64,000 nt of DNA, taken from positions 62,001 to 126,000 of the forward strand of contig JADHYV010000025.1 of assembly GCA_027604705.1 (NCBI GenBank), written 5' to 3'. Under the pieces are notes generated by a model, which worked only from the letters and a program-made list of their open reading frames with translations, did no database searches and was not told the origin of the DNA. Made by a program: the position numbers and the translations under genes. Position 1 is the stretch's first letter. Every line of letters begins with the position of its first letter. Source of the DNA: Allomyces arbusculus. Its lineage: Eukaryota > Blastocladiomycota > Blastocladiomycetes > Blastocladiales > Blastocladiaceae. Shown piece by piece: positions 1-64,000 of this stretch.

Positions 1-2289
1 CCCGTCGCGTTCGTCACCGCCGAGGCCGTCGTTGTCGGCTTGCTTGCAAACGGATCAAACGCGCCAAACGGGTCCGCGACCGCGACATAGTTGCCCCCAC
101 CGTTCATACTCGGCGCGGCTCCCGTTGATGATGCGGCCGCAAACGGGCTCGCGGACCGCGCGGGCGCCGGACTGGCCGTGCGCGCGGCGAATGGCGACGA
201 GAAGGCGCTCGACGTGCCAGTCGGCTGTGCACCAAAGGGCAAACCCGTCGCTTGCGCAGCGAATGGCGATCCGGTCGATTGCGCGCCAAACGGCGTCGCC
301 TGCGACGCGCCAAACGGCGACCCAGTCGTGGCCGTCGGGACAGTTCCGAACGGGGACGACGATGATGCGAACGGCGCGGCATCAAACGGAGACCCGCTCG
401 TCGCGGGCGCGATGCTGCTAAACGGCGCGCCAGTCGCGCTCGTCGCGACACCACTGAACGGCGCTCCCGTCGCACTCGTCCCAACACCACCAAACGGCGC
501 GCCGCCACCAAATGCGTTAAACGGATTCCCTGTCGCGGCCGCCGTCACGGGCATCGTCGTGGCGCGTGCCGGGGACATTCCACCGCCCGCGGGCGGGTTG
601 ATGATGGCATCAAACGGCGTGAACGCGGGCCCTCCCACAGGAGCGGGCGACGGCGTGTTGCGCATGACGGGTGCCGATTCGAACAGGCCGGATCCGCCCA
701 TCGCGCCGAGTGCCGGCGCGTGCGATGCGGCAGGGAACGGGTTGGCCGACGCGGCAACGAATGGGTTGAACGCGGCACCGGTCGCGTTGGTCGGGACTGC
801 CGGTGCGGGGGCCGCGAATGGGTCGAACGCCGAGCCCGCAGTGCCGCCGAAAGGGGCAGCAAATGGACCCGAGGGCGCCGACGACGTCGAGTACGTGGAG
901 GCCGATGGCCCCGTCGGATTGGTCGCGACAAACGGGCCGGCGGCAAATGGATCAAACATGGATGCGTTCGGCTGGTGCATGGCCGACGAGAACTGGTTGG
1001 CATTGTCCTCGATTGCGTCAAAAAAGTCGATCAGCGCTGCCGGCTTAGTAGCGGGGGTAGTCACGGGTTTGGCCGGTGCGGGTGACGGCGACCGGGTGTT
1101 CTGCAGCGCCGCGTTGCGCGTCTGCGGGGACGGGACCGGTGGCGCCTGCGACGTCGCCGACGGTGCCGCCTCGTGGTGTTGCGCAACCGACAACCGTCTC
1201 CCAAGCGTCCCGTCCCCGGCCGCCGCGGCCTTCATGAGCTCGGCCTCAAGCGTATCGGCGATATCCGGGATATGTTTGAACTCGGGGATCGAGATCTGCA
1301 AGACGCCCGGCGGGAACGCGCGCGCCGTGGCCAAAAACATATCGACCCCCTTGGTCAACCCAATCAGTTGCCGGAACACGGCGATCCCAAGTTTTGCGAC
1401 AGGCACGGGCACGTCGCCGATATGCTGCAGGACATTGATGATGCCTTCGTTGAGCACGTGATAGAGCCGCATCAAGTCGCGCAGGAGCAACTTAAACGCG
1501 GCGAGCGTCACTTCGTTATCGATTTCAGAAGATGCGAATTGAGCTTTGAGCAGCACGTGCAGTTGCCGCGCAACGACGCCGAGTTCGCGCAGCAGAGATT
1601 CGGTCACGGGCGCGGTGCGCATGGCGCGCGCAACGTCGGTCGGCAAGTGCGCGTCGCGCGTCATCGACCCGTACGAGTCGGGCGACGCCTTGGACGGCGA
1701 CGACGGGCGGCAGTAGTCTTTCTTGGTTTCGCGGTAAATGTGCACCTTTTCCTCGAGGTAGGCCGCGTAGCGCTGGATGTTTTTCGCCTGCTCGATGCCT
1801 GTTTCGGGGAAAGAGGTGGATCAGCGGCTGGAGGGGCCGCGCAAGGACGGAGTAGAGCGAAACGCACGTGTGCCCGACGCGTCGCGGAACCCGGCGAGGT
1901 TGAGCATGCTCGGCTGCGTGGCCAAGAACGCGATCAAGCGCTCGCCCGACCCTTGGTCCATCAAAATGTGCGTGACGATCAGCGCCTTGAAGACGACCTG
2001 TTTGAACACTTGATCCGATCAGCTTCAGGTCCGCTCGCGCCATATCGAAATCGCGAGCAAGTAAGCGTACGCTCCAGCTCGAGTCGTGCAGCCGCATCTC
2101 GAGCAGGCGGCCAATGTCGGCAATCGAAATGTCACGACGCCACGTGGCATTGAGCACGACGGAAACGTGGTTCCATTTGGGCGCCTTTGAGTTGCGCTTG
2201 GTCGCCTTGACTACGGCTGTTTCCAGGTCCTTGACAAATAGCGCCTTGGCCGCCACCATTTTTTCCATGACGCGGTCGGAGGTCGACAT
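1..2289 (-). CDS. AP180/CALM-type clathrin adaptor (ANTH domain), 3' end off window
   Basis: Predicted endocytic adaptor that binds plasma-membrane phosphoinositides through an ANTH domain and recruits clathrin, AP-2 and EH-domain proteins. Exons on the minus strand: 2289-2071, 1997-1868 and 1798 to the window edge, with introns of 73 and 69 bases. The N-terminal 110 or so residues match ANTH: a VVKATKRNSKAPKWNHV segment, then DSSWSVVFKALIVTHILM across intron 1, then FRDASGTR and YAAYLEEKVHIY. After about residue 330 the chain becomes low complexity with many NPF, SPF, APF and DPF tripeptides, which is the usual peptide repertoire for EH-domain and AP-2 appendage binding. At least 715 residues are encoded and no stop is reached. 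The ATG at 2289 opens the ANTH helix directly. Yeast counterparts are Yap1801/Yap1802; which ortholog this is cannot be decided. Confidence 0.88.
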
Positions 2290-2970
2290 CTTGGGGCGTG
2301 CGTCGCGGTGGGCTCAAGGTCGGATCGGATCGGAGGTGATGGGGAGCGCGGTAGAGCGCCTGATCCACGGCAACAGCCGTCGCGGATTTGAGGTTCTGCT
2401 GAGATGGGTCGGCGTGCGTCGATTGCGGCAAGTTGGACGCGCCGGCGAGGTGGAGAGCGGCCAGGAGAACGGCTCGAAAGGTGGAGAATGAGAAAGGGGA
2501 CAGAAATGGCGCGCGGAAAGGCAAAAATGAGGAGTTGTCTCGCAGCGGCACGAACGATAGCCGTGGCATGATTTCCACGCGCGATTATGCCATTTGGCAC
2601 ACCGCATGCACCACGCCGTACCGCGTGTGCTTGCTGGTAAACTGGCACCGGAGTCGCTGGCCTCGACGACGTGCTCGACCACCATTGCTCACGCCCACTG
2701 CGACTCCCCGCAACCGTTCGACCCGTCCTGTTTGTACTAAGTTTTATTGCAACCACTCCGAAAAGCTCGCGGGTTCAAGCCGTTTGCGAACCGTCCTGGC
2801 ACTACTATGACCGCGCCGAAAGCCGCTGTGGAACTCTTAGCTGCACGCGCGATGCGTCGACATGCCTGTGAAGCAAGCGTGAACGCCAAGAGTATTGCAG
2901 CTGACCGTAATGCACGTCAACGACACGCTCAATGTAGCTCTCCGCACTCGCTTGAGAATCCACCCGAAAA
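2290..2970. other. Divergent intergenic region between AP180-like gene and MPC1
   Basis: The 681 bases separate two genes transcribed away from each other, so both promoters should lie here. I see no convincing TATA box, repeat or RNA gene. Short open frames occur on both strands but lack coding character. Confidence 0.5.
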
Positions 2971-3765
2971 ATGGCGTCGTGGGCCCGTTCGTTCGGGCAA
3001 AAGCTCGGCTCCAAGGAGTTCCGCAATTACCTCATGAGGTACATTTTTCCGGTCGCGACGCGTTGTTTCTACTGTTATAGACTCGTTCGCTCACTTGTTA
3101 TGCCGTCTTTCTCGCCAGCACCGTTCGTATCCCTTCGGCCGAGCCGTTCTCCCCATTTGTCGTCAATTGACCTCCATGCTCCGCTTAATCGCACGCGCCG
3201 ACTCGTCATCAACAGCACTTCTGGGGACCCGGTACGCGCTGAACCACGGTCTGCACTCTTCGCCACCTCTGGAAAATTAACCGCGTCGACAACTGGATAG
3301 TCGCAAACTGGGGTCTGCCGCTCGCGGCCATTGCCGACATGAAGAAGGACCCGGAGGTCATTTCGGGCAACATGACTATTGGTGCGTCTTCACCACTCCG
3401 TGCCAGCTCCGTGCCCGCAAACATCTCATTTACACGTCTTTCTCCACCACAGCCATGTCCGTCTACTCGATCCTGTTCATGCGCTTCGCGTGGATGGTCA
3501 AGCCGCGCAACTACCTGCTGCTCGGCGTGCACGTCACCAACGAGACGGCGCAGCTGATACAGGGGTACCGGTTCGTCAACTACTGGTAGTACGTGTCGCT
3601 CGCTGAGTCTCCACACCGCGCCTCTTCTCGACCTGATTGCTCACACCGTCGCGACCTTACTTTAGCCTCGGCGGCAAGGAAAAGAAGGAGAAGGAGGCGC
3701 TCGCCATCGCCGCTGCTTCCGCCGCGCCCGTTGCTGCAGCGTCGCCGTCGTCGTCGAGTCAATAA
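2971..3765 (+). CDS. MPC1: Mitochondrial pyruvate carrier subunit 1
   Basis: Subunit of the inner-membrane heterodimer that imports pyruvate into mitochondria. The proposed model has six exons: 2971-3038, a 4-base microexon 3119-3122, 3216-3231, 3301-3381, 3453-3585 and 3666-3765, giving 133 residues. The family core is clear: [20 protein letters not shown], then [33 protein letters not shown] and [12 protein letters not shown]. The microexon supplies the S-T just before HFWGP and restores frame; without it there would be a 177-base intron and a frame break, while with it the two introns are 80 and 93 bases. The C-terminal tail after the last intron is short, Lys/Glu and then Ala/Ser rich. 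Length is slightly above the usual 105-130 residues. The family call is very firm; the microexon is inference. Confidence 0.92.
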
Positions 3766-4268
3766 ACGGCGCACCACGACCATTGATTGTTTTCGTTTTC
3801 TTCCGCACGTCTCCGATCCTTCTCCACCACTTGCGCTCGGTCTTTGATACAGTGTCTCCCGTCAATTTCCACCAACATTCTTTCGCGCCTGCTCTCTCCA
3901 CTCCGTGCTGGACACTCTTGCCAACCTTGAAAAGCACGAGCGTCGCGCTCTTCACCTACACTCTCTGCGCTTCCTTCCCCTCCACTCCCCCATTTCACAA
4001 CAGAGGAACAATATGTAGCTGCCAATTTCCCCGTACTGCGGGCCCGTTATCCGAAAATGATGATCTATTCCGATTGCCGACCAATTTTGCCTGGTGGAGA
4101 TCGCAAAAACCGAAAAGACCGAAAGAAAGCCCAATGCACGACCACGCGAAAGCAAGAACAAGAAACCATGAGCCTGCGCACGAGCACGCCTACTCGGCCG
4201 CAAATCAAAAACCAGCCCCGCACTCCCTCGCCTATCCGTTCCTACCCAAACGCGCACTTCCACCACCA
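3766..4268. other. Convergent intergenic region, nothing recognised
   Basis: This 503-base stretch lies between the 3' ends of MPC1 and the uridine kinase gene. It should contain both 3' UTRs. I see no gene, repeat or RNA in it. Confidence 0.5.
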
Positions 4269-5657
4269 CTAGTTCGGCACCTCGCCGTACGGCTCATTCC
4301 GCTCGCGCACTGCCGCCGCATTCAGGGCCCCAACCACACCATGGCTTGCACCCGCCAACATCTGCACGGACGGCACACGCCGCGGCGTGCCGCGCGCCGA
4401 CGACTCGGCCGAGACGGGTTCCGAGTCGGCTGCGGCGATCGCCGACGTGGTCCCCGGGTGCGGGCCGGACATGAGGCTCAGACTGGCCAGGGACGCGGCA
4501 ATCGCTCCGCGGTGCGGGTGCGCAGCGTGGTGCAGGTTCAGTTCCGACGCGGACGGCGACTGGAGCGGATTCACGTTGGCGAGCGTGACGAGCAGGTCGT
4601 CGATGTGTTGCAGCAGGATCGAGAGGGCAATGCGATTCGAGGCACCGCGCGGGATGATGATGTCAGCGTATTTCTTGGTCTAGGGACACCAGAAACGACG
4701 GTCAGCTTGCATGAGAAATTGAGCAAGGGATGGGAGATGTCAGTACCGGGAGCACAAAGTCCTCAAACGCCGGCTTGACGAACCGGATCCACTGGTTCAA
4801 GATTGTTTCCAATGGCTTCACTTGCCGCCCGTTGCCACCGACCGTGTCGCGGTGCACGGTCGCGGCGAGGCGCGCGTCCGAGTCGAGGTCGACAAACAGG
4901 TGCATCGATTGCAGGTCGCGGATCTTACGCTTGTAGAGCACGAGAATGCCCTCCAGCAGGATAATGTCGGTTGGCGGGAAGGGTTCGTAGCCGATGCTAG
5001 TTTTGGACGGCCGGATGGTGGTGAGAAACGTTGACGCGACGTGGAGAAATAGAGGAAGGGAGCGGAACGAACCGCTTGCGCTCGACGAGGTCGAATTTGG
5101 GCACCTGGGTTGGGCGGTGCGCGACCACGTCGTTTAGAAAGGCCTCGAGGAGCTTCCAATCAAACGCGTCTTTGAAGTCGGGTGGAGAAGAAGCGTCAGA
5201 ACACGGCTGACCAGTCTAATACAGCGCAAGAGATGACAGGTCGCACCAGGATGGTCAAAATTGAAGTTGCCCTCTAGGGGAGGGAGGTCATGTACGTCAG
5301 CATCGGCTCCATGTCGTGCACACGGCCCAGACCCAAATTACCATTGGCAAGCTCGACCTCGTCGGCCGTCAAAGGCCGGTAGAAATCAGACAGCGAGACG
5401 GTGGCCATGCGGCGGTGGAGCCTCGGGTGCTTTTCGCTGAGCGACTCGGTGATGTAGGCACACACTTCTTTCTGGAGATCGAGGAGCGCAGCGAGGCCAT
5501 GGATGCGTGGGTGCCTCTTCGTCAGCGTTGGTGTCGCGATGGTGCACGGCGAGCAGACTGTCGACTTGGCTGTTGGTTTTCATGTTGGTGAAGAGTCGTC
5601 GAGCACCTTGCCGCTCGCGCTACCGCCTGCCACGCCGATAATAAACGGGAAGTTCAT
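4269..5657 (-). CDS. Uridine/cytidine kinase
   Basis: Phosphorylates uridine and cytidine in pyrimidine salvage; a URK1/UCK-type P-loop kinase. Six exons on the minus strand: 5657-5607, 5471-5342, 5273-5247, 5169-5073, 4996-4747 and 4679-4269, giving 321 residues. Visible motifs are the Walker A stretch [10 protein letters not shown] at the end of exon 1, [34 protein letters not shown], the [11 protein letters not shown] strand, [12 protein letters not shown] and [11 protein letters not shown]. The tail after about residue 230 is Ala/Ser rich and not part of the family core. The ATG at 5657 places the P-loop near the N terminus as in bacterial Udk; the frame is open upstream to an ATG at 5843, so a longer start is possible. 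Intron 1 falls exactly after the P-loop lysine, and the predicted next residue is Lys rather than the usual Ser/Thr, so that junction deserves checking. Confidence 0.9.
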
Positions 5658-6054
5658 GGCGTTGAGGTCCTGTTGCCGCAGCTCGTCGTGGTGGTTGGAT
5701 CGTTGCGCTGATCGACGCTCCGAGCGTGATCGTTGTCGACGAAGACCTGGATTGGAAGCCTCCGAGATACGATCTGGCGTGCGCTGCCGTGCGGGGGAGG
5801 CGAAGGTTCGAAAAGTCACTCCCAGCCGGACCTGGTCACGCACAAAGGCCGCCTCTCGAGGTGTCCACGCGACATGCTCGTGCCCGAGGGCCCCCGCTCA
5901 CCTCGCCGTCACCAACACACGCCAACAGCACCGCTGCTAACGGCGCAGTGACGAGCCGGCGCTCTTCGACGTCGATTTCCGCCACCACCACGCCCACGCC
6001 GCCCCCGGCACTCGCTGCATTTGCACCGCGTGTGCCGCGGCCGCGCTCTGCGCC
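5658..6054. promoter_or_regulatory. Divergent promoter region of uridine kinase and CABLES-like gene
   Basis: These 397 bases separate two start codons facing away from each other. By position it should carry both promoters. No specific element can be named. If the kinase starts at 5843 the shared region shrinks to about 210 bases. Confidence 0.4.
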
Positions 6055-8106
6055 ATGCCTGTCGCCACCGCCGTCTCGACTGCCGCAAACATGGCCCGCC
6101 CAACATCGGTGCCAGTGACTCCCCACGCCCTACCTGCTCAGCCCGTGCCCGCACCCGTTTCGACGAGCTTGCCGCCGCGTTCGCCCGCCACGTCGGCCGC
6201 CGCACTCGCCTTCCTGTCGGGCATCTCGCTGACGGCCTCAACGGCGCGCCGCGCCGCCAAGCGGCACTCGTCGCAAGTCGCCTCGGCCGCACCCAAGCAC
6301 GCGGCGCCCGCGTCGGTCGCATCCACAAGCGAATTGTCGTCGGCCGCATCGTCAGCCGTCTCCGTCGTTGGCCCGTCCCTGCCCGCTCCGCTCGATGCCA
6401 CCGTTAAGCTCGACCAAATTGCCGAGGCGCCCGCGCCAACGCCCACATCGGCGCCGACTGTGTCCGCACCGCCCCATCGCATCACCACTCCGGCGCCGTC
6501 GCTCTCGCCGCGGCACGAGGCGGCGCTCTCGTTCCTGCTGCACATCCCGCTGCACCCTGCGCACCCACCGCCGCTCCCGGCGCCGTCCATACCGTGGCCG
6601 CGTCCGGACGACGACGGTTTTCGAATACCAGACGCGCACGCGCCGCTGCGGCTCGTCCCCGCCCTACCGGCGCTCTCCACGCAATCCCTCCCGCAGTCGC
6701 ATCATGATGACGACGCCTCGACGAGCTCGAGCTCCAACGATTCGGCCCCGACGCCATCGAGTACCGCGGCTGCGAGCCCCGCGGCGATCCGCGCGCAGTA
6801 TGCGCTCGCGCATGCCGCAGATCAGCCGAAACGCTCGCAGTGGGTCCTGGCCAACGGGTCGCCGTTCGGGCGGTCGACTTTGTTCCCTTACCGCGCGAAC
6901 GATAGCAATGTGACCGTCACGGTGACTAAACACGAGTCGCGTCCGGCACTGCGCCATCGTGGGCGCGCGAGTAATGCCGAGTCGTACGCACACTTGCTTC
7001 TGCCGACCGGCGCACTGTGCGCGCCGGCGTCGCCTGCCGCCAGCACCCGACCGGCACCGCAATCTGCCCCTGTGCGCGACGAGTGGGACGACTCGGACGA
7101 CGAAGGCGATTCGCCGCATACTGGGTGGCTCGCACGCCGCCCGCGCAGCCACTCCGACGCCGTCGAGCACTCTCCCTGCGCCTCGCCCACACGCGCGCCA
7201 ACCTCGTCGCACCATCTCGGCGACGACGATTCCGTGGATCTCGTTTCCGCCGGCGCCGACTTGCTGCACCACCACCACCCGGCGGCGCACACGACAGGGT
7301 ATGACCCGAATTACCTCGACGATCCGGCGTTGACGACGGGTCGGCACAAGACGGTCATGGCGTTACCGGGCATGCTCGGTTCGATTTTGCAGTATACACG
7401 ACCTGAGGACGTGAAGCAGGACTTGAATGCGCGGTTCCGCGCGACGCACCCGGATGTGGATCCGTCGTTGACGTTGTCGCAGATTCGCAATTTGAAGCGG
7501 CGGTTAATCAAGGTCGGGCAGATTTGCGTACGTATTTTTCTGTACACTTGGCGGATTATGTGCGAGCAGGGATTGATACTGTGTTTGAACATATTTGTAG
7601 GACCTGGAAATATCGAGCGTCGCCAAGGCCTTTGTCTACTTTGAGAAACTCGTCCTCAAGGTCCGCACCTCCTCCTCCCATCACGCTGTCACGCTCGCAT
7701 CCTCGCTCACCTTATCCTCCCACCCCACCCACAGCGCATCGTTCAAAAAACGAACCGCCGGCTCATTGGCGCCATTTGCCTGCTGCTCGCGACCAAGGTT
7801 AACGAACCGAAAGGCTTCAAATTCGGCCCGTTGCTCGACACGCTCGCCAAGGAACTCGGTGTCTCGGCCAAGGCTATTCGCGAGCACGAGTTTCAGACGT
7901 TTGCTCAGCTCGAATTCAATCTTTACCTGGCGCCCGCCGAGTTCATTCCGCACTTTGAGCGCATCTTTGCCACCCTCGGTACGTTGGCTCGCGGATCGAG
8001 GGCGGGATTGAGTGGATGGACGGCGGACTCACGCGTTTGCGCGACGGTAGAGTATAACGACGTGCAGGAGTATCTCGGCGAGACGCAGTTTTTTCTCGCG
8101 CGATAG
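6055..8106 (+). CDS. CABLES-like protein with C-terminal cyclin box
   Basis: Resembles CABLES1/2 (CDK5 and ABL1 enzyme substrate), which in animals link cyclin-dependent kinases to other kinases. Exons 6055-7527, 7601-7660, 7735-7978 and 8051-8106 (introns 73, 74 and 72 bases) give 610 residues. The first 420 or so residues are Pro/Ala/Ser-rich and low complexity. The conserved part starts at YDPNYLDDPAL and continues through GRHKTVMALPG, IRNLKRRLIKV, then AKAFVYFEKLVLK, RRLIGAICLLLATKVNE, LAKELGVSAKAI and EFQTFAQLEFNLYL. These correspond in order to the CABLES signature and its truncated cyclin box. The gene is divergent from the uridine kinase gene. The first in-frame ATG of the long exon was taken as the start; a second at 6090 is possible. 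The family match is strong, the function in a fungus unknown. Confidence 0.88.
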
Positions 8107-9512
8107 CGTCGGGCGTTGAGGCGCGAGGCGACGAGGCAAGATGTGGTGCTGGGAGTGGGGTTATTGCTACGGGCGTGTGATATTTTAGCCAAAAGACATT
8201 CTTCTTTACGTTTCGTCTCGTCCATGACACTCTGCGAGTTGATTGCCGCAAAAGTGAAAAGTTTTGCACGCGTGTGAGCAGGGGAACTGCGACCGTCCTT
8301 GTGTCAGGATGCTCCTCCTGCTGAGTGAAAAATGGGCCGTTTGAGAATCTCATCATATCGTCCTACCGGGACTGTGCCAACACTCGTTTCGTGTGATTTT
8401 GCACTGTTCAGGGTCGTTTAAAACCTGGGCAGACCAGTTCGTCGGACTCTCTCACAATTGCTATCTGGGCAAGCTTTCCTGAGCTGAAAATGAAGACATT
8501 GCTGCTGCAATGGCACCCAAATCATCAGCATGCGCGAACTCCACACCAGGACGGTATTGGCCGAGCAGAGCTCATAATATTGCGACATGGCATGACGGGA
8601 TGGCAATCTTGGGCTTTAAAATGGTCAAGGGAACCCATCAACGCGGTTGCGTGATCCGACGTGCTGACGTTCGTCTTCGAGCCCTCGCCAGTCCGTGGCA
8701 CGGGCAGATTACCGCCACCGCCTCTTACGTCACTATTTGACGCGGTAGCGCGCATCGTCGGCGTCGGCGGCAACACTGTTCCATATGCATACGCCGCCGG
8801 TGATGGCGGGACGGCAGATGACGGTGGCAGTGGGAGTATTGGATCGTGGGATGGCGCCGACGCGCCGCGGAAGCGGGCCGGCGTGGGGAGGGCGCTCGTT
8901 CTGCATTTGCATGCAGTGGGGGAGGTGTCGACGGGGTCGACGGGATGAGTGGCGGGACTTCGGCCGGTTCGGGGAGGCAGGGAGTGATAGGGGATGTACC
9001 TCTGTATTTGTGTCTGTTCTTCATGGTCCGGATCTCTCACAGGGCTGTTTAACCGGCTCTACGCATCTACCTGCCCGTTTGCGTAGAAATGATTATTGCA
9101 TTTGGGTTTCCTGTTTCCGTACAAGTGTCCAAGACTTGTTGTACGAACAATAACTCCTACCTAGCCCTGGTTTTCGATTCGGGAATAGTGCTTGAGGGAT
9201 GTTGCATTGCGCTGACAATCAGTTGTGACTGAAACTGTGAGCTGACCGGGTCCCTGTTCATTCCCATCGTCTGGAAAATCGAGCAAGATGATATGAGATT
9301 CAGGAAGCTTCAGCATATGAAATCAAGCAACTAAAGAAGGGAGCACTTTCGTCGAGACCAAAGCTTGACGGACGGGGACAGGAAAGTGGAAGGATCAGAC
9401 AAAAAGACGCTGGAATTCACAACGCAATCAGATACAATGGAAAGGGTCATGGTCAATCGGTCCTAACCCATTTACTCATGTCCCATGGTTGCGCCTGCGT
9501 TGTAACAAGCAA
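8107..9512. other. Gene-poor stretch with one weak minus-strand reading frame
   Basis: The 1.4 kb after the CABLES-like gene is AT-richer than its neighbours. A Pro/Ser/Thr-rich minus frame at 9040-8525 could be a coding remnant but has no splice partner or motif I can support. No repeat or RNA gene was seen. Confidence 0.4.
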
Positions 9513-10980
9513 TCAGCGTCTTGCCTGGGACTGCAAAATTAATTCAAGGTCTTCCACTCGACCCATGACATAGGCGGTAAATGTGGCCGCTTCTGCGTCG
9601 GATCCAAAAGAGATGAGGACGCTATACCCAAATGGCGACATGGCTAAGCCCATTGCGGGGTAGTCGACAAACGTTGCACCATGCGGCCGAGCTAAGCGCA
9701 GCACCACCTGGCGGTCCGTGTGTTCGTCGATATTGTTAAGGTAGACTGCGTACCGGGGCTGGTATCACGGTCGTGTTTGCACTTGATGAATACGATGTTG
9801 AGCAATTACCAGTAAATAATGCTTGCAGTGTGCTGGCCACGCTACCAACCACGACCTAGTCTCTTGATACGTCTCTTGAGTCGCGTTGGTAAAACGAGGA
9901 GAGCAAAGCACTGTTCCAAACTGAGCCGAAGATGGCATCACATGCCTCGAGGCCTGGTTCCCACCAAATGAACTGGGCTGGTGGCGCTCCGATTGGCGGC
10001 GCTCACAGAGACAATGGCCATCCCGGTTGAGGATGAGCGGCATCTGGCATTAGATAGCCGTTGGGATGAGCTGGAGCATATGGCATCCAATCGCCATGTG
10101 CTGCAAGATGCCATCCAGCCGCCTGTGGATCTGGCACGCCGCCCATCCATCCAGTAGCGAGTGGGACCCCCATTGCAGCTTGACTGTTGGGCGGGGTGCC
10201 TGGCGTCCACCCTGCTTGGCCTGGCGCATGAGGCTTTGTTGGCGTGCCCCGGAACGATGTAGTCGACGCCCACAGAGCTTGATTCGGCGTTTCAGGCATG
10301 GCGCCAGCACGGAAGGGTCCACCGTGAGGCTCTGGCTGCAGCAGTGCAGCTCTTGTAGCAGGCATGGGTCGACTGTGCTCGAACGCCTTGCTCGCGCGAC
10401 GAGAATCGGGCGGAGCTCCACCATCATTGTCCAATTTGCCACTGACCATGTTGGCAAGACCGTTCTCGCTCATATTTGCTTCTTCGAGTGGTGCAAATGC
10501 ATGTCCAGGTCGATCCAGTCAATCGATTCGCCCGTCAACTGGCGCTTGGGCACGATCTTTTCCAGCTCTTTCATCATGTCCGTGAGACGTTGAATATTGT
10601 CGTCAGCGTCACGTCGCTCGTCCATGTTGGTCATCAAGGCCGCTTCCTGCTGCAGCATTGCAATAGTTGCTGATAGCTCGCCAACCGGGTTGTATCTCGT
10701 TTGCTGTTCATCTCCTGCGCAAGGTCGAAGACCTCGACGTCGACTTTGCAGCTCGAACCAAGACGCTTGTGGTCAAGTACAACATTGGCGCGTCCACGTT
10801 GGCACACGAAGAATAGGGTTACGACGGGTGAGCAGCCTGTGTTAGGGTATTTATCGTTTCACAACAGCGCAATGCTATTCATCGAATTCGTCGCGAGTGA
10901 GCTTGATTTGGCGCTGTTCCTCCATCGGGTTAGCATGCAACCTTGCTTGGATCGCTTCATCAGCCAAGGTTAGATTTCCA
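9513..10980 (-). pseudogene. Coding remnants of an unrecognised gene (coiled-coil and Pro-rich exons)
   Basis: Three minus-strand blocks look like exons of one gene. The last, 9758-9513, follows a good acceptor (ATACCAG) and encodes 81 residues including YAVYLNNIDEHTD, FVDYPAMGLAMSPFG and a C terminus LELILQSQARR. Upstream, 10473-10010 encodes a Pro/Gly/Ala-rich segment with the repeated flavour GWMGG and PHAPGQAGW. Before it, 10720-10500 encodes an acidic-basic coiled coil (NIQRLTDMMKELEKIV) ending DWIDLDMH. The coiled-coil block and the Pro-rich block are in different frames with no good intron between them, so the gene is probably damaged. I do not recognise the family. It may or may not join the ILEI-domain remnant just upstream. 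Confidence 0.4.
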
Positions 10981-11068
10981 ACATTAGACGCCTGCCATAC
11001 TTCAAGCACAAAAATTGGGCATGTAGGGAAAGGACACTTACACGGCACCGCTGATGCAGTATGGGCGG

Positions 11069-12291
11069 TCAGTTAAATGAGCAATCCGCTGGCGTACCAG
11101 GTGCTGCGCATGAGCGAGATGACGGTTGGGATTTGATAAGAAATCCCTTAAAACCTACGTCGCCAAGTGGACGTGGCCCAGCAAGCGTCACTTTTTCGTT
11201 GAGCTGTTGCAGCAGGCACCCGCGACACTCCAAACACGAAATTATGACAAGCCGTTGGAGCCAGAAGCAAAACAATCGTTTCAATACAGTACACAACCAC
11301 AGCTCCAGATCGGCCCAGCGCGTCGGAGCGTCGAGCCGCCGTTTCAGGAGCATGCGCCTCCACAATCCCTTGACGAGCGACAGCTGGTAGGCGAGCAATC
11401 ATGGCAAATCCAACTCCATTTCCGACATGGCTGACCAGTTGCGACCCAGGTCGCTGGATCGTCGCCATTGCACTGAACTGCAGGTGGGCGGCCATATTGC
11501 TCGCAGCGATAAAAAGAATGGCGGCGGACGATGCGTCTGAATACGACCTTGTTGGGCCTTGACAAAACGTACGAGCCGGTTTGACTCCCTTGGGTCCTCG
11601 TGCATCGAAAACAGCTTTATGGTGTGCGGCGCGTTGCGATCCTTGGAAATTACGATAACATGGAGCCCCTGGTCCATTATCTTTGCGGTCACGCCATCGA
11701 CGACAGATTCGGCAAAAGCGCCAACATTGAGGCCACCAAACCGCGGCTTGATGAGCCGACCTGGGCGTACCAGTGCCGGCCCATTTGTAACGCCAGACAT
11801 AAAGGCAAGGTCAGCGACACTCGATTGGTCAATCTGCTGGCGGAATCAGGATGGTGCTCCTCCACGGCGAGGTGTGGGCTGCGAATTGGGGCAATCAGCG
11901 CGTATCCATCGCGCCACCACACATCAGAAATATCCTTTGCGCCAATGGAAGCCAACGCCGGACGTGCTTGTGTGGTGAGGTTTCATGTGGCCTCGTCCAC
12001 AAGAATAACAGCCACGACTGCAGTCTCAGGGAGCATGGCAATCGTCTCAGCGAGGCACAGTGATGGATTGGTGCTTACATGCATGTCAAAAACGGTCATT
12101 GTGATTGCTTGCTGCAGAGTTGGCGCCGCCGTGTCAAGTATGAGCATTTAACACGGCGCGAGAATTGTCCCAAGGTGAACGTCTGGTTGTTGACTGTGAA
12201 GAACGCTGTATGACCTTTGAGTACTGCAGTCAAACCAGTCGATTGGGCGGTGATTGTCGTGATGGTGGACATGCTGCTGCTGGGCGTCCAT
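11069..12291 (-). pseudogene. Decayed gene with two ILEI/FAM3 (PANDER-like) domains
   Basis: ILEI domains occur in FAM3 cytokine-like proteins, POMGNT1 and CEMIP-type proteins, where they bind sugars or act as secreted modules. From 12291 a possible start MDAQQQHVHHHD leads into TVNNQTFTLGQFSRRV, then in another frame MLILDTAAPTLQ, MTVFDMHVSTNPS, VVAVILVDEAT, a TGA codon, NLTTQARPALASIGAK and WWRDGYALIAP. This order is that of a full ILEI domain. A second copy follows an intron at about 11800: FGGLNVGAFAESVVDGV, GLHVIVISKDR, LFSMHEDPRESNRLV. Below 11500 Cys-containing frames continue without a clear model. The in-frame TGA stands where family members often have Arg, which fits CGA to TGA. At least two breaks are visible. 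Homology was judged by eye. Confidence 0.5.
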
Positions 12292-15268
12292 CGAACTTTG
12301 GGACCGCTTCTGCTTGCGCATTAGGATGAGGGAGAATAATGGAGAGGGGAAGGGTGAGGAAACAACGGGACGCGAGAGGTGCAGTTTTGTTTGCTGGTGA
12401 CTCAGCGGAAATGGGGCGGCGTTCCATCTCCGTTCCACGTCAGAACTAACAAGCTACGTCAACTCAACCGGGTCAAGGAGAGCGGCCTATAATTATTCAC
12501 TAGTAAGCGCAGATGTGCAATTTTACGTCAAAGAGAAAGCCTTTATCGTGCTAAGACAGTCGGCCTCACTGAGAAGCAACCACACGACCTGCAGGGGATT
12601 TTCAGAGACGATACTGACAAGCCCTGTTGCATCCAAAACGACCTGTTCCCACTCATGCGCGCCTCCTCTCCCTTTCTCCCGTGTTTGGTCGCGCACAGCG
12701 TTCCTCATTCTGTGAGCTTGTCGTCCGTCCCAACCCATTTTGTGTTGTCTGCACAAACTCGACGATCAAAACGGGTGGATCAGGTGCAGAGACGCACATG
12801 CTTTGCAGTACAACACGATGACACGACCTGATGCATTCTTTAATTGGTGCGCTGCCCCTGTTTGCCGGTTTGCCCATGTCACTGAGAATTCTTTCACTTC
12901 TGGATGGGTTTGCAGTTTGAGTAAAAAACTCCATGATACTAAGTGCAAAGTATGGCCCCAACTCATCTCACCTTTCCGCAAACATCAAACAGGACGAAAT
13001 AAAATCACGTCTGTCAAATTCAATGGTACAGGTCGAAATCGAGATGTCCTGGCGATGTATTTCGCAGATTCTTATAATTGTACTGCGTCAGATTCTTGGA
13101 CGTTCGAAGAAATCTCGCGCACAATCTGAAGAAAGCGAAACACCCGCTTGTGGCAATAGGCCTCTTGAACTGGATGATGCGGTTGTGGCAGCTTGCTGTT
13201 CATGGCAACGTGCCACATTCTCCAAACGTCACCGCACTTTGAGTGCAGCCAGTTGACAAACATGTGGGCCCAGTCCGAGACGTCAAGGTCCTGTGAGGGA
13301 GACAATACTCACTGCGCAGGCCGGTAACGCGAGTGCACAACAATGATACGCTGGGTGTCGGTCGACAAGGGCCAGATAGTGGCCAAGCAAGGCATCAAGA
13401 CAGGCAGGTGTGATTACTGCCGCCTGGCTATTGGAAAACGCAGTGCCAAAAGCGTCAGTGGTCATCATCCAGTGAAAATAATGCAAGGGCAGCACGGACT
13501 GAATCACCACGGCAATAGCGCCCACACCAATACCCACACGCATTTGCGCAAGCAGCGTGGCCAGGTGCACCTCGCGTGCTTGAGCTCCATCAAGTTCAGT
13601 AGGAACCCTGGAGTATCCAGAATCTCGAGATCAAGATGTTGCCCTACCCAGCCATTTGGCATGTGTACCAGCAAGTAATCATCGTCTAACGCCTCCAGAA
13701 AATCGAGCGTTGGCAACTACTACTCAAACATGCATTGCAGATTGTTGGATTGGTGGGTCAATTGGGTCGCATAGAAGAGTTGGACGACTGCTAAGCGTAC
13801 AGGTTGCCACAGAAAGTGCGTGGATGAATGTGAAGCGTACGATCAACTGCGCTGAGAGCAAAAGATGAGTGAAGGAGACTTCAAGGCGAGGTGAGACCCG
13901 TCCAGGTTTTGCAAATTCTTTGAACGATGGCATAAAGCCGTGCACACTGAACCGTGTCACTTGACGTTTGCCAGCGCCATAAATGACTTGGTTCGTCCTG
14001 CTCGCACAGGGCGAAAACGCAGACTGGATAATATGATTGTTTTCAAATGCAAACGCTCCAACGGAGCACTGGCCAGCTCAGCAAGTAGGGATGCGCGGAT
14101 TCTGAGTCAGACGGCAGGACGTGGCAGCAGAGACCGATTACGTGCGCAGCTGCAACGCTTGGCAGAGTCGAACTCTCAGATAGTGGGTGAGCGGTGTGTG
14201 ACAAGGACGCTCCATGTCGTCGTGAGCGGTGCCGGTGTGCGGTCGCGCATCTTCTCCACCGATTTTGGCCACAATGATCACGCAGTCGGGCCGTATTGGA
14301 GCAGGGAGGATGGCGTGCCCGTGTCAGGAAGGGCCATTACTCTGCTGTCATCCCCCCTCAAGTCCTCAGTCCATGATCTCCTTCTTAATGTCCTTCTCGC
14401 CCACAAATTTCAAGCCGCAAACGAAAGCAAGCACGCTGGCCACTGCCGAACAATTATTGCCAAACTCCTGGGTTTCTGACCCCTAGTCCAAACCTGTCTT
14501 GGTTTCTCGATGGTACTTTGAGCAATAATGCTGCATTTTCGTCTGGACTTGGTTGTCCCCAAACCGATCCAACGGATCCAACGACATGCTGCAACCAGAG
14601 ACGACACTCAGCATGCGGTGCAAGCAATGATATGAAACGTATATTTTATAACACCCATCAGGCAACCATTTCTACCAAAGTGGTCGGCCTGTTCCTTTCG
14701 TGCGAGAGACTCTCCTGCAGGATGGGCACCTCGTCCAACGTGGCAACGAGTGTCAGCGCGCTGCAGTACTCGACTTGATAAACGATGTCACTACCGAGAA
14801 TCGCGGACATTGCACGTGTCAAAGATGCGGTGCCACTTCACCAGCTGGGCACGGCGATTCTGACCAAATGCATGCTGTGCCTGCCATACTGCCAGCATTC
14901 CCGTTCAAATCAAGATCAATGAAGTGACCGTCCCTGAAACTGGCGGAGCGCGCGCGAATCTTGATTGGCAATCGACCGGATGGTTTTGAAATCGAGGACA
15001 TCATAGGTTTGATTCGAGTTGCACGCACCAACGTTGATTGTTGTCGGGCGTCATTCTTTGCTCGCCACCCGCAATATAGGTCGCTGAGAGCGTTTCGCCC
15101 ATTCTCAGTCCGTCGGCCAACATCAATCGGACCGCGGTCCTTCACTAGCAAGTACCCAGTCCAATCCACGCAGAAAAACGTATTATATGTACTTTGGCGA
15201 CGCGAAATGGAAACACACACACCCCACGCGCACCCTCGACTCCCCTGGCCCGAGCGAGGGACGCGAAC
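12292..15268. other. CpG-poor stretch with scattered coding remnants
   Basis: Nearly 3 kb without an intact gene. Minus-strand fragments with protein-like character include 15010-14880 (FRDGHFIDLDLNG, which resembles the strand that precedes ILEI domains), 14820-14690 (YCSALTLVATLDEVPILQESL region, only part conserved) and 13716-13560 (LLVHMPNGWVGQHLDLEILDTPGF region). Frames change without usable splice sites. I read this as remains of one or more decayed genes related to the ILEI remnant, but this is weak. Confidence 0.35.
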
Positions 15269-15844
15269 TTATGCGGCACCGCTACACAAGTGACCGGTTG
15301 TGAGCGAAGCGGCCGCGCAAGACAAACCCGGCGAGGGCGGCGTACACGATGATGTTGTTGATCGGGATGTGAATGAGCTTGACGACAAACCCAATGAACC
15401 CCATGATCAGGAACCCGACACCGACGACCTGGAAGATTTGTTGGAACTCTGGAGGCGTTGGTGCGCAAACGCGAGGTCAGCGTTCTGTGTTTGGCGAGCG
15501 AAGGGGGCGGCGCGGAGACGCGAGCGCGGCGAGCGTGGTGGCGTGGCGTGGTCGTGCGGCCGCCCGGTCGCTGCGAGCGTGCCGGCTGCGAGTTTCGCGA
15601 CCACAGTTTGGCCGTTCCACCGTGGCCGTGGCGACCGCGCTGCTGTGGCAACCACCCCACGCGCGCTCTCGCGCGCGCGCAAAAAAGAGCAGCATCAGCA
15701 CCCACCGTTGCGCGTCGGCTTGGTGCAGCGGTTGATGAGCAGCTGCGACTGCTTGGCAAACCGCTTCGGGCCGTCGAGAAACTCAGCAAACTGGTCGGCG
15801 GGCGCGGGCGCCGAGGCGTCGTAGTCGTCGGACTTGCTGGACAT
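15269..15844 (-). CDS. SSS1: Sec61 gamma subunit (Sss1)
   Basis: Small tail-anchored subunit of the ER protein-conducting channel, needed for co-translational translocation. Exons on the minus strand 15844-15706, 15448-15346 and 15281-15269 give 84 residues. The family pattern is complete: [34 protein letters not shown], then the membrane helix [18 protein letters not shown] and INNIIVGAA at the end. The first intron is 257 bases, long for this window; the second is 64 bases and splits the last Val codon, so that the chain ends IIVGAA as in other fungi. Reading through the second intron would instead add a Leu/Ala/Arg tail untypical of the family. Length is within the usual 68-90 residues. 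Confidence 0.94.
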
Positions 15845-16201
15845 GGTGCGGGTGGTGTTGGTTGGCGAGCTGCAGCGGGTGCGCGTGCTTGGATTCGCAA
15901 CGGTTCAGAGATGGAGGATGGTCAAGCGGAGCGTGGCGAACACGACGAACACGACGTGGGCGAGCTGGCGGCGGGCGTGGATGGACATGGCGGTTTGGTC
16001 ACGCTTGGGCCGCGAGACACGCGGGTGGGACGTGGCAAAGGTAAGAAACGTGAGGGTCACATTCTGCAGGTGCTTGAGTGCAAGATCGTCACCCACTTTG
16101 AAGCTCTGTCTCGCGGCACCCCAGCAAGTGCGCGATTGAAAACCCGTCGAGCACCACGTTCGGCACAAAATCCACATCCATTCCCATTCCACACGGTCGC
16201 A
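15845..16201. other. Intergenic region upstream of Sec61-gamma gene
   Basis: The 357 bases between the 3' end of the PH-domain gene and the start of the Sec61-gamma gene probably hold its promoter. No element stands out. Confidence 0.4.
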
Positions 16202-17465
16202 TCACCCGGTCCTTGCCACCGCGGGCGCCTCGTCCGGGTCCCTAAACGGATCACTGAACGGGTCTGGTACTGGGCGCTGCCATTCGGTACTCCCTCCTCC
16301 TCCACCCCTCCACGCCGGCACCGGCGGAACCACCCTCGCGTCCGAGAGCCACGGCGCGCTTGCAAGCGGCGGCGTCGACCGCGGCCGCGCGGGCCTCGCG
16401 TGCAATGGCGGCGGCGAACCCGCTTGTGCGCGAAAGTAATCGTCGAGAAACATCAGGTCTTGCATCGCCGTCGCGTGCCCACCACCCACGACACCCCCGT
16501 CCTCGGACCATCCGGACGACGACGACGATCCGACGACTGCCTCGTCGTGCCACGCGCCAAGATGCGGCCCGCGCGCGGGGCGGCACGGCGCGTCCTCGGC
16601 AAACGGTAGCGGGTCTTCAATCACCGCGGGCGATGCCGGTGCCGAAACGGGCGCGACGTACGGCGACGCGCCGCGGCACAGGGCGTCGACAAAGTGTCGC
16701 GTTTCGGTCGCGGGGGACCGTGGGATGGACCGTTCGCGCGACCTCCCGCGAGACGGCATCGACCGCGGCAACGTCGCAGATGCCGGTGGTGGGACCAAAA
16801 TGGCCCCGGGTGGCGGGAGACTCGACGTGCGCCTCGCACGCGCGCGCACGCCGCGCATCGCGCGGTCGAGTGCACCTGCGAGTAAGTTCAGGTCCGACGG
16901 GAACCGTCCCGTGAACGAACCGGGGAAGACGTCGCTGGGCGCCGCGCGGAACTGGTACTTGGTGGAGAGGTACTCGAGGACCAACCGGTCGGCGGCGGCG
17001 GGGCGCACAATTACGTGCGATGACGCGAGCGGGATCGAGTCGACGGGCAGGAGCGCGGCGGGTTCCTTGTAGACGTGCAGGACGCGCGAGACATGGTCGA
17101 TGACGAGCCACCGTGGCGACCATGAGGCCGAGGGCCACGGCGTGCGTTTCGGACGGTGGGCGAGGACGGGCAGTTGCGTGGCGAGGCCGGGAGGGCGCTA
17201 TATGGGGCGATAATCGTGAGCCCATGGGTGGAGAGCCATCGCTGGGCGTACGTACTGTCAAAAACGTGGACGCGGGCGGCGGGAGCAACACGGTGGCCGC
17301 ACGCCAGGCATCGTGCCCGCTTGATGACTTGACGAGGTGACCGTGCGTGCGGCCCACGGGCAACGGTGCCGGTGGAGGCGTCACGGGCGTCGTTGGGCGC
17401 AGTGGCGGCGACCCGCCGTACTCGAGCATGTGGTCGGTGTGGTGCGGCATTGTTGCCGTTGTCAA
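16202..17465 (-). CDS. PH-domain protein with low-complexity C terminus
   Basis: Two exons on the minus strand, 17465-17256 and 17197-16202 with a 58-base intron (GTACGT to TATAG), give 401 residues. The N-terminal part fits a pleckstrin-homology fold: THGHLVKSSSGHDAW and VLLPPPASTFLT before the intron, then PRWLVIDHVSRVLHVYKEP, PVDSIPLASSHVIV and LEYLSTKYQFRAAPSD after it. A PH domain would suggest binding to phosphoinositides or a protein partner at a membrane. The rest, from about residue 150, is Pro/Ala/Arg/Ser-rich with a run of Gly and ends VPDPFSDPFRDPDEA; the DPF motifs could bind AP-2 appendage, but that is speculation. No signal peptide or membrane helix. The PH call rests on pattern and spacing only. 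Confidence 0.62.
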
Positions 17466-18123
17466 GCTTTCGTTCAGAACGACGTGCTGCTGCCGTGCTG
17501 GTGTCGCTGGTGCTGGTGCTGGTGCTGGTGCTGGTGCTGCTGTCGCTGTTGCTGACGTCGTCGCTAGTGGAGAACGTTGCTCTCGTCCTCGTCGTCGATG
17601 ATATCGCCGTCAAAGCTGCAGCTCGAGCAGCAGCAGCGTCAGGAGCGCGACGAAGAGTAGCAACGGGTCTTGTCGGCGATGATGGGGTCCTTGCAGCGTG
17701 CGTTGGTGTGGGGAGCTGCGGCACGAGTCTGTCTGGCCTGGCGTGGGGCCAGCTTGCAGAGCGTCGACGAGCAAACGTGGGCGACGCTGGCGGTTCGTTT
17801 TTGTCCTTGAAGCGTTGTGGCGACGGCGGTGCAACGCCGAACGCGCGGCCCCTTGGTGTGGCGACGGCAGCAGAGCCAGGTGGCGCCCGCGCTTCAGTGC
17901 GCGCCGTCTCGCATCTGCCTCGCACTCAACTGCAGCTCATGCACGTGTGCCCGTTGCACTTCCACGTGCTGCTCCACCGCACAGCAGCTCAGCCCGCTCG
18001 GCCACCTTGCGGCTGACCGACACCCGACCGTCGCCCATCGACGCCCGAACTTCCCGAGTTGCTGCAGCAACCAGCAACCTTCGCGCCCACTCCGCACCGG
18101 TCACGCGCGGCCGCCCAACCACC
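17466..18123. promoter_or_regulatory. Divergent region of PH-domain gene and first PHF5A gene
   Basis: The 658 bases lie between two outward-facing start codons. It contains a (TGGTGC)n-like microsatellite near 17506-17545. Promoters are expected by position; no specific site can be named. Confidence 0.4.
17500..17556. repeat. TGGTGC/TGCTG microsatellite
   Basis: A run of imperfect GGTGCT units followed by TGCTGTCGCTG variants lies about 35 bases upstream of the PH-domain gene start codon. On the gene's sense strand it reads as CAGCAC repeats. It sits in the presumed 5' leader. Confidence 0.6.
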
Positions 18124-18523
18124 ATGGCCCGACACCAACCCGACCTCATTATGTGCCGCAAGCAGCCCGGTATCGCGATTGGCCGACTCTGCGAGAAACA
18201 CGATGGCCAATGCGTGATTTGCGACTCGTACGTGCGCCCAGCCACGCTCGTGCGTCTCTGCGACGAGTGCAACTACGGCGCGTTTATGGGCAAGTGTTGC
18301 GTTTGCGGTGGGCCCGGCGTTTCTGACGCGTATTATTGCAAAGAGTGCACGATTCTCGAAAAGGATGTGCGTAGCCGCGCCTGACTTTTGGATTGCCATG
18401 GAGACTGACGTGTCGGTGCTCGAATCGTAGCGCGACGGGTGCCCGAAAATCGTCAACATCGGCACCTCCAAGACGGACCTCTTCTACGAGCGGAAGAAGT
18501 ATGGGTTCAGGCAGAGGAATTAG
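18124..18523 (+). CDS. PHF5A/Rds3, SF3b complex subunit, copy 1 (Cys to His variant)
   Basis: Subunit of the SF3b complex of U2 snRNP, which recognises the intron branch site. Exons 18124-18366 and 18431-18523 (64-base intron) give 111 residues, the normal family length. The sequence follows the family closely: [69 protein letters not shown] and [13 protein letters not shown]. The intron sits between EKD and RDGC in both copies. In the [12 protein letters not shown] zinc knuckle this copy has His in place of the second Cys ([12 protein letters not shown]), whereas the copy 0.7 kb downstream keeps Cys. His can ligate zinc, so this need not inactivate the protein. Confidence 0.93.
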
Positions 18524-19029
18524 ACGCTCGGTCCACTGCCGCACGGCACTGCGTGCCTGTCGTGCATGCGCACGGGTGGGCGGTGGACCAGGATCTCGTT
18601 TGTACGATCATTACATTTCGTTTCGTGCTGCTCTCTTGATCTCGCTCTCTCTCTCTCTCATGAATGCACCCACCGCTGCGGAATATCTTAACCCAAGCTC
18701 CAGCAACGAAACCCGCCAGAGCGCGGCCAACACGCGCGCGCGGCCGCAGGGGCAGGTCTCCGCCTGTCGTCTCGCACTGCCTCGCGCCCACTCACCGCAA
18801 GCGCACGTGTGGCCACGGCACATTCACGCGCTGATCCACCGCACTTGCTCCTCCGTGCGAACGACCGTCGCTGTGTCGAGCGTGCTCGTATCGCGCACGA
18901 CCCGCTTGTCACTTCCACCTGCTGCAACCCCCCGCACTGCGACCACGGCAACCGCGCGCACGCCACGCCCTCACTTTCCCAAGCTCCAGCACTAACCGCG
19001 CCGGCCGCGCGCGCGCCTTCAACCCGAAA
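18524..19029. other. Spacer between the two PHF5A genes
   Basis: About 500 bases that hold the 3' UTR of copy 1 and the promoter of copy 2. The first 75 bases after the stop resemble the sequence after copy 2 (a shared GCGC..CGGTCCAC start and GTGCATGCGCACGGG-like core), so the duplication unit extends past the stop codon. A TCTCTCTC run lies at 18643-18658. Confidence 0.55.
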
Positions 19030-19443
19030 ATGGCCAAGCACCAACCCGACCTCATCATGTGCCGCAAACAGCCCGGCATTGCGATTGGCCGACTGTGCGA
19101 AAAGTGCGATGGGAAGTGCGTCATCTGCGACTCGTATGTTCGCCCGGCGACGCTCGTCCGGCTGTGCGACGAGTGCAACTACGGCGCGTTCATGGGGAAA
19201 TGCTGTATTTGCGGCGGGCCCGGGGTCTCGGACGCGTATTATTGCAAGGAGTGCACGATTCTCGAGAAAGACGTACGCACTGGAACATATCCGGCCGTAT
19301 ATGCGGATTTGGAATTGAGAGCTGACGCTGCGTGGGTGGACGATGCGCAGCGCGACGGGTGCCCAAAAATTGTCAACATTGGCACCTCCAAGACCGACTT
19401 GTTCTATGAGCGGAAAAAGTACGGGTTCAAGCAGAGGAACTGA
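19030..19443 (+). CDS. PHF5A/Rds3, SF3b complex subunit, copy 2
   Basis: Second, tandem copy of the SF3b subunit gene. Exons 19030-19272 and 19351-19443 give 111 residues. It differs from copy 1 at few positions (for example AKHQ for ARHQ, CDGKC for HDGQC, CCIC for CCVC, FKQRN for FRQRN) and keeps every zinc-ligand cysteine expected from the family, so it is probably the canonical copy. The 78-base intron is a multiple of three and has no in-frame stop, so an unspliced mRNA would encode a 137-residue form with 26 extra residues between EKD and RDGC. Copy 1's intron does not have this property. Confidence 0.94.
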
Positions 19444-20083
19444 GCGCGCGGTCCACCGCTGTACAGTGCGTCGCGCTCGTCGTGCGTGCGCACGGGCGGT
19501 GGGCCGCGGATCCAGTTTTCCGTCGTCGTGTCTTGTCCTGTCGTTGATTGGTTTAGTCGGGGGTGTCATCTTGTTTTCGGTGTGGTCATGACATGCCGTT
19601 TTGTGTCGCGCTCTTCACCATGCGCTCGCTTGACTGACTCGCCATGTCAGCGAACTGGCCTGAGACTGGCCCTCTCCTTGCACACAGCCAACCAGCCGAC
19701 CGACCTGCGGAAAATTGAACAAACCGCACGCTCATCAAGAACGGAATCCATATTTGGTGGGGTACTGAATCAACCTGATATCGTGTCAGCCCGTAACGAG
19801 CACGCGCCGACGCACCAGCTCACATCGACGTCCAGCAGCAATGCGTTGCGTCGCACGGGTGCTCGCCCGATCGCATCGCTCAAAAAAAAAAAATCAAAAG
19901 AAAACAAAAGAAAACCGAGAACCAAAATCCGACAAACAACGGCACCGTCGCGGCCACGGCTGCGGCCGCGACGAACAAACAAGGCCCAAAAATAAACTGC
20001 ACGCTCCGCTCGCACTCGCGTACGTACCCGTCAGCTCGAACGCGTCCCACCCTCGCGGCGTCCTCCCCTCCCTCCTAACACGC
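19444..20083. other. Convergent intergenic region after PHF5A copy 2
   Basis: The 640 bases between PHF5A copy 2 and the 3' end of the DGAT2 gene contain an A-rich run at 19880-19918 and otherwise nothing I can name. Confidence 0.45.
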
Positions 20084-21827
20084 TCACGCGACGATCTTCA
20101 GCTCCACCGGCTTCCCCGTCGCCGCCGACGGGTACTTATCGCGCCACTCCTCCCACAACTGCACGACCGCATCGACGTACCGCGCATGCCACTCATCCAC
20201 AATCGCCCCACTCGCGCCAGGCACATGCGGCACATCCAACGGCTTGCCAACCACCGTCACAATCGACCGGCGCAGCGGCAACCACATCCCGATCCGGCCA
20301 TAGACGAGCGGGATGGACCACCCGATCACGCGCTTCATCCACTGCTGCGCGCGCGCCAAAGCCGATCCGGGCTCGGGCACCGCGTGGTGGAAGATGTCGA
20401 CTTCGCCGAATGCGAGCGTCGGGACGAGGGCGGCACCAGTGTGCAGCGCGAGCTTCACAAACCCCTTGCGCTTGTGCAGGACCAGCTCGATTCGGCCGGG
20501 CGTCGTGCGCAGCGATTCTTCGGCGCCGCCAATGCAGATGAGCAGCGCGCGGCCCTCACCTTGGGACGGCGGGGTACCGGTGGGCAGCGGGTCGGCGACA
20601 AGGTGCGCGTGCGGGTCGGCCGGGTCGAGAATCTCCGTGATGCTGGTTGTCTTGACGTCGTCGCACTTGGTTTCATCGGCGAGCTCGTCGCCGAGCCCCG
20701 AGTCGTGGCGGTCGCGCACGACCCGCATCGCCGCTTGCGCTTCGTGCCGCACGACCGTGCGCACCTTCAATCCCATCGTTCCCTTTGTTGCCGCGCCCAC
20801 CTTCCCATCCCCACGCGTCAACCAGTGGCGGCATGACGTCGCGTCGACCGAGACAAACCCAAATGCCAAATTCACTTCGCGCCACAACGGCATTGCGAAA
20901 TTCGACCGTAGCGTGGCCAGTCGCACCTTCACGCCCGGGAACAACTTGTGGAACCGGCCCGACGCGCACTCGCCGACGTGGTGGTCCGGCACGTGCGGGG
21001 CGCGGTCGTCGATCGAGACGAAATTGGAGAAGGCCGAAAAGCAGTAGAGTCCGTGCGGGTGCAGACCCACAATGTAGTTGCGGTCCGGCGGGAGTGGCGC
21101 CGTTTTCACGAGCCGTGCAGGGAAGTAGGCGCGCCAGTGTGCCCAGCCTAGGTAGTTGGGGGTGTGGGGAGAGGACGTGGGGGTGGAGGGTGAGTGACAC
21201 AGATCCGCGCGGACCACGGCGGGCCGTGATGCGCGACCTGATCGAATCAGGCCGCGTCGGCGCGACACGCCGAGATAGGCAAGCTGCGAGAAGCGTACCG
21301 GACCACGCGCGCACCGAGCGCAGCCGGTCGGACCCGCCCTCGAACGGCGTCGCCCAGTCGGCCGCGACCCACGCGGCGTACCCGGCAATCAGCACGCGCG
21401 CGCCCTGCCGCACGGCCTCCCACTCGGCGGCGATGGCCAAGTACACCGTCCCGAACGTAATGAACGCGCACACAAACGGCAACGTCGTCCAGAGCACGAC
21501 GGCGGAACACTCGGCGAGCGAACGCATCGTCGCGGTGAAGTCGGCCGCGAGTTTCGGGATGGATTCGGACCGCACGTGGTCGACCAGGTCCGACGCGAGC
21601 CCGCGCGGACCGCGCGACGCGCCGGTCGCCCACGAGTCGCGCATGCGCGAGATGACGCGCGACCGGAGCGTGGTGGACGAGGGTGGGATGGTGGATGGGG
21701 ACGGCGTGCGCGGTGGGGGGTGGTGGGGGTGCGCCGATCCGCGCGCGATGGGACGCGGCGGCGGGCCGGCGGTGCTGCTGCAGCTGCTGCTGCCGGTGCT
21801 TGCGGTGCTGGCGGTTGGCTTCGTCAT
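20084..21827 (-). CDS. Diacylglycerol O-acyltransferase, DGAT2 family
   Basis: ER and lipid-droplet enzyme that adds a fatty acyl group from acyl-CoA to diacylglycerol, the last step of triacylglycerol synthesis. Exons on the minus strand 21827-21299 and 21147-20084 (151-base intron) give 530 residues. Evidence: a hydrophobic hairpin VLWTTLPFVCAFITFGTVYL, then YFPARLVKTAPLPPDRNYIVG, the catalytic HPHG at about 205-208, SNFAMPLWREVNLAFGF, ALLICIGGAEESL, the RKGFVKLALHTGAALVP and AFGEVDIF segment, and TVVGKPLDVP near the end. It is longer than the usual 350-420 residues because of a Ser/Pro/Thr-rich N-terminal extension of about 60-70 residues and an acidic insert of about 60 residues just before GGAEESL. 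The start is the ATG opening MTKPTAS; the frame is open further upstream. Wax or monoacylglycerol acyltransferase activity cannot be excluded. Confidence 0.88.
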
Positions 21828-22824
21828 GGTGGAGGTGGTCGGATTCGGGCCGTGGTGGTGGCGAGCGCGTCGTGGGCGCAGAGGCGCCGCGGAAGAAAAA
21901 AAGGAGCCGGGGGAGGGAGGGAGAGCCACCACCGGCGCGGCAGCGCCCGTCAAGAAGGGACCTGCCAGCGCCGCGCACAGCGGCCCCCACTCCCACGCAA
22001 GCGCGTCGCACCGCCGCGTCACGACGGCCCGAGCGACCCGAGTGCACGCGCAGGACGGCCGGCCGGTCGGAAGCGCGCCGTCGTCGTCGTCGTGGCCCAT
22101 GCAGCGCCGGGAGGGATGGCGCAACGTCGCGTGCGTGTTCGCGGCTGCCGCGCTCGTGCAAAGGAAGGCACGACGCGTTCGTGTGTCTTGTCTCGCATGT
22201 GTCCCGCGCCGAAGCGTGTCCCCTCGGCGATCCATCCGCCCCTGCCCTCCCCCCACGCCGCAGCCCTCGCCATGGCCGAAAGACTGCAGCACCGGAAACT
22301 CTTATCATCGGTTGAGCGCGCCCCCGCGAGTCTTTCCACGCGCTGCAGCGTCAGGCGAGCCCGCTGCAGCAAGTTCCAACTGTCCAACGCCCTCCAAGCA
22401 CCTCCCCCGACCTTGTTGCAGCGAGCGAGGGTGGCTCCTGCTCGATCCGCCAGGACGCGGGCAGCCGTGCCCGTTGTGCTGCCGAAGCCCGTGGTGTCTT
22501 TCGATATCGCGCGACCGCACGGCCAAAGCTCAGCCGCTGTGCGAATGGCTTTAGAGCTGCACTGCTTGGGTCAGTGAGGCAGGGATGCCCCTCCGGCAAA
22601 CGCCAACTCCGCGACGGCTCGATTTGTCAAGCCGCACGCGCCATGACAACACAAGTCACAACCGTCCCGCGTTTGGCAAGTGGACCCACCACGATCACGA
22701 CAACGTGCCAGCGACTCTCGTGCTCGTCTGCTCGCTCATCTTGGCCGCGTGCAAGCTCGAGTCCATCCTCTCTCCCTCGCTCCTCGCGAACCAACCAACC
22801 AACTCGACACCCACCACCACCACC
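21828..22824. other. GC-rich divergent intergenic region
   Basis: About 1 kb between the DGAT2-like gene and transaldolase, which face away from each other. Long open frames exist on both strands, but they are a by-product of high GC content; none shows motifs or splice structure. Promoters of both genes are expected. Confidence 0.5.
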
Positions 22825-23929
22825 ATGGCCTCCGTCCTCGACCAGCTCAAGCAGTACACGACCATCGTCGCCGACACCGGCGACTTTGAGAGTGCGTCTC
22901 TCTCGCACGCGCGCCTCCCACTGCTGCACCCCCAACCGCACCGACCCAATCGCAATCTCGCGGCCCCATCCTCGCTGACCGACCGCCGCCCACTTTCCGC
23001 CGCTGCAACCACGTCCAGGCATCGCCCAGTACAAGCCGACCGACGCAACCACCAACCCGTCGCTGATTCTCGCCGCCGCACAGAAGCCGCAGTACGCGCG
23101 GCTGATCGACGACGCCGTCGCCTGGGCCAAGACGCAGTCGACCAACCCGGCCGACCAGCTCGACCACGCCATCGACAAGATCCTCATCAACTTTGGCGTC
23201 GAGATCCTGAAGCTGATCCCGGGCCGCGTCTCGACCGAGGTCGACGCGCGCCTGTCCTTCGACAAGCAGGGCACGATCAACAAGGCCCTGCGCCTGATCC
23301 AGCTCTACGCCGACGCGGGCATCGGCAAGGACCGCGTGCTCATCAAGATCGCATCCACCTGGGAGGGCATCCAGGCGGCGCGCGAACTCGAGGCCAAGCA
23401 CGGGATTCACTGCAACCTGACGCTGCTCTTCTCGTTTGCGCAGGCCGTCGCCTGTGCCGAGGCCGGCGTGACCCTGATCTCGCCATTTGTCGGCCGCATT
23501 CTCGACTGGTACAAGGCCAAGCACGGCGCCGAAAAGTACGCGGTCGCCGCCAACGACCCGGGCGTCGTGTCGGTCTCGCGCATTTACAAGTACTACAAGG
23601 CGCACGGGTACAAGACGATTGTCATGGGCGCGTCGTTCCGCAACACGGGTGAAATCACCGAGCTGGCCGGCTGCGACTTTTTGACGATTGCGCCGTCGCT
23701 CCTCGCCGAGTTGGCCGCCGCGCAGGTGCCGCAGGGTGGGTTGCCGCGCAAGTTGGTTCCCAACGTGGACGCCAAGTCGGCCGAGCCCAAGATTCACTTG
23801 GACGAGGCGGCGTTCCGCTGGCAGAACAACGAGGATGCCATGGCCACCGAGAAGTTGGCCGAGGGCATTCGCAAGTTTGCCGAGGATGCCGGGAAGCTCG
23901 AGGCCATTGTCAAGGCCAAGCTCGCGTAA
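22825..23929 (+). CDS. TAL1: Transaldolase
   Basis: Enzyme of the non-oxidative pentose phosphate pathway; transfers a dihydroxyacetone unit from sedoheptulose 7-phosphate to glyceraldehyde 3-phosphate. Exons 22825-22891 and 23019-23929 (127-base intron) give 325 residues, the normal size of the TalB/Tal1 subfamily. Motifs: [20 protein letters not shown] across the intron, [14 protein letters not shown], the Schiff-base lysine at about residue 132 in [56 protein letters not shown] and [11 protein letters not shown]. The gene has strongly GC-ending codons, as expected for a highly expressed gene here. Its upstream gene is transcribed in the opposite direction. Confidence 0.97.
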
Positions 23930-24196
23930 GTCGGATGCGTCGTTGGGGAGCGATCTGTTTATAATACTCAATTTTCGGACGCTGGGGGCGGTTCATCTTG
24001 GGAGCGTTCTTTGTGAATTGTGGAGCTGTGCCGATCTATCCTCAAGTGTTGGAGGTGCAGGGCGTTGGTGACTCCACGTCAGAACCGACTCGAGCGAGGT
24101 TGCATTGCCGTCGCAGCAGCCAACGTCAGTCGCGGTCCCTGGGTTGAACGAGACGCTGTGTGAGATTGAGCTGTTAAGTCATTATTCGGCACTCAC

Positions 24197-24267
24197 GCGC
24201 TGTTAGGGAAGCGGTATCATGGAACCCTCCCTTGATATCGACCCGAGTTCGATTCTCGGACGGTGCT
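24197..24267 (+). tRNA. tRNA-Gly (CCC)-like sequence, imperfect anticodon stem
   Basis: The 71 bases can be folded as a tRNA. The acceptor stem GCGCTGT pairs fully with ACGGTGC (with G-U pairs), and the T arm CCGAG-TTCGATT-CTCGG is perfect and matches the internal B box. The D arm contains AGCGGTATCATG as in many tRNA-Gly. The anticodon loop position aligns with CCC of tRNA-Gly(CCC). However the anticodon stem has two mismatches and the D stem one, and no T-run terminator follows directly. It could be a diverged or dead copy. Confidence 0.5.
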
Positions 24268-25250
24268 TAATCACAGAAAACCTGTGAAGCGGTCCCTAAA
24301 TGTGGGCCAGTTGCTGCCTTTTGTTGAAAATCGCCGCCCTCGCAACAATGCCAAATTCGAAAGAAATGATTTTGAACCGCTTGAGTCTGTATTACAATCT
24401 TGCCTTGGCCCGAGTGGTGTGGGTGGCAGGTTACAACAGGCCTATCCGTTATTTTGAATTGCAAGATTTGAGACAGCATGTCTAATGACCTCTGTGAATC
24501 GTTCTTTTTGGTCTGCACGGCTCTGCAACTGTAAAAACAGACACCCCACAATCAACAGCTTGAATGAGCACGACAATACGTCAGCTAATTATCGCCTTGG
24601 TTGCGCTCCTGTTACCATGTAAAGGCAGCGCCAAAGCCGTCCTTTTCTGATTTGCATCCTCTCAATGCCAATTGGCGAAGATCAGGTATAGCTTCTGTTC
24701 TTCATAGATTGACATCTATGAGGTGGTCCGATTGCTGGATCCCCTCTCTTGTCATATCGATTATTGCAGCAAGGAGGACCAGCTGGGTGCAATGCCTCTG
24801 CTTCGTGGGTGTCCTCTGCACTGCAGTACCGCCCAGTGACCAGCCAAGTGCATCTGCTTTTCCTGGATTCATGAAGACTCTTTTGCTTCTTTTCGTGATG
24901 CGATTCGAGGTTGTTCCGCACGCTTAAATTTCTTGTTCGGATTTCTGCGCGCGTTTGGGGCGCCTCAGCCAAGTAGGTATTCGGATCTTGATTTCCTACT
25001 GACTTGCTGTTTGCACTTTGAGCTGAGCCTTTCAAATCGACAGGTTGGTGAATGGTGGCTCGCATGTCGGGAGGGACGCGACGGCCGCTTTCTGTCGACG
25101 ACGGGCTTGCTGCAGAGAAGGAAGACGGTGTGGGTGCAGTCCGACGCAGTTGCTCTTCAGAGGAAAAATATTCCAGACTGTAATCGCGTCAACAGCATGA
25201 CATCAAATCCACTGTCCACGTAAAAACCTTGACCTCTTCCACCCCTGTCG
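24268..25250. other. Gene-poor stretch between tRNA-like sequence and partner gene 1
   Basis: About 1 kb of AT-richer sequence. Short frames occur on both strands; none has splice structure or motifs. It includes the 3' flank of the unrecognised gene that ends at 25251. Together with 23930-24196 it forms a gene-free spacer after transaldolase. Confidence 0.4.
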
Positions 25251-27434
25251 CTAACTCCTCGCGCGGTCGCAGTACCCCACGCACGGCTGCACCACCACCA
25301 CTCTCTGCCCGTCCACTCCCACACGCACCACCATCGGACCCACCGCGACGCCAACACGCCCACACTCTCGCCGTGCGTCCGCGTGCGCCAAACACACCAT
25401 CTCCGCCGCTTCCCCAGCACGCGGCACCGCCAGCATGCACCCGACCATCCGCGCCGTCACCACGAGCCGGAACCACGTGTACAAGTTGCACAAGAACAGC
25501 ACTTGCCAGTTCGGCGACGTTGGGATCCGGTGGAGCGGGCCGAGAAACGCGCGAATGTCGCGCTGATGGTCGGCGAGCAGGACCTGGACTCGGTCCGAGA
25601 TGCGGTTCGTGATCGTCGTGGGCAGGACCTCGGCGCGGAGGAGCGCGAGCCGGTGGTCGACTTTCGCGAGTTGGGCGTGCAGGTCGGTGCTTGGGCGCGA
25701 GAGGAGACGGTGCAAGGTGGCGAGGAGGCGGGTGAGGGTGGCGGAGGTCAAGTGTACGCACTGCGAGTGGAAGGAGGAGTAGGTGGGGATGTGTTGCGGC
25801 GGGAGGTTGAGCGCGATGGGGGCGGCAGTGAGGGCGTAGAGGTTGGCGGCGAGAATAGGGATTTCGGCAGCGCCTTGAGCTGGAATCGAATTGATTTGGT
25901 GAGCGCAATGGGCTCGGATGTGAGAGAGGTCTGGGTGCTGTCGAAACATACCGATCCACGCGTTAGACACGCATTCCGACTGGGTCAACACGGATGCCGT
26001 GAATGTTGCCGAGAGGGGTCTCGACGCTGAAAGAGACGTGGTGGAAGTACGCGAGGAGCTCGCGGCCGACTGGCCAGGTTCATGCGCGGGTTCCACGGCC
26101 GGAGCAAAAGACGGCGTGGGTAGGCAACAGTTTGACGAGGGAGCGTAATCGAGGGCAACGGGTGTGGTTACTCGTTCATTGGGCTCAATGTGCGGCACTT
26201 CATGATCGACGCCCTCAGCCGTCACCAGTGCCGCCGAGCACGCGAGCGGAGAGGGTACGGTCACAACCACGACCTCGGCGCGGTGCAGCACCGTCTCGTC
26301 GACACCAAATCGAAACGGGATGCCTGGAAATGTGGACAAGACGACGACGCGCACACGCTGTGTCAAGTCGCTCTCATCGACATGCCAATCGAGCTCGTGC
26401 GGCGGATCAGCCATGGTCATCGGCGAGAAAAGCGAACTGGGCGGCGCAAACGTGAACGTCCAATCCAGATCGAGCATTTTCGTCGCAAAAAAGCACTCCA
26501 CGCTTGGCAGCACAACGCGGCGGATCAGGTCCATGTAGTCGCCCCACCCGACATGCAGCTGGAAATCCTTGGCCAGAACGTCGAGCATGGCCAGCGTCAC
26601 AGCCTTCACAACTGACACGAGTGCTGCGGTGCGGTTGCTGTGCTTTGCTTCCGGGCCAACAATGAGGTGCCGGGTCGGGTCGCCCGACACAATGGCGCGC
26701 CCGCGAATGCGCGGGTCGTGGTCGTAGCGCTCCATGGTGTCGCGCAGAGCGTGTACAGCGTGGTCGAGCCAAACAGCGACAGAGTCGGCCTCGAGGTGAC
26801 CACCAACGAGCGCAGCGTGTTGTCGGTCCCAATACGCGTTGAGCACGTCGCAGGCCGCGCGCATCACGGTCGAGAGCAGGACGGCACGCGCGTCGCTGAT
26901 GCGCCACGCGCCGAGCGTATCGGCCACGACGGCAGCGCCGTCACCATGGCCAGCGAGCGCAGTTTGGAGCAACGGTTCCACGAGAGCTTTGGTCGCAGCT
27001 ACGAAACGCTTGCGCTTGCCGCGATTCTTGACGTGGTCGAGAATCTTGACGATAATCGACTTGACGGCCTCGGACGCGTCCGTCAGCGCGCCGTCAATCG
27101 CCGCGGCGTCAGCGCGGTTCGAGCGTGGATCACATGAGCGCGGTGACGGCGACACTCTGGTCGTGACTTGATCGGCGGCTGTCGCGGCTGGCGCACGGCT
27201 CAAATTGGTACTCGCGTCGCATGTTGCAAGCCCGTTGCGACCAGTTGGCTTTGAATCGGCGTCTTGGATCGAGTCGTGTTCGTCTAGCACAGTTGCTGCA
27301 GCACGTCCTCGGTCGGTCCCAATTTGCTCGCGGCGATGCAAGCCAGCGGCGGCCGCATGATTGGCTGGGATCTCGTCGGCGTATGGATTTTTTTCGTCCC
27401 ACCCGAGAATGGCCGACAAGAAGGCGAGGATCAT
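25251..27434 (-). CDS. Unrecognised HSPA12-partner family protein 1
   Basis: Member of a three-copy family in this window with no domain I recognise. Exons on the minus strand 27434-25952 and 25873-25251 (78-base intron, phase 1, no stop inside) give 701 residues. It has no signal peptide or membrane helix. Conserved block 1 (about residues 110-410) includes GALTDASEAVKSIIV, LDHAVHALRDTMERYDHDP, DLIRRVVLPSVECF and the very conserved FPGIPFRFGV.ETVLHRAEV. A variable Pro/Ala/Ser linker follows, then block 2 from the intron (NAWI-GAAE) with AANLYALTAAPIALNLPP, DLHAQLAKVDHRLALLRAEV, NLYTWFRLVVTARMVG and the end VQPCVGYCDRA. The gene is head to head with an HSPA12-like gene that is broken, yet this copy is intact. 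Function unknown; the constant pairing suggests a partner or regulator of the ATPase. Confidence 0.75.
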   Translation of the reverse strand: MILAFLSAILGWDEKNPYADEIPANHAAAAGLHRREQIGTDRGRAAATVLDEHDSIQDADSKPTGRNGLATCDASTNLSRAPAATAADQVTTRVSPSPRSCDPRSNRADAAAIDGALTDASEAVKSIIVKILDHVKNRGKRKRFVAATKALVEPLLQTALAGHGDGAAVVADTLGAWRISDARAVLLSTVMRAACDVLNAYWDRQHAALVGGHLEADSVAVWLDHAVHALRDTMERYDHDPRIRGRAIVSGDPTRHLIVGPEAKHSNRTAALVSVVKAVTLAMLDVLAKDFQLHVGWGDYMDLIRRVVLPSVECFFATKMLDLDWTFTFAPPSSLFSPMTMADPPHELDWHVDESDLTQRVRVVVLSTFPGIPFRFGVDETVLHRAEVVVVTVPSPLACSAALVTAEGVDHEVPHIEPNERVTTPVALDYAPSSNCCLPTPSFAPAVEPAHEPGQSAASSSRTSTTSLSASRPLSATFTASVLTQSECVSNAWIGMFRQHPDLSHIRAHCAHQINSIPAQGAAEIPILAANLYALTAAPIALNLPPQHIPTYSSFHSQCVHLTSATLTRLLATLHRLLSRPSTDLHAQLAKVDHRLALLRAEVLPTTITNRISDRVQVLLADHQRDIRAFLGPLHRIPTSPNWQVLFLCNLYTWFRLVVTARMVGCMLAVPRAGEAAEMVCLAHADARRECGRVGVAVGPMVVRVGVDGQRVVVVQPCVGYCDRARS

Positions 27435-27900
27435 GGAGGGCTGGCGCGGATGCAGTGCGTCAGATTCGGTCGTTGCAGGCGCCGTCCCGCTGATGAAGCT
27501 AAGCTGGCACGTTGTCGATTATTTGTCCGCGTTGATGGTCGCTCCATGGCCTCGTTTCTCGTCATGCCTGCTGTGGTGCACGAGCGGCTCAGGCTGGCGC
27601 GGCAGTACACTTTTGGCCGTCATGTCTTGCGCGGCCAACTGCGACATGCGCCGCGGCCGACTCCACAGCGCGCGCACCTCCGGCGCGCCCTCGCTGATGC
27701 GCTACAAGGTGGGCAAGACTTGGACGTGCTGTACCGTGCTGCTGACCTTGCTTGAAAAATCGTCGTGCACGGCCCCGAAACGACCACGACGACGGGATCG
27801 GCCGTGATGACCACGTCGCTTGCTTCCCCTTGTACTTCGACACGAGGAACGCACGCAAAACCTCTGCCAAGCACCGCCAACCCGACCAACCAGTGCCAAG
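27435..27900. promoter_or_regulatory. Head-to-head promoter region of pair A
   Basis: The 466 bases separate the start codons of partner gene 1 and the broken HSPA12-like copy A. Corresponding spacers in pairs B and C are 533 and 422 bases. A CAACC/ACCAACC-rich stretch precedes the ATPase start. Confidence 0.4.
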
Positions 27901-29800
27901 ATGGGCCAATATCAGTTGCAAGTGCCAGCGCCTGACGACCTGCTCGCAGCCGTGCACCCAATCAAGTGGCAGGTCGCAGTCGATTTTGGCACCAGCTACA
28001 GCTGGTTTGCCATTGCGATCAAGGATTTTGTCAGCACGCTCAACCAAGATGCTGCCGCAACCAATCTGTTGTCAGTTCTGCACCTGCAGCTTGCCAACTA
28101 CATCAAGTTCAACGTGTCATGGCCCACTGGCCATGCCCCATATCTCAAAACGTGCAAGGCGTTGCTCTATGACGTCAAGGGTGAGGTCGTTGAGGGGGGC
28201 AACGAGGCGCGGGGGCAATGCCTGAGCATGGACCTGGATGCACAGGTTGAGTACATTTACATTGACTACTTAAGGCGGCTACTCAGTGTCAAGCTTGTGC
28301 ACAAGAACATGGCCATGGAGCGGATCAAGAAGCTTGGCAAGGCTCTGGTCGATGTGATTGCTGACTACTTGTGTGCACTCGTCGAGTTTCTTGGCAAGTT
28401 TATCAAGCACAGTGATATGACAATGTGCGTCAACGTCTTGGATTCAATCTTCACGTTTTCGAGGACTGACAGCGACGCTCCTGCTTCTCCAACATCAGCA
28501 AGTTTATCACGTCTGCTGCCTGAAAATTCCGGCCATGTGGAGTGATGTGGCCAAGCAGAAATTGCATTGCACCATGTTCAAGGCTGACCTAACCCTGTCA
28601 CTGACCTCTGAGTGCATCATCTTATGCTTGGAGCTGATGGCGGGCCTTCTTACTGAGGCCATTTTGTCCAATGCGTGCACCAAAATCCAGCACAATGATC
28701 CAATCCTGATGGTGGACATGGGTATGCTTGTGCTCTCTCTTGCTGTTGGCACACTGTGGTTGGATGGACAAGGATTTTCACGCTCTTCCTGATGCTTAGG
28801 TGGCGGCACTGTTGACTTGACAGCAATGCACATGGGCAGCAACGAGTTTGATGAGCTTGTGCTGGGTCTTGGCGCATTGTGTGGATTGACCATGCTCGAC
28901 AATGAGTTCCTTGCCATGTTTCAGCACGCCATCGGGCCCATGATCTATGACCAGGTCCTCACTGAGCACCCCAAGGTTAAATTGATAGTTTTTGTGTGAT
29001 TGGGAGACGTACAAGACCACGTTCCACAGCAAGAAGCGGTTCCATGGCTGCATCACGATCCTGTACCTCTTGGCACAGCTGCTTGATGCGCACCAGTTGT
29101 ACTCGTTGTTGTTGTCATTGCCTGAGGTGGAAGTGGAGCTTGACGACAACGAGCTGTGCATGATGACAACACTCATAGAGTTGCTCCACAAGCTGATAGT
29201 CGACCAGTTTGTTGGGCTGGTGACCTAAATGCTTGGCCAGTGCAGGGCCAAGGGCATCACGATTGCGCACGTGCTGTGCATTGGTGGGTTCTTGCAGTCA
29301 AATTCCTTATTTGACGTGCTGCGTGACCAGCTGCCCATCGACTCTAGCAAGATTGTCGCATTGGCAAACGCGCCAGCTGCAGTGTTGCTTGGTGCGCCCA
29401 TTTTCAGTATGGATCATGGTTTTGCATCGTGTTGCTGTCAACTCAAACCGACTTGACCATGCGGTGCTTTCGGTAAATGATGTACCATGCCAACCTGAAC
29501 TGATTCTCAAGCAGGCTGCGCAACTCACGTCTGGCATTGTGACCAACTTGTGCTGTTCGCCATCACTCCATGGTCTGCGCGAGAAACACAATGACTGCGT
29601 CTTCAAGGACGAGGATAGGGCCCTGCTCCTCATGCACGGCTTTGATGTGTCCATCCGCAAGGGTGATGTGCTCCTCCTCAGCAATATCATCCGTATATGC
29701 TGTTGATTGCCTGGTGAAGGGGTTGACTTTTCACGTGTTCATGTTGCACCTCAAGGACCCCCGATTTCACGGATACGGTTGGGTGTCACATCAAGTGAGC
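27901..29800 (+). pseudogene. HSPA12-like Hsp70-family ATPase, copy A, decayed
   Basis: Recognisable over its whole length against the two intact copies. It begins MGQYQLQVPAPDDLL with VDFGTSYSWFAIA (phosphate-1), continues with IPAMWSDVAKQKLH, ILMVDMG and GGGTVDLTAMHMG (phosphate-2), LTMLDNEFLAMF, AHVLCIGGFLQS (adenosine motif) and CQPELILKQ, and fades after DFTDTVGC near 29795. Breaks: the frame is lost at the first splice junction, a one-base change of frame near 28990 follows KVKL, and a TAA near 29226 interrupts the GLVT-MLGQ segment; other substitutions hit conserved positions (W for G in SYSGF). Compared with copies B and C it has lost most CpG dinucleotides in favour of TG and CA. Its divergent neighbour, partner gene 1, is intact. 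Confidence 0.82.
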
Positions 29801-30814
29801 TCTTGTGAGCAAACGTCGGGGTGGAAAAGCATGACTAAAGCAAGGCAGATATCGCCAGAGGACAGGCCCAGCGAATGTCACGTTCTTTGAAGTAAATGAC
29901 GTCTTTGTATCGTCCTGGGCCCTTGCGCGCTGGCTTCGCTTTTTCACACCCATTATACATCGCTGATGTGGCAGTGCCAAGGCACAGATTTCGCGTTACC
30001 CTGAATCATTTTGAGCAACTCCCGATTGGCCATGACGAAGCCGTGCTGGCAACTTGGCATGAGGTGACGCAAGGAGATTTGAACAAAATTTTGGCTCTCA
30101 CAGGCAGGTTGCGAAAATGATACGTCTTCAGATCCGTACCCTGCAATGCATCCAATATTCCATCAGCCATGCCCTGGAAACAACAGCAATCCATGCCTAT
30201 CATGTATACTTGATTCGAGGTGACAGTACCTTGGACACTTTGCCAAGCAAAACAGTTCCAAACACGGCAAGCATCCAATCATGATACGAATTCACTCGCC
30301 CCATTTTCTGGCTAACGGCACAAACTGTCATGCCAGAGAGTCGCTGTTAGACGATCACGGCCACCAGGTCGCAGCTCACATTATTTTTGACTGGAGCACC
30401 ATGCATATCGAGGGCGCCAAATTGCCCGCAGCGCGCCTGTATCGATGAAGAGCGGGTTTTATTGCGTCAACACTGCACCGATACAGGCAACACGATCACG
30501 TCTCTGTTGCATCTGAAGGGAGTGTGAGCACCACATGTCAGAGAAGAAGAACATAAGCGCGCTGCTCTCTGAGTGCAAGTGTAGCCAAAATGAAGAGAAC
30601 TGACGGCAAGATTTAACCCATGGCAACTGAAGTTGGCATCGAACTCCAAAACCAATCATGACAATACATTTGATGAAAGGGCGAGCACATACAACAGGTC
30701 AACATGAAGCCTTCCGACTTTCCTCCCAGCCAAATATCCTCTTCCATTTTGTCAAACGGCCCATGCTCGAACACCGGTCCCAAATGACCGTCGCTCACAC
30801 CCGGACCACGCGCC
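29801..30814. other. Convergent spacer between HSPA12-like copies A and B
   Basis: About 1 kb of CpG-poor, AT-richer sequence between the 3' ends of the broken copy A and intact copy B. I see no gene, repeat or RNA in it. Confidence 0.45.
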
Positions 30815-32870
30815 TTAGTCGTAGAAATCGACCGTCGTCCCGATCTTGGCGTCTGTGCGCTTGTTCTTGACCTCCAGCACGAGCCCCGTGTGCGCCACGC
30901 GCACCGTCGCGACCAGCGGGTCCCTCTTCGAAAAATGCGTGCACACCGTCACTTTGATCGTGACCGTGCCCACCTTGTCGCACCCAACCGTGTCTGTATA
31001 CACCGGGTCCTCGAGGTGGGACACGTAGATGTTGAACCAGACCTCAGTCTGCGTGCAGTAGGCAGGCACGTACGACTTGGTAATCACCTGGCCCGGCACC
31101 AGCGCGTCGCCCTTGCGAATGACGACATCGAACGCGTTATCCACGCGCGTGATCCCGTCGTCGCACATGACGAGCCGGTCTCGCAACCGCTCGCGTGGAC
31201 CGTGCATCGACGGCATGTAGGGCGTGCGCATTTCAATGCCGTAGGTGAGCCGCGCGACCTGCGTGCGGATCAGTTCGGGGCGGCAGGCTACATGTATGAT
31301 GGAAGCGGCAAGCTTAGCTCGAGAACACCCCAATATGATCTGGACCGCAAAAAGACGGACCGAAAATGGGCGCGCCGAGCAAATTGGCCGCGGGACCATG
31401 CGCCGACGCGACAATCTTGAGCGGGTTAATCGGGAGCCGCTCGCGCAGCGCGCTGAGCAAGTACTTGGACTGCGAGAACCCGCCGACGCAGAGCACGTGC
31501 GCCACCGAGATCCCCTTGGCCCGCAACCGGTCGAGCATGGTCGTCACGAGCCCGACAATCTCGGCCACGATGGGCTCGTAGAGCGTTTCCATGATCGCGG
31601 TCGTCAAGCACAGCTCGTCGTCGTCGAGTTCCACGTCCACATCCGACTCGAGATCGTCCAAGTCGAGGTACTTTTCCATGGTGCGCGGGATTGGCACGCG
31701 CCCAAACCACCGCTTCTCGCCCATGAACGTCGTCTTGCACGTTTCCCAGTCGCGCAGGATCTGCAGCTTGACCTTGGGGTGCTCGGCCACAACTTGGTCG
31801 TAGACCTCAGGCCCAACAGCACGCCGGAACATGCTGAGAAACTGGTCGTCAAGCATGGTCGCGCCACACGACGCGCCAGTCCCTGGCACGAGTTCGTCAA
31901 ACCCGTCGTTGCCCATGCACATGGCCGTCAGGTCCACGGTGCCGCCGCCTAGTAATTGCGGGAAGGTGAGACATGGTATTTCACCGCGATGTGAACCAAT
32001 CAAGTTGAAAAAGAGTCGAGTATACCCATGTCGATCATCAGGATCGGGTCGTCGCCCTTGACCTTGGTGCGCGCGTCCGACGAGATCGCTTCGGAGAGCA
32101 GTCCGGCCATGGGCTCCGAGCAAAAGATGATGCGCTCCGAGGTCAGCGATGGGATCAAGTCAGCCTTAAACATGGCGCGATACATTTTCAGCTTGGCCGC
32201 GTCACTCCACATGGCCGGAATCGTCAGGCACCAGCGCACGTGAAACGGGTTCAGCTCGCTGGGAAAACGGTGGAAAAGGTGGGGAAGCAGGAGGGCCATC
32301 AGCCCATGAGGAATCATGCTTTCGATTAAATGAGGAGAACACGTACGTCGTCGGGTCGCCGTGCTGAATATACTTGCCGAGAAATGCGACGAGCGCCCGC
32401 AAATAGTCGGCGATCACGTCGACCAAGTCCTTGCCGAGGGCCGTGAGCCGCTCCATGGCCTTGTCGCGGTGATTGAGCTTGGCGTCGAGCAGCAGCTTGA
32501 ACCGGTCAATGTAAATATGTTCGGCCTGGTCGTCTGGTTCCATTGCCATAAACTGCTCCCACGCCTCGTTGCCCCACGCGACAATCGTTCCGCTCGCGTC
32601 GTAGAGCAGGGCCGTGCGCGTCTTGGCGTAGGGCATGCGGCCACCAGGCCACGACGAGTTGTACTTGATGTAGTGCGTCAGGTGGATGCGCGGGACTGAG
32701 GCGAGATTGACGGCTTTGGCGCTATCGACGACGGCGCCGGCAAAGTCCTTGACGGCGATGGCAAAGCCCGAGTAGCTGGTGCCGAAATCGAGCGCAATCT
32801 GCCACTTGATCGGGTATACGGCGGCGAGCAGGTCGTCGGGCGCGGGAGCTTGCGACTGGTGCTGGCCCAT
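30815..32870 (-). CDS. HSPA12-like Hsp70-family ATPase, copy B
   Basis: Member of the Hsp70/actin ATPase superfamily, HSPA12 branch. Exons on the minus strand 32870-32347, 32258-32026, 31948-31361 and 31287-30815 give 605 residues. Motifs in order: ALDFGTSYSGFAIA (phosphate-1, about residue 27), NPFHVRWCLTIPAMWSD, FCSEPMAGLLSEA, MIDMGGGTVDLTAM (phosphate-2, about 250), ASCGATMLDDQFL, and AHVLCVGGFSQSKYL (adenosine motif, about 400). The C-terminal part from CRPELIRTQ to VDFYD is short and beta-rich in appearance, unlike the full Hsp70 substrate-binding domain with lid. No signal peptide. Exon lengths match copy C exactly except for one codon in exon 3. The gene is head to head with partner gene 2. 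HSPA12 proteins have unclear substrates; chaperone activity is inference. Confidence 0.9.
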
Positions 32871-33403
32871 CTTGGATCTTGGTGGACTTGGTCGTGGGGG
32901 CTGCCGGTGCTGGTGCGTCGTCGAGCGCGACGCGTCTTGGTGAAGGCCAAGGAGGAGGGATGGTGGTGTCGGGGAGGCCGCGCTAGGTGTGCGCAACGCG
33001 TCTCGCACGCAATCAGCAATCCAATCGCGGTCGCCAGGCGCGACACGGCGCGTCCGGACCTTGTCCACCGTGCAGCGCAGCAGCAGGGCCGCGCTGAGAT
33101 GTGCGCGCGCGCACGCGATGGAGCCGGCGGCGGCGGCCATCTCGGTCCTGGTCCAATCCACTGGCAGCCGTCTTAGACATGAAGGCCGGGCGCACGCCGG
33201 GCGCCGAGTGCGTGCGGCCCGCGCGCCGTGCCGAAGAGCACGATACTGCCGCAGCCGGACACGATCGCGACACGGCCATCACGCTGACGGCGCCGCCTTG
33301 GACACGATCCACGACGACCGAGTCTTCAGCGTGGCCTCTGCTGCTGCTGCTGCTGCTGCTACTGTGACCTCGGCCCAGTGCTCCTCTTGGTTCCGTGCCG
33401 TCC
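32871..33403. promoter_or_regulatory. Head-to-head promoter region of pair B
   Basis: The 533 bases separate the starts of HSPA12-like copy B and partner gene 2. A CTG/TGC trinucleotide run lies at about 33339-33363. Both promoters are expected here. Confidence 0.4.
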
Positions 33404-35703
33404 ATGGACCGGATCGTCGACTTCTTCTCGGCAGTGTTAGGAATGCGCGCGCGCGACCGGCAAATTAACGATCATGACAGCGTCCACCAGCTCGATGCGG
33501 CCACGAGAGGCCGTCCCACCGGCGCGACGCGCAGCACCGAAAACGACGTGATCCAGGGCGCCGATCCGAATGCGACTGGTCGCATTGTCCAAGAAGCTTC
33601 CGCGTCGTCGCCGTCATGGGCGACCATCGTGCGCGGCGCGCCCGCGAACCCGACCGACACTTCGCTGCCAGCATCAACGACTACACCAGCGAGGAGCACA
33701 TGGAACTCGCGCTCTGACCGCGCGTCTGCCGACGCCGAGACGATTGACCGCGCACTTACGAACGCGAGCAACGCGCTCAAGTCGCTCATTGTCCAGGTGC
33801 TCGGGGAAAAGAGTAACCACAATGCGCGCAAGGCGCTCGTCGCTCGCACCAAGAAGCTCATTCGTGCAGATCTGGAATCGATGCTCGGATCGAACCGCGA
33901 CGGCGAGCACGCTCCCAGCATCAATCTGGTCCTCGTCGCCTGGCGCATGGAGCACGCGCGCGCGGTCATTGGCTCGACGGTGTTGCTTTCTGCCTGCACC
34001 GCACTGCGCAAGCATTGGGACCGCCAGCAGACTGCGCTTTCCGGTGGTGGTCGGCGGGGCAGCTCGGGCGAATCTGACGCGACGCTTTGGTATTGGCTCG
34101 ATCTCGCCATTCGGGCTCTGCGCGACGTGGCCGAACGGTATGATCACGATCCGGCCGTGCGGCAGCATGCCGCCAAAAGCAAAGACCCAATCCGTGTTTT
34201 CTTTGCTGTTCTCGCTCAAGATAAAAAGCCCAACATGGGCCTCGACGCTCTTATGTCGGTCGTTGGCGACGTGCTCATGACCATGCTCGGCGAGCTGAAG
34301 AACATATTCAATCTGACCTTGTTGCAGCAAGATTTTCCGACTTTGATCCGCTGCGTCGCGCTGCCGCTCGTCGAGTGCTTCCTATTGACCAAGACGCTCG
34401 ACTCGACTTGGGATTTCCAATTTATGCCGCTCGGAATGTCGTTCTCGTCTCGCTCCATGGTCGATCCGCCGCTGGAAGTCGAGTGGCATGTGGGTGAGCG
34501 CGACGTACCTGCTCGCGGTCGTGGTCTCGTCGAGACAAAGGTGGTCTTGCTCACGACGTTTCCGGGCATCCCATTCCGTTTCGGCGTCGCTGAGACGGTC
34601 CTGCACCGCGCCGAGGTGCTTGTCGTGCCCGTGTCCGCGCCTGCTCCAACTCCACCTCCGAGCGCGGCGGTGCCGGCACTGGCCGACCCAGTGCAGAATG
34701 AGAAACTGCGCGCTGCTCTCGTGGACCCAATTCTCGAACCTTTTGCCCCTGCTCACGCTCGGATCCCCACTCCTCCCGCGGCGCCCACTCTTGCTCCTGC
34801 CATGGAACCCGCGATGGAACACACGATGGAACCCGCGATGGAACCCGCATATTCAGTGCAGAGCCCTACGCTTGCGCCCATTACGTTTGTCTCGCCGGTT
34901 TTGCTGCCGAGACCAACGTCGGCGCCGCCCACGATGATGACCACGTCGGTCCAGACAGACGCGGCCGAGACCCCTTCAGTATCGTGGGCCAGTTCGTTGC
35001 GATTTGTCTACTTCTCTTGTTGAGGTGCATCGCCTCCCGAGTTCTAATCGCTCACCATGTCTTCTTTTTAAACGTAGCTATCTGCGCTGGCGACCTGCAT
35101 ACGTTCACCGCCAACCTGTACGAGCTAATGGCGACGCCGGTGATTCTCAACCAGCCGCCGGGTTACTACGACCTAAGTACACACTGGCCGCGCGTGCACA
35201 TGACAGCCGGGACGATCGCCCGCTTCATCGACTTGTTCCACCGCATTGCCTCGAATCCGAACACCGATTTGCATGACGAGCTTGCCAAGGCCGACAACCG
35301 GCTCGCCCTGCTGCGCGCTGAAATGGTGGACGCGACCTTGGCCAACCGCGTCTCCCACCGGCTCCAAGCGTTCATTGACGATCACAAACCCAACATTAAT
35401 TGGGCGCTCGGCGACCTCAAGTACACGCCGAGCTGCCCTCGCTGGGAGGTGCCGTTTGTGCACAACCTCTACCAGTGGTTCCGGCTCGTTCTCGTCGCGC
35501 GCATGGCCGGGCACATGCTGGTCGTGCCGCGCAGGGGTGAGCCGCATAATGGGCAGATCGCGTGTCTCGCACACAACATACGCGACTGTGGATACAAGGT
35601 CGGCGTCGCGCTGGGGCCGAGCCTAGTGTCTATCACGGACGGCCTGCCGGTCTGCGACGTGCCGCTGTTCCCTGGGTATTGTGACCGCGCGGTCCCTAAT
35701 TGA
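33404..35703 (+). CDS. Unrecognised HSPA12-partner family protein 2
   Basis: Exons 33404-34991 and 35078-35703 (86-base intron, donor GTTCGT, phase 1) give 737 residues. The ATG at 33404 (MDRIVDFFSAVLG) aligns with the short amphipathic N terminus of partner 1. Conserved blocks: DRALTNASNALKSLIVQVL, IRALRDVAERYDHDP, LIRCVALPLVECFLLTK, TTFPGIPFRFGVAETVL; after the linker and intron, DLHTFTANLYELMATP, LHDELAKADNRLALLRAEM, NLYQWFRLVLVARMAGHM and FPGYCDRAVPN. The linker holds a MEPA tandem repeat at 34801-34848. The intron is at the same place and phase as in the other two members (Trp-x, then split codon). No catalytic motif can be named; the family may be limited to related fungi. Confidence 0.78.
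34801..34848 (+). repeat. 12-base coding tandem repeat (Met-Glu-Pro-Ala)
   Basis: Four imperfect ATGGAACCCGCG units encode MEPA MEHT MEPA MEPA in the Pro-rich linker of partner protein 2. The other two family members lack it, so it is a recent expansion in a non-conserved linker. Confidence 0.75.
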
Positions 35704-35713
35704 GCGCGCGCAC

Positions 35714-35765
35714 GGGATGGAGGAGAGTGGGATGGAGGAGAGTGGGATGGAGGAGAGTGGGATGG
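35714..35765. repeat. 15-base tandem repeat, about 3.5 copies
   Basis: Unit GGGATGGAGGAGAGT, three exact copies plus a partial fourth, starting ten bases after the stop codon of partner gene 2. It lies in the 3' flank and has no counterpart after the other two partner genes. Confidence 0.85.
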
Positions 35766-36046
35766 TGCTTGTTGATTGAGGCCGTCGGAGGTTTGGTTTT
35801 CGATTTCGGAGGGCAGTTTAAGATTCATTCGACCCAATGTTTGTACTTGCGCGCGTTGCTCTTGTCTGTCCGGCTGCCCATTCTATCAGTGTGAATCGAA
35901 GCACGTATTTTTTCTAGATCATGGATTTCAAGGAACGCTCTTTACGCACTCTTTTACAAAACCGGCACTCAACAAATGAAGGGCGCAACTGTCGCATCCG
36001 TGTGTTGATCGGCTGATACTTAACTGTCACCAGTACCGATTGCGCT

Positions 36047-37230
36047 TCACAGCGCCACGTTCCGACCGCTCCCTCCACGGCTCATACTCATCCTCGCGGA
36101 CCCACGATCCAGCCCGTACATCACCCTGATATGCTCAATGACCGACTTGGCCGTCTTGTACCTCTTCATCGACGGGCAGTTGCCGCGGCCCTGAAATTGA
36201 GCACAAACAGGCGGACATGCTTGTTGAACACCTGACACGTGTCGAGCTCGATCTCGCTCTCGGTCTCGGCCGCCCACTCCTCGGGGCGTCTTCAAGAAGA
36301 GCGGGTCATGCCACGCCAACTTCATGGCAGCCAGCAATGCGCTCAACTTGCACCACTTCCAACAAGCCACCGCTCTCAGGAAACTTGTGCAGGCGGCGCA
36401 GTCCGACGAACTGGCGCTTGGCCTTGCCGGCATAGACTTCAGCAGCGGGAACGCCAAGTTGCTTCCACGCCTTTTCGACCTCGATACGGTCGGGTACAGC
36501 GACGGGCACGTTGGTGGCCCACTGCGCCATCTGCTTCTCGTCCTGCTTGAACACGGCCTACGTGGTCGGTCGGTTTGATAATCTATTGATGGTACGCGTT
36601 CAGCTCCAGTATGCGACCACGTCCGCCGGGCTTGAGCAGCTTTAGCACATATACCTCGATTCGCACTCGTCCCTCTTGTCCGAGACTTCGAGATATTGGC
36701 CGACGGTTCAAGAGCCACACAGGTTCATAGTGGCCGAGTGCGCGAGTTGGACACGGTCAACCGTGCAGCTGTAGCTCGAACTTGCCGTCGCGGATTGTTG
36801 TCGTTGGGTGGTGAAAGTCGGTCGCCCAACGAAAGAACGGATTCGTGTAAACGACGGTGTGTTGTGCGCGTCCTTCAACTGTTCAAAGAGTGAGGCCAGA
36901 AGCTCCACACTTGCTGTTGGGCAAGTGTCGACCCATCGGGTTAATTCTGGTTGAGCTTGCCTATTCCACTTCGCCTCATCGCGTAACGGTGGAACGCGCT
37001 TTCGTTCCGCTGTGCGAAGGGACGATGTTCATCTGCAATTGCGGAATGTGGATCTGCACTTCCAACCCATTGTTGAAGACCAAGCGCTTGGACTTGAAAA
37101 GCTCAATGCGTGCCAGAATGAAAGCATCGATTTTACCAATATATTCTGCGTAGGCCGGGTTCCCTACTCGATGTATCTCGTACAGATGCTGCGTAAGCAA
37201 CCGGGTGGCGAGCCAGAGAGGATCGCGTGT
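36047..37230 (-). pseudogene. Unrecognised, probably degenerate gene between pairs B and C
   Basis: Several minus-strand blocks look coding. One at 37200-36976 includes LYEIHRVGNPAYAEYIG, FILARIELFKSKRLVF and VQIHIPQLQMNIVP. One at 36560-36340, after a good acceptor (CCACGTAG), includes FKQDEKQMAQWATNVPVAVP, EVEKAWKQLGVPAAEV and FVGLRRLHKFPESGG. A third block reads PEEWAAETESEIELDTCQVF and LFVLNF, and the end reads EDEYEPWRERNVAL before a TGA at about 36054. The frames change between blocks and some changes lack plausible introns (a 36-base one would be needed), so I think the gene is damaged. I do not recognise the family. The 350 bases between partner gene 2 and this gene hold only the tandem repeat. 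Confidence 0.35.
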
Positions 37231-37366
37231 GTCTCAAAACAAACTGGCAGTCAGTTTGCTGGACGCGCTGATTTAAACTCACCAAACCAGGACCATTGCT
37301 CAGCGAGACTTTGCCACGACAAAGCTCGTTCTCCCGGTGTCAACCAAACCGATGTGGCACACCCTC

Positions 37367-39643
37367 CTAGTGCTCCAGAACCGCGCGGTCACAGAACCCC
37401 ACACACGGCGGCACATTTGCAACCCGCAGCCTATCCGCTGCGCACACCAGATTCGGGAACAGCGCGGTCCCGACCTTCAGCCCACATTCCCACGCTTCAT
37501 TGTGCACCAAGCACTTGATCTGGCCCAGAAACTCGTCGCCCGGCCGTGGCATGACCAGAACGTACCCCGCCACCCGCGCCGTCAGCACGAGCTGGAACCA
37601 CTGGTTGTGCACAAACGGCACGGTCCACCACGTTTCGGCCGGCGGGACTGCCGGAAAATCGAGCGTCCACAGAATATCATGCTCGTGGTCGGCCAGGATG
37701 GCACGGACGTGAGCCGAGACGCGGCCAGCGGTCGTGGCTTGCGCGAGATCGGCGCGCAATTGCGCAGCACGACGCTTGGCCATGGCAAGCTCGTGGTGCA
37801 AGTCGGTGTGTGGGCCCGTGAGAGTGCGGTCGAAGAGAGATAGGAAACGGTTGATTGTGCCAGAGACCATGCGGATCCGGGATGCGTGCAGGCTGTTGAC
37901 GCTGATTTCGCCGCGGGGCAGGTTGAGCAGGATGGGTTCGGTCACAAGCCTGTAGAGGTCAGAGACGAGCGCCGACATGTCGGCCGCGCATGTGACTAGG
38001 ATCGAGAACAGTTGTGGGTATGTGAGCAGAATGGGCGTTGTATGCAGAATGTGAGGGAGAGAGAACCACGGACCAATCCACGAATCCGGATGCGGTCCGA
38101 CCGCGTCCGTCTGGGTCGACGCAGTCGCCATGCCGCACGGCGCCGAAGGAGGACACTGCACGGAAACAGGTGGCATGGGCGCGAGCCCTGATTGTACATC
38201 CAGCGGGCCAGTTTGAAGCGCAGGCTTCGGGGCAGGAGCAAGGGAAGGTGCGGGTCGGGCGGGGGTTCGAGCGCGAGCACCAACGGGAGCAGGGGGTTCG
38301 AGCGAAGGAGAAATGTGCACATGTTGCGTCACGGCGCCATTTCCAAGCTCGGCCGAGACCGGCCCCATCTGCACAGCATGAGCAGGCACTGGCACGATCA
38401 GCACCTCGGCACGGTGCAGCACCGTATCAGCGACGCCAAAACGAACCGGAATGCCCGGGAACGGATTGATAACGACGACTTTGGTTTCGGAGACGCCATG
38501 CCCGCAAGTCGGCGGAGATCGCTCGTCCACGCGCAGCTCCACTTCCAGCGGCGGATCGACCATTGTTGCCGAAGAAAAAGGCGTCCCTGGCAGCACAAAC
38601 TCAATATCCCAGTTTGGATCGAGAGCCTTGGTCAAAAGAAAGCACTCGACGAGTGGTAGAGCGACACGGCGGATCAGGCCCATGAAGTCATCCCACGAGA
38701 CGGAAAGCTGGAACGTCTTGGAGAGCACATTGGCCATGTGCGTCGCCACGGCCTCCACCGTTGACACGAGCGCCTCGACATCACGGTTGCGCGTCTCGTC
38801 CCGCGCGATAATCGAGAAGAGCACACGGAACGGATCCTCGGAATCGACCGCCTTCTTGTGCACAGTCAAGTCCTGGTCGTAACGATCGGCCACGTCGCGA
38901 AGTGCCTGCACGGCAGAATCGAGCCAGAGCCGCCGCGCCGTGTCGGATTCGGCAGAGCTGCCAGAAAACACGGTCAGCTGGCGGTCCCAATGCTTGCACA
39001 GCGTATGGCACCCAACGCGGATTACTTTTGCAGCCACGGCCGCACGGGCGTGTTCCATGCGCCATACAACGAGATCCACGTCGACGCGCTTCTCGCCATG
39101 GTATGACGCGAACGCAGTTTCAAGGTCAGCACGGACGTATTCCTTTGCGCAGGCAACGAGTGACCTACGCGCGTCGCAGTTCCAATCCTGCGTGAGCACC
39201 TGGACGATGAGGGCCTTGAGCTCGTTGCTCGCGTTCGTTAGCGCGCGGTCAATCTCTTCGGCGTCGGCGGACGCGCGGGCAAAGTGTGGATTCCATGCGG
39301 AGGTCGTTGGCACTGTTGTTGTGGCCCTCGTCGAGTCACTTGCTGGTGTACTGGTCGCGGCACGAGCTGCCGCCGGCGATGCTGATGCGGCACGCGCCGC
39401 GAGGATGTTGCGACCAGCTGCAAAAGTATCAGCGCCGTGGAGCGATTCGGTTTTGGTGCCCGTGATGGCGGAATGGGCAGTGCGCGAGTTCGGCGCGGCC
39501 GTGGTTGCGTTGAGCGTGCCCATGGTGCTGCTGTCGTGGCTGTCGTGTTGGTCGTGGCCCGTTCCTGCTTTCTGCACTTGCTGGTCGTGCACGGCGGTCT
39601 CAAGCACGGTCGAGAGGGCGACGTCGAGCCAGTTCATGTTCAT
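37367..39643 (-). CDS. Unrecognised HSPA12-partner family protein 3
   Basis: Exons on the minus strand 39643-38074 and 37995-37367 (78-base intron, phase 1) give 732 residues. The frame is open through the intron, so splicing is inferred from the two relatives: all three break after a Trp-x pair (DSWI here) and resume just before a conserved helix (VTCAADMSALVSDLYRL). Conserved segments: DRALTNASNELKALIVQVL, AVQALRDVADRYDQD, GLIRRVALPLVECFLLTK, FPGIPVRFGVADTVLHRAEV, LHHELAMAKRRAAQLRADL, WFQLVLTARVAGYVLVMPR and VGFCDRAVLEH. The GTG at 39667 was not used; MNMNWLDVALSTVLE fits the N termini of the other two. It is head to head with HSPA12-like copy C. No known domain. Confidence 0.78.
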   Translation of the reverse strand: MNMNWLDVALSTVLETAVHDQQVQKAGTGHDQHDSHDSSTMGTLNATTAAPNSRTAHSAITGTKTESLHGADTFAAGRNILAARAASASPAAARAATSTPASDSTRATTTVPTTSAWNPHFARASADAEEIDRALTNASNELKALIVQVLTQDWNCDARRSLVACAKEYVRADLETAFASYHGEKRVDVDLVVWRMEHARAAVAAKVIRVGCHTLCKHWDRQLTVFSGSSAESDTARRLWLDSAVQALRDVADRYDQDLTVHKKAVDSEDPFRVLFSIIARDETRNRDVEALVSTVEAVATHMANVLSKTFQLSVSWDDFMGLIRRVALPLVECFLLTKALDPNWDIEFVLPGTPFSSATMVDPPLEVELRVDERSPPTCGHGVSETKVVVINPFPGIPVRFGVADTVLHRAEVLIVPVPAHAVQMGPVSAELGNGAVTQHVHISPSLEPPAPVGARARTPARPAPSLAPAPKPALQTGPLDVQSGLAPMPPVSVQCPPSAPCGMATASTQTDAVGPHPDSWIGPWFSLPHILHTTPILLTYPQLFSILVTCAADMSALVSDLYRLVTEPILLNLPRGEISVNSLHASRIRMVSGTINRFLSLFDRTLTGPHTDLHHELAMAKRRAAQLRADLAQATTAGRVSAHVRAILADHEHDILWTLDFPAVPPAETWWTVPFVHNQWFQLVLTARVAGYVLVMPRPGDEFLGQIKCLVHNEAWECGLKVGTALFPNLVCAADRLRVANVPPCVGFCDRAVLEH

Positions 39644-40065
39644 GGCCGGGGCTGGGCCACGGTTCACGGCGCATAAAGCGGCTCAGGGTCGACTCTGAGC
39701 AAGCCGGAGAAAGCGCCGTTGCCAAAACGGCGTGTGGCCGACGACAGCATGGGCCGTGCGCCGCGGGGCCGCGCGTCATGCCATGCCATGTCTGAGCTGA
39801 GCGGGCCGCCGCCGCCTGCCGTGTCGTGTCGCTGCGCCGCTCAGTCACGGCCAGGTCCACTGCTCGCGCAACCATGGCCGGTGTCCCTTGTGCCTTCGAC
39901 CGATGCGTCACTGGGTGGAGAAGCTGCCGACGACGCTCCAAATCGTCGTCGACGGGAGAAACGACCTCGACGACCGCGCGCTCGCTCTCCCTCCATCTCC
40001 CCACGAAGAGCGCCCCCGACGAGCAACGACCTCCACCACAACCATCACCACCACCGAGATCCAAG
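39644..40065. promoter_or_regulatory. Head-to-head promoter region of pair C
   Basis: The 422 bases separate the starts of partner gene 3 and HSPA12-like copy C. A CACCACCACAACCATCACC-type leader precedes the ATPase start, similar in style to the leaders of copies A and B. Both promoters are expected. Confidence 0.4.
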
Positions 40066-42102
40066 ATGGGCCAGCAACAGTCGCAAGTTCCCGTGCCCGA
40101 CGACCTGCTCGCGCCCGTGCACCCGCTCAAGTGGCAGATCGCGGTTGATTTCGGAACGAGTTTCTCGGGCTTCGCCATCGCGACTCACGATTTTGTCAGC
40201 GCGCTCAACAACACACCCGGCGTGATCGACTTGGCCGCGGTCCCGCGCTTGCATCTGACGCACTACATTAAGTATAACTCGTCGTGGCCCGCCGGCCGCG
40301 TCCCGTACCCCAAGACGCGCACGGCGCTGCTCTACGACGCGAGCGGCAAGGTCGCCGCGTGGGGCAACGAGGCGTGGGAGCAGTATCTCGGCATGGACCC
40401 CACCCACCAAGCGCAGTACATCTACATTGACCGGTTCAAGCTGCTACTCGACGCCAAGCTCGCGCACCAGGACCCGGCCATGGATCGGCTCAAGGCGCTC
40501 GGCAAAGACGCGGTCGACGTGATCGCCGACTATTTGCGCGCGCTTGTCGGGTTTCTTGGCAAGTTTATCAAGCACGCGGACTCGGCCGCGTACGTCGCTT
40601 TTCTCTCTTTCTCCATGCTCAATAGATTGGTCAGAAGCTGATTCACTTTCTTTTCCATCTTGTCCGCCAGCGAGCTCAACCCCTATCACGTGCGCTGGTG
40701 CCTGACGATCCCGGCCATGTGGAGCGACGCTGCCAAGCAAAAGATGCATCGCGTCATGTTCAAGGCCGGCTTGCTCCCGTCGCTCAACTTGGAGCGCGTC
40801 GTGTTCTGCTCGGAGCCCATGGCGGGCTTGCTGTCAGAAGCGCTTTCGTCCGACTCGCGCACCAGCGTTCAGCGGGACGATCCGATCCTCATGGTCGATA
40901 TGGGTACGCTTGATCACTTCTCCCTCGCTGGCCCACATTGTTGGGAGAATGCGCTTGTTGATGCGTGACTCAATAACGTAGGCGGCGGTACGGTCGATTT
41001 GACGGCCATGCGCATGGGCGGCAACGGGTTCGACGAGCTCGTGCCGGGTCTCGGCGCGTCGTGTGGGTCGACCATGCTCGACGACCAGTTTCTCAGCATG
41101 TTCCGTCGCGCCGTCGGCCCTACCATCTACGACCAAGTCCTGGCTGAGCACCCGAAGCTCAAGCTGCAGATTCTGCGCGACTGGGAGGCTTGCAAGACCT
41201 CGTTCATGGGCGAGAAGCGGTACTACGGGCGCGTGCCGATTCCATATCGCATGGCCTCGCCGCATGACGCCGTCGATATCCTGTCGCACGAGATGGAGGT
41301 CGACGAGGGCGAAGTGTGCATGACAACGGCGCTCATGGAGTCGCTCTACAAGCCAATTGTCGACCAGATTGTCGGGCTCGTGACAACGATGCTCGACCGG
41401 CTAAAGGCCAAGGGGATCGCGGTCGCGCACGTTCTGTGCGTCGGCGGGTTCTCGCAGTCCAAATATTTGATCAGCGCGCTGCGCGACCGGCTGCCGATTG
41501 GTCCAGCCAAGGTCGTTGCGTCGATGCATGGGCCCGCGGCCATTTTGCTGGGCGCGCCCATTTTTGGTACGAAAGTCAGATTGGCCGCGATGTGGGGGAA
41601 ACCTGACTGATATCCTTTCACTCCTTCAGGGTGCCGCCCCGAGCTGATCCACAAGCAAGTCGCGCGGCTCACGTACGGGATCGATACGTCATTGCCCTTC
41701 CAGCCGTCGCTGCACGGTCCGCGTAACCGGCTCGCTGACCGGCTCTACATGAGCGACGACGGCATCACGCGCATCAAGAACTCGTTCGACGTCGTGATTC
41801 ATAAGGGCGACGCCCTGCTGCCCGGCCAGGTGATCACCAAGTCGTACGTGCCCGTTGACTGCACGCAGTCGCACGTGACGTTCAAGGTGTTCGTTTCGCA
41901 CCTCGAAGACCCCGTCTACACGGACACGGTTGGGTGCAACGAGGTCGGGAAAGTCACAATCAAGGTCACGCCCTGCACGCATTTCTCGGCCAAGGACCCG
42001 CTGCGAGCGACGGTGCGCGTGCAGCATACGGGGCTCGTGCTTGAGGTCGCAAATGAGCGCACGCGCGCAGTGGTCGATATGACGGTCGATTTCTACGACT
42101 AG
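40066..42102 (+). CDS. HSPA12-like Hsp70-family ATPase, copy C
   Basis: Exons 40066-40589, 40671-40903, 40982-41566 and 41630-42102 (introns 81, 78 and 63 bases) give 604 residues. It is close to copy B throughout. Motifs: AVDFGTSFSGFAIA, HYIKYNSSWPAGRVPY, NPYHVRWCLTIPAMWSD, MVDMGGGTVDLTAMRMG, CGSTMLDDQFLSMF, AHVLCVGGFSQSKYL, GPAAILLGAPIFG and the C-terminal FVSHLEDPVYTDTVGC. All nucleotide-binding elements of the family are present, so it should be able to bind ATP. The C terminus lacks the alpha-helical lid of classical Hsp70. It is divergent from partner gene 3. The N-terminal 25 residues, MGQQQSQVPVPDDLL and following, are conserved among the copies and may be a lineage-specific tag; the glycine after Met raises the possibility of N-myristoylation, unproven. 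Confidence 0.91.
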
Positions 42103-42482
42103 GGCGTGCGCGTGAGGGGGCGATATGGGTGAATCGTTGGGTCCGGCTTGGAACGTTCGCTGCTGGATTTGAGCAAATCTGTGGTGAATTTGAGCAAGTG
42201 TGCGGTGAAACGGAATGAACGGACCGGGATGGATCTGTTCACATTGTTTTGACACTTGTGCTTTAACAAAATATCATAATAAATTCTGTTGATGTGACGC
42301 CTGGCTTCGTTGATCTGGAAGGGCGAAGCGGCAGTAACTTGGTTTCTCGTGACTTGCTTTAATGAAGTGAAACTACTATTTCCATTTATGCAAATCGGAA
42401 GAGGCAAGCCTGACCCAACACGCCTGCGTGCTGGTCGCAAGCCCCAGTCTTCCTACCTCTGCCCTCGACACTCATCATGGCC
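42103..42482. other. Convergent spacer, nothing recognised
   Basis: The 380 bases lie between the 3' ends of HSPA12-like copy C and the PD-(D/E)XK candidate. The sequence is locally AT-rich (42240-42300). No feature seen. Confidence 0.45.
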
Positions 42483-43988
42483 CTAGTTCGGCAGTACAAT
42501 CGAACGGCTCCGCATCTGCTGCAACAGGCCGACCATCTGCGTGTACCCGTTGCGGTGGTTGAGCATGAGCGTCGTCTGGAACGGGTCCGTGACCTTGCTG
42601 TACGTCGGCGCCGTCAACGACCACAGTGGCACGCGCGGCATGCACGTCTCGCCCGCGTCCCTTGTCTCGCGGACCCGCAGCATGGCCTCCAGCCCAAGCA
42701 CCGACATGGTCACGTACGGCCCGGCAATCGCAATGAGCGCCGAGTACGGCTCGCCCTCGCCGTCACTGCTCATGACGAGCATTTCGTTGATGATCGTGTC
42801 CGACAGCCAGTACGCGAGTCCCTGGACCTGTGCGGCGACGAGGTGCTGCGGGTCTTTCTTGGTCTCGATCACGGCGTGCGTGAACCGCAGGCCGTGCGCG
42901 AGGTGGTGCGGCATGGACGCGGGCGTGTGGAACCGGACAATGCCGTCGGCAAAGCCGCGCCCGGAACTGCCCATGGTCGAGGCACGGACTCTGCATAACG
43001 ACCGAGCACCACTTGAGTTCGCGGTCAACAACCAATGCACGAATGGTTTGCTCATGGACGAGGGGGAAAACCACGTACGTCACGTCTTGCACAAACGTCG
43101 TGTCCGGCCCAAGCACCGTCGGGTTGAACACGTACTTAGCGAGCCATTCCGTGTACTCCTTTTCCGACGACACGCCGATGGGCAGGTTCGCGCCGAGCGC
43201 GAACAGGTCCTGGCCGGCCGGTCGCGACACAATGCGTTGTGCGGACCTATTTTCGACGAGCTCGAGCGTGCGGTTGAGCCGCGCCTGGAACACGGTCGCG
43301 CCGGGGTGCATGGCCATGTACTCGTTCCCTTCGCGCCGAATGAAAGTCGCGCGCGCCCGATCCGATTATGGTCGCCGATTCTCGTGGGCTCTCGGCGCCG
43401 GTGCTGGCGGCAAGCAAATGCGTCGGGACCACTGACATCAGTGCTGGTTGCGCGGCATTGACCACTGGCGAATCTGATTATAGGGGTGGGTGAGTGAGAG
43501 CCCAATCCCATGTCTCTCGGAAAAAATCGAGTCCGGACTACTGTACCGACAAATGGCAACTTGGCCACGCGCGGCATCGCCGGCACCGCTCGCGCGTGGA
43601 AATTGCGGTTCCAGACGTCGCGCCAAGCCTGATCTTTGGCATTTCGCGTGACGTGCGCACCTCTGGGCAACGACGACCGCACGGCCTCGTACATTTTACT
43701 CGGTGATTCTTTGAGCGTGCTCGGCACTTGCGAAAACGAGCGGCATGGCGCGGCCGTGACCACTCCAACGGCTGGCCTTGCAGTGCGCGTCGACGTGAAT
43801 AACAATGCTGTGCTGATGGCCGACAGGAACGCGGGCATTTGGATTGAGGTGCGGTGCGAAAGCGACATGGTCCTGACAGCGCTCGCGACGAGCATCGACG
43901 AGAGCAAGGGCAAATAGCGCGACGCGAGGGTCGGCGAAATGGAGGACGCGGCGGTGGCGTGAGCGGCGCGGGAAAGCGTGGTCTGCAT
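42483..43988 (-). CDS. Candidate PD-(D/E)XK-fold protein
   Basis: Exons on the minus strand 43988-43547, 43328-43079 and 42990-42483 would give 399 residues; a simpler model starts at the ATG at 43317 and gives 248. The C-terminal half carries a pattern typical of restriction-endonuclease-like folds: GRGFADGIVRF (the acidic Asp strand), then HGLRFTHAVIETKKDPQ (the E-x-K strand) followed by a helix AAQVQGLAYWLSD. Before it lie MHPGATVFQARLNRTLELV and GLNLPIGV-like segments; after it GPYVTMSVLGLEAML. The upstream exon is Ser/Ala/Arg-rich (MQTTLSRAAHATAASS) and could be an organelle-targeting or unrelated leader. Acceptor choice for the last exon is ambiguous by 24 bases. The fold is judged by pattern only; the activity may be lost or never nucleolytic. 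Confidence 0.5.
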
Positions 43989-44540
43989 GCTGCTGGTCGT
44001 CTATCGTGGAATCGAGTCTATGGAACGCGCCGCGGCAAGAGTGGAAAGGACAGATGTGTGAGCGCGAGAGGTTGTCTATTTCGAGCGTCCCGAGTCGATA
44101 TTCTGGAGAGAAAGCATCGCCGACAAGCGCGCGCGGATTTTGTAGTTGCAGTCACCCGTGGTTTCATCGCAACGCGTGCACAATGCCTAAGACGCGCTAT
44201 ACGCGTCCGCGAGTGCATTGACACGGGAATAAAAGAAAACCGGCTATCATAGCAAAGAAACTATCACGGGGAGCCCCTAGCGGCCCATGTTGGTGAAAGA
44301 AGTGATCATGACGTTCATGACATTATGGCCCTTTTGGTGGTCACTTCGGCTGGCAAATGAAACAGTTCGCGCCCGGGCTGAGTATGAAGCCCGTTGAGAA
44401 TATCAATGTCCATCGTTTGCAGCACGCTGGGCATGAAAAGCCGGCCGTGTTGCTGACACGTGGCCATCAATTTTGAGGGCATGTTTGGCAGTCAGCAGTC
44501 TTGGGAGCTGCTTTGATGACTGCATCAAACCTGCCACAAA
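43989..44540. other. Intergenic region, nothing recognised
   Basis: The 550 bases upstream of the PD-(D/E)XK candidate grade from GC-rich to AT-richer sequence. No gene or repeat recognised. Confidence 0.4.
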
Positions 44541-45760
44541 TCAAATTCACTCCAATTCATTTACTTGGTGGGTGATGCGAAGAAAAATGGAGTGACAGTT
44601 CAATGCTCGCCACCAAGTTGATCTGCTGCTGTTGGCCTTTGCCATCAAACGTCGTTGCATGTATTCCAACCACAAAAATCGACAAGCGAGCAACCACTCA
44701 AGCGCTAGCAATGCCGTCCGAATCCCAGTCTTCACACACGCCTCATCCCGCCATGGCGGCTTCGGCCAAGACGCACAGCACGTAGCCCAGAAAGGCGAGC
44801 ATCAACACAATAGCACCAAACTTGGAGACAATGAGCTCAAGGTCAATGCCCACATACGAATCGCCATTCCACGAGTCAATGATGACCGCATCGAAGGCGA
44901 TCAGGTTGACGTCTGGGCTCGCCCGCACGATCTTGAGCACATCATTCTTGAGCACGTCGTTCGTGTTGGCGGACATAACAGGGGCCAGCATGCATCCCAG
45001 CGCCTGCCATGCAGCCACTCTGGCAGCACATGTGTGCACCTTGCCCACAGCTGTCACCACCTTGTATTTCGGCTCCACGCACGAGGAAATGTGAATATGA
45101 GACAGTGGGTTGGTCAATTTTGCGCATGACGATCATGAATGAGCGGGTGCCAACCATTTGCATACTGCTCCAGACTTGACCTTGATGTAGGCAGCTTTGG
45201 CCCTGTGCCAGCCACAATTATTTTGATCACAATCTCCAACGTGCCAGCTGACGCCATCAGGAAGAGCCGTTTTGAAAAGATGGTCATCGAATAAGCAGTG
45301 TCTCCGCCTTTGGTATGAACCGTGCAGTCAGTGTTGCTTGTGGTGCTGCTTGTGGGGATCAACATGGTGCCTGCATTGCAATGGAATATGGATACACATG
45401 AACATTGTGTCAAATCATGCATTTGTCCTGGCCCGCTTGAGCGCTTGACCTTGCCAATTCAGGTATAGATCCTTGACTGCCCATTGATTGTCACCTCTAC
45501 TGCTCGCCAAGGCAGAACAAGTTGGTCACAACCAGGCATGACTTGCTGGTCATTGTGACCTTGAACATGTTTGAGATGGACCTGACACTTGAGCCAAAGG
45601 ACATCATATACCACTTGTTGAGCGTCACAATCTCGGTCATGGCGTGAACTGGCGTGGCCACAATCACAAGCAGGGCAAGCATTGCCATTAGCATGATTGT
45701 TGTGGGTTGAGCCATCATCATGTATTGAGCCATGTTGCAACAGTGAAAGCGTGCAGGGGT
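44541..45760 (-). pseudogene. Decayed gene for a secreted or surface protein
   Basis: The minus strand at about 45715 encodes a clear signal peptide (hydrophobic TIMLMAMLALLVIVATPVHA) followed by MTEIVTLNKWYMMSFG, FKVTMTSKSCLVV and TNLFCLGEQ. A VEVTINGQSRIYT segment then continues in a different frame. A later block at 45330-45180 reads AYSMTIFSKRLFLMASAG and EIVIKIIVAGTGPK, and a last block near 44830-44745 is a membrane helix (FGAIVLMLAFLGYVLCVLAE). The order fits a fungal surface protein with a beta-rich ectodomain (the TDxFCxGE..VxxNG style) and a C-terminal anchor. At least one change of frame without splice signals is visible, so I call it decayed. The sequence is CpG-poor. Confidence 0.42.
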
Positions 45761-46254
45761 TGAGGGCTGGAAAGCGCGTCACAAGTTCAGAGGCAGGGGT
45801 TCTATAAAGACAGAAAGAGGTAGGGAGAGGGGATGAGCTATGTCTGCAAACTTGTATGGACTGGAGAGATGGGCCAGTTGCACTTGAGCAGGTGCCCCTG
45901 CACAGGCCATGAACAAAATAGAATGTGTGGCAGAGAGCTCCATGGCCCAGTTCCTGGATTGCACATTGTGCGTTGGCGGCCGTGTGGGATCAAGAAAGCA
46001 ATGAAGTGGAATGATGCGAGCCTTGCCAACATCCATTTCTCTCCATTTCTCGCACCTGCCTGTCGAACCCAAGACGAAAGCTGTAATAGCATTCCATTGT
46101 TCACAAACAGGGGGAAAGTCTGGGTCCAACTTGCCGCCATTGGGAAGCGTTGAACGCTGAAAGCCTGAACATGACAACCACATCTCAGTCAACACCACGG
46201 CAATGAAAGGCCCACTCAACGCTGTATTCCACCAAAGACCTCCATTTCAAACAT
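45761..46254. other. Intergenic region between secreted-protein remnant and eS8 gene
   Basis: About 500 bases of CpG-poor sequence. Open frames are present on both strands, but none has supporting motifs. Confidence 0.4.
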
Positions 46255-47489
46255 TTAGCGCTTGCTGGTGATCTTGCGCAGGTAGAACTCGAGCTCCTTG
46301 CCCTCGAGAATGTACCCGTCGGCGCGGCCCGACTGGCCGGGGCGCGACGCGATCGCGGCAATCAGACGGCCCTTGGCGAACTGCTGCTCGAGATGCGGGT
46401 CAACCTTGGCGTTCGCCTGGCGAGCGTCCACCTTGCGCTGGACACGCGACGACCGCGCCTTGTTGATCTCCTCCTCGGCCTGCTCCGCACCCTTCTTCGA
46501 CTTGCGGCCGAGCGGGGTCGCGTAGTGCGCCTCGTACCACTGACGGTAAGGGGTCGCGTCGATCTCAACAATGGCACTAGATAGGGGCGGGGCATAACGT
46601 CAGCTCCTTTTGTCAACCTAACGGACAAACCGAGCAGACAGCAGGAAACGCACCCCTTGACGAGCGTCTTGGTGCGGACCAGCTCGTTGTTCGAGGCGTT
46701 GTAGACGACGTCGAGAATACGCGTCTTGCGCGTCGTCGCCTCCGAGCCCCACGAGAAGTTGCCCGTGTCGAGACGGAGGGCGCGGAACTTGGTGTTGCCA
46801 CCGCGGACGCGCACGTGGTGCACGCGCGTCACACCGATCTTGGTGTTCGCCGGCTGACGACCGAGCTCGAACTTCCGCTTCTTGCGGTACTGAGCGCGCT
46901 TGGCACCCGTATGGGCGCGCTTGTGGCGGGAGTCACGAGAGATACCTGCGTGACAGGGAGAGAAAACGGGCGTGAGCAGGAGTGCTCAACGCGCAAATGA
47001 CGAGAACGAGCTCCACCGCCGGAATAACCACCACCACCGAGCCGAGCGCACAGGTCGTCGTTGCAACGATTGTGCAGGTCCCGCCAAAATAACGGCCGAT
47101 GTGACGCCGCAGCTGGGCCGCAATATCGTAATCGCCACGGCCAAAACGAGAGTGACCACCCCCCCCCCCACCAACGACGCCGAAATTGGGCTGCCAACAC
47201 ACCGCAAGCTCACGAAACCCACAGTTTCGAGGGCCTAGAAAGATGCCGCAACGATGCGAGCGAAAATGGTGCGTTCCCGGCGAGAATGGCGGTCGTTTCG
47301 GGTGGATTGCGGGGGTGGTCACGGTAGTCCATCCGTTTGGGTGGGCAAGCGAATTGGTGCAGCGAGACGGCGGCAACGACGGCGTGCGCCGGGACAACGA
47401 TTTCGGGGTCGAGCTGGCGCATGGCGATGGCGGTGGTGGTGGTGGTTTCGGTGCGGTTCGGCGGGGATGATAGGGCTCCCCGTACCCAT
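46255..47489 (-). CDS. RPS8: 40S ribosomal protein eS8
   Basis: Structural protein of the small ribosomal subunit. Three exons on the minus strand: 47489-47486 (only ATGG), 46945-46654 and 46576-46255, giving 205 residues, the normal length. The sequence matches eukaryotic S8 throughout: [74 protein letters not shown], then [38 protein letters not shown] and [13 protein letters not shown]. The first exon is inferred: the second exon needs a preceding ATG-G to start MGISRD, and ATGG followed by a GTACGG donor occurs once at a suitable place, with a 540-base intron. Early long introns are common in fungal ribosomal-protein genes. Intron 2 is 77 bases. Confidence 0.93.
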
Positions 47490-47894
47490 GGTTGACTAGT
47501 CGGCGTTGTCGACCAACTTGGGAAGAGGAAGTTTCAAAAGTTGGCGATGCTGGGCTGCAAGGCGGGGCTGTGCTGCGCGGTGGCTCGAGATGATTTGTGG
47601 CATGTGATGAATGGAGAGGTGTGGCAGGCAGGAGGCGGATCACGACACCGCGTCTCTCACCGCACACAACCGGATCATCCACCAACTTGTCACGAGCGCT
47701 TTACAACTGATCGTTCGATCGAAGCTGTCAGCGCGACAATCGGTCCTCCACGCTTGCACCCACCCGCTGCACTCGATCCACGACGACAAGCTGCACCCGC
47801 TGCTCGACGACACGCTCCCCCGCTGTCCGACTTCAAGTTGCCGCAACTGCTACCTTCCGACCCAATCTGGACTCGACCCTCGACCCACGCAACC
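47490..47894. promoter_or_regulatory. Divergent region of eS8 gene and coiled-coil gene
   Basis: The 405 bases lie between two outward-facing start codons. Promoters of both genes are expected. A homopolymer C run at 47160-47169 lies further down inside the eS8 first intron. Confidence 0.4.
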
Positions 47895-48542
47895 ATGCTC
47901 TCCAACACGCCCTCGTCCACCACCACCCCTGCCGGCGCGCCGCGCCGCGTCCACGATCCCGACTCTGCACCCGCGCCTGCGCCCGTCGCCACCTCTCCCA
48001 CTGACGACCTGTGGGCCCCGCGCGTCCCCGCGGCCGCCGACACACTCACGCTCGCCGACCTGAACCGCGAACTCGAATCGCTGCGCAGCGCGGTGCTCGA
48101 CCGTTCTGCCGCGCTCGACCTCGACGCGCACATCCACCAGCCGGAGGAGGATCCGATCGAGGTCGTGCCGGATACGACGAGCGACGCAGCGTTGATGGAC
48201 GTGGCCGGGTTACTGCAGGCGATGGAGTCAGCCGACAAGTGGCTCGGCGTGTTGGATGGCCGATTTGATGCGTTGAATGCGCAGTTAGATGCGTTGTTGG
48301 GGGCATTGGGAGAGGAGGACGACGAAGAGAGGGAGGATGTAAGCGATGAGGAGGAGGAGGTGCTGGACGAGGAGGTGGGGGACGTGGGTGAGACGATTGT
48401 CGCGGAGGCCGCGAAACGAGTCGCGGCCGCCAAGGACGCTGATGCGGTGGGGACGGCAACGGCGGGTTCAAGGAAGTCGCTGGCGCACACGGCCGTGAGC
48501 GCAGAGGTCGCGCACGCGGTGGGTGCGGAGAAGTCCAAGTAA
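47895..48542 (+). CDS. Acidic coiled-coil protein, function unknown
   Basis: Single exon of 215 residues. The ATG at 47895 has a good context (CAACCATGC); an upstream in-frame extension lacks coding character. After a Pro/Ala-rich N terminus, residues 55-80 (TLTLADLNRELESLRSAV) and about 100-140 (AGLLQAMESADKWLGVLDGR, FDALNAQLDALLGAL) form heptad-like helices. A strongly acidic stretch EEDDEEREDVSDEEEEVLDEE follows in part, then an Ala-rich tail ending VGAEKSK. No signal peptide, membrane helix or known domain. It is the divergent neighbour of eS8. I do not recognise the family. Confidence 0.65.
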   Translation: MLSNTPSSTTTPAGAPRRVHDPDSAPAPAPVATSPTDDLWAPRVPAAADTLTLADLNRELESLRSAVLDRSAALDLDAHIHQPEEDPIEVVPDTTSDAALMDVAGLLQAMESADKWLGVLDGRFDALNAQLDALLGALGEEDDEEREDVSDEEEEVLDEEVGDVGETIVAEAAKRVAAAKDADAVGTATAGSRKSLAHTAVSAEVAHAVGAEKSK

Positions 48543-48646
48543 GACAGTAAAAAACATGGTTTGATTGAGATCTGCGAGATGTGTATATTATGTACAAGAG
48601 CGCGCTGAAGCACGCCGGTTGGCCGCGCGTGGACGGTCCGCGGCCT

Positions 48647-49670
48647 TCACATGCGGTCGATCTTGTCGCTCACATACTGCGTGACGTGCGTTTTGGGCAC
48701 GTTGCGGAATGGCACATTGTCGTCGTCGAAAAACTGGATCTGGTACATGGGTTCCGGCGAGCCTTTCTATAAATCGGTTGGACGCACGGTGAGACCCGAC
48801 GCGTCGCGGTGATAAAACATGGCTGTGGAAGGAAACACGCACTTTTGGCGGCGCGACAACGACGGCCTTATAGAACGCGGTCGTGTCGGGGTAACACGCC
48901 ATGACCGTGCACCCTTGCGGGAAGTCCGGGTAGTTTGGCGGTGGCAGCGGGATAATGTCGTGCTCGGTCACAGAAAATGCGGGACTGACGCGGGTCGAGG
49001 GTCAGGACCAAACGTGCCATGCGTGAGAATGAAAGCGCCCGCAACACGTACGACTCGTTCTCGATATCCGCGACTTCGTAGAGCCCGTTCTTCATCGTCT
49101 TGACGATCGCCCAGATCCATGCGTGCTGTCCGTCGACCATGGTGTGCACGGCCACGTTGGTACCCGGGCCCACGACAATGTTGGGAAATTTGCTAACCAG
49201 AGGAGCATGTCAGCGTCGTGCCACTTCACAATCGCGCACACAGGTCGTGACCACACGTACAGCTTGGGTCGCTTCACCTCCGATCCGGGATGCCTGAAAT
49301 GCCTTCCAATTGCGGGCACCACCACCGTCGCCTGCACCGACCCGGACGACCCCGCACGGTCACTCGCGCTTCCCGGCCTCCCACCAGCGGCCGACGGCGC
49401 ACGTAATGCCGCGAGTGCGTCTTGTGCCTGCTGCAAGTGCCGCTGCTCGTCGCGGACCTTGGCGAGCGTTGCGCGGTATGTGGCCAGCAGTTCGTCCCAT
49501 TTCTCGAGATCGTGTGGCGGTGGGGCGCGTGCGAGTTGCGAGTGGAGCGCGGCGGCACGCTGCAAGTGCTTTTCCTCGGCGTCGCGCAGGTCGTCGATTT
49601 GCAGAAAGTGCACGCGGGCGGCGGTCCAGTGGCGCATGTGCGCGGCGGCCGAGGTCGGGTTCGAGGACAT
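48647..49670 (-). CDS. SGF29: SGF29, SAGA-associated tandem-Tudor protein
   Basis: Subunit of the SAGA histone acetyltransferase module that binds di- and trimethylated histone H3 Lys4 through a tandem Tudor domain. Exons on the minus strand 49670-49261, 49192-49052, 48984-48843 and 48766-48647 (introns 68, 67 and 76 bases) give 270 residues. The N-terminal half is a coiled coil (DLRDAEEKHLQRAAALHS, KVRDEQRHLQQAQDAL). The C-terminal Tudor pair shows GTNVAVHTMVDGQHAWIWAI, GLYEVADIENES, FSVTEHDIIPLPPPNYP, VMACYPDTTAFYKAVVV and MYQIQFFDDDN-VPFRNVP up to VTQYVSDKIDRM. The aromatic and acidic positions of the methyl-lysine pocket (Tyr and Phe in the YPDTTAFY segment, Asp in VADIE) are present. The gene is head to head with a SNF2-type remodeller. 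Confidence 0.92.
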
Positions 49671-50027
49671 GGTCGTGGTTGGATTGAATTGCGGGCGGTT
49701 GCTGGTAGTGCCGTGGCCGCGATCAGGCGCGGGATCAGGGGCGTCGATATCGTCAACAGCTTGGCGGCGAGCGAGTGCAGCGTGATTGAGGACGCAGACG
49801 CCTCAAAACTCATCCGACAGCCGTGGCATGGTACGCACCTGACGCGAACCCTAAGTGCCTCTGCCCTGGTCGTCTCACCTCTCCGCGCCTTGCGTTCGTC
49901 GGACGTGGACCCCGCACCATCGCCGACCACCAAACCGCGCGCAGACCACCGCCAACTTACCGCAGCGCGACCCCCGTGGCGCGCCCCGCCCCCGTCCCTG
50001 CCCCCGACCCGCGCACCACCCGTTCCC
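49671..50027. promoter_or_regulatory. Shared divergent promoter region of SGF29 and SNF2-type remodeller
   Basis: Only 357 bases separate the two start codons, so the two chromatin genes must share or closely juxtapose promoters. I cannot name specific factor sites. Confidence 0.45.
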
Positions 50028-50167
50028 ATGGACCCAAACTTCCCGTCGGCGCCGCCACCGCCCTTGTCGGGCATCGCACCGCCCGCCACGGCCGCGCCGC
50101 CGCTGCACCAGTTCCCGCCGCACGTGCAACAGCAATTCCTGCAGCAACAGCAGCAGCAGCAGCTGGC

Positions 50168-50199
<32 letters not shown>

Positions 50200-53100
50200 T
50201 CGCGCAACCGCAGCAGGCACAAGGGCAAGCACAGCAGGCCATGGCCAACCCGGCCGCACACATTGCCAAGCTCGTGCAGGTGCGGCCCTTTGGCTCCATG
50301 GTGTCCGTCGCGTGTGCGCCCATCACTGACGGGATCAATTTCGAATAACCATAACCAGGTGCTCAAGATCAAGCAGCAGCAGGGGCTCACCGAGACCAAC
50401 GACCCCGAGTACGCGAGAATCGTGCAGGTGTTGCGCGCGTTCAAGGCCAAGAGCGACTTGCACCAGCAACAGCAACAGCAGCAGCTCCAGCAGCAACAGC
50501 AACAGCAGCAGTCGTTCGCGCCGCAGCAGCCGCACGCGCAGTCGCAGCAGCAGCTCCACGCGCAGCAGCTCCAGCAGCTCCAGCAGCAGCAGCAGCTTCA
50601 ACAACTTCAACAACAGCAGCAACTGCAGCAGCAACAACTCCAGCAACTCCAGCACACGCTCGCGCACCCGCCGTCGCAACCGCAACTTCCACCGCAGCCG
50701 CTCGCGCACCCACAGCCGCAACCGCAAGATGCCGCGCCCGCGCCCGCACCCGTCGCGGCCCCACCACCTACCGGCAGCGCGCCGACGCCCGCGATGCTCG
50801 CGACCATGACTGAGGACCAGAAACTGCACTTCAAGCTGCAAGTGCAGGTCTTCCAGCTTCTCTCCAAAAACATGCCGGTCCCGCCGCAACTGCAGGCGGC
50901 CCTGCAAGCCGCTGCTGCCAAGGCCGCTGCCACTTCCTCATCCTCCACTTCCGCTGCCGAACCCGCCGCGCCCGTGGCTGCGGCCCCGACGCCGCCCAAG
51001 CCGCAGATGCAGCTGACGCCGGATATGCGGATTGCGATTGTCGATCCGTGGGCCATGGTCGTGCGCCCGCCGACTGTTGCCGGGCAGCGCCTCTTGGTGC
51101 CAAGTATCTTGCCCGCTGGGATCGACCCGGTCGCCGTGCACGAGGAGCGCGAGCGCCGGATCGCCGCGCGGATGGCGAACCGCGTCAAGGAGTTGCAGGG
51201 GCTGCCGAGTAATTTGCCCGACGGGCCCGAGGCCGCGAACGCCAAGATTCGCGCGCTGATTGAGATGAAGGGGTTGAAGCTGGTCGAGAAGCAGCGGCAG
51301 GTGCGTTTGATTCGGTGTAGAGTTGCGACGTGCTGGAACACAAGATACCGACTCACTTGCCGACGAATAGTTGCGCGAAGAAGTCCTGCACGGCCTGCGC
51401 CGGTCGTCGATCCTCTTCACAGGCCCGGACCGGCACGCGTTCAAGCGCATCAAGCGGCCGTCCTTCCGCGAGCCCAAGACGACCGAAAAACTCGAGAAGC
51501 AGCAGCGCATGGAGCGCGAGAAGAAGGAACGCGCCAAGCACGCGGCCTACCTGGCGACGGTCGTGACGCACGCGACCAAGCTCAAGACCTACCACCAAAA
51601 AGCGCAGGACCGGTGGGCCAAGCTTGGCAAGTCGGTCTTGCAGCAGCACGTGCGGCTCGAAAAGGAAGAAAAGGAGCGGCGGCAGCGGATCGCGCAGGAA
51701 CGTTTGCGCGCGCTCAAGGCCGGCGACGAGGAGGCCTACCTGAAACTGATCGACCAGGCCAAGGACACGCGCATCACGCACTTGCTGCGGCAGACCGATG
51801 CGTTCCTCGACTCGCTCGCGCAGGCAGTCTCATCGCAGAAGGAGGCGATTTCGGGCACGCAGGTCGGTGCGGCACCTGCGATTCCAGGCGTGGCGCCCGT
51901 GCCGGGCGCGACCAATGTCGCGCTGGTCGATTACGAGCTCGACGATGCCAAGGCCGCCGAGATTGACGAGGACGATGTGATTGTGACCGAGGACGGGCGC
52001 AAGCTCGATTACTACGGCATGGCGCACCGCGTGCAAGAGACCATCTTGAAGCAGCCGTCGATCCTGGTCGGCGGCACGCTCAAGGAGTACCAGCTGCGCG
52101 GGCTCGAGTGGATGGTTTCGCTCTACAACAACCGGCTCAATGGGATCTTGGCCGACGAAATGGGGCTCGGCAAGACGATTCAGACGATTTCGCTCGTCAC
52201 GTTCCTGGTTGAAGCCAAGAAGCAGCCCGGCCCCTACCTCGTGATTGTGCCGCTCTCGACGATCACCAACTGGACGCTCGAGTTCGAAAAATGGGCGCCG
52301 ACGCTGCGCACGATCGTCTTCAAGGGTCCGCCCGTGGCACGGAAAGCGCAGGCGGCGCAGATCAAGACGGGCAACTTCAACGTGCTGCTCACGACGTTCG
52401 AGTACATTATTCGCGAAAAGAACGTGCTGTCCAAGGTCAAGTGGCTCTACACGATCATCGACGAGGGCCATCGCATGAAGAACGCGCAGTCGCGGCTCTC
52501 GGTCACGCTCACGCAGTTCTACTCCTCGCGGTACCGGCTGATCTTGACGGGCACGCCGCTGCAGAACAACTTGCCGGAGCTCTGGGCACTGCTCAATTTC
52601 GTCTTGCCGAAAATCTTTAACTCGCTCTCGTCGTTTGACGACTGGTTCTCGGCACCATTTGCCGACGTTTCGGGTGAAGAGAAGATCTCGCTCACCGAAG
52701 AAGAGACGCTGCTCGTCATCAAGCGTTTGCACAAGGTGCTGCGCCCGTTCCTGCTGCGCCGGTTAAAGAAGGACGTCGAGTCGGAACTGCCCGACAAGGT
52801 GGAGCGCGTGATCAAGACCAAGCTCTCAGCGCTGCAGTCGCGGCTCTACGACCAGGTCGCCGAGCACGGCGCAATCTTGGCCGGCGTGGAACGTAAGGGC
52901 GGCGGGATTCGTGGGCTCAACAACACGGTCATGCAACTGCGCAAGATTTGCAACCACCCGTTTGTGTTTGACGAAGTCGAGGACCTGATCACGCCTACGC
53001 GCGAGATCGACGACCAGATTTGGCGCGTCTCCGGCAAGTTTGAGCTGCTCGACCGAATTTTGCCGAAACTCATCAAGACGGGCCACCGCGTGCTCATGTT

Positions 53101-54784
53101 CTTCCAAATGACGCAGGTGATGAGCATCATGTCGGATTACTTGACGTATCGCGGCCTCCAGCACCTCAAGCTCGACGGGTCGACGAAAGCCGAGGACCGG
53201 CAGGATCATCTCAAGGTGTTCAACGCAAAGGATTCGCCCTATGTCGTGTTCCTGCTCTCTACGCGCGCCGGTGGGCTCGGGCTCAACTTGCAGACGGCCG
53301 ACACGGTGATTATCTTTGACTCGGACTGGAACCCGCACCAGGACTTGCAGGCGCAAGACCGCGCGCACCGCATCGGGCAGACCAAGGAAGTGCGCATTTT
53401 CCGGCTGATTACGGAACGGTCGGTCGAGGAACGCATCTTGGCGCGCGCGCAGTACAAGCTCGACATGGACGGCAAGGTCATTCAGGCCGGGAAATTCGAT
53501 AACAAATCGACGGCTGAGGAGCGCGAGCAGTTTTTGCGGTCGCTGCTCGAAAACGATACGGCCGCCGGGCGCAGCAAGGACGACGACTCGGAGAACGAGG
53601 ACTTGACCAACGAGGAGTTGAACGAGATTCTCGCGCGGTCCGATGAGGAAGTGGCCATCTTTGCCGAAATGGACCGCCAGCTCGCCGCCGAGGAGGCGCA
53701 TCTCGGGCAGTTGCTCGGGCTGCCGGGAGCGCGCGAGCGGCTCATCACCGACGCCGAGCTCCCGGACGTGTTCAAGCGCGACATGTCGAAACTGCTGCAA
53801 GAGCAGCGGCGCGCGGCGAACGCGAACGTGGAGGGCCAGCGCAGTACGCGCCGCGACGTCGTCTACGACGACGGGCTCACCGAGGAACAGTTTGTGAACG
53901 CGATTGAGACCGACTCGTACGACCAGGTCGTCGACTCGCGCCGGTCCAAGCGTGGCGCCGCCAAGGGCAAGAGCAAGGCCAAGGCCGTCGCCGCGACTCC
54001 TGTGCCACCGGTCAACGATGACGAGGTCATGGCTGCTGCAGTCCCGGCGACACCGACGAACCGCAAGCGCGCGCGCGGTGGCACACGGCGCAACGAGGCC
54101 GCCCTCCTTGCTGCCGCAGCGGGCGCCGACATTGACCAGCCGCCGTCCAAGCGCGCCAAGAAAGCCGCGGCTCCGGCGCCCGCGGCGGTCCCGCTGGCCC
54201 CGCCCGTGCAGCGCGCGTACGACGTGATGCGTGCGGCCGTCGATGCGATGCTGGCGTCGACCGATCCGGACGACGACGACCGCCCGCGGACCGACCTCTT
54301 TCTCGACTTGCCATCGCGCCGCGAGTACCCGACGTACTACCTGGAAATCACGCAGCCGATTTCGTTGGCCGAGATTCAGGCGGCGATGAAGGCACGCAAG
54401 TACGGGACGGTCGATGCCGAGGCCGCGCTCGCGGCGTTTATTGCAGACGTGCACTTGATGTGCGCCAATGCGTGCCGGTTCAATCAGGAGGGGTCGTACG
54501 TGTATAACGACGCGCTTGTGCTGGATGAGGTTGCAACGGCGGTTGTGAACGATGGCCGCGCGCAGGTGCTGGCGATGGTCGCGCAGGGGGACGACGATGA
54601 GGAGGACGAGGACGAGTGGGCGCCTACCGGCAGTGCGGCGGCGGCAGGAGGGTCGTCGTCGGCGCGCGCTGGTGGGGCGCGTAACTCGCGCGCTGGGTCA
54701 CGGCCGTCGTCGTCGGCGGCGGCCCGCCGGGGGAAGGCTGCGCTGTCGTCAGCCAGCGACTCGGATGACAACTACTCCGCGTGA
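50028..54784 (+). CDS. SWI/SNF or RSC catalytic ATPase (Snf2/Sth1/BRG1 type)
   Basis: ATP-driven nucleosome remodeller. Exons 50028-50279, 50359-51300 and 51371-54784 (introns 79 and 70 bases) give 1535 residues. Domains: a Pro- and Gln-rich N terminus with a long polyGln tract (about residues 120-210); a QLQ domain near 235 (MTEDQKLHFKLQVQVFQLL); an HSA domain after the second intron (LREEVLHGLRRSS, RMEREKKERAKHAAYL); the ATPase with Walker A DEMGLGKT near 660, DEGH near 762 and the C-lobe beginning near 954 with DGSTKAEDRQDHL and QAQDRAHRIGQ; a SnAC-like segment; a basic linker with KRGAAKGKSKAK; and a bromodomain at about 1345-1460 (REYPTYYLEITQPISLAEI, ANACRFNQEGSYVYNDA). The QLQ-HSA-ATPase-bromodomain order is diagnostic of this subfamily. 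Snf2 and Sth1 cannot be told apart here. Confidence 0.96.
50464..50664 (+). repeat. CAG/CAA polyglutamine tract
   Basis: A 200-base run of mixed CAG, CAA, CTC and CTT codons encodes Gln with periodic Leu and a few His in the remodeller's N terminus. Codon mixing suggests an old, selected tract rather than a fresh expansion. Confidence 0.8.
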
Positions 54785-55955
54785 GCCATGTCGTTGATTG
54801 TCATGATGTCGTTGGGTTGAATGGAGTCAAGTTGTGTTGAATGGGTTTATTGTTATTGATCTCGTGTTTGTCTCGGATTTATGAATCAGGTCCTACCCAT
54901 CCAGCAACATGTCTTTCGCGTCACAAACCACTTTGCGCTGTTTTGATTTATGATTGCCTTCAGCACCGCCCGGCACATCCCGGCGCGTCCTCGCTCTGCA
55001 TGTACTCGCGTCACATCACGCAGACATCATCAGCCGTTGGTGCCCATGCTCGATCTTTGGACCAACGTCGGTATCGCTCAACGACGCGGTTCATACAGAC
55101 GAAACCGTTGATATTTCCCAACGACAAGTTTGACACAGACGAATGCGAAGGTCACGAGCGATGCTCAACTTTTCGTCAGCGAGGGGAGTAACAACCAACA
55201 CCAGGTCCATTTCAAAAGCGTTGCTGACGTTTCTGGTCGTCCTCATTGCTTGAACGTTCGTGCGTACGCACACCCACAAGAGGTAGCGGGCGAAGCCGGA
55301 ACGGGAACGTCACAGACGAGCCTGGTTAACCCGTACTTGAAATTGGCCTGACGCGGGAAATGGTTGCCATGAGCCATTCTCACGCACCCGTTATCATTGT
55401 GCGACAGTCAACAGCGTCATGGATTGTTCGTGCTGTAGAGAATGGTTCTGGCTGGGCTAAGCATCATCAATGGTGCTTTCGCGTATAGATCCGACGCGCT
55501 CCCAAGTTGATGGCTTGTTCTAAGAGCGTGAAGTGTATGAACTCGACCAGCCGTTCTCTTGACCTACAATGCGCAACCTGCCCTGAACCCAGCACCATGA
55601 ACGGGGTACGACAGAGCGCAACAAACAGTCGCGCTCATACTTGGATCGGATAGAACAGAAAGTGAAGCCGTTTCCACACAAAAGTCCCTTGCACGACGTT
55701 GTCAGTCTCGATCAAGATTGGAGCTGTCATCAAATTCGAAGTCAAGTCGCTCGAGGACGATTTCACGCTGTAAAAGCGCAGGACGTGAAGAGGGATAAAA
55801 ACTTCGTTCATGATATGAAGAAAACATCAACACCAACACCCAACATCACGGCTTGCAAAAACAACAATCAGAGCACAATGCCTGCGCGCTCAGAACCCCT
55901 CCAACCGCGTTACTCGAACAGCAGTTCCACTCACTCTCCTCCAGCCTCGTTCCAT
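54785..55955. other. Gene-free convergent region
   Basis: About 1.2 kb between the 3' ends of the remodeller gene and the next minus-strand gene. AT-richer than coding DNA here. I see no gene, RNA or repeat. Confidence 0.5.
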
Positions 55956-57603
55956 TTACTTGCCGTTGACCAAGCTCTCCGTCGGGTTGCGAATCAACGC
56001 CGGCAACGCCGCCACAAACTCCTCGACCGACATCTGCTGTGCGACCGCGCACTCGGCATACACAAGCGCCTCGTCTTGCTTGTTGCGGTCCATGTTCGCC
56101 GTAGCTCGCGCCGCGGCAACACGGTACGGCGCGACAATCAACACCCGCGCGAGCCGGGACTGGTCGGCCGACGATCCCGTCTCCTCCTGGATTAGCGTCG
56201 ACTGCGACTCGACGCGGCGCATCTTGGTCGCGGCCGGCGCCGTTGCGGGGGAAGGCGACGTGCGCTTTTGTCTCAACCGCGTCGGCGTGTGATCGTACTG
56301 CGGTGGCGCCGCGACCGGCGCGGGACTCGCGTCCGATGCCGCTGCCGCGTAGTCGGCCGACGTGCGCGTCTTGGACCGCGTCGTGCGCGGTTGCCCCCCA
56401 GAGACGCGCGCGCCGCCGCGACGGCCCCTGCCGGCGTACGCGCCGGTGCGTGGCGTGGGCGTGGCGACAGCCGGAGAAAGCGAGGGAACGACGGGCGCGG
56501 GGATGATGGGGGTAGGGATGATAGGAGCAGGCACGACCGACGAGTCCGAGGCCGCGGGAACGGGCGTTGTCCCTGCCGGAGCGGGCGAGGGAGCGACAGG
56601 CGTCAGCGAGGAAGGGACCTTGGTCGTGATACCGGCTCTAGTGTGCGCGTCGCCCGCCACGTCGGCCGTGTGGTCGGCGAGCTCGTCGTGCTCGGTAACA
56701 GGCTCGTTACCATGGTGCTCGGGCGTCGACTCGCCCGAGGGCTGCCGCGACGGGGCGTTGGCGTCGGTGCTGGCCACCGCCGGCGGCCTCACGGGCTCGC
56801 CCAGCGAAGCAATGAACTCCTGATCATGGAAGCAAAGCGAATCAGTATTGGTTACTCAAGGCCAAGGTTCGAAGGTTGACGAGGCAGGAAAGTACGGACC
56901 GAGATCGCCGCCTGGTTGCGCAAAATCATGTGCGCCTCGTCGCCCTGCCCTTGGACAAACGGCGCATCGAGATTGATGGGGAGGCCGGTCTTGGCCGATA
57001 CAAACTCGGTGCGCTGCGTCGGCGGGATCGTACCGGCATGGATTTGCCTGCGGACACACACAAGACGAGGAGGAGACGACGACAGGCTGGTTAGTCGTGG
57101 CATACATTTGGCCGCGGCAAACACATTTTCCACCCGACAACGCATTGCATCATGTCACAAACTTTCGTGAAAAAGTAAGAAAAACAAGAAAAAACGTACT
57201 TGATGAGGTTGAGGACGGCGACGCTGACGAGCTGGTACTGCGGCGAGTCGCGGCGCGAGAGCAACTCGCCGGCCGCGGCCTTACCATCGGGTGCAGCATA
57301 GCGTGTGACGAGCGTCGCAATCGACCGCACCCGCATGCCCACCGACGTGGTGGAGACAGTGCGGTTCACGACTTGTGGCGTAAAGATGCGCACGGAGCAG
57401 TGCGAGAGAATGGCGTCCATGATAGGTTGCACTTGTTGCTGCAGTGCCTCGTCGGACATGCTCATATTGATGCGCGCGCAGAACTCGGGGTTTACACGCA
57501 CTTGCATGGCCACGGCAGCGAGCACCGCGCGCACGAAGCCAATGGTGATGAGCGCACGGTCGGTGTTGGTCGTGTGCGTCGTACTGGGCGTGGAAGGGGT
57601 CAT
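55956..57603 (-). CDS. Unrecognised protein with conserved-looking N-terminal helical domain and basic Ala/Pro-rich C terminus
   Basis: Exons on the minus strand 57603-57200, 57047-56900 and 56819-55956 (introns 152 and 80 bases) give 471 residues. Residues 15-180 look globular: ALITIGFVRAVLAAVAMQV, EALQQQVQPIMDAILSHC, MRVRSIATLVTRYAAPDGK, YQLVSVAVLNLIKQIHAG and HMILRNQAAISEFIASL. The C-terminal half is Pro/Ala/Thr-rich with GYAGRGRRGGARVSGGQP-like and TRLRQKRTSPSP basic patches, which could contact nucleic acid, and ends in a helix EDEALVYAECAVAQQ region followed by EEFVAALPALIRNP. No signal peptide or membrane helix. I do not recognise the family. The three exons join in frame with good splice signals, so a real gene is likely. 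Confidence 0.65.
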
Positions 57604-60600
57604 GTTGGCAGGCAAACTGGACAATGGATGCTGGTTGCTTTGTGGGTTGAGTTGGGTGGGAAAGGAAAAGTGGCGGCGACGATTGCGACACTTGAGGCAC
57701 ACTTGAAGACTCGCCGAAACGGGTGTTGTACGTCAAGTCGATGAGAGTGCAGAGAGTACGAGCAACCGTCTTTGATGGCGACGTTGTCGAGAAAAGGTGA
57801 GGACGGGATGCAGGGTTGGTGGGAGAGAGAGAAAGAGAGACAGGATGCGCGACCGACGGATGCGCAGCTTTTTGGTCATGTCTCTTGCGCAGTCTTGCGC
57901 TGTCGTGGTTGGTTGAAGCCTTAACGAACAAACATCGACCGATCGCATGCCTGGCCTGGTTGGCTTGGCTGGCTGCTGCTGCTGCTGCTGCTCATCATCG
58001 TCTCTGCCCACGCATTGCGCTGGTCGGTCTCGCCGCTGATGTTTGTTGGTTTCCTGCTGCAAAACACACTCGTCGCCGCGACCAAACCTGGACGACCCTG
58101 CTCGTCCTCCTGCTGCGGGTTCATGCTGTCCTTGCTCCGCTCCCACCGCCTCGACGATCGGGTTGAACCAAGCAATACACTACTTGAAACAAAAGCCCCT
58201 GGCTGTGCTCCCCTTCACACTTCAGAGTCAAAGCCTTTGCCTTTGTTAGACCTGATCCATGGCAACTTGCTGCCGAACATTCTATGGCTGCATGGCCTGT
58301 TGTGGCCTGGTCTGACCTGACAACAAACAGCGCTCAAGAGCCCATGATTGCCATGCACTTCACAATCCAGCTGACACTTACGCACGCCCGCGAAGAGGGC
58401 GTTGCCACCGTATAATAATTAATATTCCAGCATCGCGGTCTGTTGCAATTCGGACCGATCGCGACGGCTTGTGAACGACGTTGCGAACGCCTCTTGTAGA
58501 ACCCTTGCTCTTGCGTGCTTGCCAAGGCGTCTGATTCTTTGGGCATCCAAAACACGTGCAACTCAGCCGAACGTGCATTCAGCACTTTGAGTTCTCCCAC
58601 TTCCAGCATGGCGTTGTGCCGCTGCGCACGTTTCTTCTGTGCCTTGCTTGAAGGAAGAGCTCAGCGCAAATCCTGACATGCAGCTCATGGAAATTCCCGT
58701 GTCACAGCATTCTTATTTTGCCCAGCTGGAGCACCGTTCAGTGCTGTGCAAAAGTCGGATCCTTGCGAACATTTGCGCGCAATGTATGGAGCAGAGCGAT
58801 AAGGAACCACACATCATATCAGCGCGGCGCACCAGCTCGCTGCCACGCTCATGTCGCACGTCTTCAACAGCGCGCAGGCTGTGCGCCCCAGTGTTGCTCC
58901 CTTTCATGGTCTTGCGCAGCGCCCACTGCGGCCGCCGCCCCTGCCCACCGCACGTCGGCCTGTTTTGCCCTGCAATAAGTGTCGCTGGCCGCGCCTGTCG
59001 TCAGAAATCGGCTGAATACGCTCGAAGAAGCCGAAGAGCAAGCCCTTCAGTGATTTTCAAATTTCTAAGCGATCACGACTGATTGACGCCATTTCAAATC
59101 ACTTACTCCCCTGGCCACATCCTTACTGACAACCTGGGCACAATCCTGCACGCAACATTCATTGTTGCAGCCCAACGCCACCACCCTCTATCGTATGTCC
59201 CAGCATGCTGTCAAGGCAATCACGGCCCATTTTTATCCACCGGTTTATCATTTGCCGCCTTTAGCAAGCTAGGCATGTTTGGCGCCTGTCCCTGGAATAA
59301 CATGACGGCGCACTGAGGACACAAACAGGTGTGTTTCACAATGTTATACCTTGGAGATATTGATTTCAAATCTGCTGCTGGATCGATAATTTTCAGTGCT
59401 ACTGGGTGATTCAAAACTTTCCACGCTAATTGATAAAATGCACCATTACAGACACGAATGGAGATGAAGGATCGGGACTGAGAAAGAAATGCCTCAGACT
59501 TTTCCAGCTGGACGTGGCTTAATGTGTGATTTGGAAACGGACTCGCACGCTTGAAACCATAATATTATGTAAGGGCGCGTTTACGCTGGAAAAGTCTTTT
59601 AATCACCTGTTTCCAAATGAGGGATTCATGTGGCGTGACCATCAGAGCAATAGCCGCTTCGAAACATCGTCCTCATGGCATGACAATATCGTTTGCAAAA
59701 AAGCGCAACACTGCTAGTCAAACGTGAAACGTTCCGAGGTGAGGAAATGAGACTAACAGCCAACGACAAACACTTTTTGCGTTGATCATTGACGCTTCTG
59801 TTGGTGCAAATTTAGCGGCGGTCAGTCTCCAACTCCAGGAGTGAGTGGTCGAGCACACTTCTATACAGAACGTCATGAGGTTAGCTCAATGGAGTGTCAA
59901 CAAGTTCTGAAACCAACGAGGATTGCATGATGACGAACCAACTGCTCGTCCCCATCATTTCGCGCCAGCCAATATCCCAATGCCTGGATTGCCTGTTGCG
60001 GGAACCATCCCAGGCATGATCAAGCTCGGGTTATCGTCCTTATTTCGTGAACACTTGAGCAGCCTTGGGCAGCATTAGCGTGACAACTTAAGCGTGATGC
60101 ACGACTTTTGCAATGCACAACTGTCACGGCCATACCAAACGCTATGGGGATGCCCGATAATGCTGTGGAAACGACGACTTCCTTCTATTACACGTCGAGA
60201 GGCAGGTCGTCAGGATGCTCGTCCAAGTCAACATGCCAGTCGAGCTCACGAAGTGGAGACATCATCAGAGCCAAACCAAATGGACGCCCATGGCTGCAAA
60301 GCTTGAAGTGCGATGAGTTCATGTTTTTGACTTGATCAACGCAGCCATAAGGGGCTGTGCAACGTCTTGCTTCAGCCTGCCCTCAACATTTCTGGCAGGA
60401 ACAAATCCAAACTCTTGAGCTCATTGAGCACGACCCAGCACATTGTATCAATCTTTCCCTCTTGGCCAGTCATGCCAGTGTGCACATTCTGGCTAGCAAC
60501 CATCCCGCCAGCATCGCAAGCGGCCTAAACTACTTTCGAGACACTGTGCACGCGTCAATGATCCGTACGCAACGGTTGATCCATCATGTCCAGCGCCGAG

Positions 60601-61468
60601 TTCCAAGATTGCCATCAAGGTGTATGACCCTGAAGGTCGTGTGAATGTCACTGGAAAGCGTCAAGTCATTGACTTTGGTCATGAATCGCGCGCGTTCGTC
60701 GGCATAGCGCGGATTCGCGGTCTCAATCATGCCCTTGAGCGACGCCTTGATTTGCGCCAGGAGTGCGTCAAGCTTCATGGCATCTGCCAAACTGTTCGTG
60801 TGAGCAACCAGCTACCAGAAGATGGTTGGAGGAGAGCAGTGACCCTGATTCCTGGCCTCGGTGATGCTCTGGGCTGCAGGCAGCAAATGCGGACTTGCGG
60901 AACGACCAGCATGCGCCGCGATTGGACCAGAAGATTGATGCGCTAGTTCGCTCCGCTCATGTATCGCGTCGGAAGGTAGCCGGTGGTCGTATTTCGTCTC
61001 AGAAGGTAGCAGGTGGGCAGCGTTGCGGTCTTCTTCTTCCGTTTTTGTCGTTTTTGTTGAGTGATTTACTCTTCTGAGCGTTGATTTGTGACTCTGCCAG
61101 TGTTGGTGCGTCAGTTGTGGGTTGGAGGGGCTCTTGTTTGTCTGGGAGCCTGGACTAGGGAAACGAGATCACTGGCAAATGAGAAGACGGGCGCAATGCC
61201 TCAGTTGCTGGTGTTCAAGTCACTTGCGACAGTCCCTTTCGTCGTCGCGCTTTCAGCTAGTGCTCAAGTGTTGACGGCGTGAAAGGCATATGGCAGCGGA
61301 TGTATTTCCGTCCACGTCACTGGCTGCACAAAGATGCAGCAGACGCGCTCTGGCCGCAGCATCTTGGAACCGCTGCTGCGCGCGCACTGCAATTTGGCCC
61401 ACACCGTTGCCTGCTGCTTTTCTTACTGCCGGCACTCGTCCTCTTGCTCCACGATCCGCTTGCTCGCC
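57604..61468. other. Almost 4 kb gene-poor, AT-richer, CpG-poor stretch
   Basis: No intact gene seen. The first 500 bases contain a TGCTGCTGC run at 57972-57991 and should hold the promoter of the minus-strand gene ending at 57603. A minus-strand fragment at 60790-60600 (KLDALLAQIKASLKGMIETA and FRVIHLDGNLG) looks coding but has no partner exons I can join. The rest shows short, unsupported frames on both strands. Confidence 0.4.
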
Positions 61469-62688
61469 ATGACCGGCGCCGCTCCACCCTGCAAGACCGA
61501 CTCTGCCGCCGACATGACCGCGATGCATGCCAACCTGCCCGCCTCGGAACGGCCAAGCACCAACGAAGACCCCGACACACCCAACTTCGTTCCAACTACC
61601 GCCGGTTCATCAGCGCCGCTCTTGCCGCCTCCGCTCCCACCACGCGCCGCGCCCGTCCCGCTCCTTGCCCTCGGCCCGCGCGGTGCTGGCACGTCGACGG
61701 TTCTCAACGGCCTCATCGGCCAACGCGCTTTCCCGAACAGCGTGTCGACCCCGTCACCCGTGCACCGCACACGCACTGTCCGCGGCATGGTGTACGCAGA
61801 CGTTCCCGGCTTGTCGCGGTTCGACCCGGACATGGATCGATACAAGACGGTGCTCGATGCGGCGCTCGCCGAAATCGATGCGCCCGCGCGCGTGATTCTG
61901 GTCGTGGAGCTCGTCGACGATGTGACATTGATTACGCACAAGTTTGATTCGGTGGCGCGGGCCATGGTCAAGCGGCCGGAACCGAAATTGGTCGCGAAGA
62001 GCACGAAACGGGCGGTGCGCGCCATGGTGGATGATTTGGCGGCGCGATTCCAGGGGGTGGAGAATGGGCTCGGGTTCGTGCTGAATCGGGCCACGGGACT
62101 CGCACATGATTTGCTCGAGTTTGAAGACGACAGAGTGCGGTTGGTTGAGGGATTGACGGGGAGTACGTTGCGAATTCACCACCATTTCGAGTACACTGAC
62201 ACATGAAACTGACACCCGCGACAGGGACCTTCCCGGCCAACCACATATGCGTTGTTGCGCACGACCCACCGCCATCAGCATCGTCGTCGTCCCTGACCCT
62301 CATCCCATTCAACGACCTCCCCGCTCTCGTTGCGCGATTGCCCCCACTTTCTCCTGTCACCGAATCCTGGCTTCCCGCACCATCCACGCTCGCGATTGGC
62401 GGGCTCGTTGCCCCCGTCACGGCCGTCGTGGCACGGTCTGTGGCCGTGGGCATGCATCGCCGCGCGGCCGCATACCTTGCCACCCGCTTGGTCACGGGCA
62501 CGGCAGCTCGTGTTGCGGCGGGTGCGGCCGCGGGCGTGGCGGGCGTGGCCACGGTCGGGTCCGTGTGTCTCGGCGCGTACGGCGCCTATGAGACGGCGTG
62601 TGCCGTGGCCGAGCTGGTGCGCGAAGCGCGCGAGGAGCGCGACCCGGTGTCGAGTGGGATTCTCGAAGTGCCTGGGTCGCAAATGTAA
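61469..62688 (+). CDS. GTPase-like protein with altered P-loop and C-terminal hydrophobic region
   Basis: Exons 61469-62162 and 62225-62688 (62-base intron) give 385 residues. The central part resembles an AIG1/IRG-type small GTPase domain: LLALGPRGAGTSTVLNGLIG at about 65-84, a Thr-rich switch region, MVYADVPGLSRFDPD near 110 (the DxPG G3 motif) and ARVILVVELVDDVTL. The P-loop has Thr where the canonical GxxxxGK[S/T] has Lys, and no clear [NT]KxD motif is seen, so nucleotide binding is doubtful. Before it lies a Pro-rich leader. The C-terminal exon is hydrophobic and Gly/Ala-rich (IGGLVAPVTAVVARSVAV and AARVAAGAAAGVAGVATVG), suggesting membrane association, and ends in a charged helix AELVREAREERDP. 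Without the intron the first frame would stop at 62206. Exact family uncertain. Confidence 0.62.
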
Positions 62689-62739
62689 ATAATTATCGAT
62701 TGGTGCCAAAATCTCTGCTCTGCAAAACCATGTTATGTC

Positions 62740-63593
62740 CTACGCGGTCGGGAGCTTCTGAAACTCGGCCAGGACATCCGCCTGCCAATCCAAAAACTGG
62801 CCCGACAGATCCTTCGGCGCCTTGAGCACGAGTTGCGCGACGACATGGCCCGACACTTCCGGCGCGACCAGCGACCCTTCGTCGTGCCGCTTGAGGAAAT
62901 AGTCGTGCATGTCTTTGGGCAGCTTGCCCCCACCTTCGGAGCGAATGTGCGCCTGCATGTCTGTGTCGAGCACGCCCGGGCGCACCGACACGGCCGTCAC
63001 GTCGGGTTCCTCGGCACCGACATTGGCGGCGAGCATGTTGAGTGCGGCTTTCGACATGTTGTACGCGACCCACCCGTGGTAGGCGTTGGTCGCGGCGCCC
63101 GACGAGACGTAGATGGCGCGGCCCTTGGACGCGCGCAGGTGCGGCAGCGTGAGCTGCGTCAGGTGCAAGACCGAGAACAGGTTCACGTCGAACAGGTGCT
63201 TGACGCCGGCGAGCGGGATGTCGGCGGCGGGGCCCATTGGTTCCAGGACACTAATTTGTGGAGAACAGCGTCAGACGCGTGGCCACTTGAAGATCGGGAC
63301 AGAAAAGACAATGTGGCGTACCCAGCGTTGAACACGACGCCATCGATCCGGCCATATTTGGCCACGGTCGTCTCGACGACTTTCTGCGCGACCTTTTCGT
63401 CGACCAGGTCGCCGGCCACGAATTCGAACTGGCCCATGGGAAGCGCGTGTTGCAGGTTGCGCAGGAGATGCTCGGACCGGGCCACGCCCACGACGCGCAC
63501 TTGCTTGTTGATGGTGAACAACTCGCGCACGATCGCGGCACCGTAGCCGCGCGACGCGCCGGTAACAATCACGACTGGGTGTGCTGAGGCCAT
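62740..63593 (-). CDS. Short-chain dehydrogenase/reductase (classical SDR)
   Basis: NAD(P)-dependent oxidoreductase. Exons on the minus strand 63593-63322 and 63250-62740 (71-base intron) give 260 residues, the typical size. The Rossmann motif is VIVTGASRGYGAAIV (TGxxxGxG) at about 8-22, followed by VRVVGVARS, GDLVDEKVA, the NAG motif rebuilt across the intron (VVFNAGVLEPMG), the catalytic Ser in IYVSSGAATN and the YNMSK catalytic Tyr-Lys pair, then VRPGVLDTDMQ. The Arg in the TGASRGYG loop and ARS after beta-2 suggest NADP(H). This type includes sepiapterin-reductase-like and yeast YIR035C-like enzymes; the substrate cannot be told. Convergent with the GTPase-like gene; only 51 bases separate their ends. 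Confidence 0.93.
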
Positions 63594-63866
63594 TCTTGGT
63601 TCGCTTGCACGTGAAGGTCGTGGCAAGAAGGGACTGAGAGGGTGAATTCGTGGTGATCGTGCTGCCGTGAAACGCGGCAGAAGTTGCGGTGCTGTGTTGC
63701 GGTGGGGATCCATGTCACGACTATCAGCGAGACGTGACCGCGTCGCATACCAGCGACTGTCTAGCATCAGAACATCAGAGCATCAAATCGCTTGGCGTGA
63801 GCTTCAACCGTCGACCCTCCAACCATTGTTCTTGCCAAGCTCAAGCTCGTCGCAACGTTCCCCACC
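63594..63866. promoter_or_regulatory. Divergent promoter region of SDR and F-box genes
   Basis: The 273 bases separate two outward-facing start codons; both promoters are expected here. No element can be named. Confidence 0.4.
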
Positions 63867-64000
63867 ATGAGCGAGCAACCACGAGCCGCTCATGCGGGCG
63901 CCAGCGGCTTCCTCGACCTGAGCGACGAAGTCGTAACGCTCATTTTCCATCATCTCGACCCGCCCGACTTGGCCCAGACCATGCGCACTTGCCGCCATTT
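63867..64000 (+). CDS. F-box protein, 5' part only
   Basis: The window ends inside this gene. The first 44 residues from the ATG at 63867 contain a typical F-box start after a short leader: FLDLSDEVVTLIFHHLDPPD followed by LAQTMRTCRHF. F-box proteins tether substrates to Skp1-Cullin ubiquitin ligases. The substrate-binding domain is outside the window, so the subfamily is unknown. Confidence 0.8.
   Translation, partial: MSEQPRAAHAGASGFLDLSDEVVTLIFHHLDPPDLAQTMRTCRH

What the first reader, a model, noticed from the sequence alone, without database searches (positions are those of the whole stretch)
25251..42102. Three copies of a head-to-head gene pair: HSPA12-like ATPase plus an unrecognised partner family
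Seen directly: within 17 kb the same two gene types occur three times, always transcribed away from each other with 422-533 bases between start codons (25251-27434/27901-29800, 30815-32870/33404-35703, 37367-39643/40066-42102), with the middle pair inverted. Known: HSPA12 proteins are Hsp70/actin-fold ATPases with unclear clients. Inference: keeping the pair together through duplication and inversion suggests the two proteins work together, perhaps as ATPase and client-recognition or regulatory subunit. I know of no described system of this form.
Basis: partly seen in the sequence, partly recalled or inferred. Interest (0 to 1): 0.88.

Follow-up and report, generated by a model that had tools for sequence, protein, structure and literature searches.

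The report
Paired Hsp70-like gene and unknown partner
A stretch of a eukaryotic (probably fungal) genome carries three side-by-side pairs of an unusual Hsp70-like gene and an unidentified partner gene, one of whose Hsp70-like copies is dead, and related Hsp70-like genes in Streptomyces bacteria also sit next to a dedicated partner of unknown function.

Summary
Three divergent pairs lie at the stated places. All three partner genes (P1, P2, P3) are intact, with one intron at the same site (703/737/732 aa). Two ATPase genes (H2, H3) are intact four-exon HSPA12-type Hsp70s. H1 is a pseudogene: frame-breaking indels, stops, and CpG decay absent from its neighbour P1. So two complete pairs exist. 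The partner has only chance-level matches in Pfam, NCBIfam, PADLOC, PHROGs and PDB sequences.

Another test could: H2 has full-length bacterial relatives, and these have a partner too. In 8 of 8 Streptomyces plasmid records (four near-identical at this locus), and in 11 of 12 HSPA12-carrying genomes among 295 Streptomyces genomes (the twelfth ATPase is broken), a gene of one family, mostly about 220-310 aa, follows on the same strand. Homology of the fungal partner to the bacterial one is unproven: 9 of 100 shuffles reach the profile score.

Best reading: HSPA12-type ATPases of this branch work with a dedicated, genetically linked accessory protein. The mechanism is inferred. Rivals: hitch-hiking on a bidirectional promoter, or a recognition module.

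The parts
25251..27434 (-). P1, partner gene copy 1; exons 27434-25952 and 25879-25251, intron 25880-25951; 703 aa; intact
27435..27900 (.). 466-base intergenic region between the P1 and H1 start codons
27901..29800 (+). H1, HSPA12-type ATPase pseudogene (frame-breaking indels, stops, CpG decay); 3' limit approximate
30815..32870 (-). H2, HSPA12-type ATPase; exons 32870-32347, 32258-32026, 31948-31361, 31287-30815; 605 aa; N-terminus MGQHQSQ fits a myristoylation consensus (recalled)
32871..33403 (.). 533-base intergenic region between the H2 and P2 start codons
33404..35703 (+). P2, partner gene copy 2; exons 33404-34991 and 35078-35703; 737 aa; intact
37021..37263 (+). faint HSPA12-like relic (one motif region); marginal
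37367..39643 (-). P3, partner gene copy 3; exons 39643-38074 and 37995-37367; 732 aa; intact
39644..40065 (.). 422-base intergenic region between the P3 and H3 start codons
40066..42102 (+). H3, HSPA12-type ATPase; exons 40066-40589, 40671-40903, 40982-41566, 41630-42102; 604 aa; N-terminus MGQQQSQ
60113..60343 (-). faint partner-like relic with stops, about 18 kb from H3

Best explanation
H2 and H3 are HSPA12-type Hsp70 ATPases that work with a dedicated accessory protein, P, made from the opposite side of a short shared promoter region. Shown: the gene anatomy, intact ATPase motifs, purifying selection on both types, an intact partner family, and that Streptomyces relatives of this ATPase are nearly always encoded directly beside a partner gene of one family. 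Inferred: P (a helical N-terminal domain, a small strand-rich module, a Pro-rich linker and a second, mostly helical C-terminal part) binds the ATPase and acts as client adaptor or cycle regulator. The divergent arrangement would keep the two in balance, and the ATPase may be held at a membrane by N-myristoylation. The locus evolves by birth and death, with pair 1 partly dead.
For: Three paralogous divergent pairs. H2/H3: dN/dS 0.28, 75% identity; P2/P3: dN/dS 0.42, 49% (NG86, dS of P saturated). Shared intron site in all three P. H2 to bacterial HSPA12-like: and hhalign E 5.7e-44. Bacterial linkage: 8 of 8 Streptomyces plasmid records with the ATPase have the partner adjacent on the same strand (coordinates; six neighbourhoods opened; four of the eight are near-identical here); 7 of 7 genome loci with a long ATPase match have the partner next to it (the eighth locus L015, a 21-residue match, dropped; in L013 both genes look frame-shifted); in 295 Streptomyces genomes 12 carry the ATPase at E 1e-60 or less and 11 of these have the partner directly downstream; all 9 genomes with a long partner match (of 23 with any match at E 1e-3 or less; the other 14 are short matches to profile positions of about 10-85, not examined and dropped) have the ATPase beside it. 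These samples overlap and must not be added up. No co-chaperone domain in P by Pfam at E 1 or less.
Against: P1 has stayed intact beside a dead H1, so P1 does not need its own neighbour (it may use H2 or H3). The three pairs may descend from one arrangement. Homology of P to the bacterial partner is not shown: hhalign local P-values 0.05-0.2, global mode 0.48 and 0.98, HMM-to-sequence search negative both ways, whole-profile score reached by 9 of 100 shuffles (the 0 of 120 was for a segment picked after inspection, and the other picked segment gave 27 of 120). Gene order differs: divergent here, co-directional in Streptomyces. One plasmid (NZ_CP054927.1) also has an 85-residue partner fragment with no ATPase within 1.5 kb. 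The bacterial pair is known to me from Streptomyces only. The isolated relics here show no mate. The three intergenic regions share no word of 9 bases or more (16 shared 7-mers against 7.3 expected from simple shuffles, of which the highest also reached 16). No expression or binding data.
Confidence: 0.42

Rival explanations
1. Hitch-hiking: two functionally unrelated genes happen to share a bidirectional promoter region, and local segmental duplication and inversion copied both. The pairing says nothing about joint function.
For: Only one ancestral arrangement and two or three duplication events are needed; H1 is dead while P1 is intact; lone H and P relics; no shared promoter word of 9 bases or more; short divergent intergenic regions are common in compact fungal genomes (recalled).
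Against: The homologous ATPase has a linked partner in 11 of 12 carrier Streptomyces genomes and 8 of 8 plasmid records, so linkage with a partner recurs. Pairing has survived until P2 and P3 diverged to 49% identity.
Confidence: 0.38
2. A self/non-self or toxin-antidote-like module: P is a fast-changing recognition or effector protein and H its chaperone-type controller; birth-and-death evolution gives the array and the dead copy.
For: Array with intact, dead and relic copies; P diverges faster than H (49% against 75% identity for the same pair); the N-terminal and linker parts of P are among the most variable.
Against: dN/dS of P is below 0.55 in all three comparisons, so no sign of overall diversifying selection; no PADLOC match for P1, P3 or the first exon of P2; no toxin or recognition domain by Pfam. 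If H were a needed antidote, an intact P1 beside a dead H1 would be awkward unless H2 or H3 covers it.
Confidence: 0.12
3. P and H are cargo or parts of a decayed mobile element that spread locally.
For: Inverted middle copy; CpG-depleted tracts as in silenced repeats; eight of the bacterial relatives found are on plasmids.
Against: Similarity seen between copies is confined to the coding regions; no flanking repeats joined to the pairs were seen; no transposase or integrase found, though only 20 selected frames and proteins were scanned with Pfam.
Confidence: 0.05

Closest known systems
HSPA12 (Hsp70-12) family of atypical Hsp70s (PMC2266713 and PMC12692333, passages seen)
   Same: Hsp70-type nucleotide motifs (DFGTS, EPMA, GGGT); weak relation to canonical Hsp70 (Pfam HSP70 17.4 bits, below the 20.6 cut-off, residues 185-411 only); C-terminal part shared with the bacterial HSPA12-like proteins.
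   Different: The long insertion reported for HSPA12A/B in place of HSPA1A residues 168-192 is absent: E223 of EPMA and D251 before GGGT are 28 positions apart in H2. The passages seen mention no linked partner gene for vertebrate HSPA12.
Streptomyces HSPA12-like 'Hsp70 family protein' with the adjacent hypothetical protein (e.g. NZ_CP054927.1)
   Same: Homologous ATPase with a closely linked partner gene of one family; partner with predicted coiled-coil-like N-terminal half and a conserved C-terminal end, WDF-type motif in many members (by eye; no structure predicted).
   Different: Same-strand operon instead of head-to-head; partner mostly about 220-310 aa instead of 703-737; homology of the partners not shown. 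A small gene with weak HTH-type matches is divergent upstream in the 5 loci aligned.
Classical Hsp70 co-chaperones (J-domain proteins, BAG, GrpE, Hsp110)
   Same: The role proposed here: assist or regulate an Hsp70-type ATPase.
   Different: P1, P3 and both pieces of P2 (unspliced translations) gave no Pfam hit at E 1 or less apart from one non-significant match to Pfg27, E 0.02.

Membership tests
HSPA12 (Hsp70-12) | Hsp70/actin-fold nucleotide motifs DxGT, EPxA, GGxT | tested here: met
   Present in H2 and H3 as DFGTS, EPMAG, GGGT; motif list from PMC12692333 (passages seen)
HSPA12 (Hsp70-12) | Full-length relation to HSPA12-type proteins, far from canonical Hsp70 | tested here: met
   H2 matches eight Streptomyces HSPA12-like proteins over 89-96% (E to 4e-27) while only weakly matching Pfam HSP70 and PDB DnaK/BiP (best E 9.5e-4). 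That the Streptomyces proteins are themselves HSPA12-type is by recalled motifs
HSPA12 (Hsp70-12) | Direct alignment with vertebrate HSPA12A/B | not tested
   No vertebrate HSPA12 sequence turned up in the collections used; resemblance by recalled motifs only
HSPA12 (Hsp70-12) | Long insertion in place of HSPA1A residues 168-192 (reported for human HSPA12A/B) | tested here: not met
   E223 to D251 in H2 is 28 positions; insertion described in PMC2266713 (passages seen). Probably a vertebrate trait, not family-defining (inference)
Known Hsp70 co-chaperones (J-domain, BAG, GrpE, Hsp110) | Signature domain in P | tested here: not met
   Pfam scan of P1, P3 and both pieces of P2 at E 1 or less: no co-chaperone domain
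Bacterial HSPA12-partner family (A8) | Sequence homology of P to the bacterial partner | tested here: inconclusive
   hhalign local P-values 0.05-0.2, global 0.48 and 0.98; HMM search negative; 9 of 100 shuffles reach the whole-profile score
Bacterial HSPA12-partner family (A8) | Gene directly beside an HSPA12-type ATPase | tested here: met
   P2-H2 and P3-H3 adjacent, though divergent rather than co-directional
Anti-phage defence systems | Match to a PADLOC model | tested here: not met
   P1, P3 and the first exon of P2: none at E 1 or less; two bacterial ATPases: none; of two bacterial partners one had a marginal ZorA hit, E 0.046

The most novel reading that the evidence does not exclude
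HSPA12-type Hsp70s, from Streptomyces to fungi, belong to a two-component machine: the ATPase plus a dedicated, genetically linked partner with a helical domain and a terminal strand module. The fungal P family is a greatly diverged, enlarged member of the same partner family, moved from an operon to a divergent pair. This would be a co-chaperone class not previously described.
Probability: 0.17. Interest if true: 0.82.

Novelty: new variant of a known kind. Interest (0 to 1): 0.55.

Why it matters
The clients and cofactors of HSPA12 proteins are poorly understood (recalled). If the ATPase needs a linked partner, the simple Streptomyces operon offers a bacterial system in which HSPA12 biochemistry (binding, ATPase control, client choice) can be tested directly, and the fungal pairs give a eukaryotic counterpart. 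None of the titles and abstract starts listed pointed to either pairing; one search returned no paper, and the 10 papers listed of 5,254 do not mention HSPA12, so that search is uninformative.

Tried and rejected
No whole genome is held for the window, so the host could not be searched; it is eukaryotic by its U2 snRNA, short introns and SWI/SNF ATPase. That it is a zoosporic fungus such as a blastocladiomycete is a guess from recalled G+C and gene style.

Searches that found no relative of P: viral contigs with P3 and with the P N-domain alignment, GTDB genome contigs with the same alignment, plasmids with P3, phages with P3, PDB sequences with the P profile, NCBIfam with P1 and P3, PHROGs (two sub-threshold hits for P3). 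The contig scans start from short peptide patterns, so their silence is weak evidence. Searches of viral contigs for H and for the bacterial partner found no relative. H in phages gave three short partial matches only.

Structure: the full P3 model is useless (mean pLDDT 30.6). The P2 N-domain model is fair in its helices (mean 62.8, pTM 0.65, helical blocks about 52-88), but Foldseek gives no match at E 1e-3 or less in PDB or BFVD.

Rejected: P as an internal tandem duplication (blastp and hhalign of the two parts negative); P related to H; a long shared promoter motif. The apparent H fragment beside the 60-kb P relic (E 0.018) was rejected as inconsistent in orientation. Homology of P and the bacterial partner looked tempting by eye (WDF motif followed by a strand) but is not significant over the whole profile, so it is not claimed.

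In the Actinomycetota sample the ATPase profile at E 1e-50 or less found 1 of 396 genomes, the query's own; the partner profile found 6 of 396, only that one full-length. Anabaena has a partial ATPase match with an unclassified hypothetical protein downstream; it was not counted.
Full report
WHAT IS THERE. The window is eukaryotic: it holds a U2 snRNA gene, a tRNA-Gly gene, a SWI/SNF-type ATPase and genes with short GT-AG introns. Three divergent gene pairs lie where the finding says, with 466, 533 and 422 bases between start codons. I call the partner P and the ATPase H: P1/H1, H2/P2 (inverted), P3/H3.

PARTNER GENES. P1, P2 and P3 each have one phase-1 intron (72, 86, 78 nt) at the same aligned position, and after splicing encode 703, 737 and 732 aa without internal stops. 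Identities are 44% (P1/P2), 39% (P1/P3) and 49% (P2/P3); NG86 dN/dS, with saturated dS, is 0.47, 0.54 and 0.42. P has only chance-level matches in Pfam (one, Pfg27, E 0.02, below its cut-off), NCBIfam (P1 and P3, none), PADLOC (none), PHROGs (two for P3, E about 0.1) and PDB sequences (none). A model of the N-terminal domain of P2 is a helical bundle of fair quality followed by two low-confidence strands without a fold match at E 1e-3 or less. By Kyte-Doolittle P1 has one moderately hydrophobic stretch (six 19-residue windows above 1.6), P2 one window, P3 none, so no shared transmembrane segment stands out.

ATPASE GENES. H2 and H3 are four-exon genes of 605 and 604 aa, 75% identical, dN/dS 0.28. 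They keep the Hsp70-type nucleotide motifs, but H2 scores under the Pfam HSP70 cut-off. Their N-termini, MGQHQSQ and MGQQQSQ, fit a myristoylation consensus (recalled, untested); H1 reads MGQYQLQ and has lost the serine.

H1 IS DEAD. Compared with H3 it has six frame-breaking indels within exon sequence and in-frame stops. CpG observed/expected is 0.60, against 1.28 and 1.32 in H2 and H3 and 1.29 in P1. Of 377 substitutions specific to H1, 194 are C>T or G>A and 115 of those are at CpG; for P1 the figure is 106 of 402. This looks like methylation-driven or repeat-induced decay (inference) of H1 and the tract behind it. So the finding has two complete pairs and one half pair. P1 has stayed open beside the dead gene, which speaks against strict need for its own neighbour.

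HISTORY OF THE PAIRS. Four-fold-site divergence in well-conserved blocks is 0.33 for P2/P3 (23 of 70 sites) and 0.34 for H2/H3 (82 of 243), as expected if both genes of a pair were copied together. Over whole genes the figures are 0.50 (112 of 224) and 0.34 (84 of 247) with non-overlapping intervals, and the two gene types differ in third-position G+C (0.71-0.74 against 0.85), so the dating is open. Two faint relics suggest further lost copies.

THE BACTERIAL PARALLEL. tblastn of H2 against plasmids found nine records: eight from Streptomyces, matched over 89-96% of H2, and one partial match in Anabaena. In the six Streptomyces neighbourhoods opened the ATPase gene is followed within 7-28 bases, on the same strand, by a hypothetical protein; four were aligned as one family, and all six match its profile (L004 and L006 carry the identical protein). 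A search with that protein alone returned eight records, the same eight Streptomyces plasmids, each time beside the ATPase by coordinates. Four of the eight are near-identical at this locus. One record (NZ_CP054927.1) holds in addition an 85-residue fragment of the partner, 95% identical, with no ATPase match within 1.5 kb. A scan of GTDB genome contigs gave eight loci; seven hold a long ATPase match and all seven have the partner next to it (in L013 both genes look frame-shifted); the eighth (L015) is a 21-residue match and was dropped. Among 295 Streptomyces genomes, the partner profile matched 23 at E 1e-3 or less, of which 9 are long matches and 14 are short weak ones; all 9 lie beside the ATPase. 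The ATPase profile found 12 of 295 genomes at E 1e-60 or less; 9 are those just named, two more have a diverged partner found with a profile built without them (E 6.6e-14 and 4.2e-13), and in the last (G465) the ATPase is fragmented beside a reading frame that looks like a transposase by eye. A small gene with weak HTH-type matches is divergent upstream in the five loci aligned. These samples overlap and are not summed. In 396 genomes of the phylum only the query genome had the ATPase at E 1e-50 or less, so the pairing is shown for Streptomyces only.

IS P THE SAME PARTNER? Not shown. hhalign gives local P-values of 0.05-0.2 for P against the bacterial partner and 0.48 and 0.98 in global mode; the same measure for H against the bacterial ATPase is 5.7e-44, and partner-against-ATPase controls give 0.66-0.70. 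The best local match joins a WDF motif and the residues after it. In my own profile-profile score this segment beat 120 of 120 shuffles when picked out by eye, while the second picked segment was reached by 27 of 120; over the whole P profile 9 of 100 shuffles reach the score, and HMM searches in both directions fail. With three P sequences the test is weak.

HOW IT LIKELY WORKS. The best-supported view is an HSPA12-type ATPase with a dedicated accessory protein encoded alongside. Shown: linkage here and, independently, linkage of the homologous ATPase to a partner in Streptomyces. Inferred: binding, adaptor or regulatory function, membrane attachment, and balanced expression from a shared promoter region. 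The strongest rival is hitch-hiking of unrelated genes on a bidirectional promoter; only kin genomes or binding tests can separate the two.

KNOWN OR NEW. HSPA12 is known; PMC2266713 (passages seen) reports homologs only in vertebrates among the genomes it examined. PMC12692333 and PMC8778642 were seen in passages. Searches for HSPA12 with fungi, Streptomyces and partner terms listed no title or abstract start on such a pairing; HSPA12 with Rhizophagus returned nothing; one search was uninformative. Listings are not readings, and the library lacks most subscription journals.

Noticed in passing
27901-30000: CpG-depleted tract beginning at the H1 gene while P1 and the intergenic region keep normal CpG; suggests targeted methylation or repeat-induced mutation of one gene of a pair.
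   Followed up: partly
45001-46000 and 9001-15000: Further CpG-depleted tracts (CpG observed/expected 0.41, and 0.86-1.05) in a window that mostly runs at about 1.1-1.4.
   Followed up: no
24656-24852 (+) and 24197-24267 (+): U2 spliceosomal RNA gene (62.8 bits, full-length) close to a tRNA-Gly(CCC) gene.
   Followed up: no
37021-37263 (+): Marginal HSPA12-like relic between P2 and P3.
   Followed up: partly
60113-60343 (-): Partner-like relic with stops, about 18 kb from the array.
   Followed up: partly
18092-18576 and 18996-19496: Direct repeat, 79% identical, about 500 bases.
   Followed up: no
51371-54784 (+): SWI/SNF-type ATPase with HSA, SnAC and bromodomain in one open frame.
   Followed up: no
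61283-62206 (+): P-loop GTPase-like frame, below Pfam cut-offs for MMR_HSR1 and AIG1.
   Followed up: no
63183-63782 (-): Short-chain dehydrogenase (adh_short, 56.5 bits).
   Followed up: no
L001, L002, L003, L004, L007 (upstream of the ATPase): Small conserved gene divergent from the Streptomyces HSPA12-like operon, with weak HTH-type matches; possible regulator or third component.
   Followed up: partly
L057 (G465): Fragmented HSPA12-like gene beside a reading frame that looks like a transposase by eye.
   Followed up: partly
L061 (NZ_CP054927.1, 424538-424792): Second, truncated copy of the bacterial partner, 95% identical over 85 residues, without an ATPase match nearby.
   Followed up: partly
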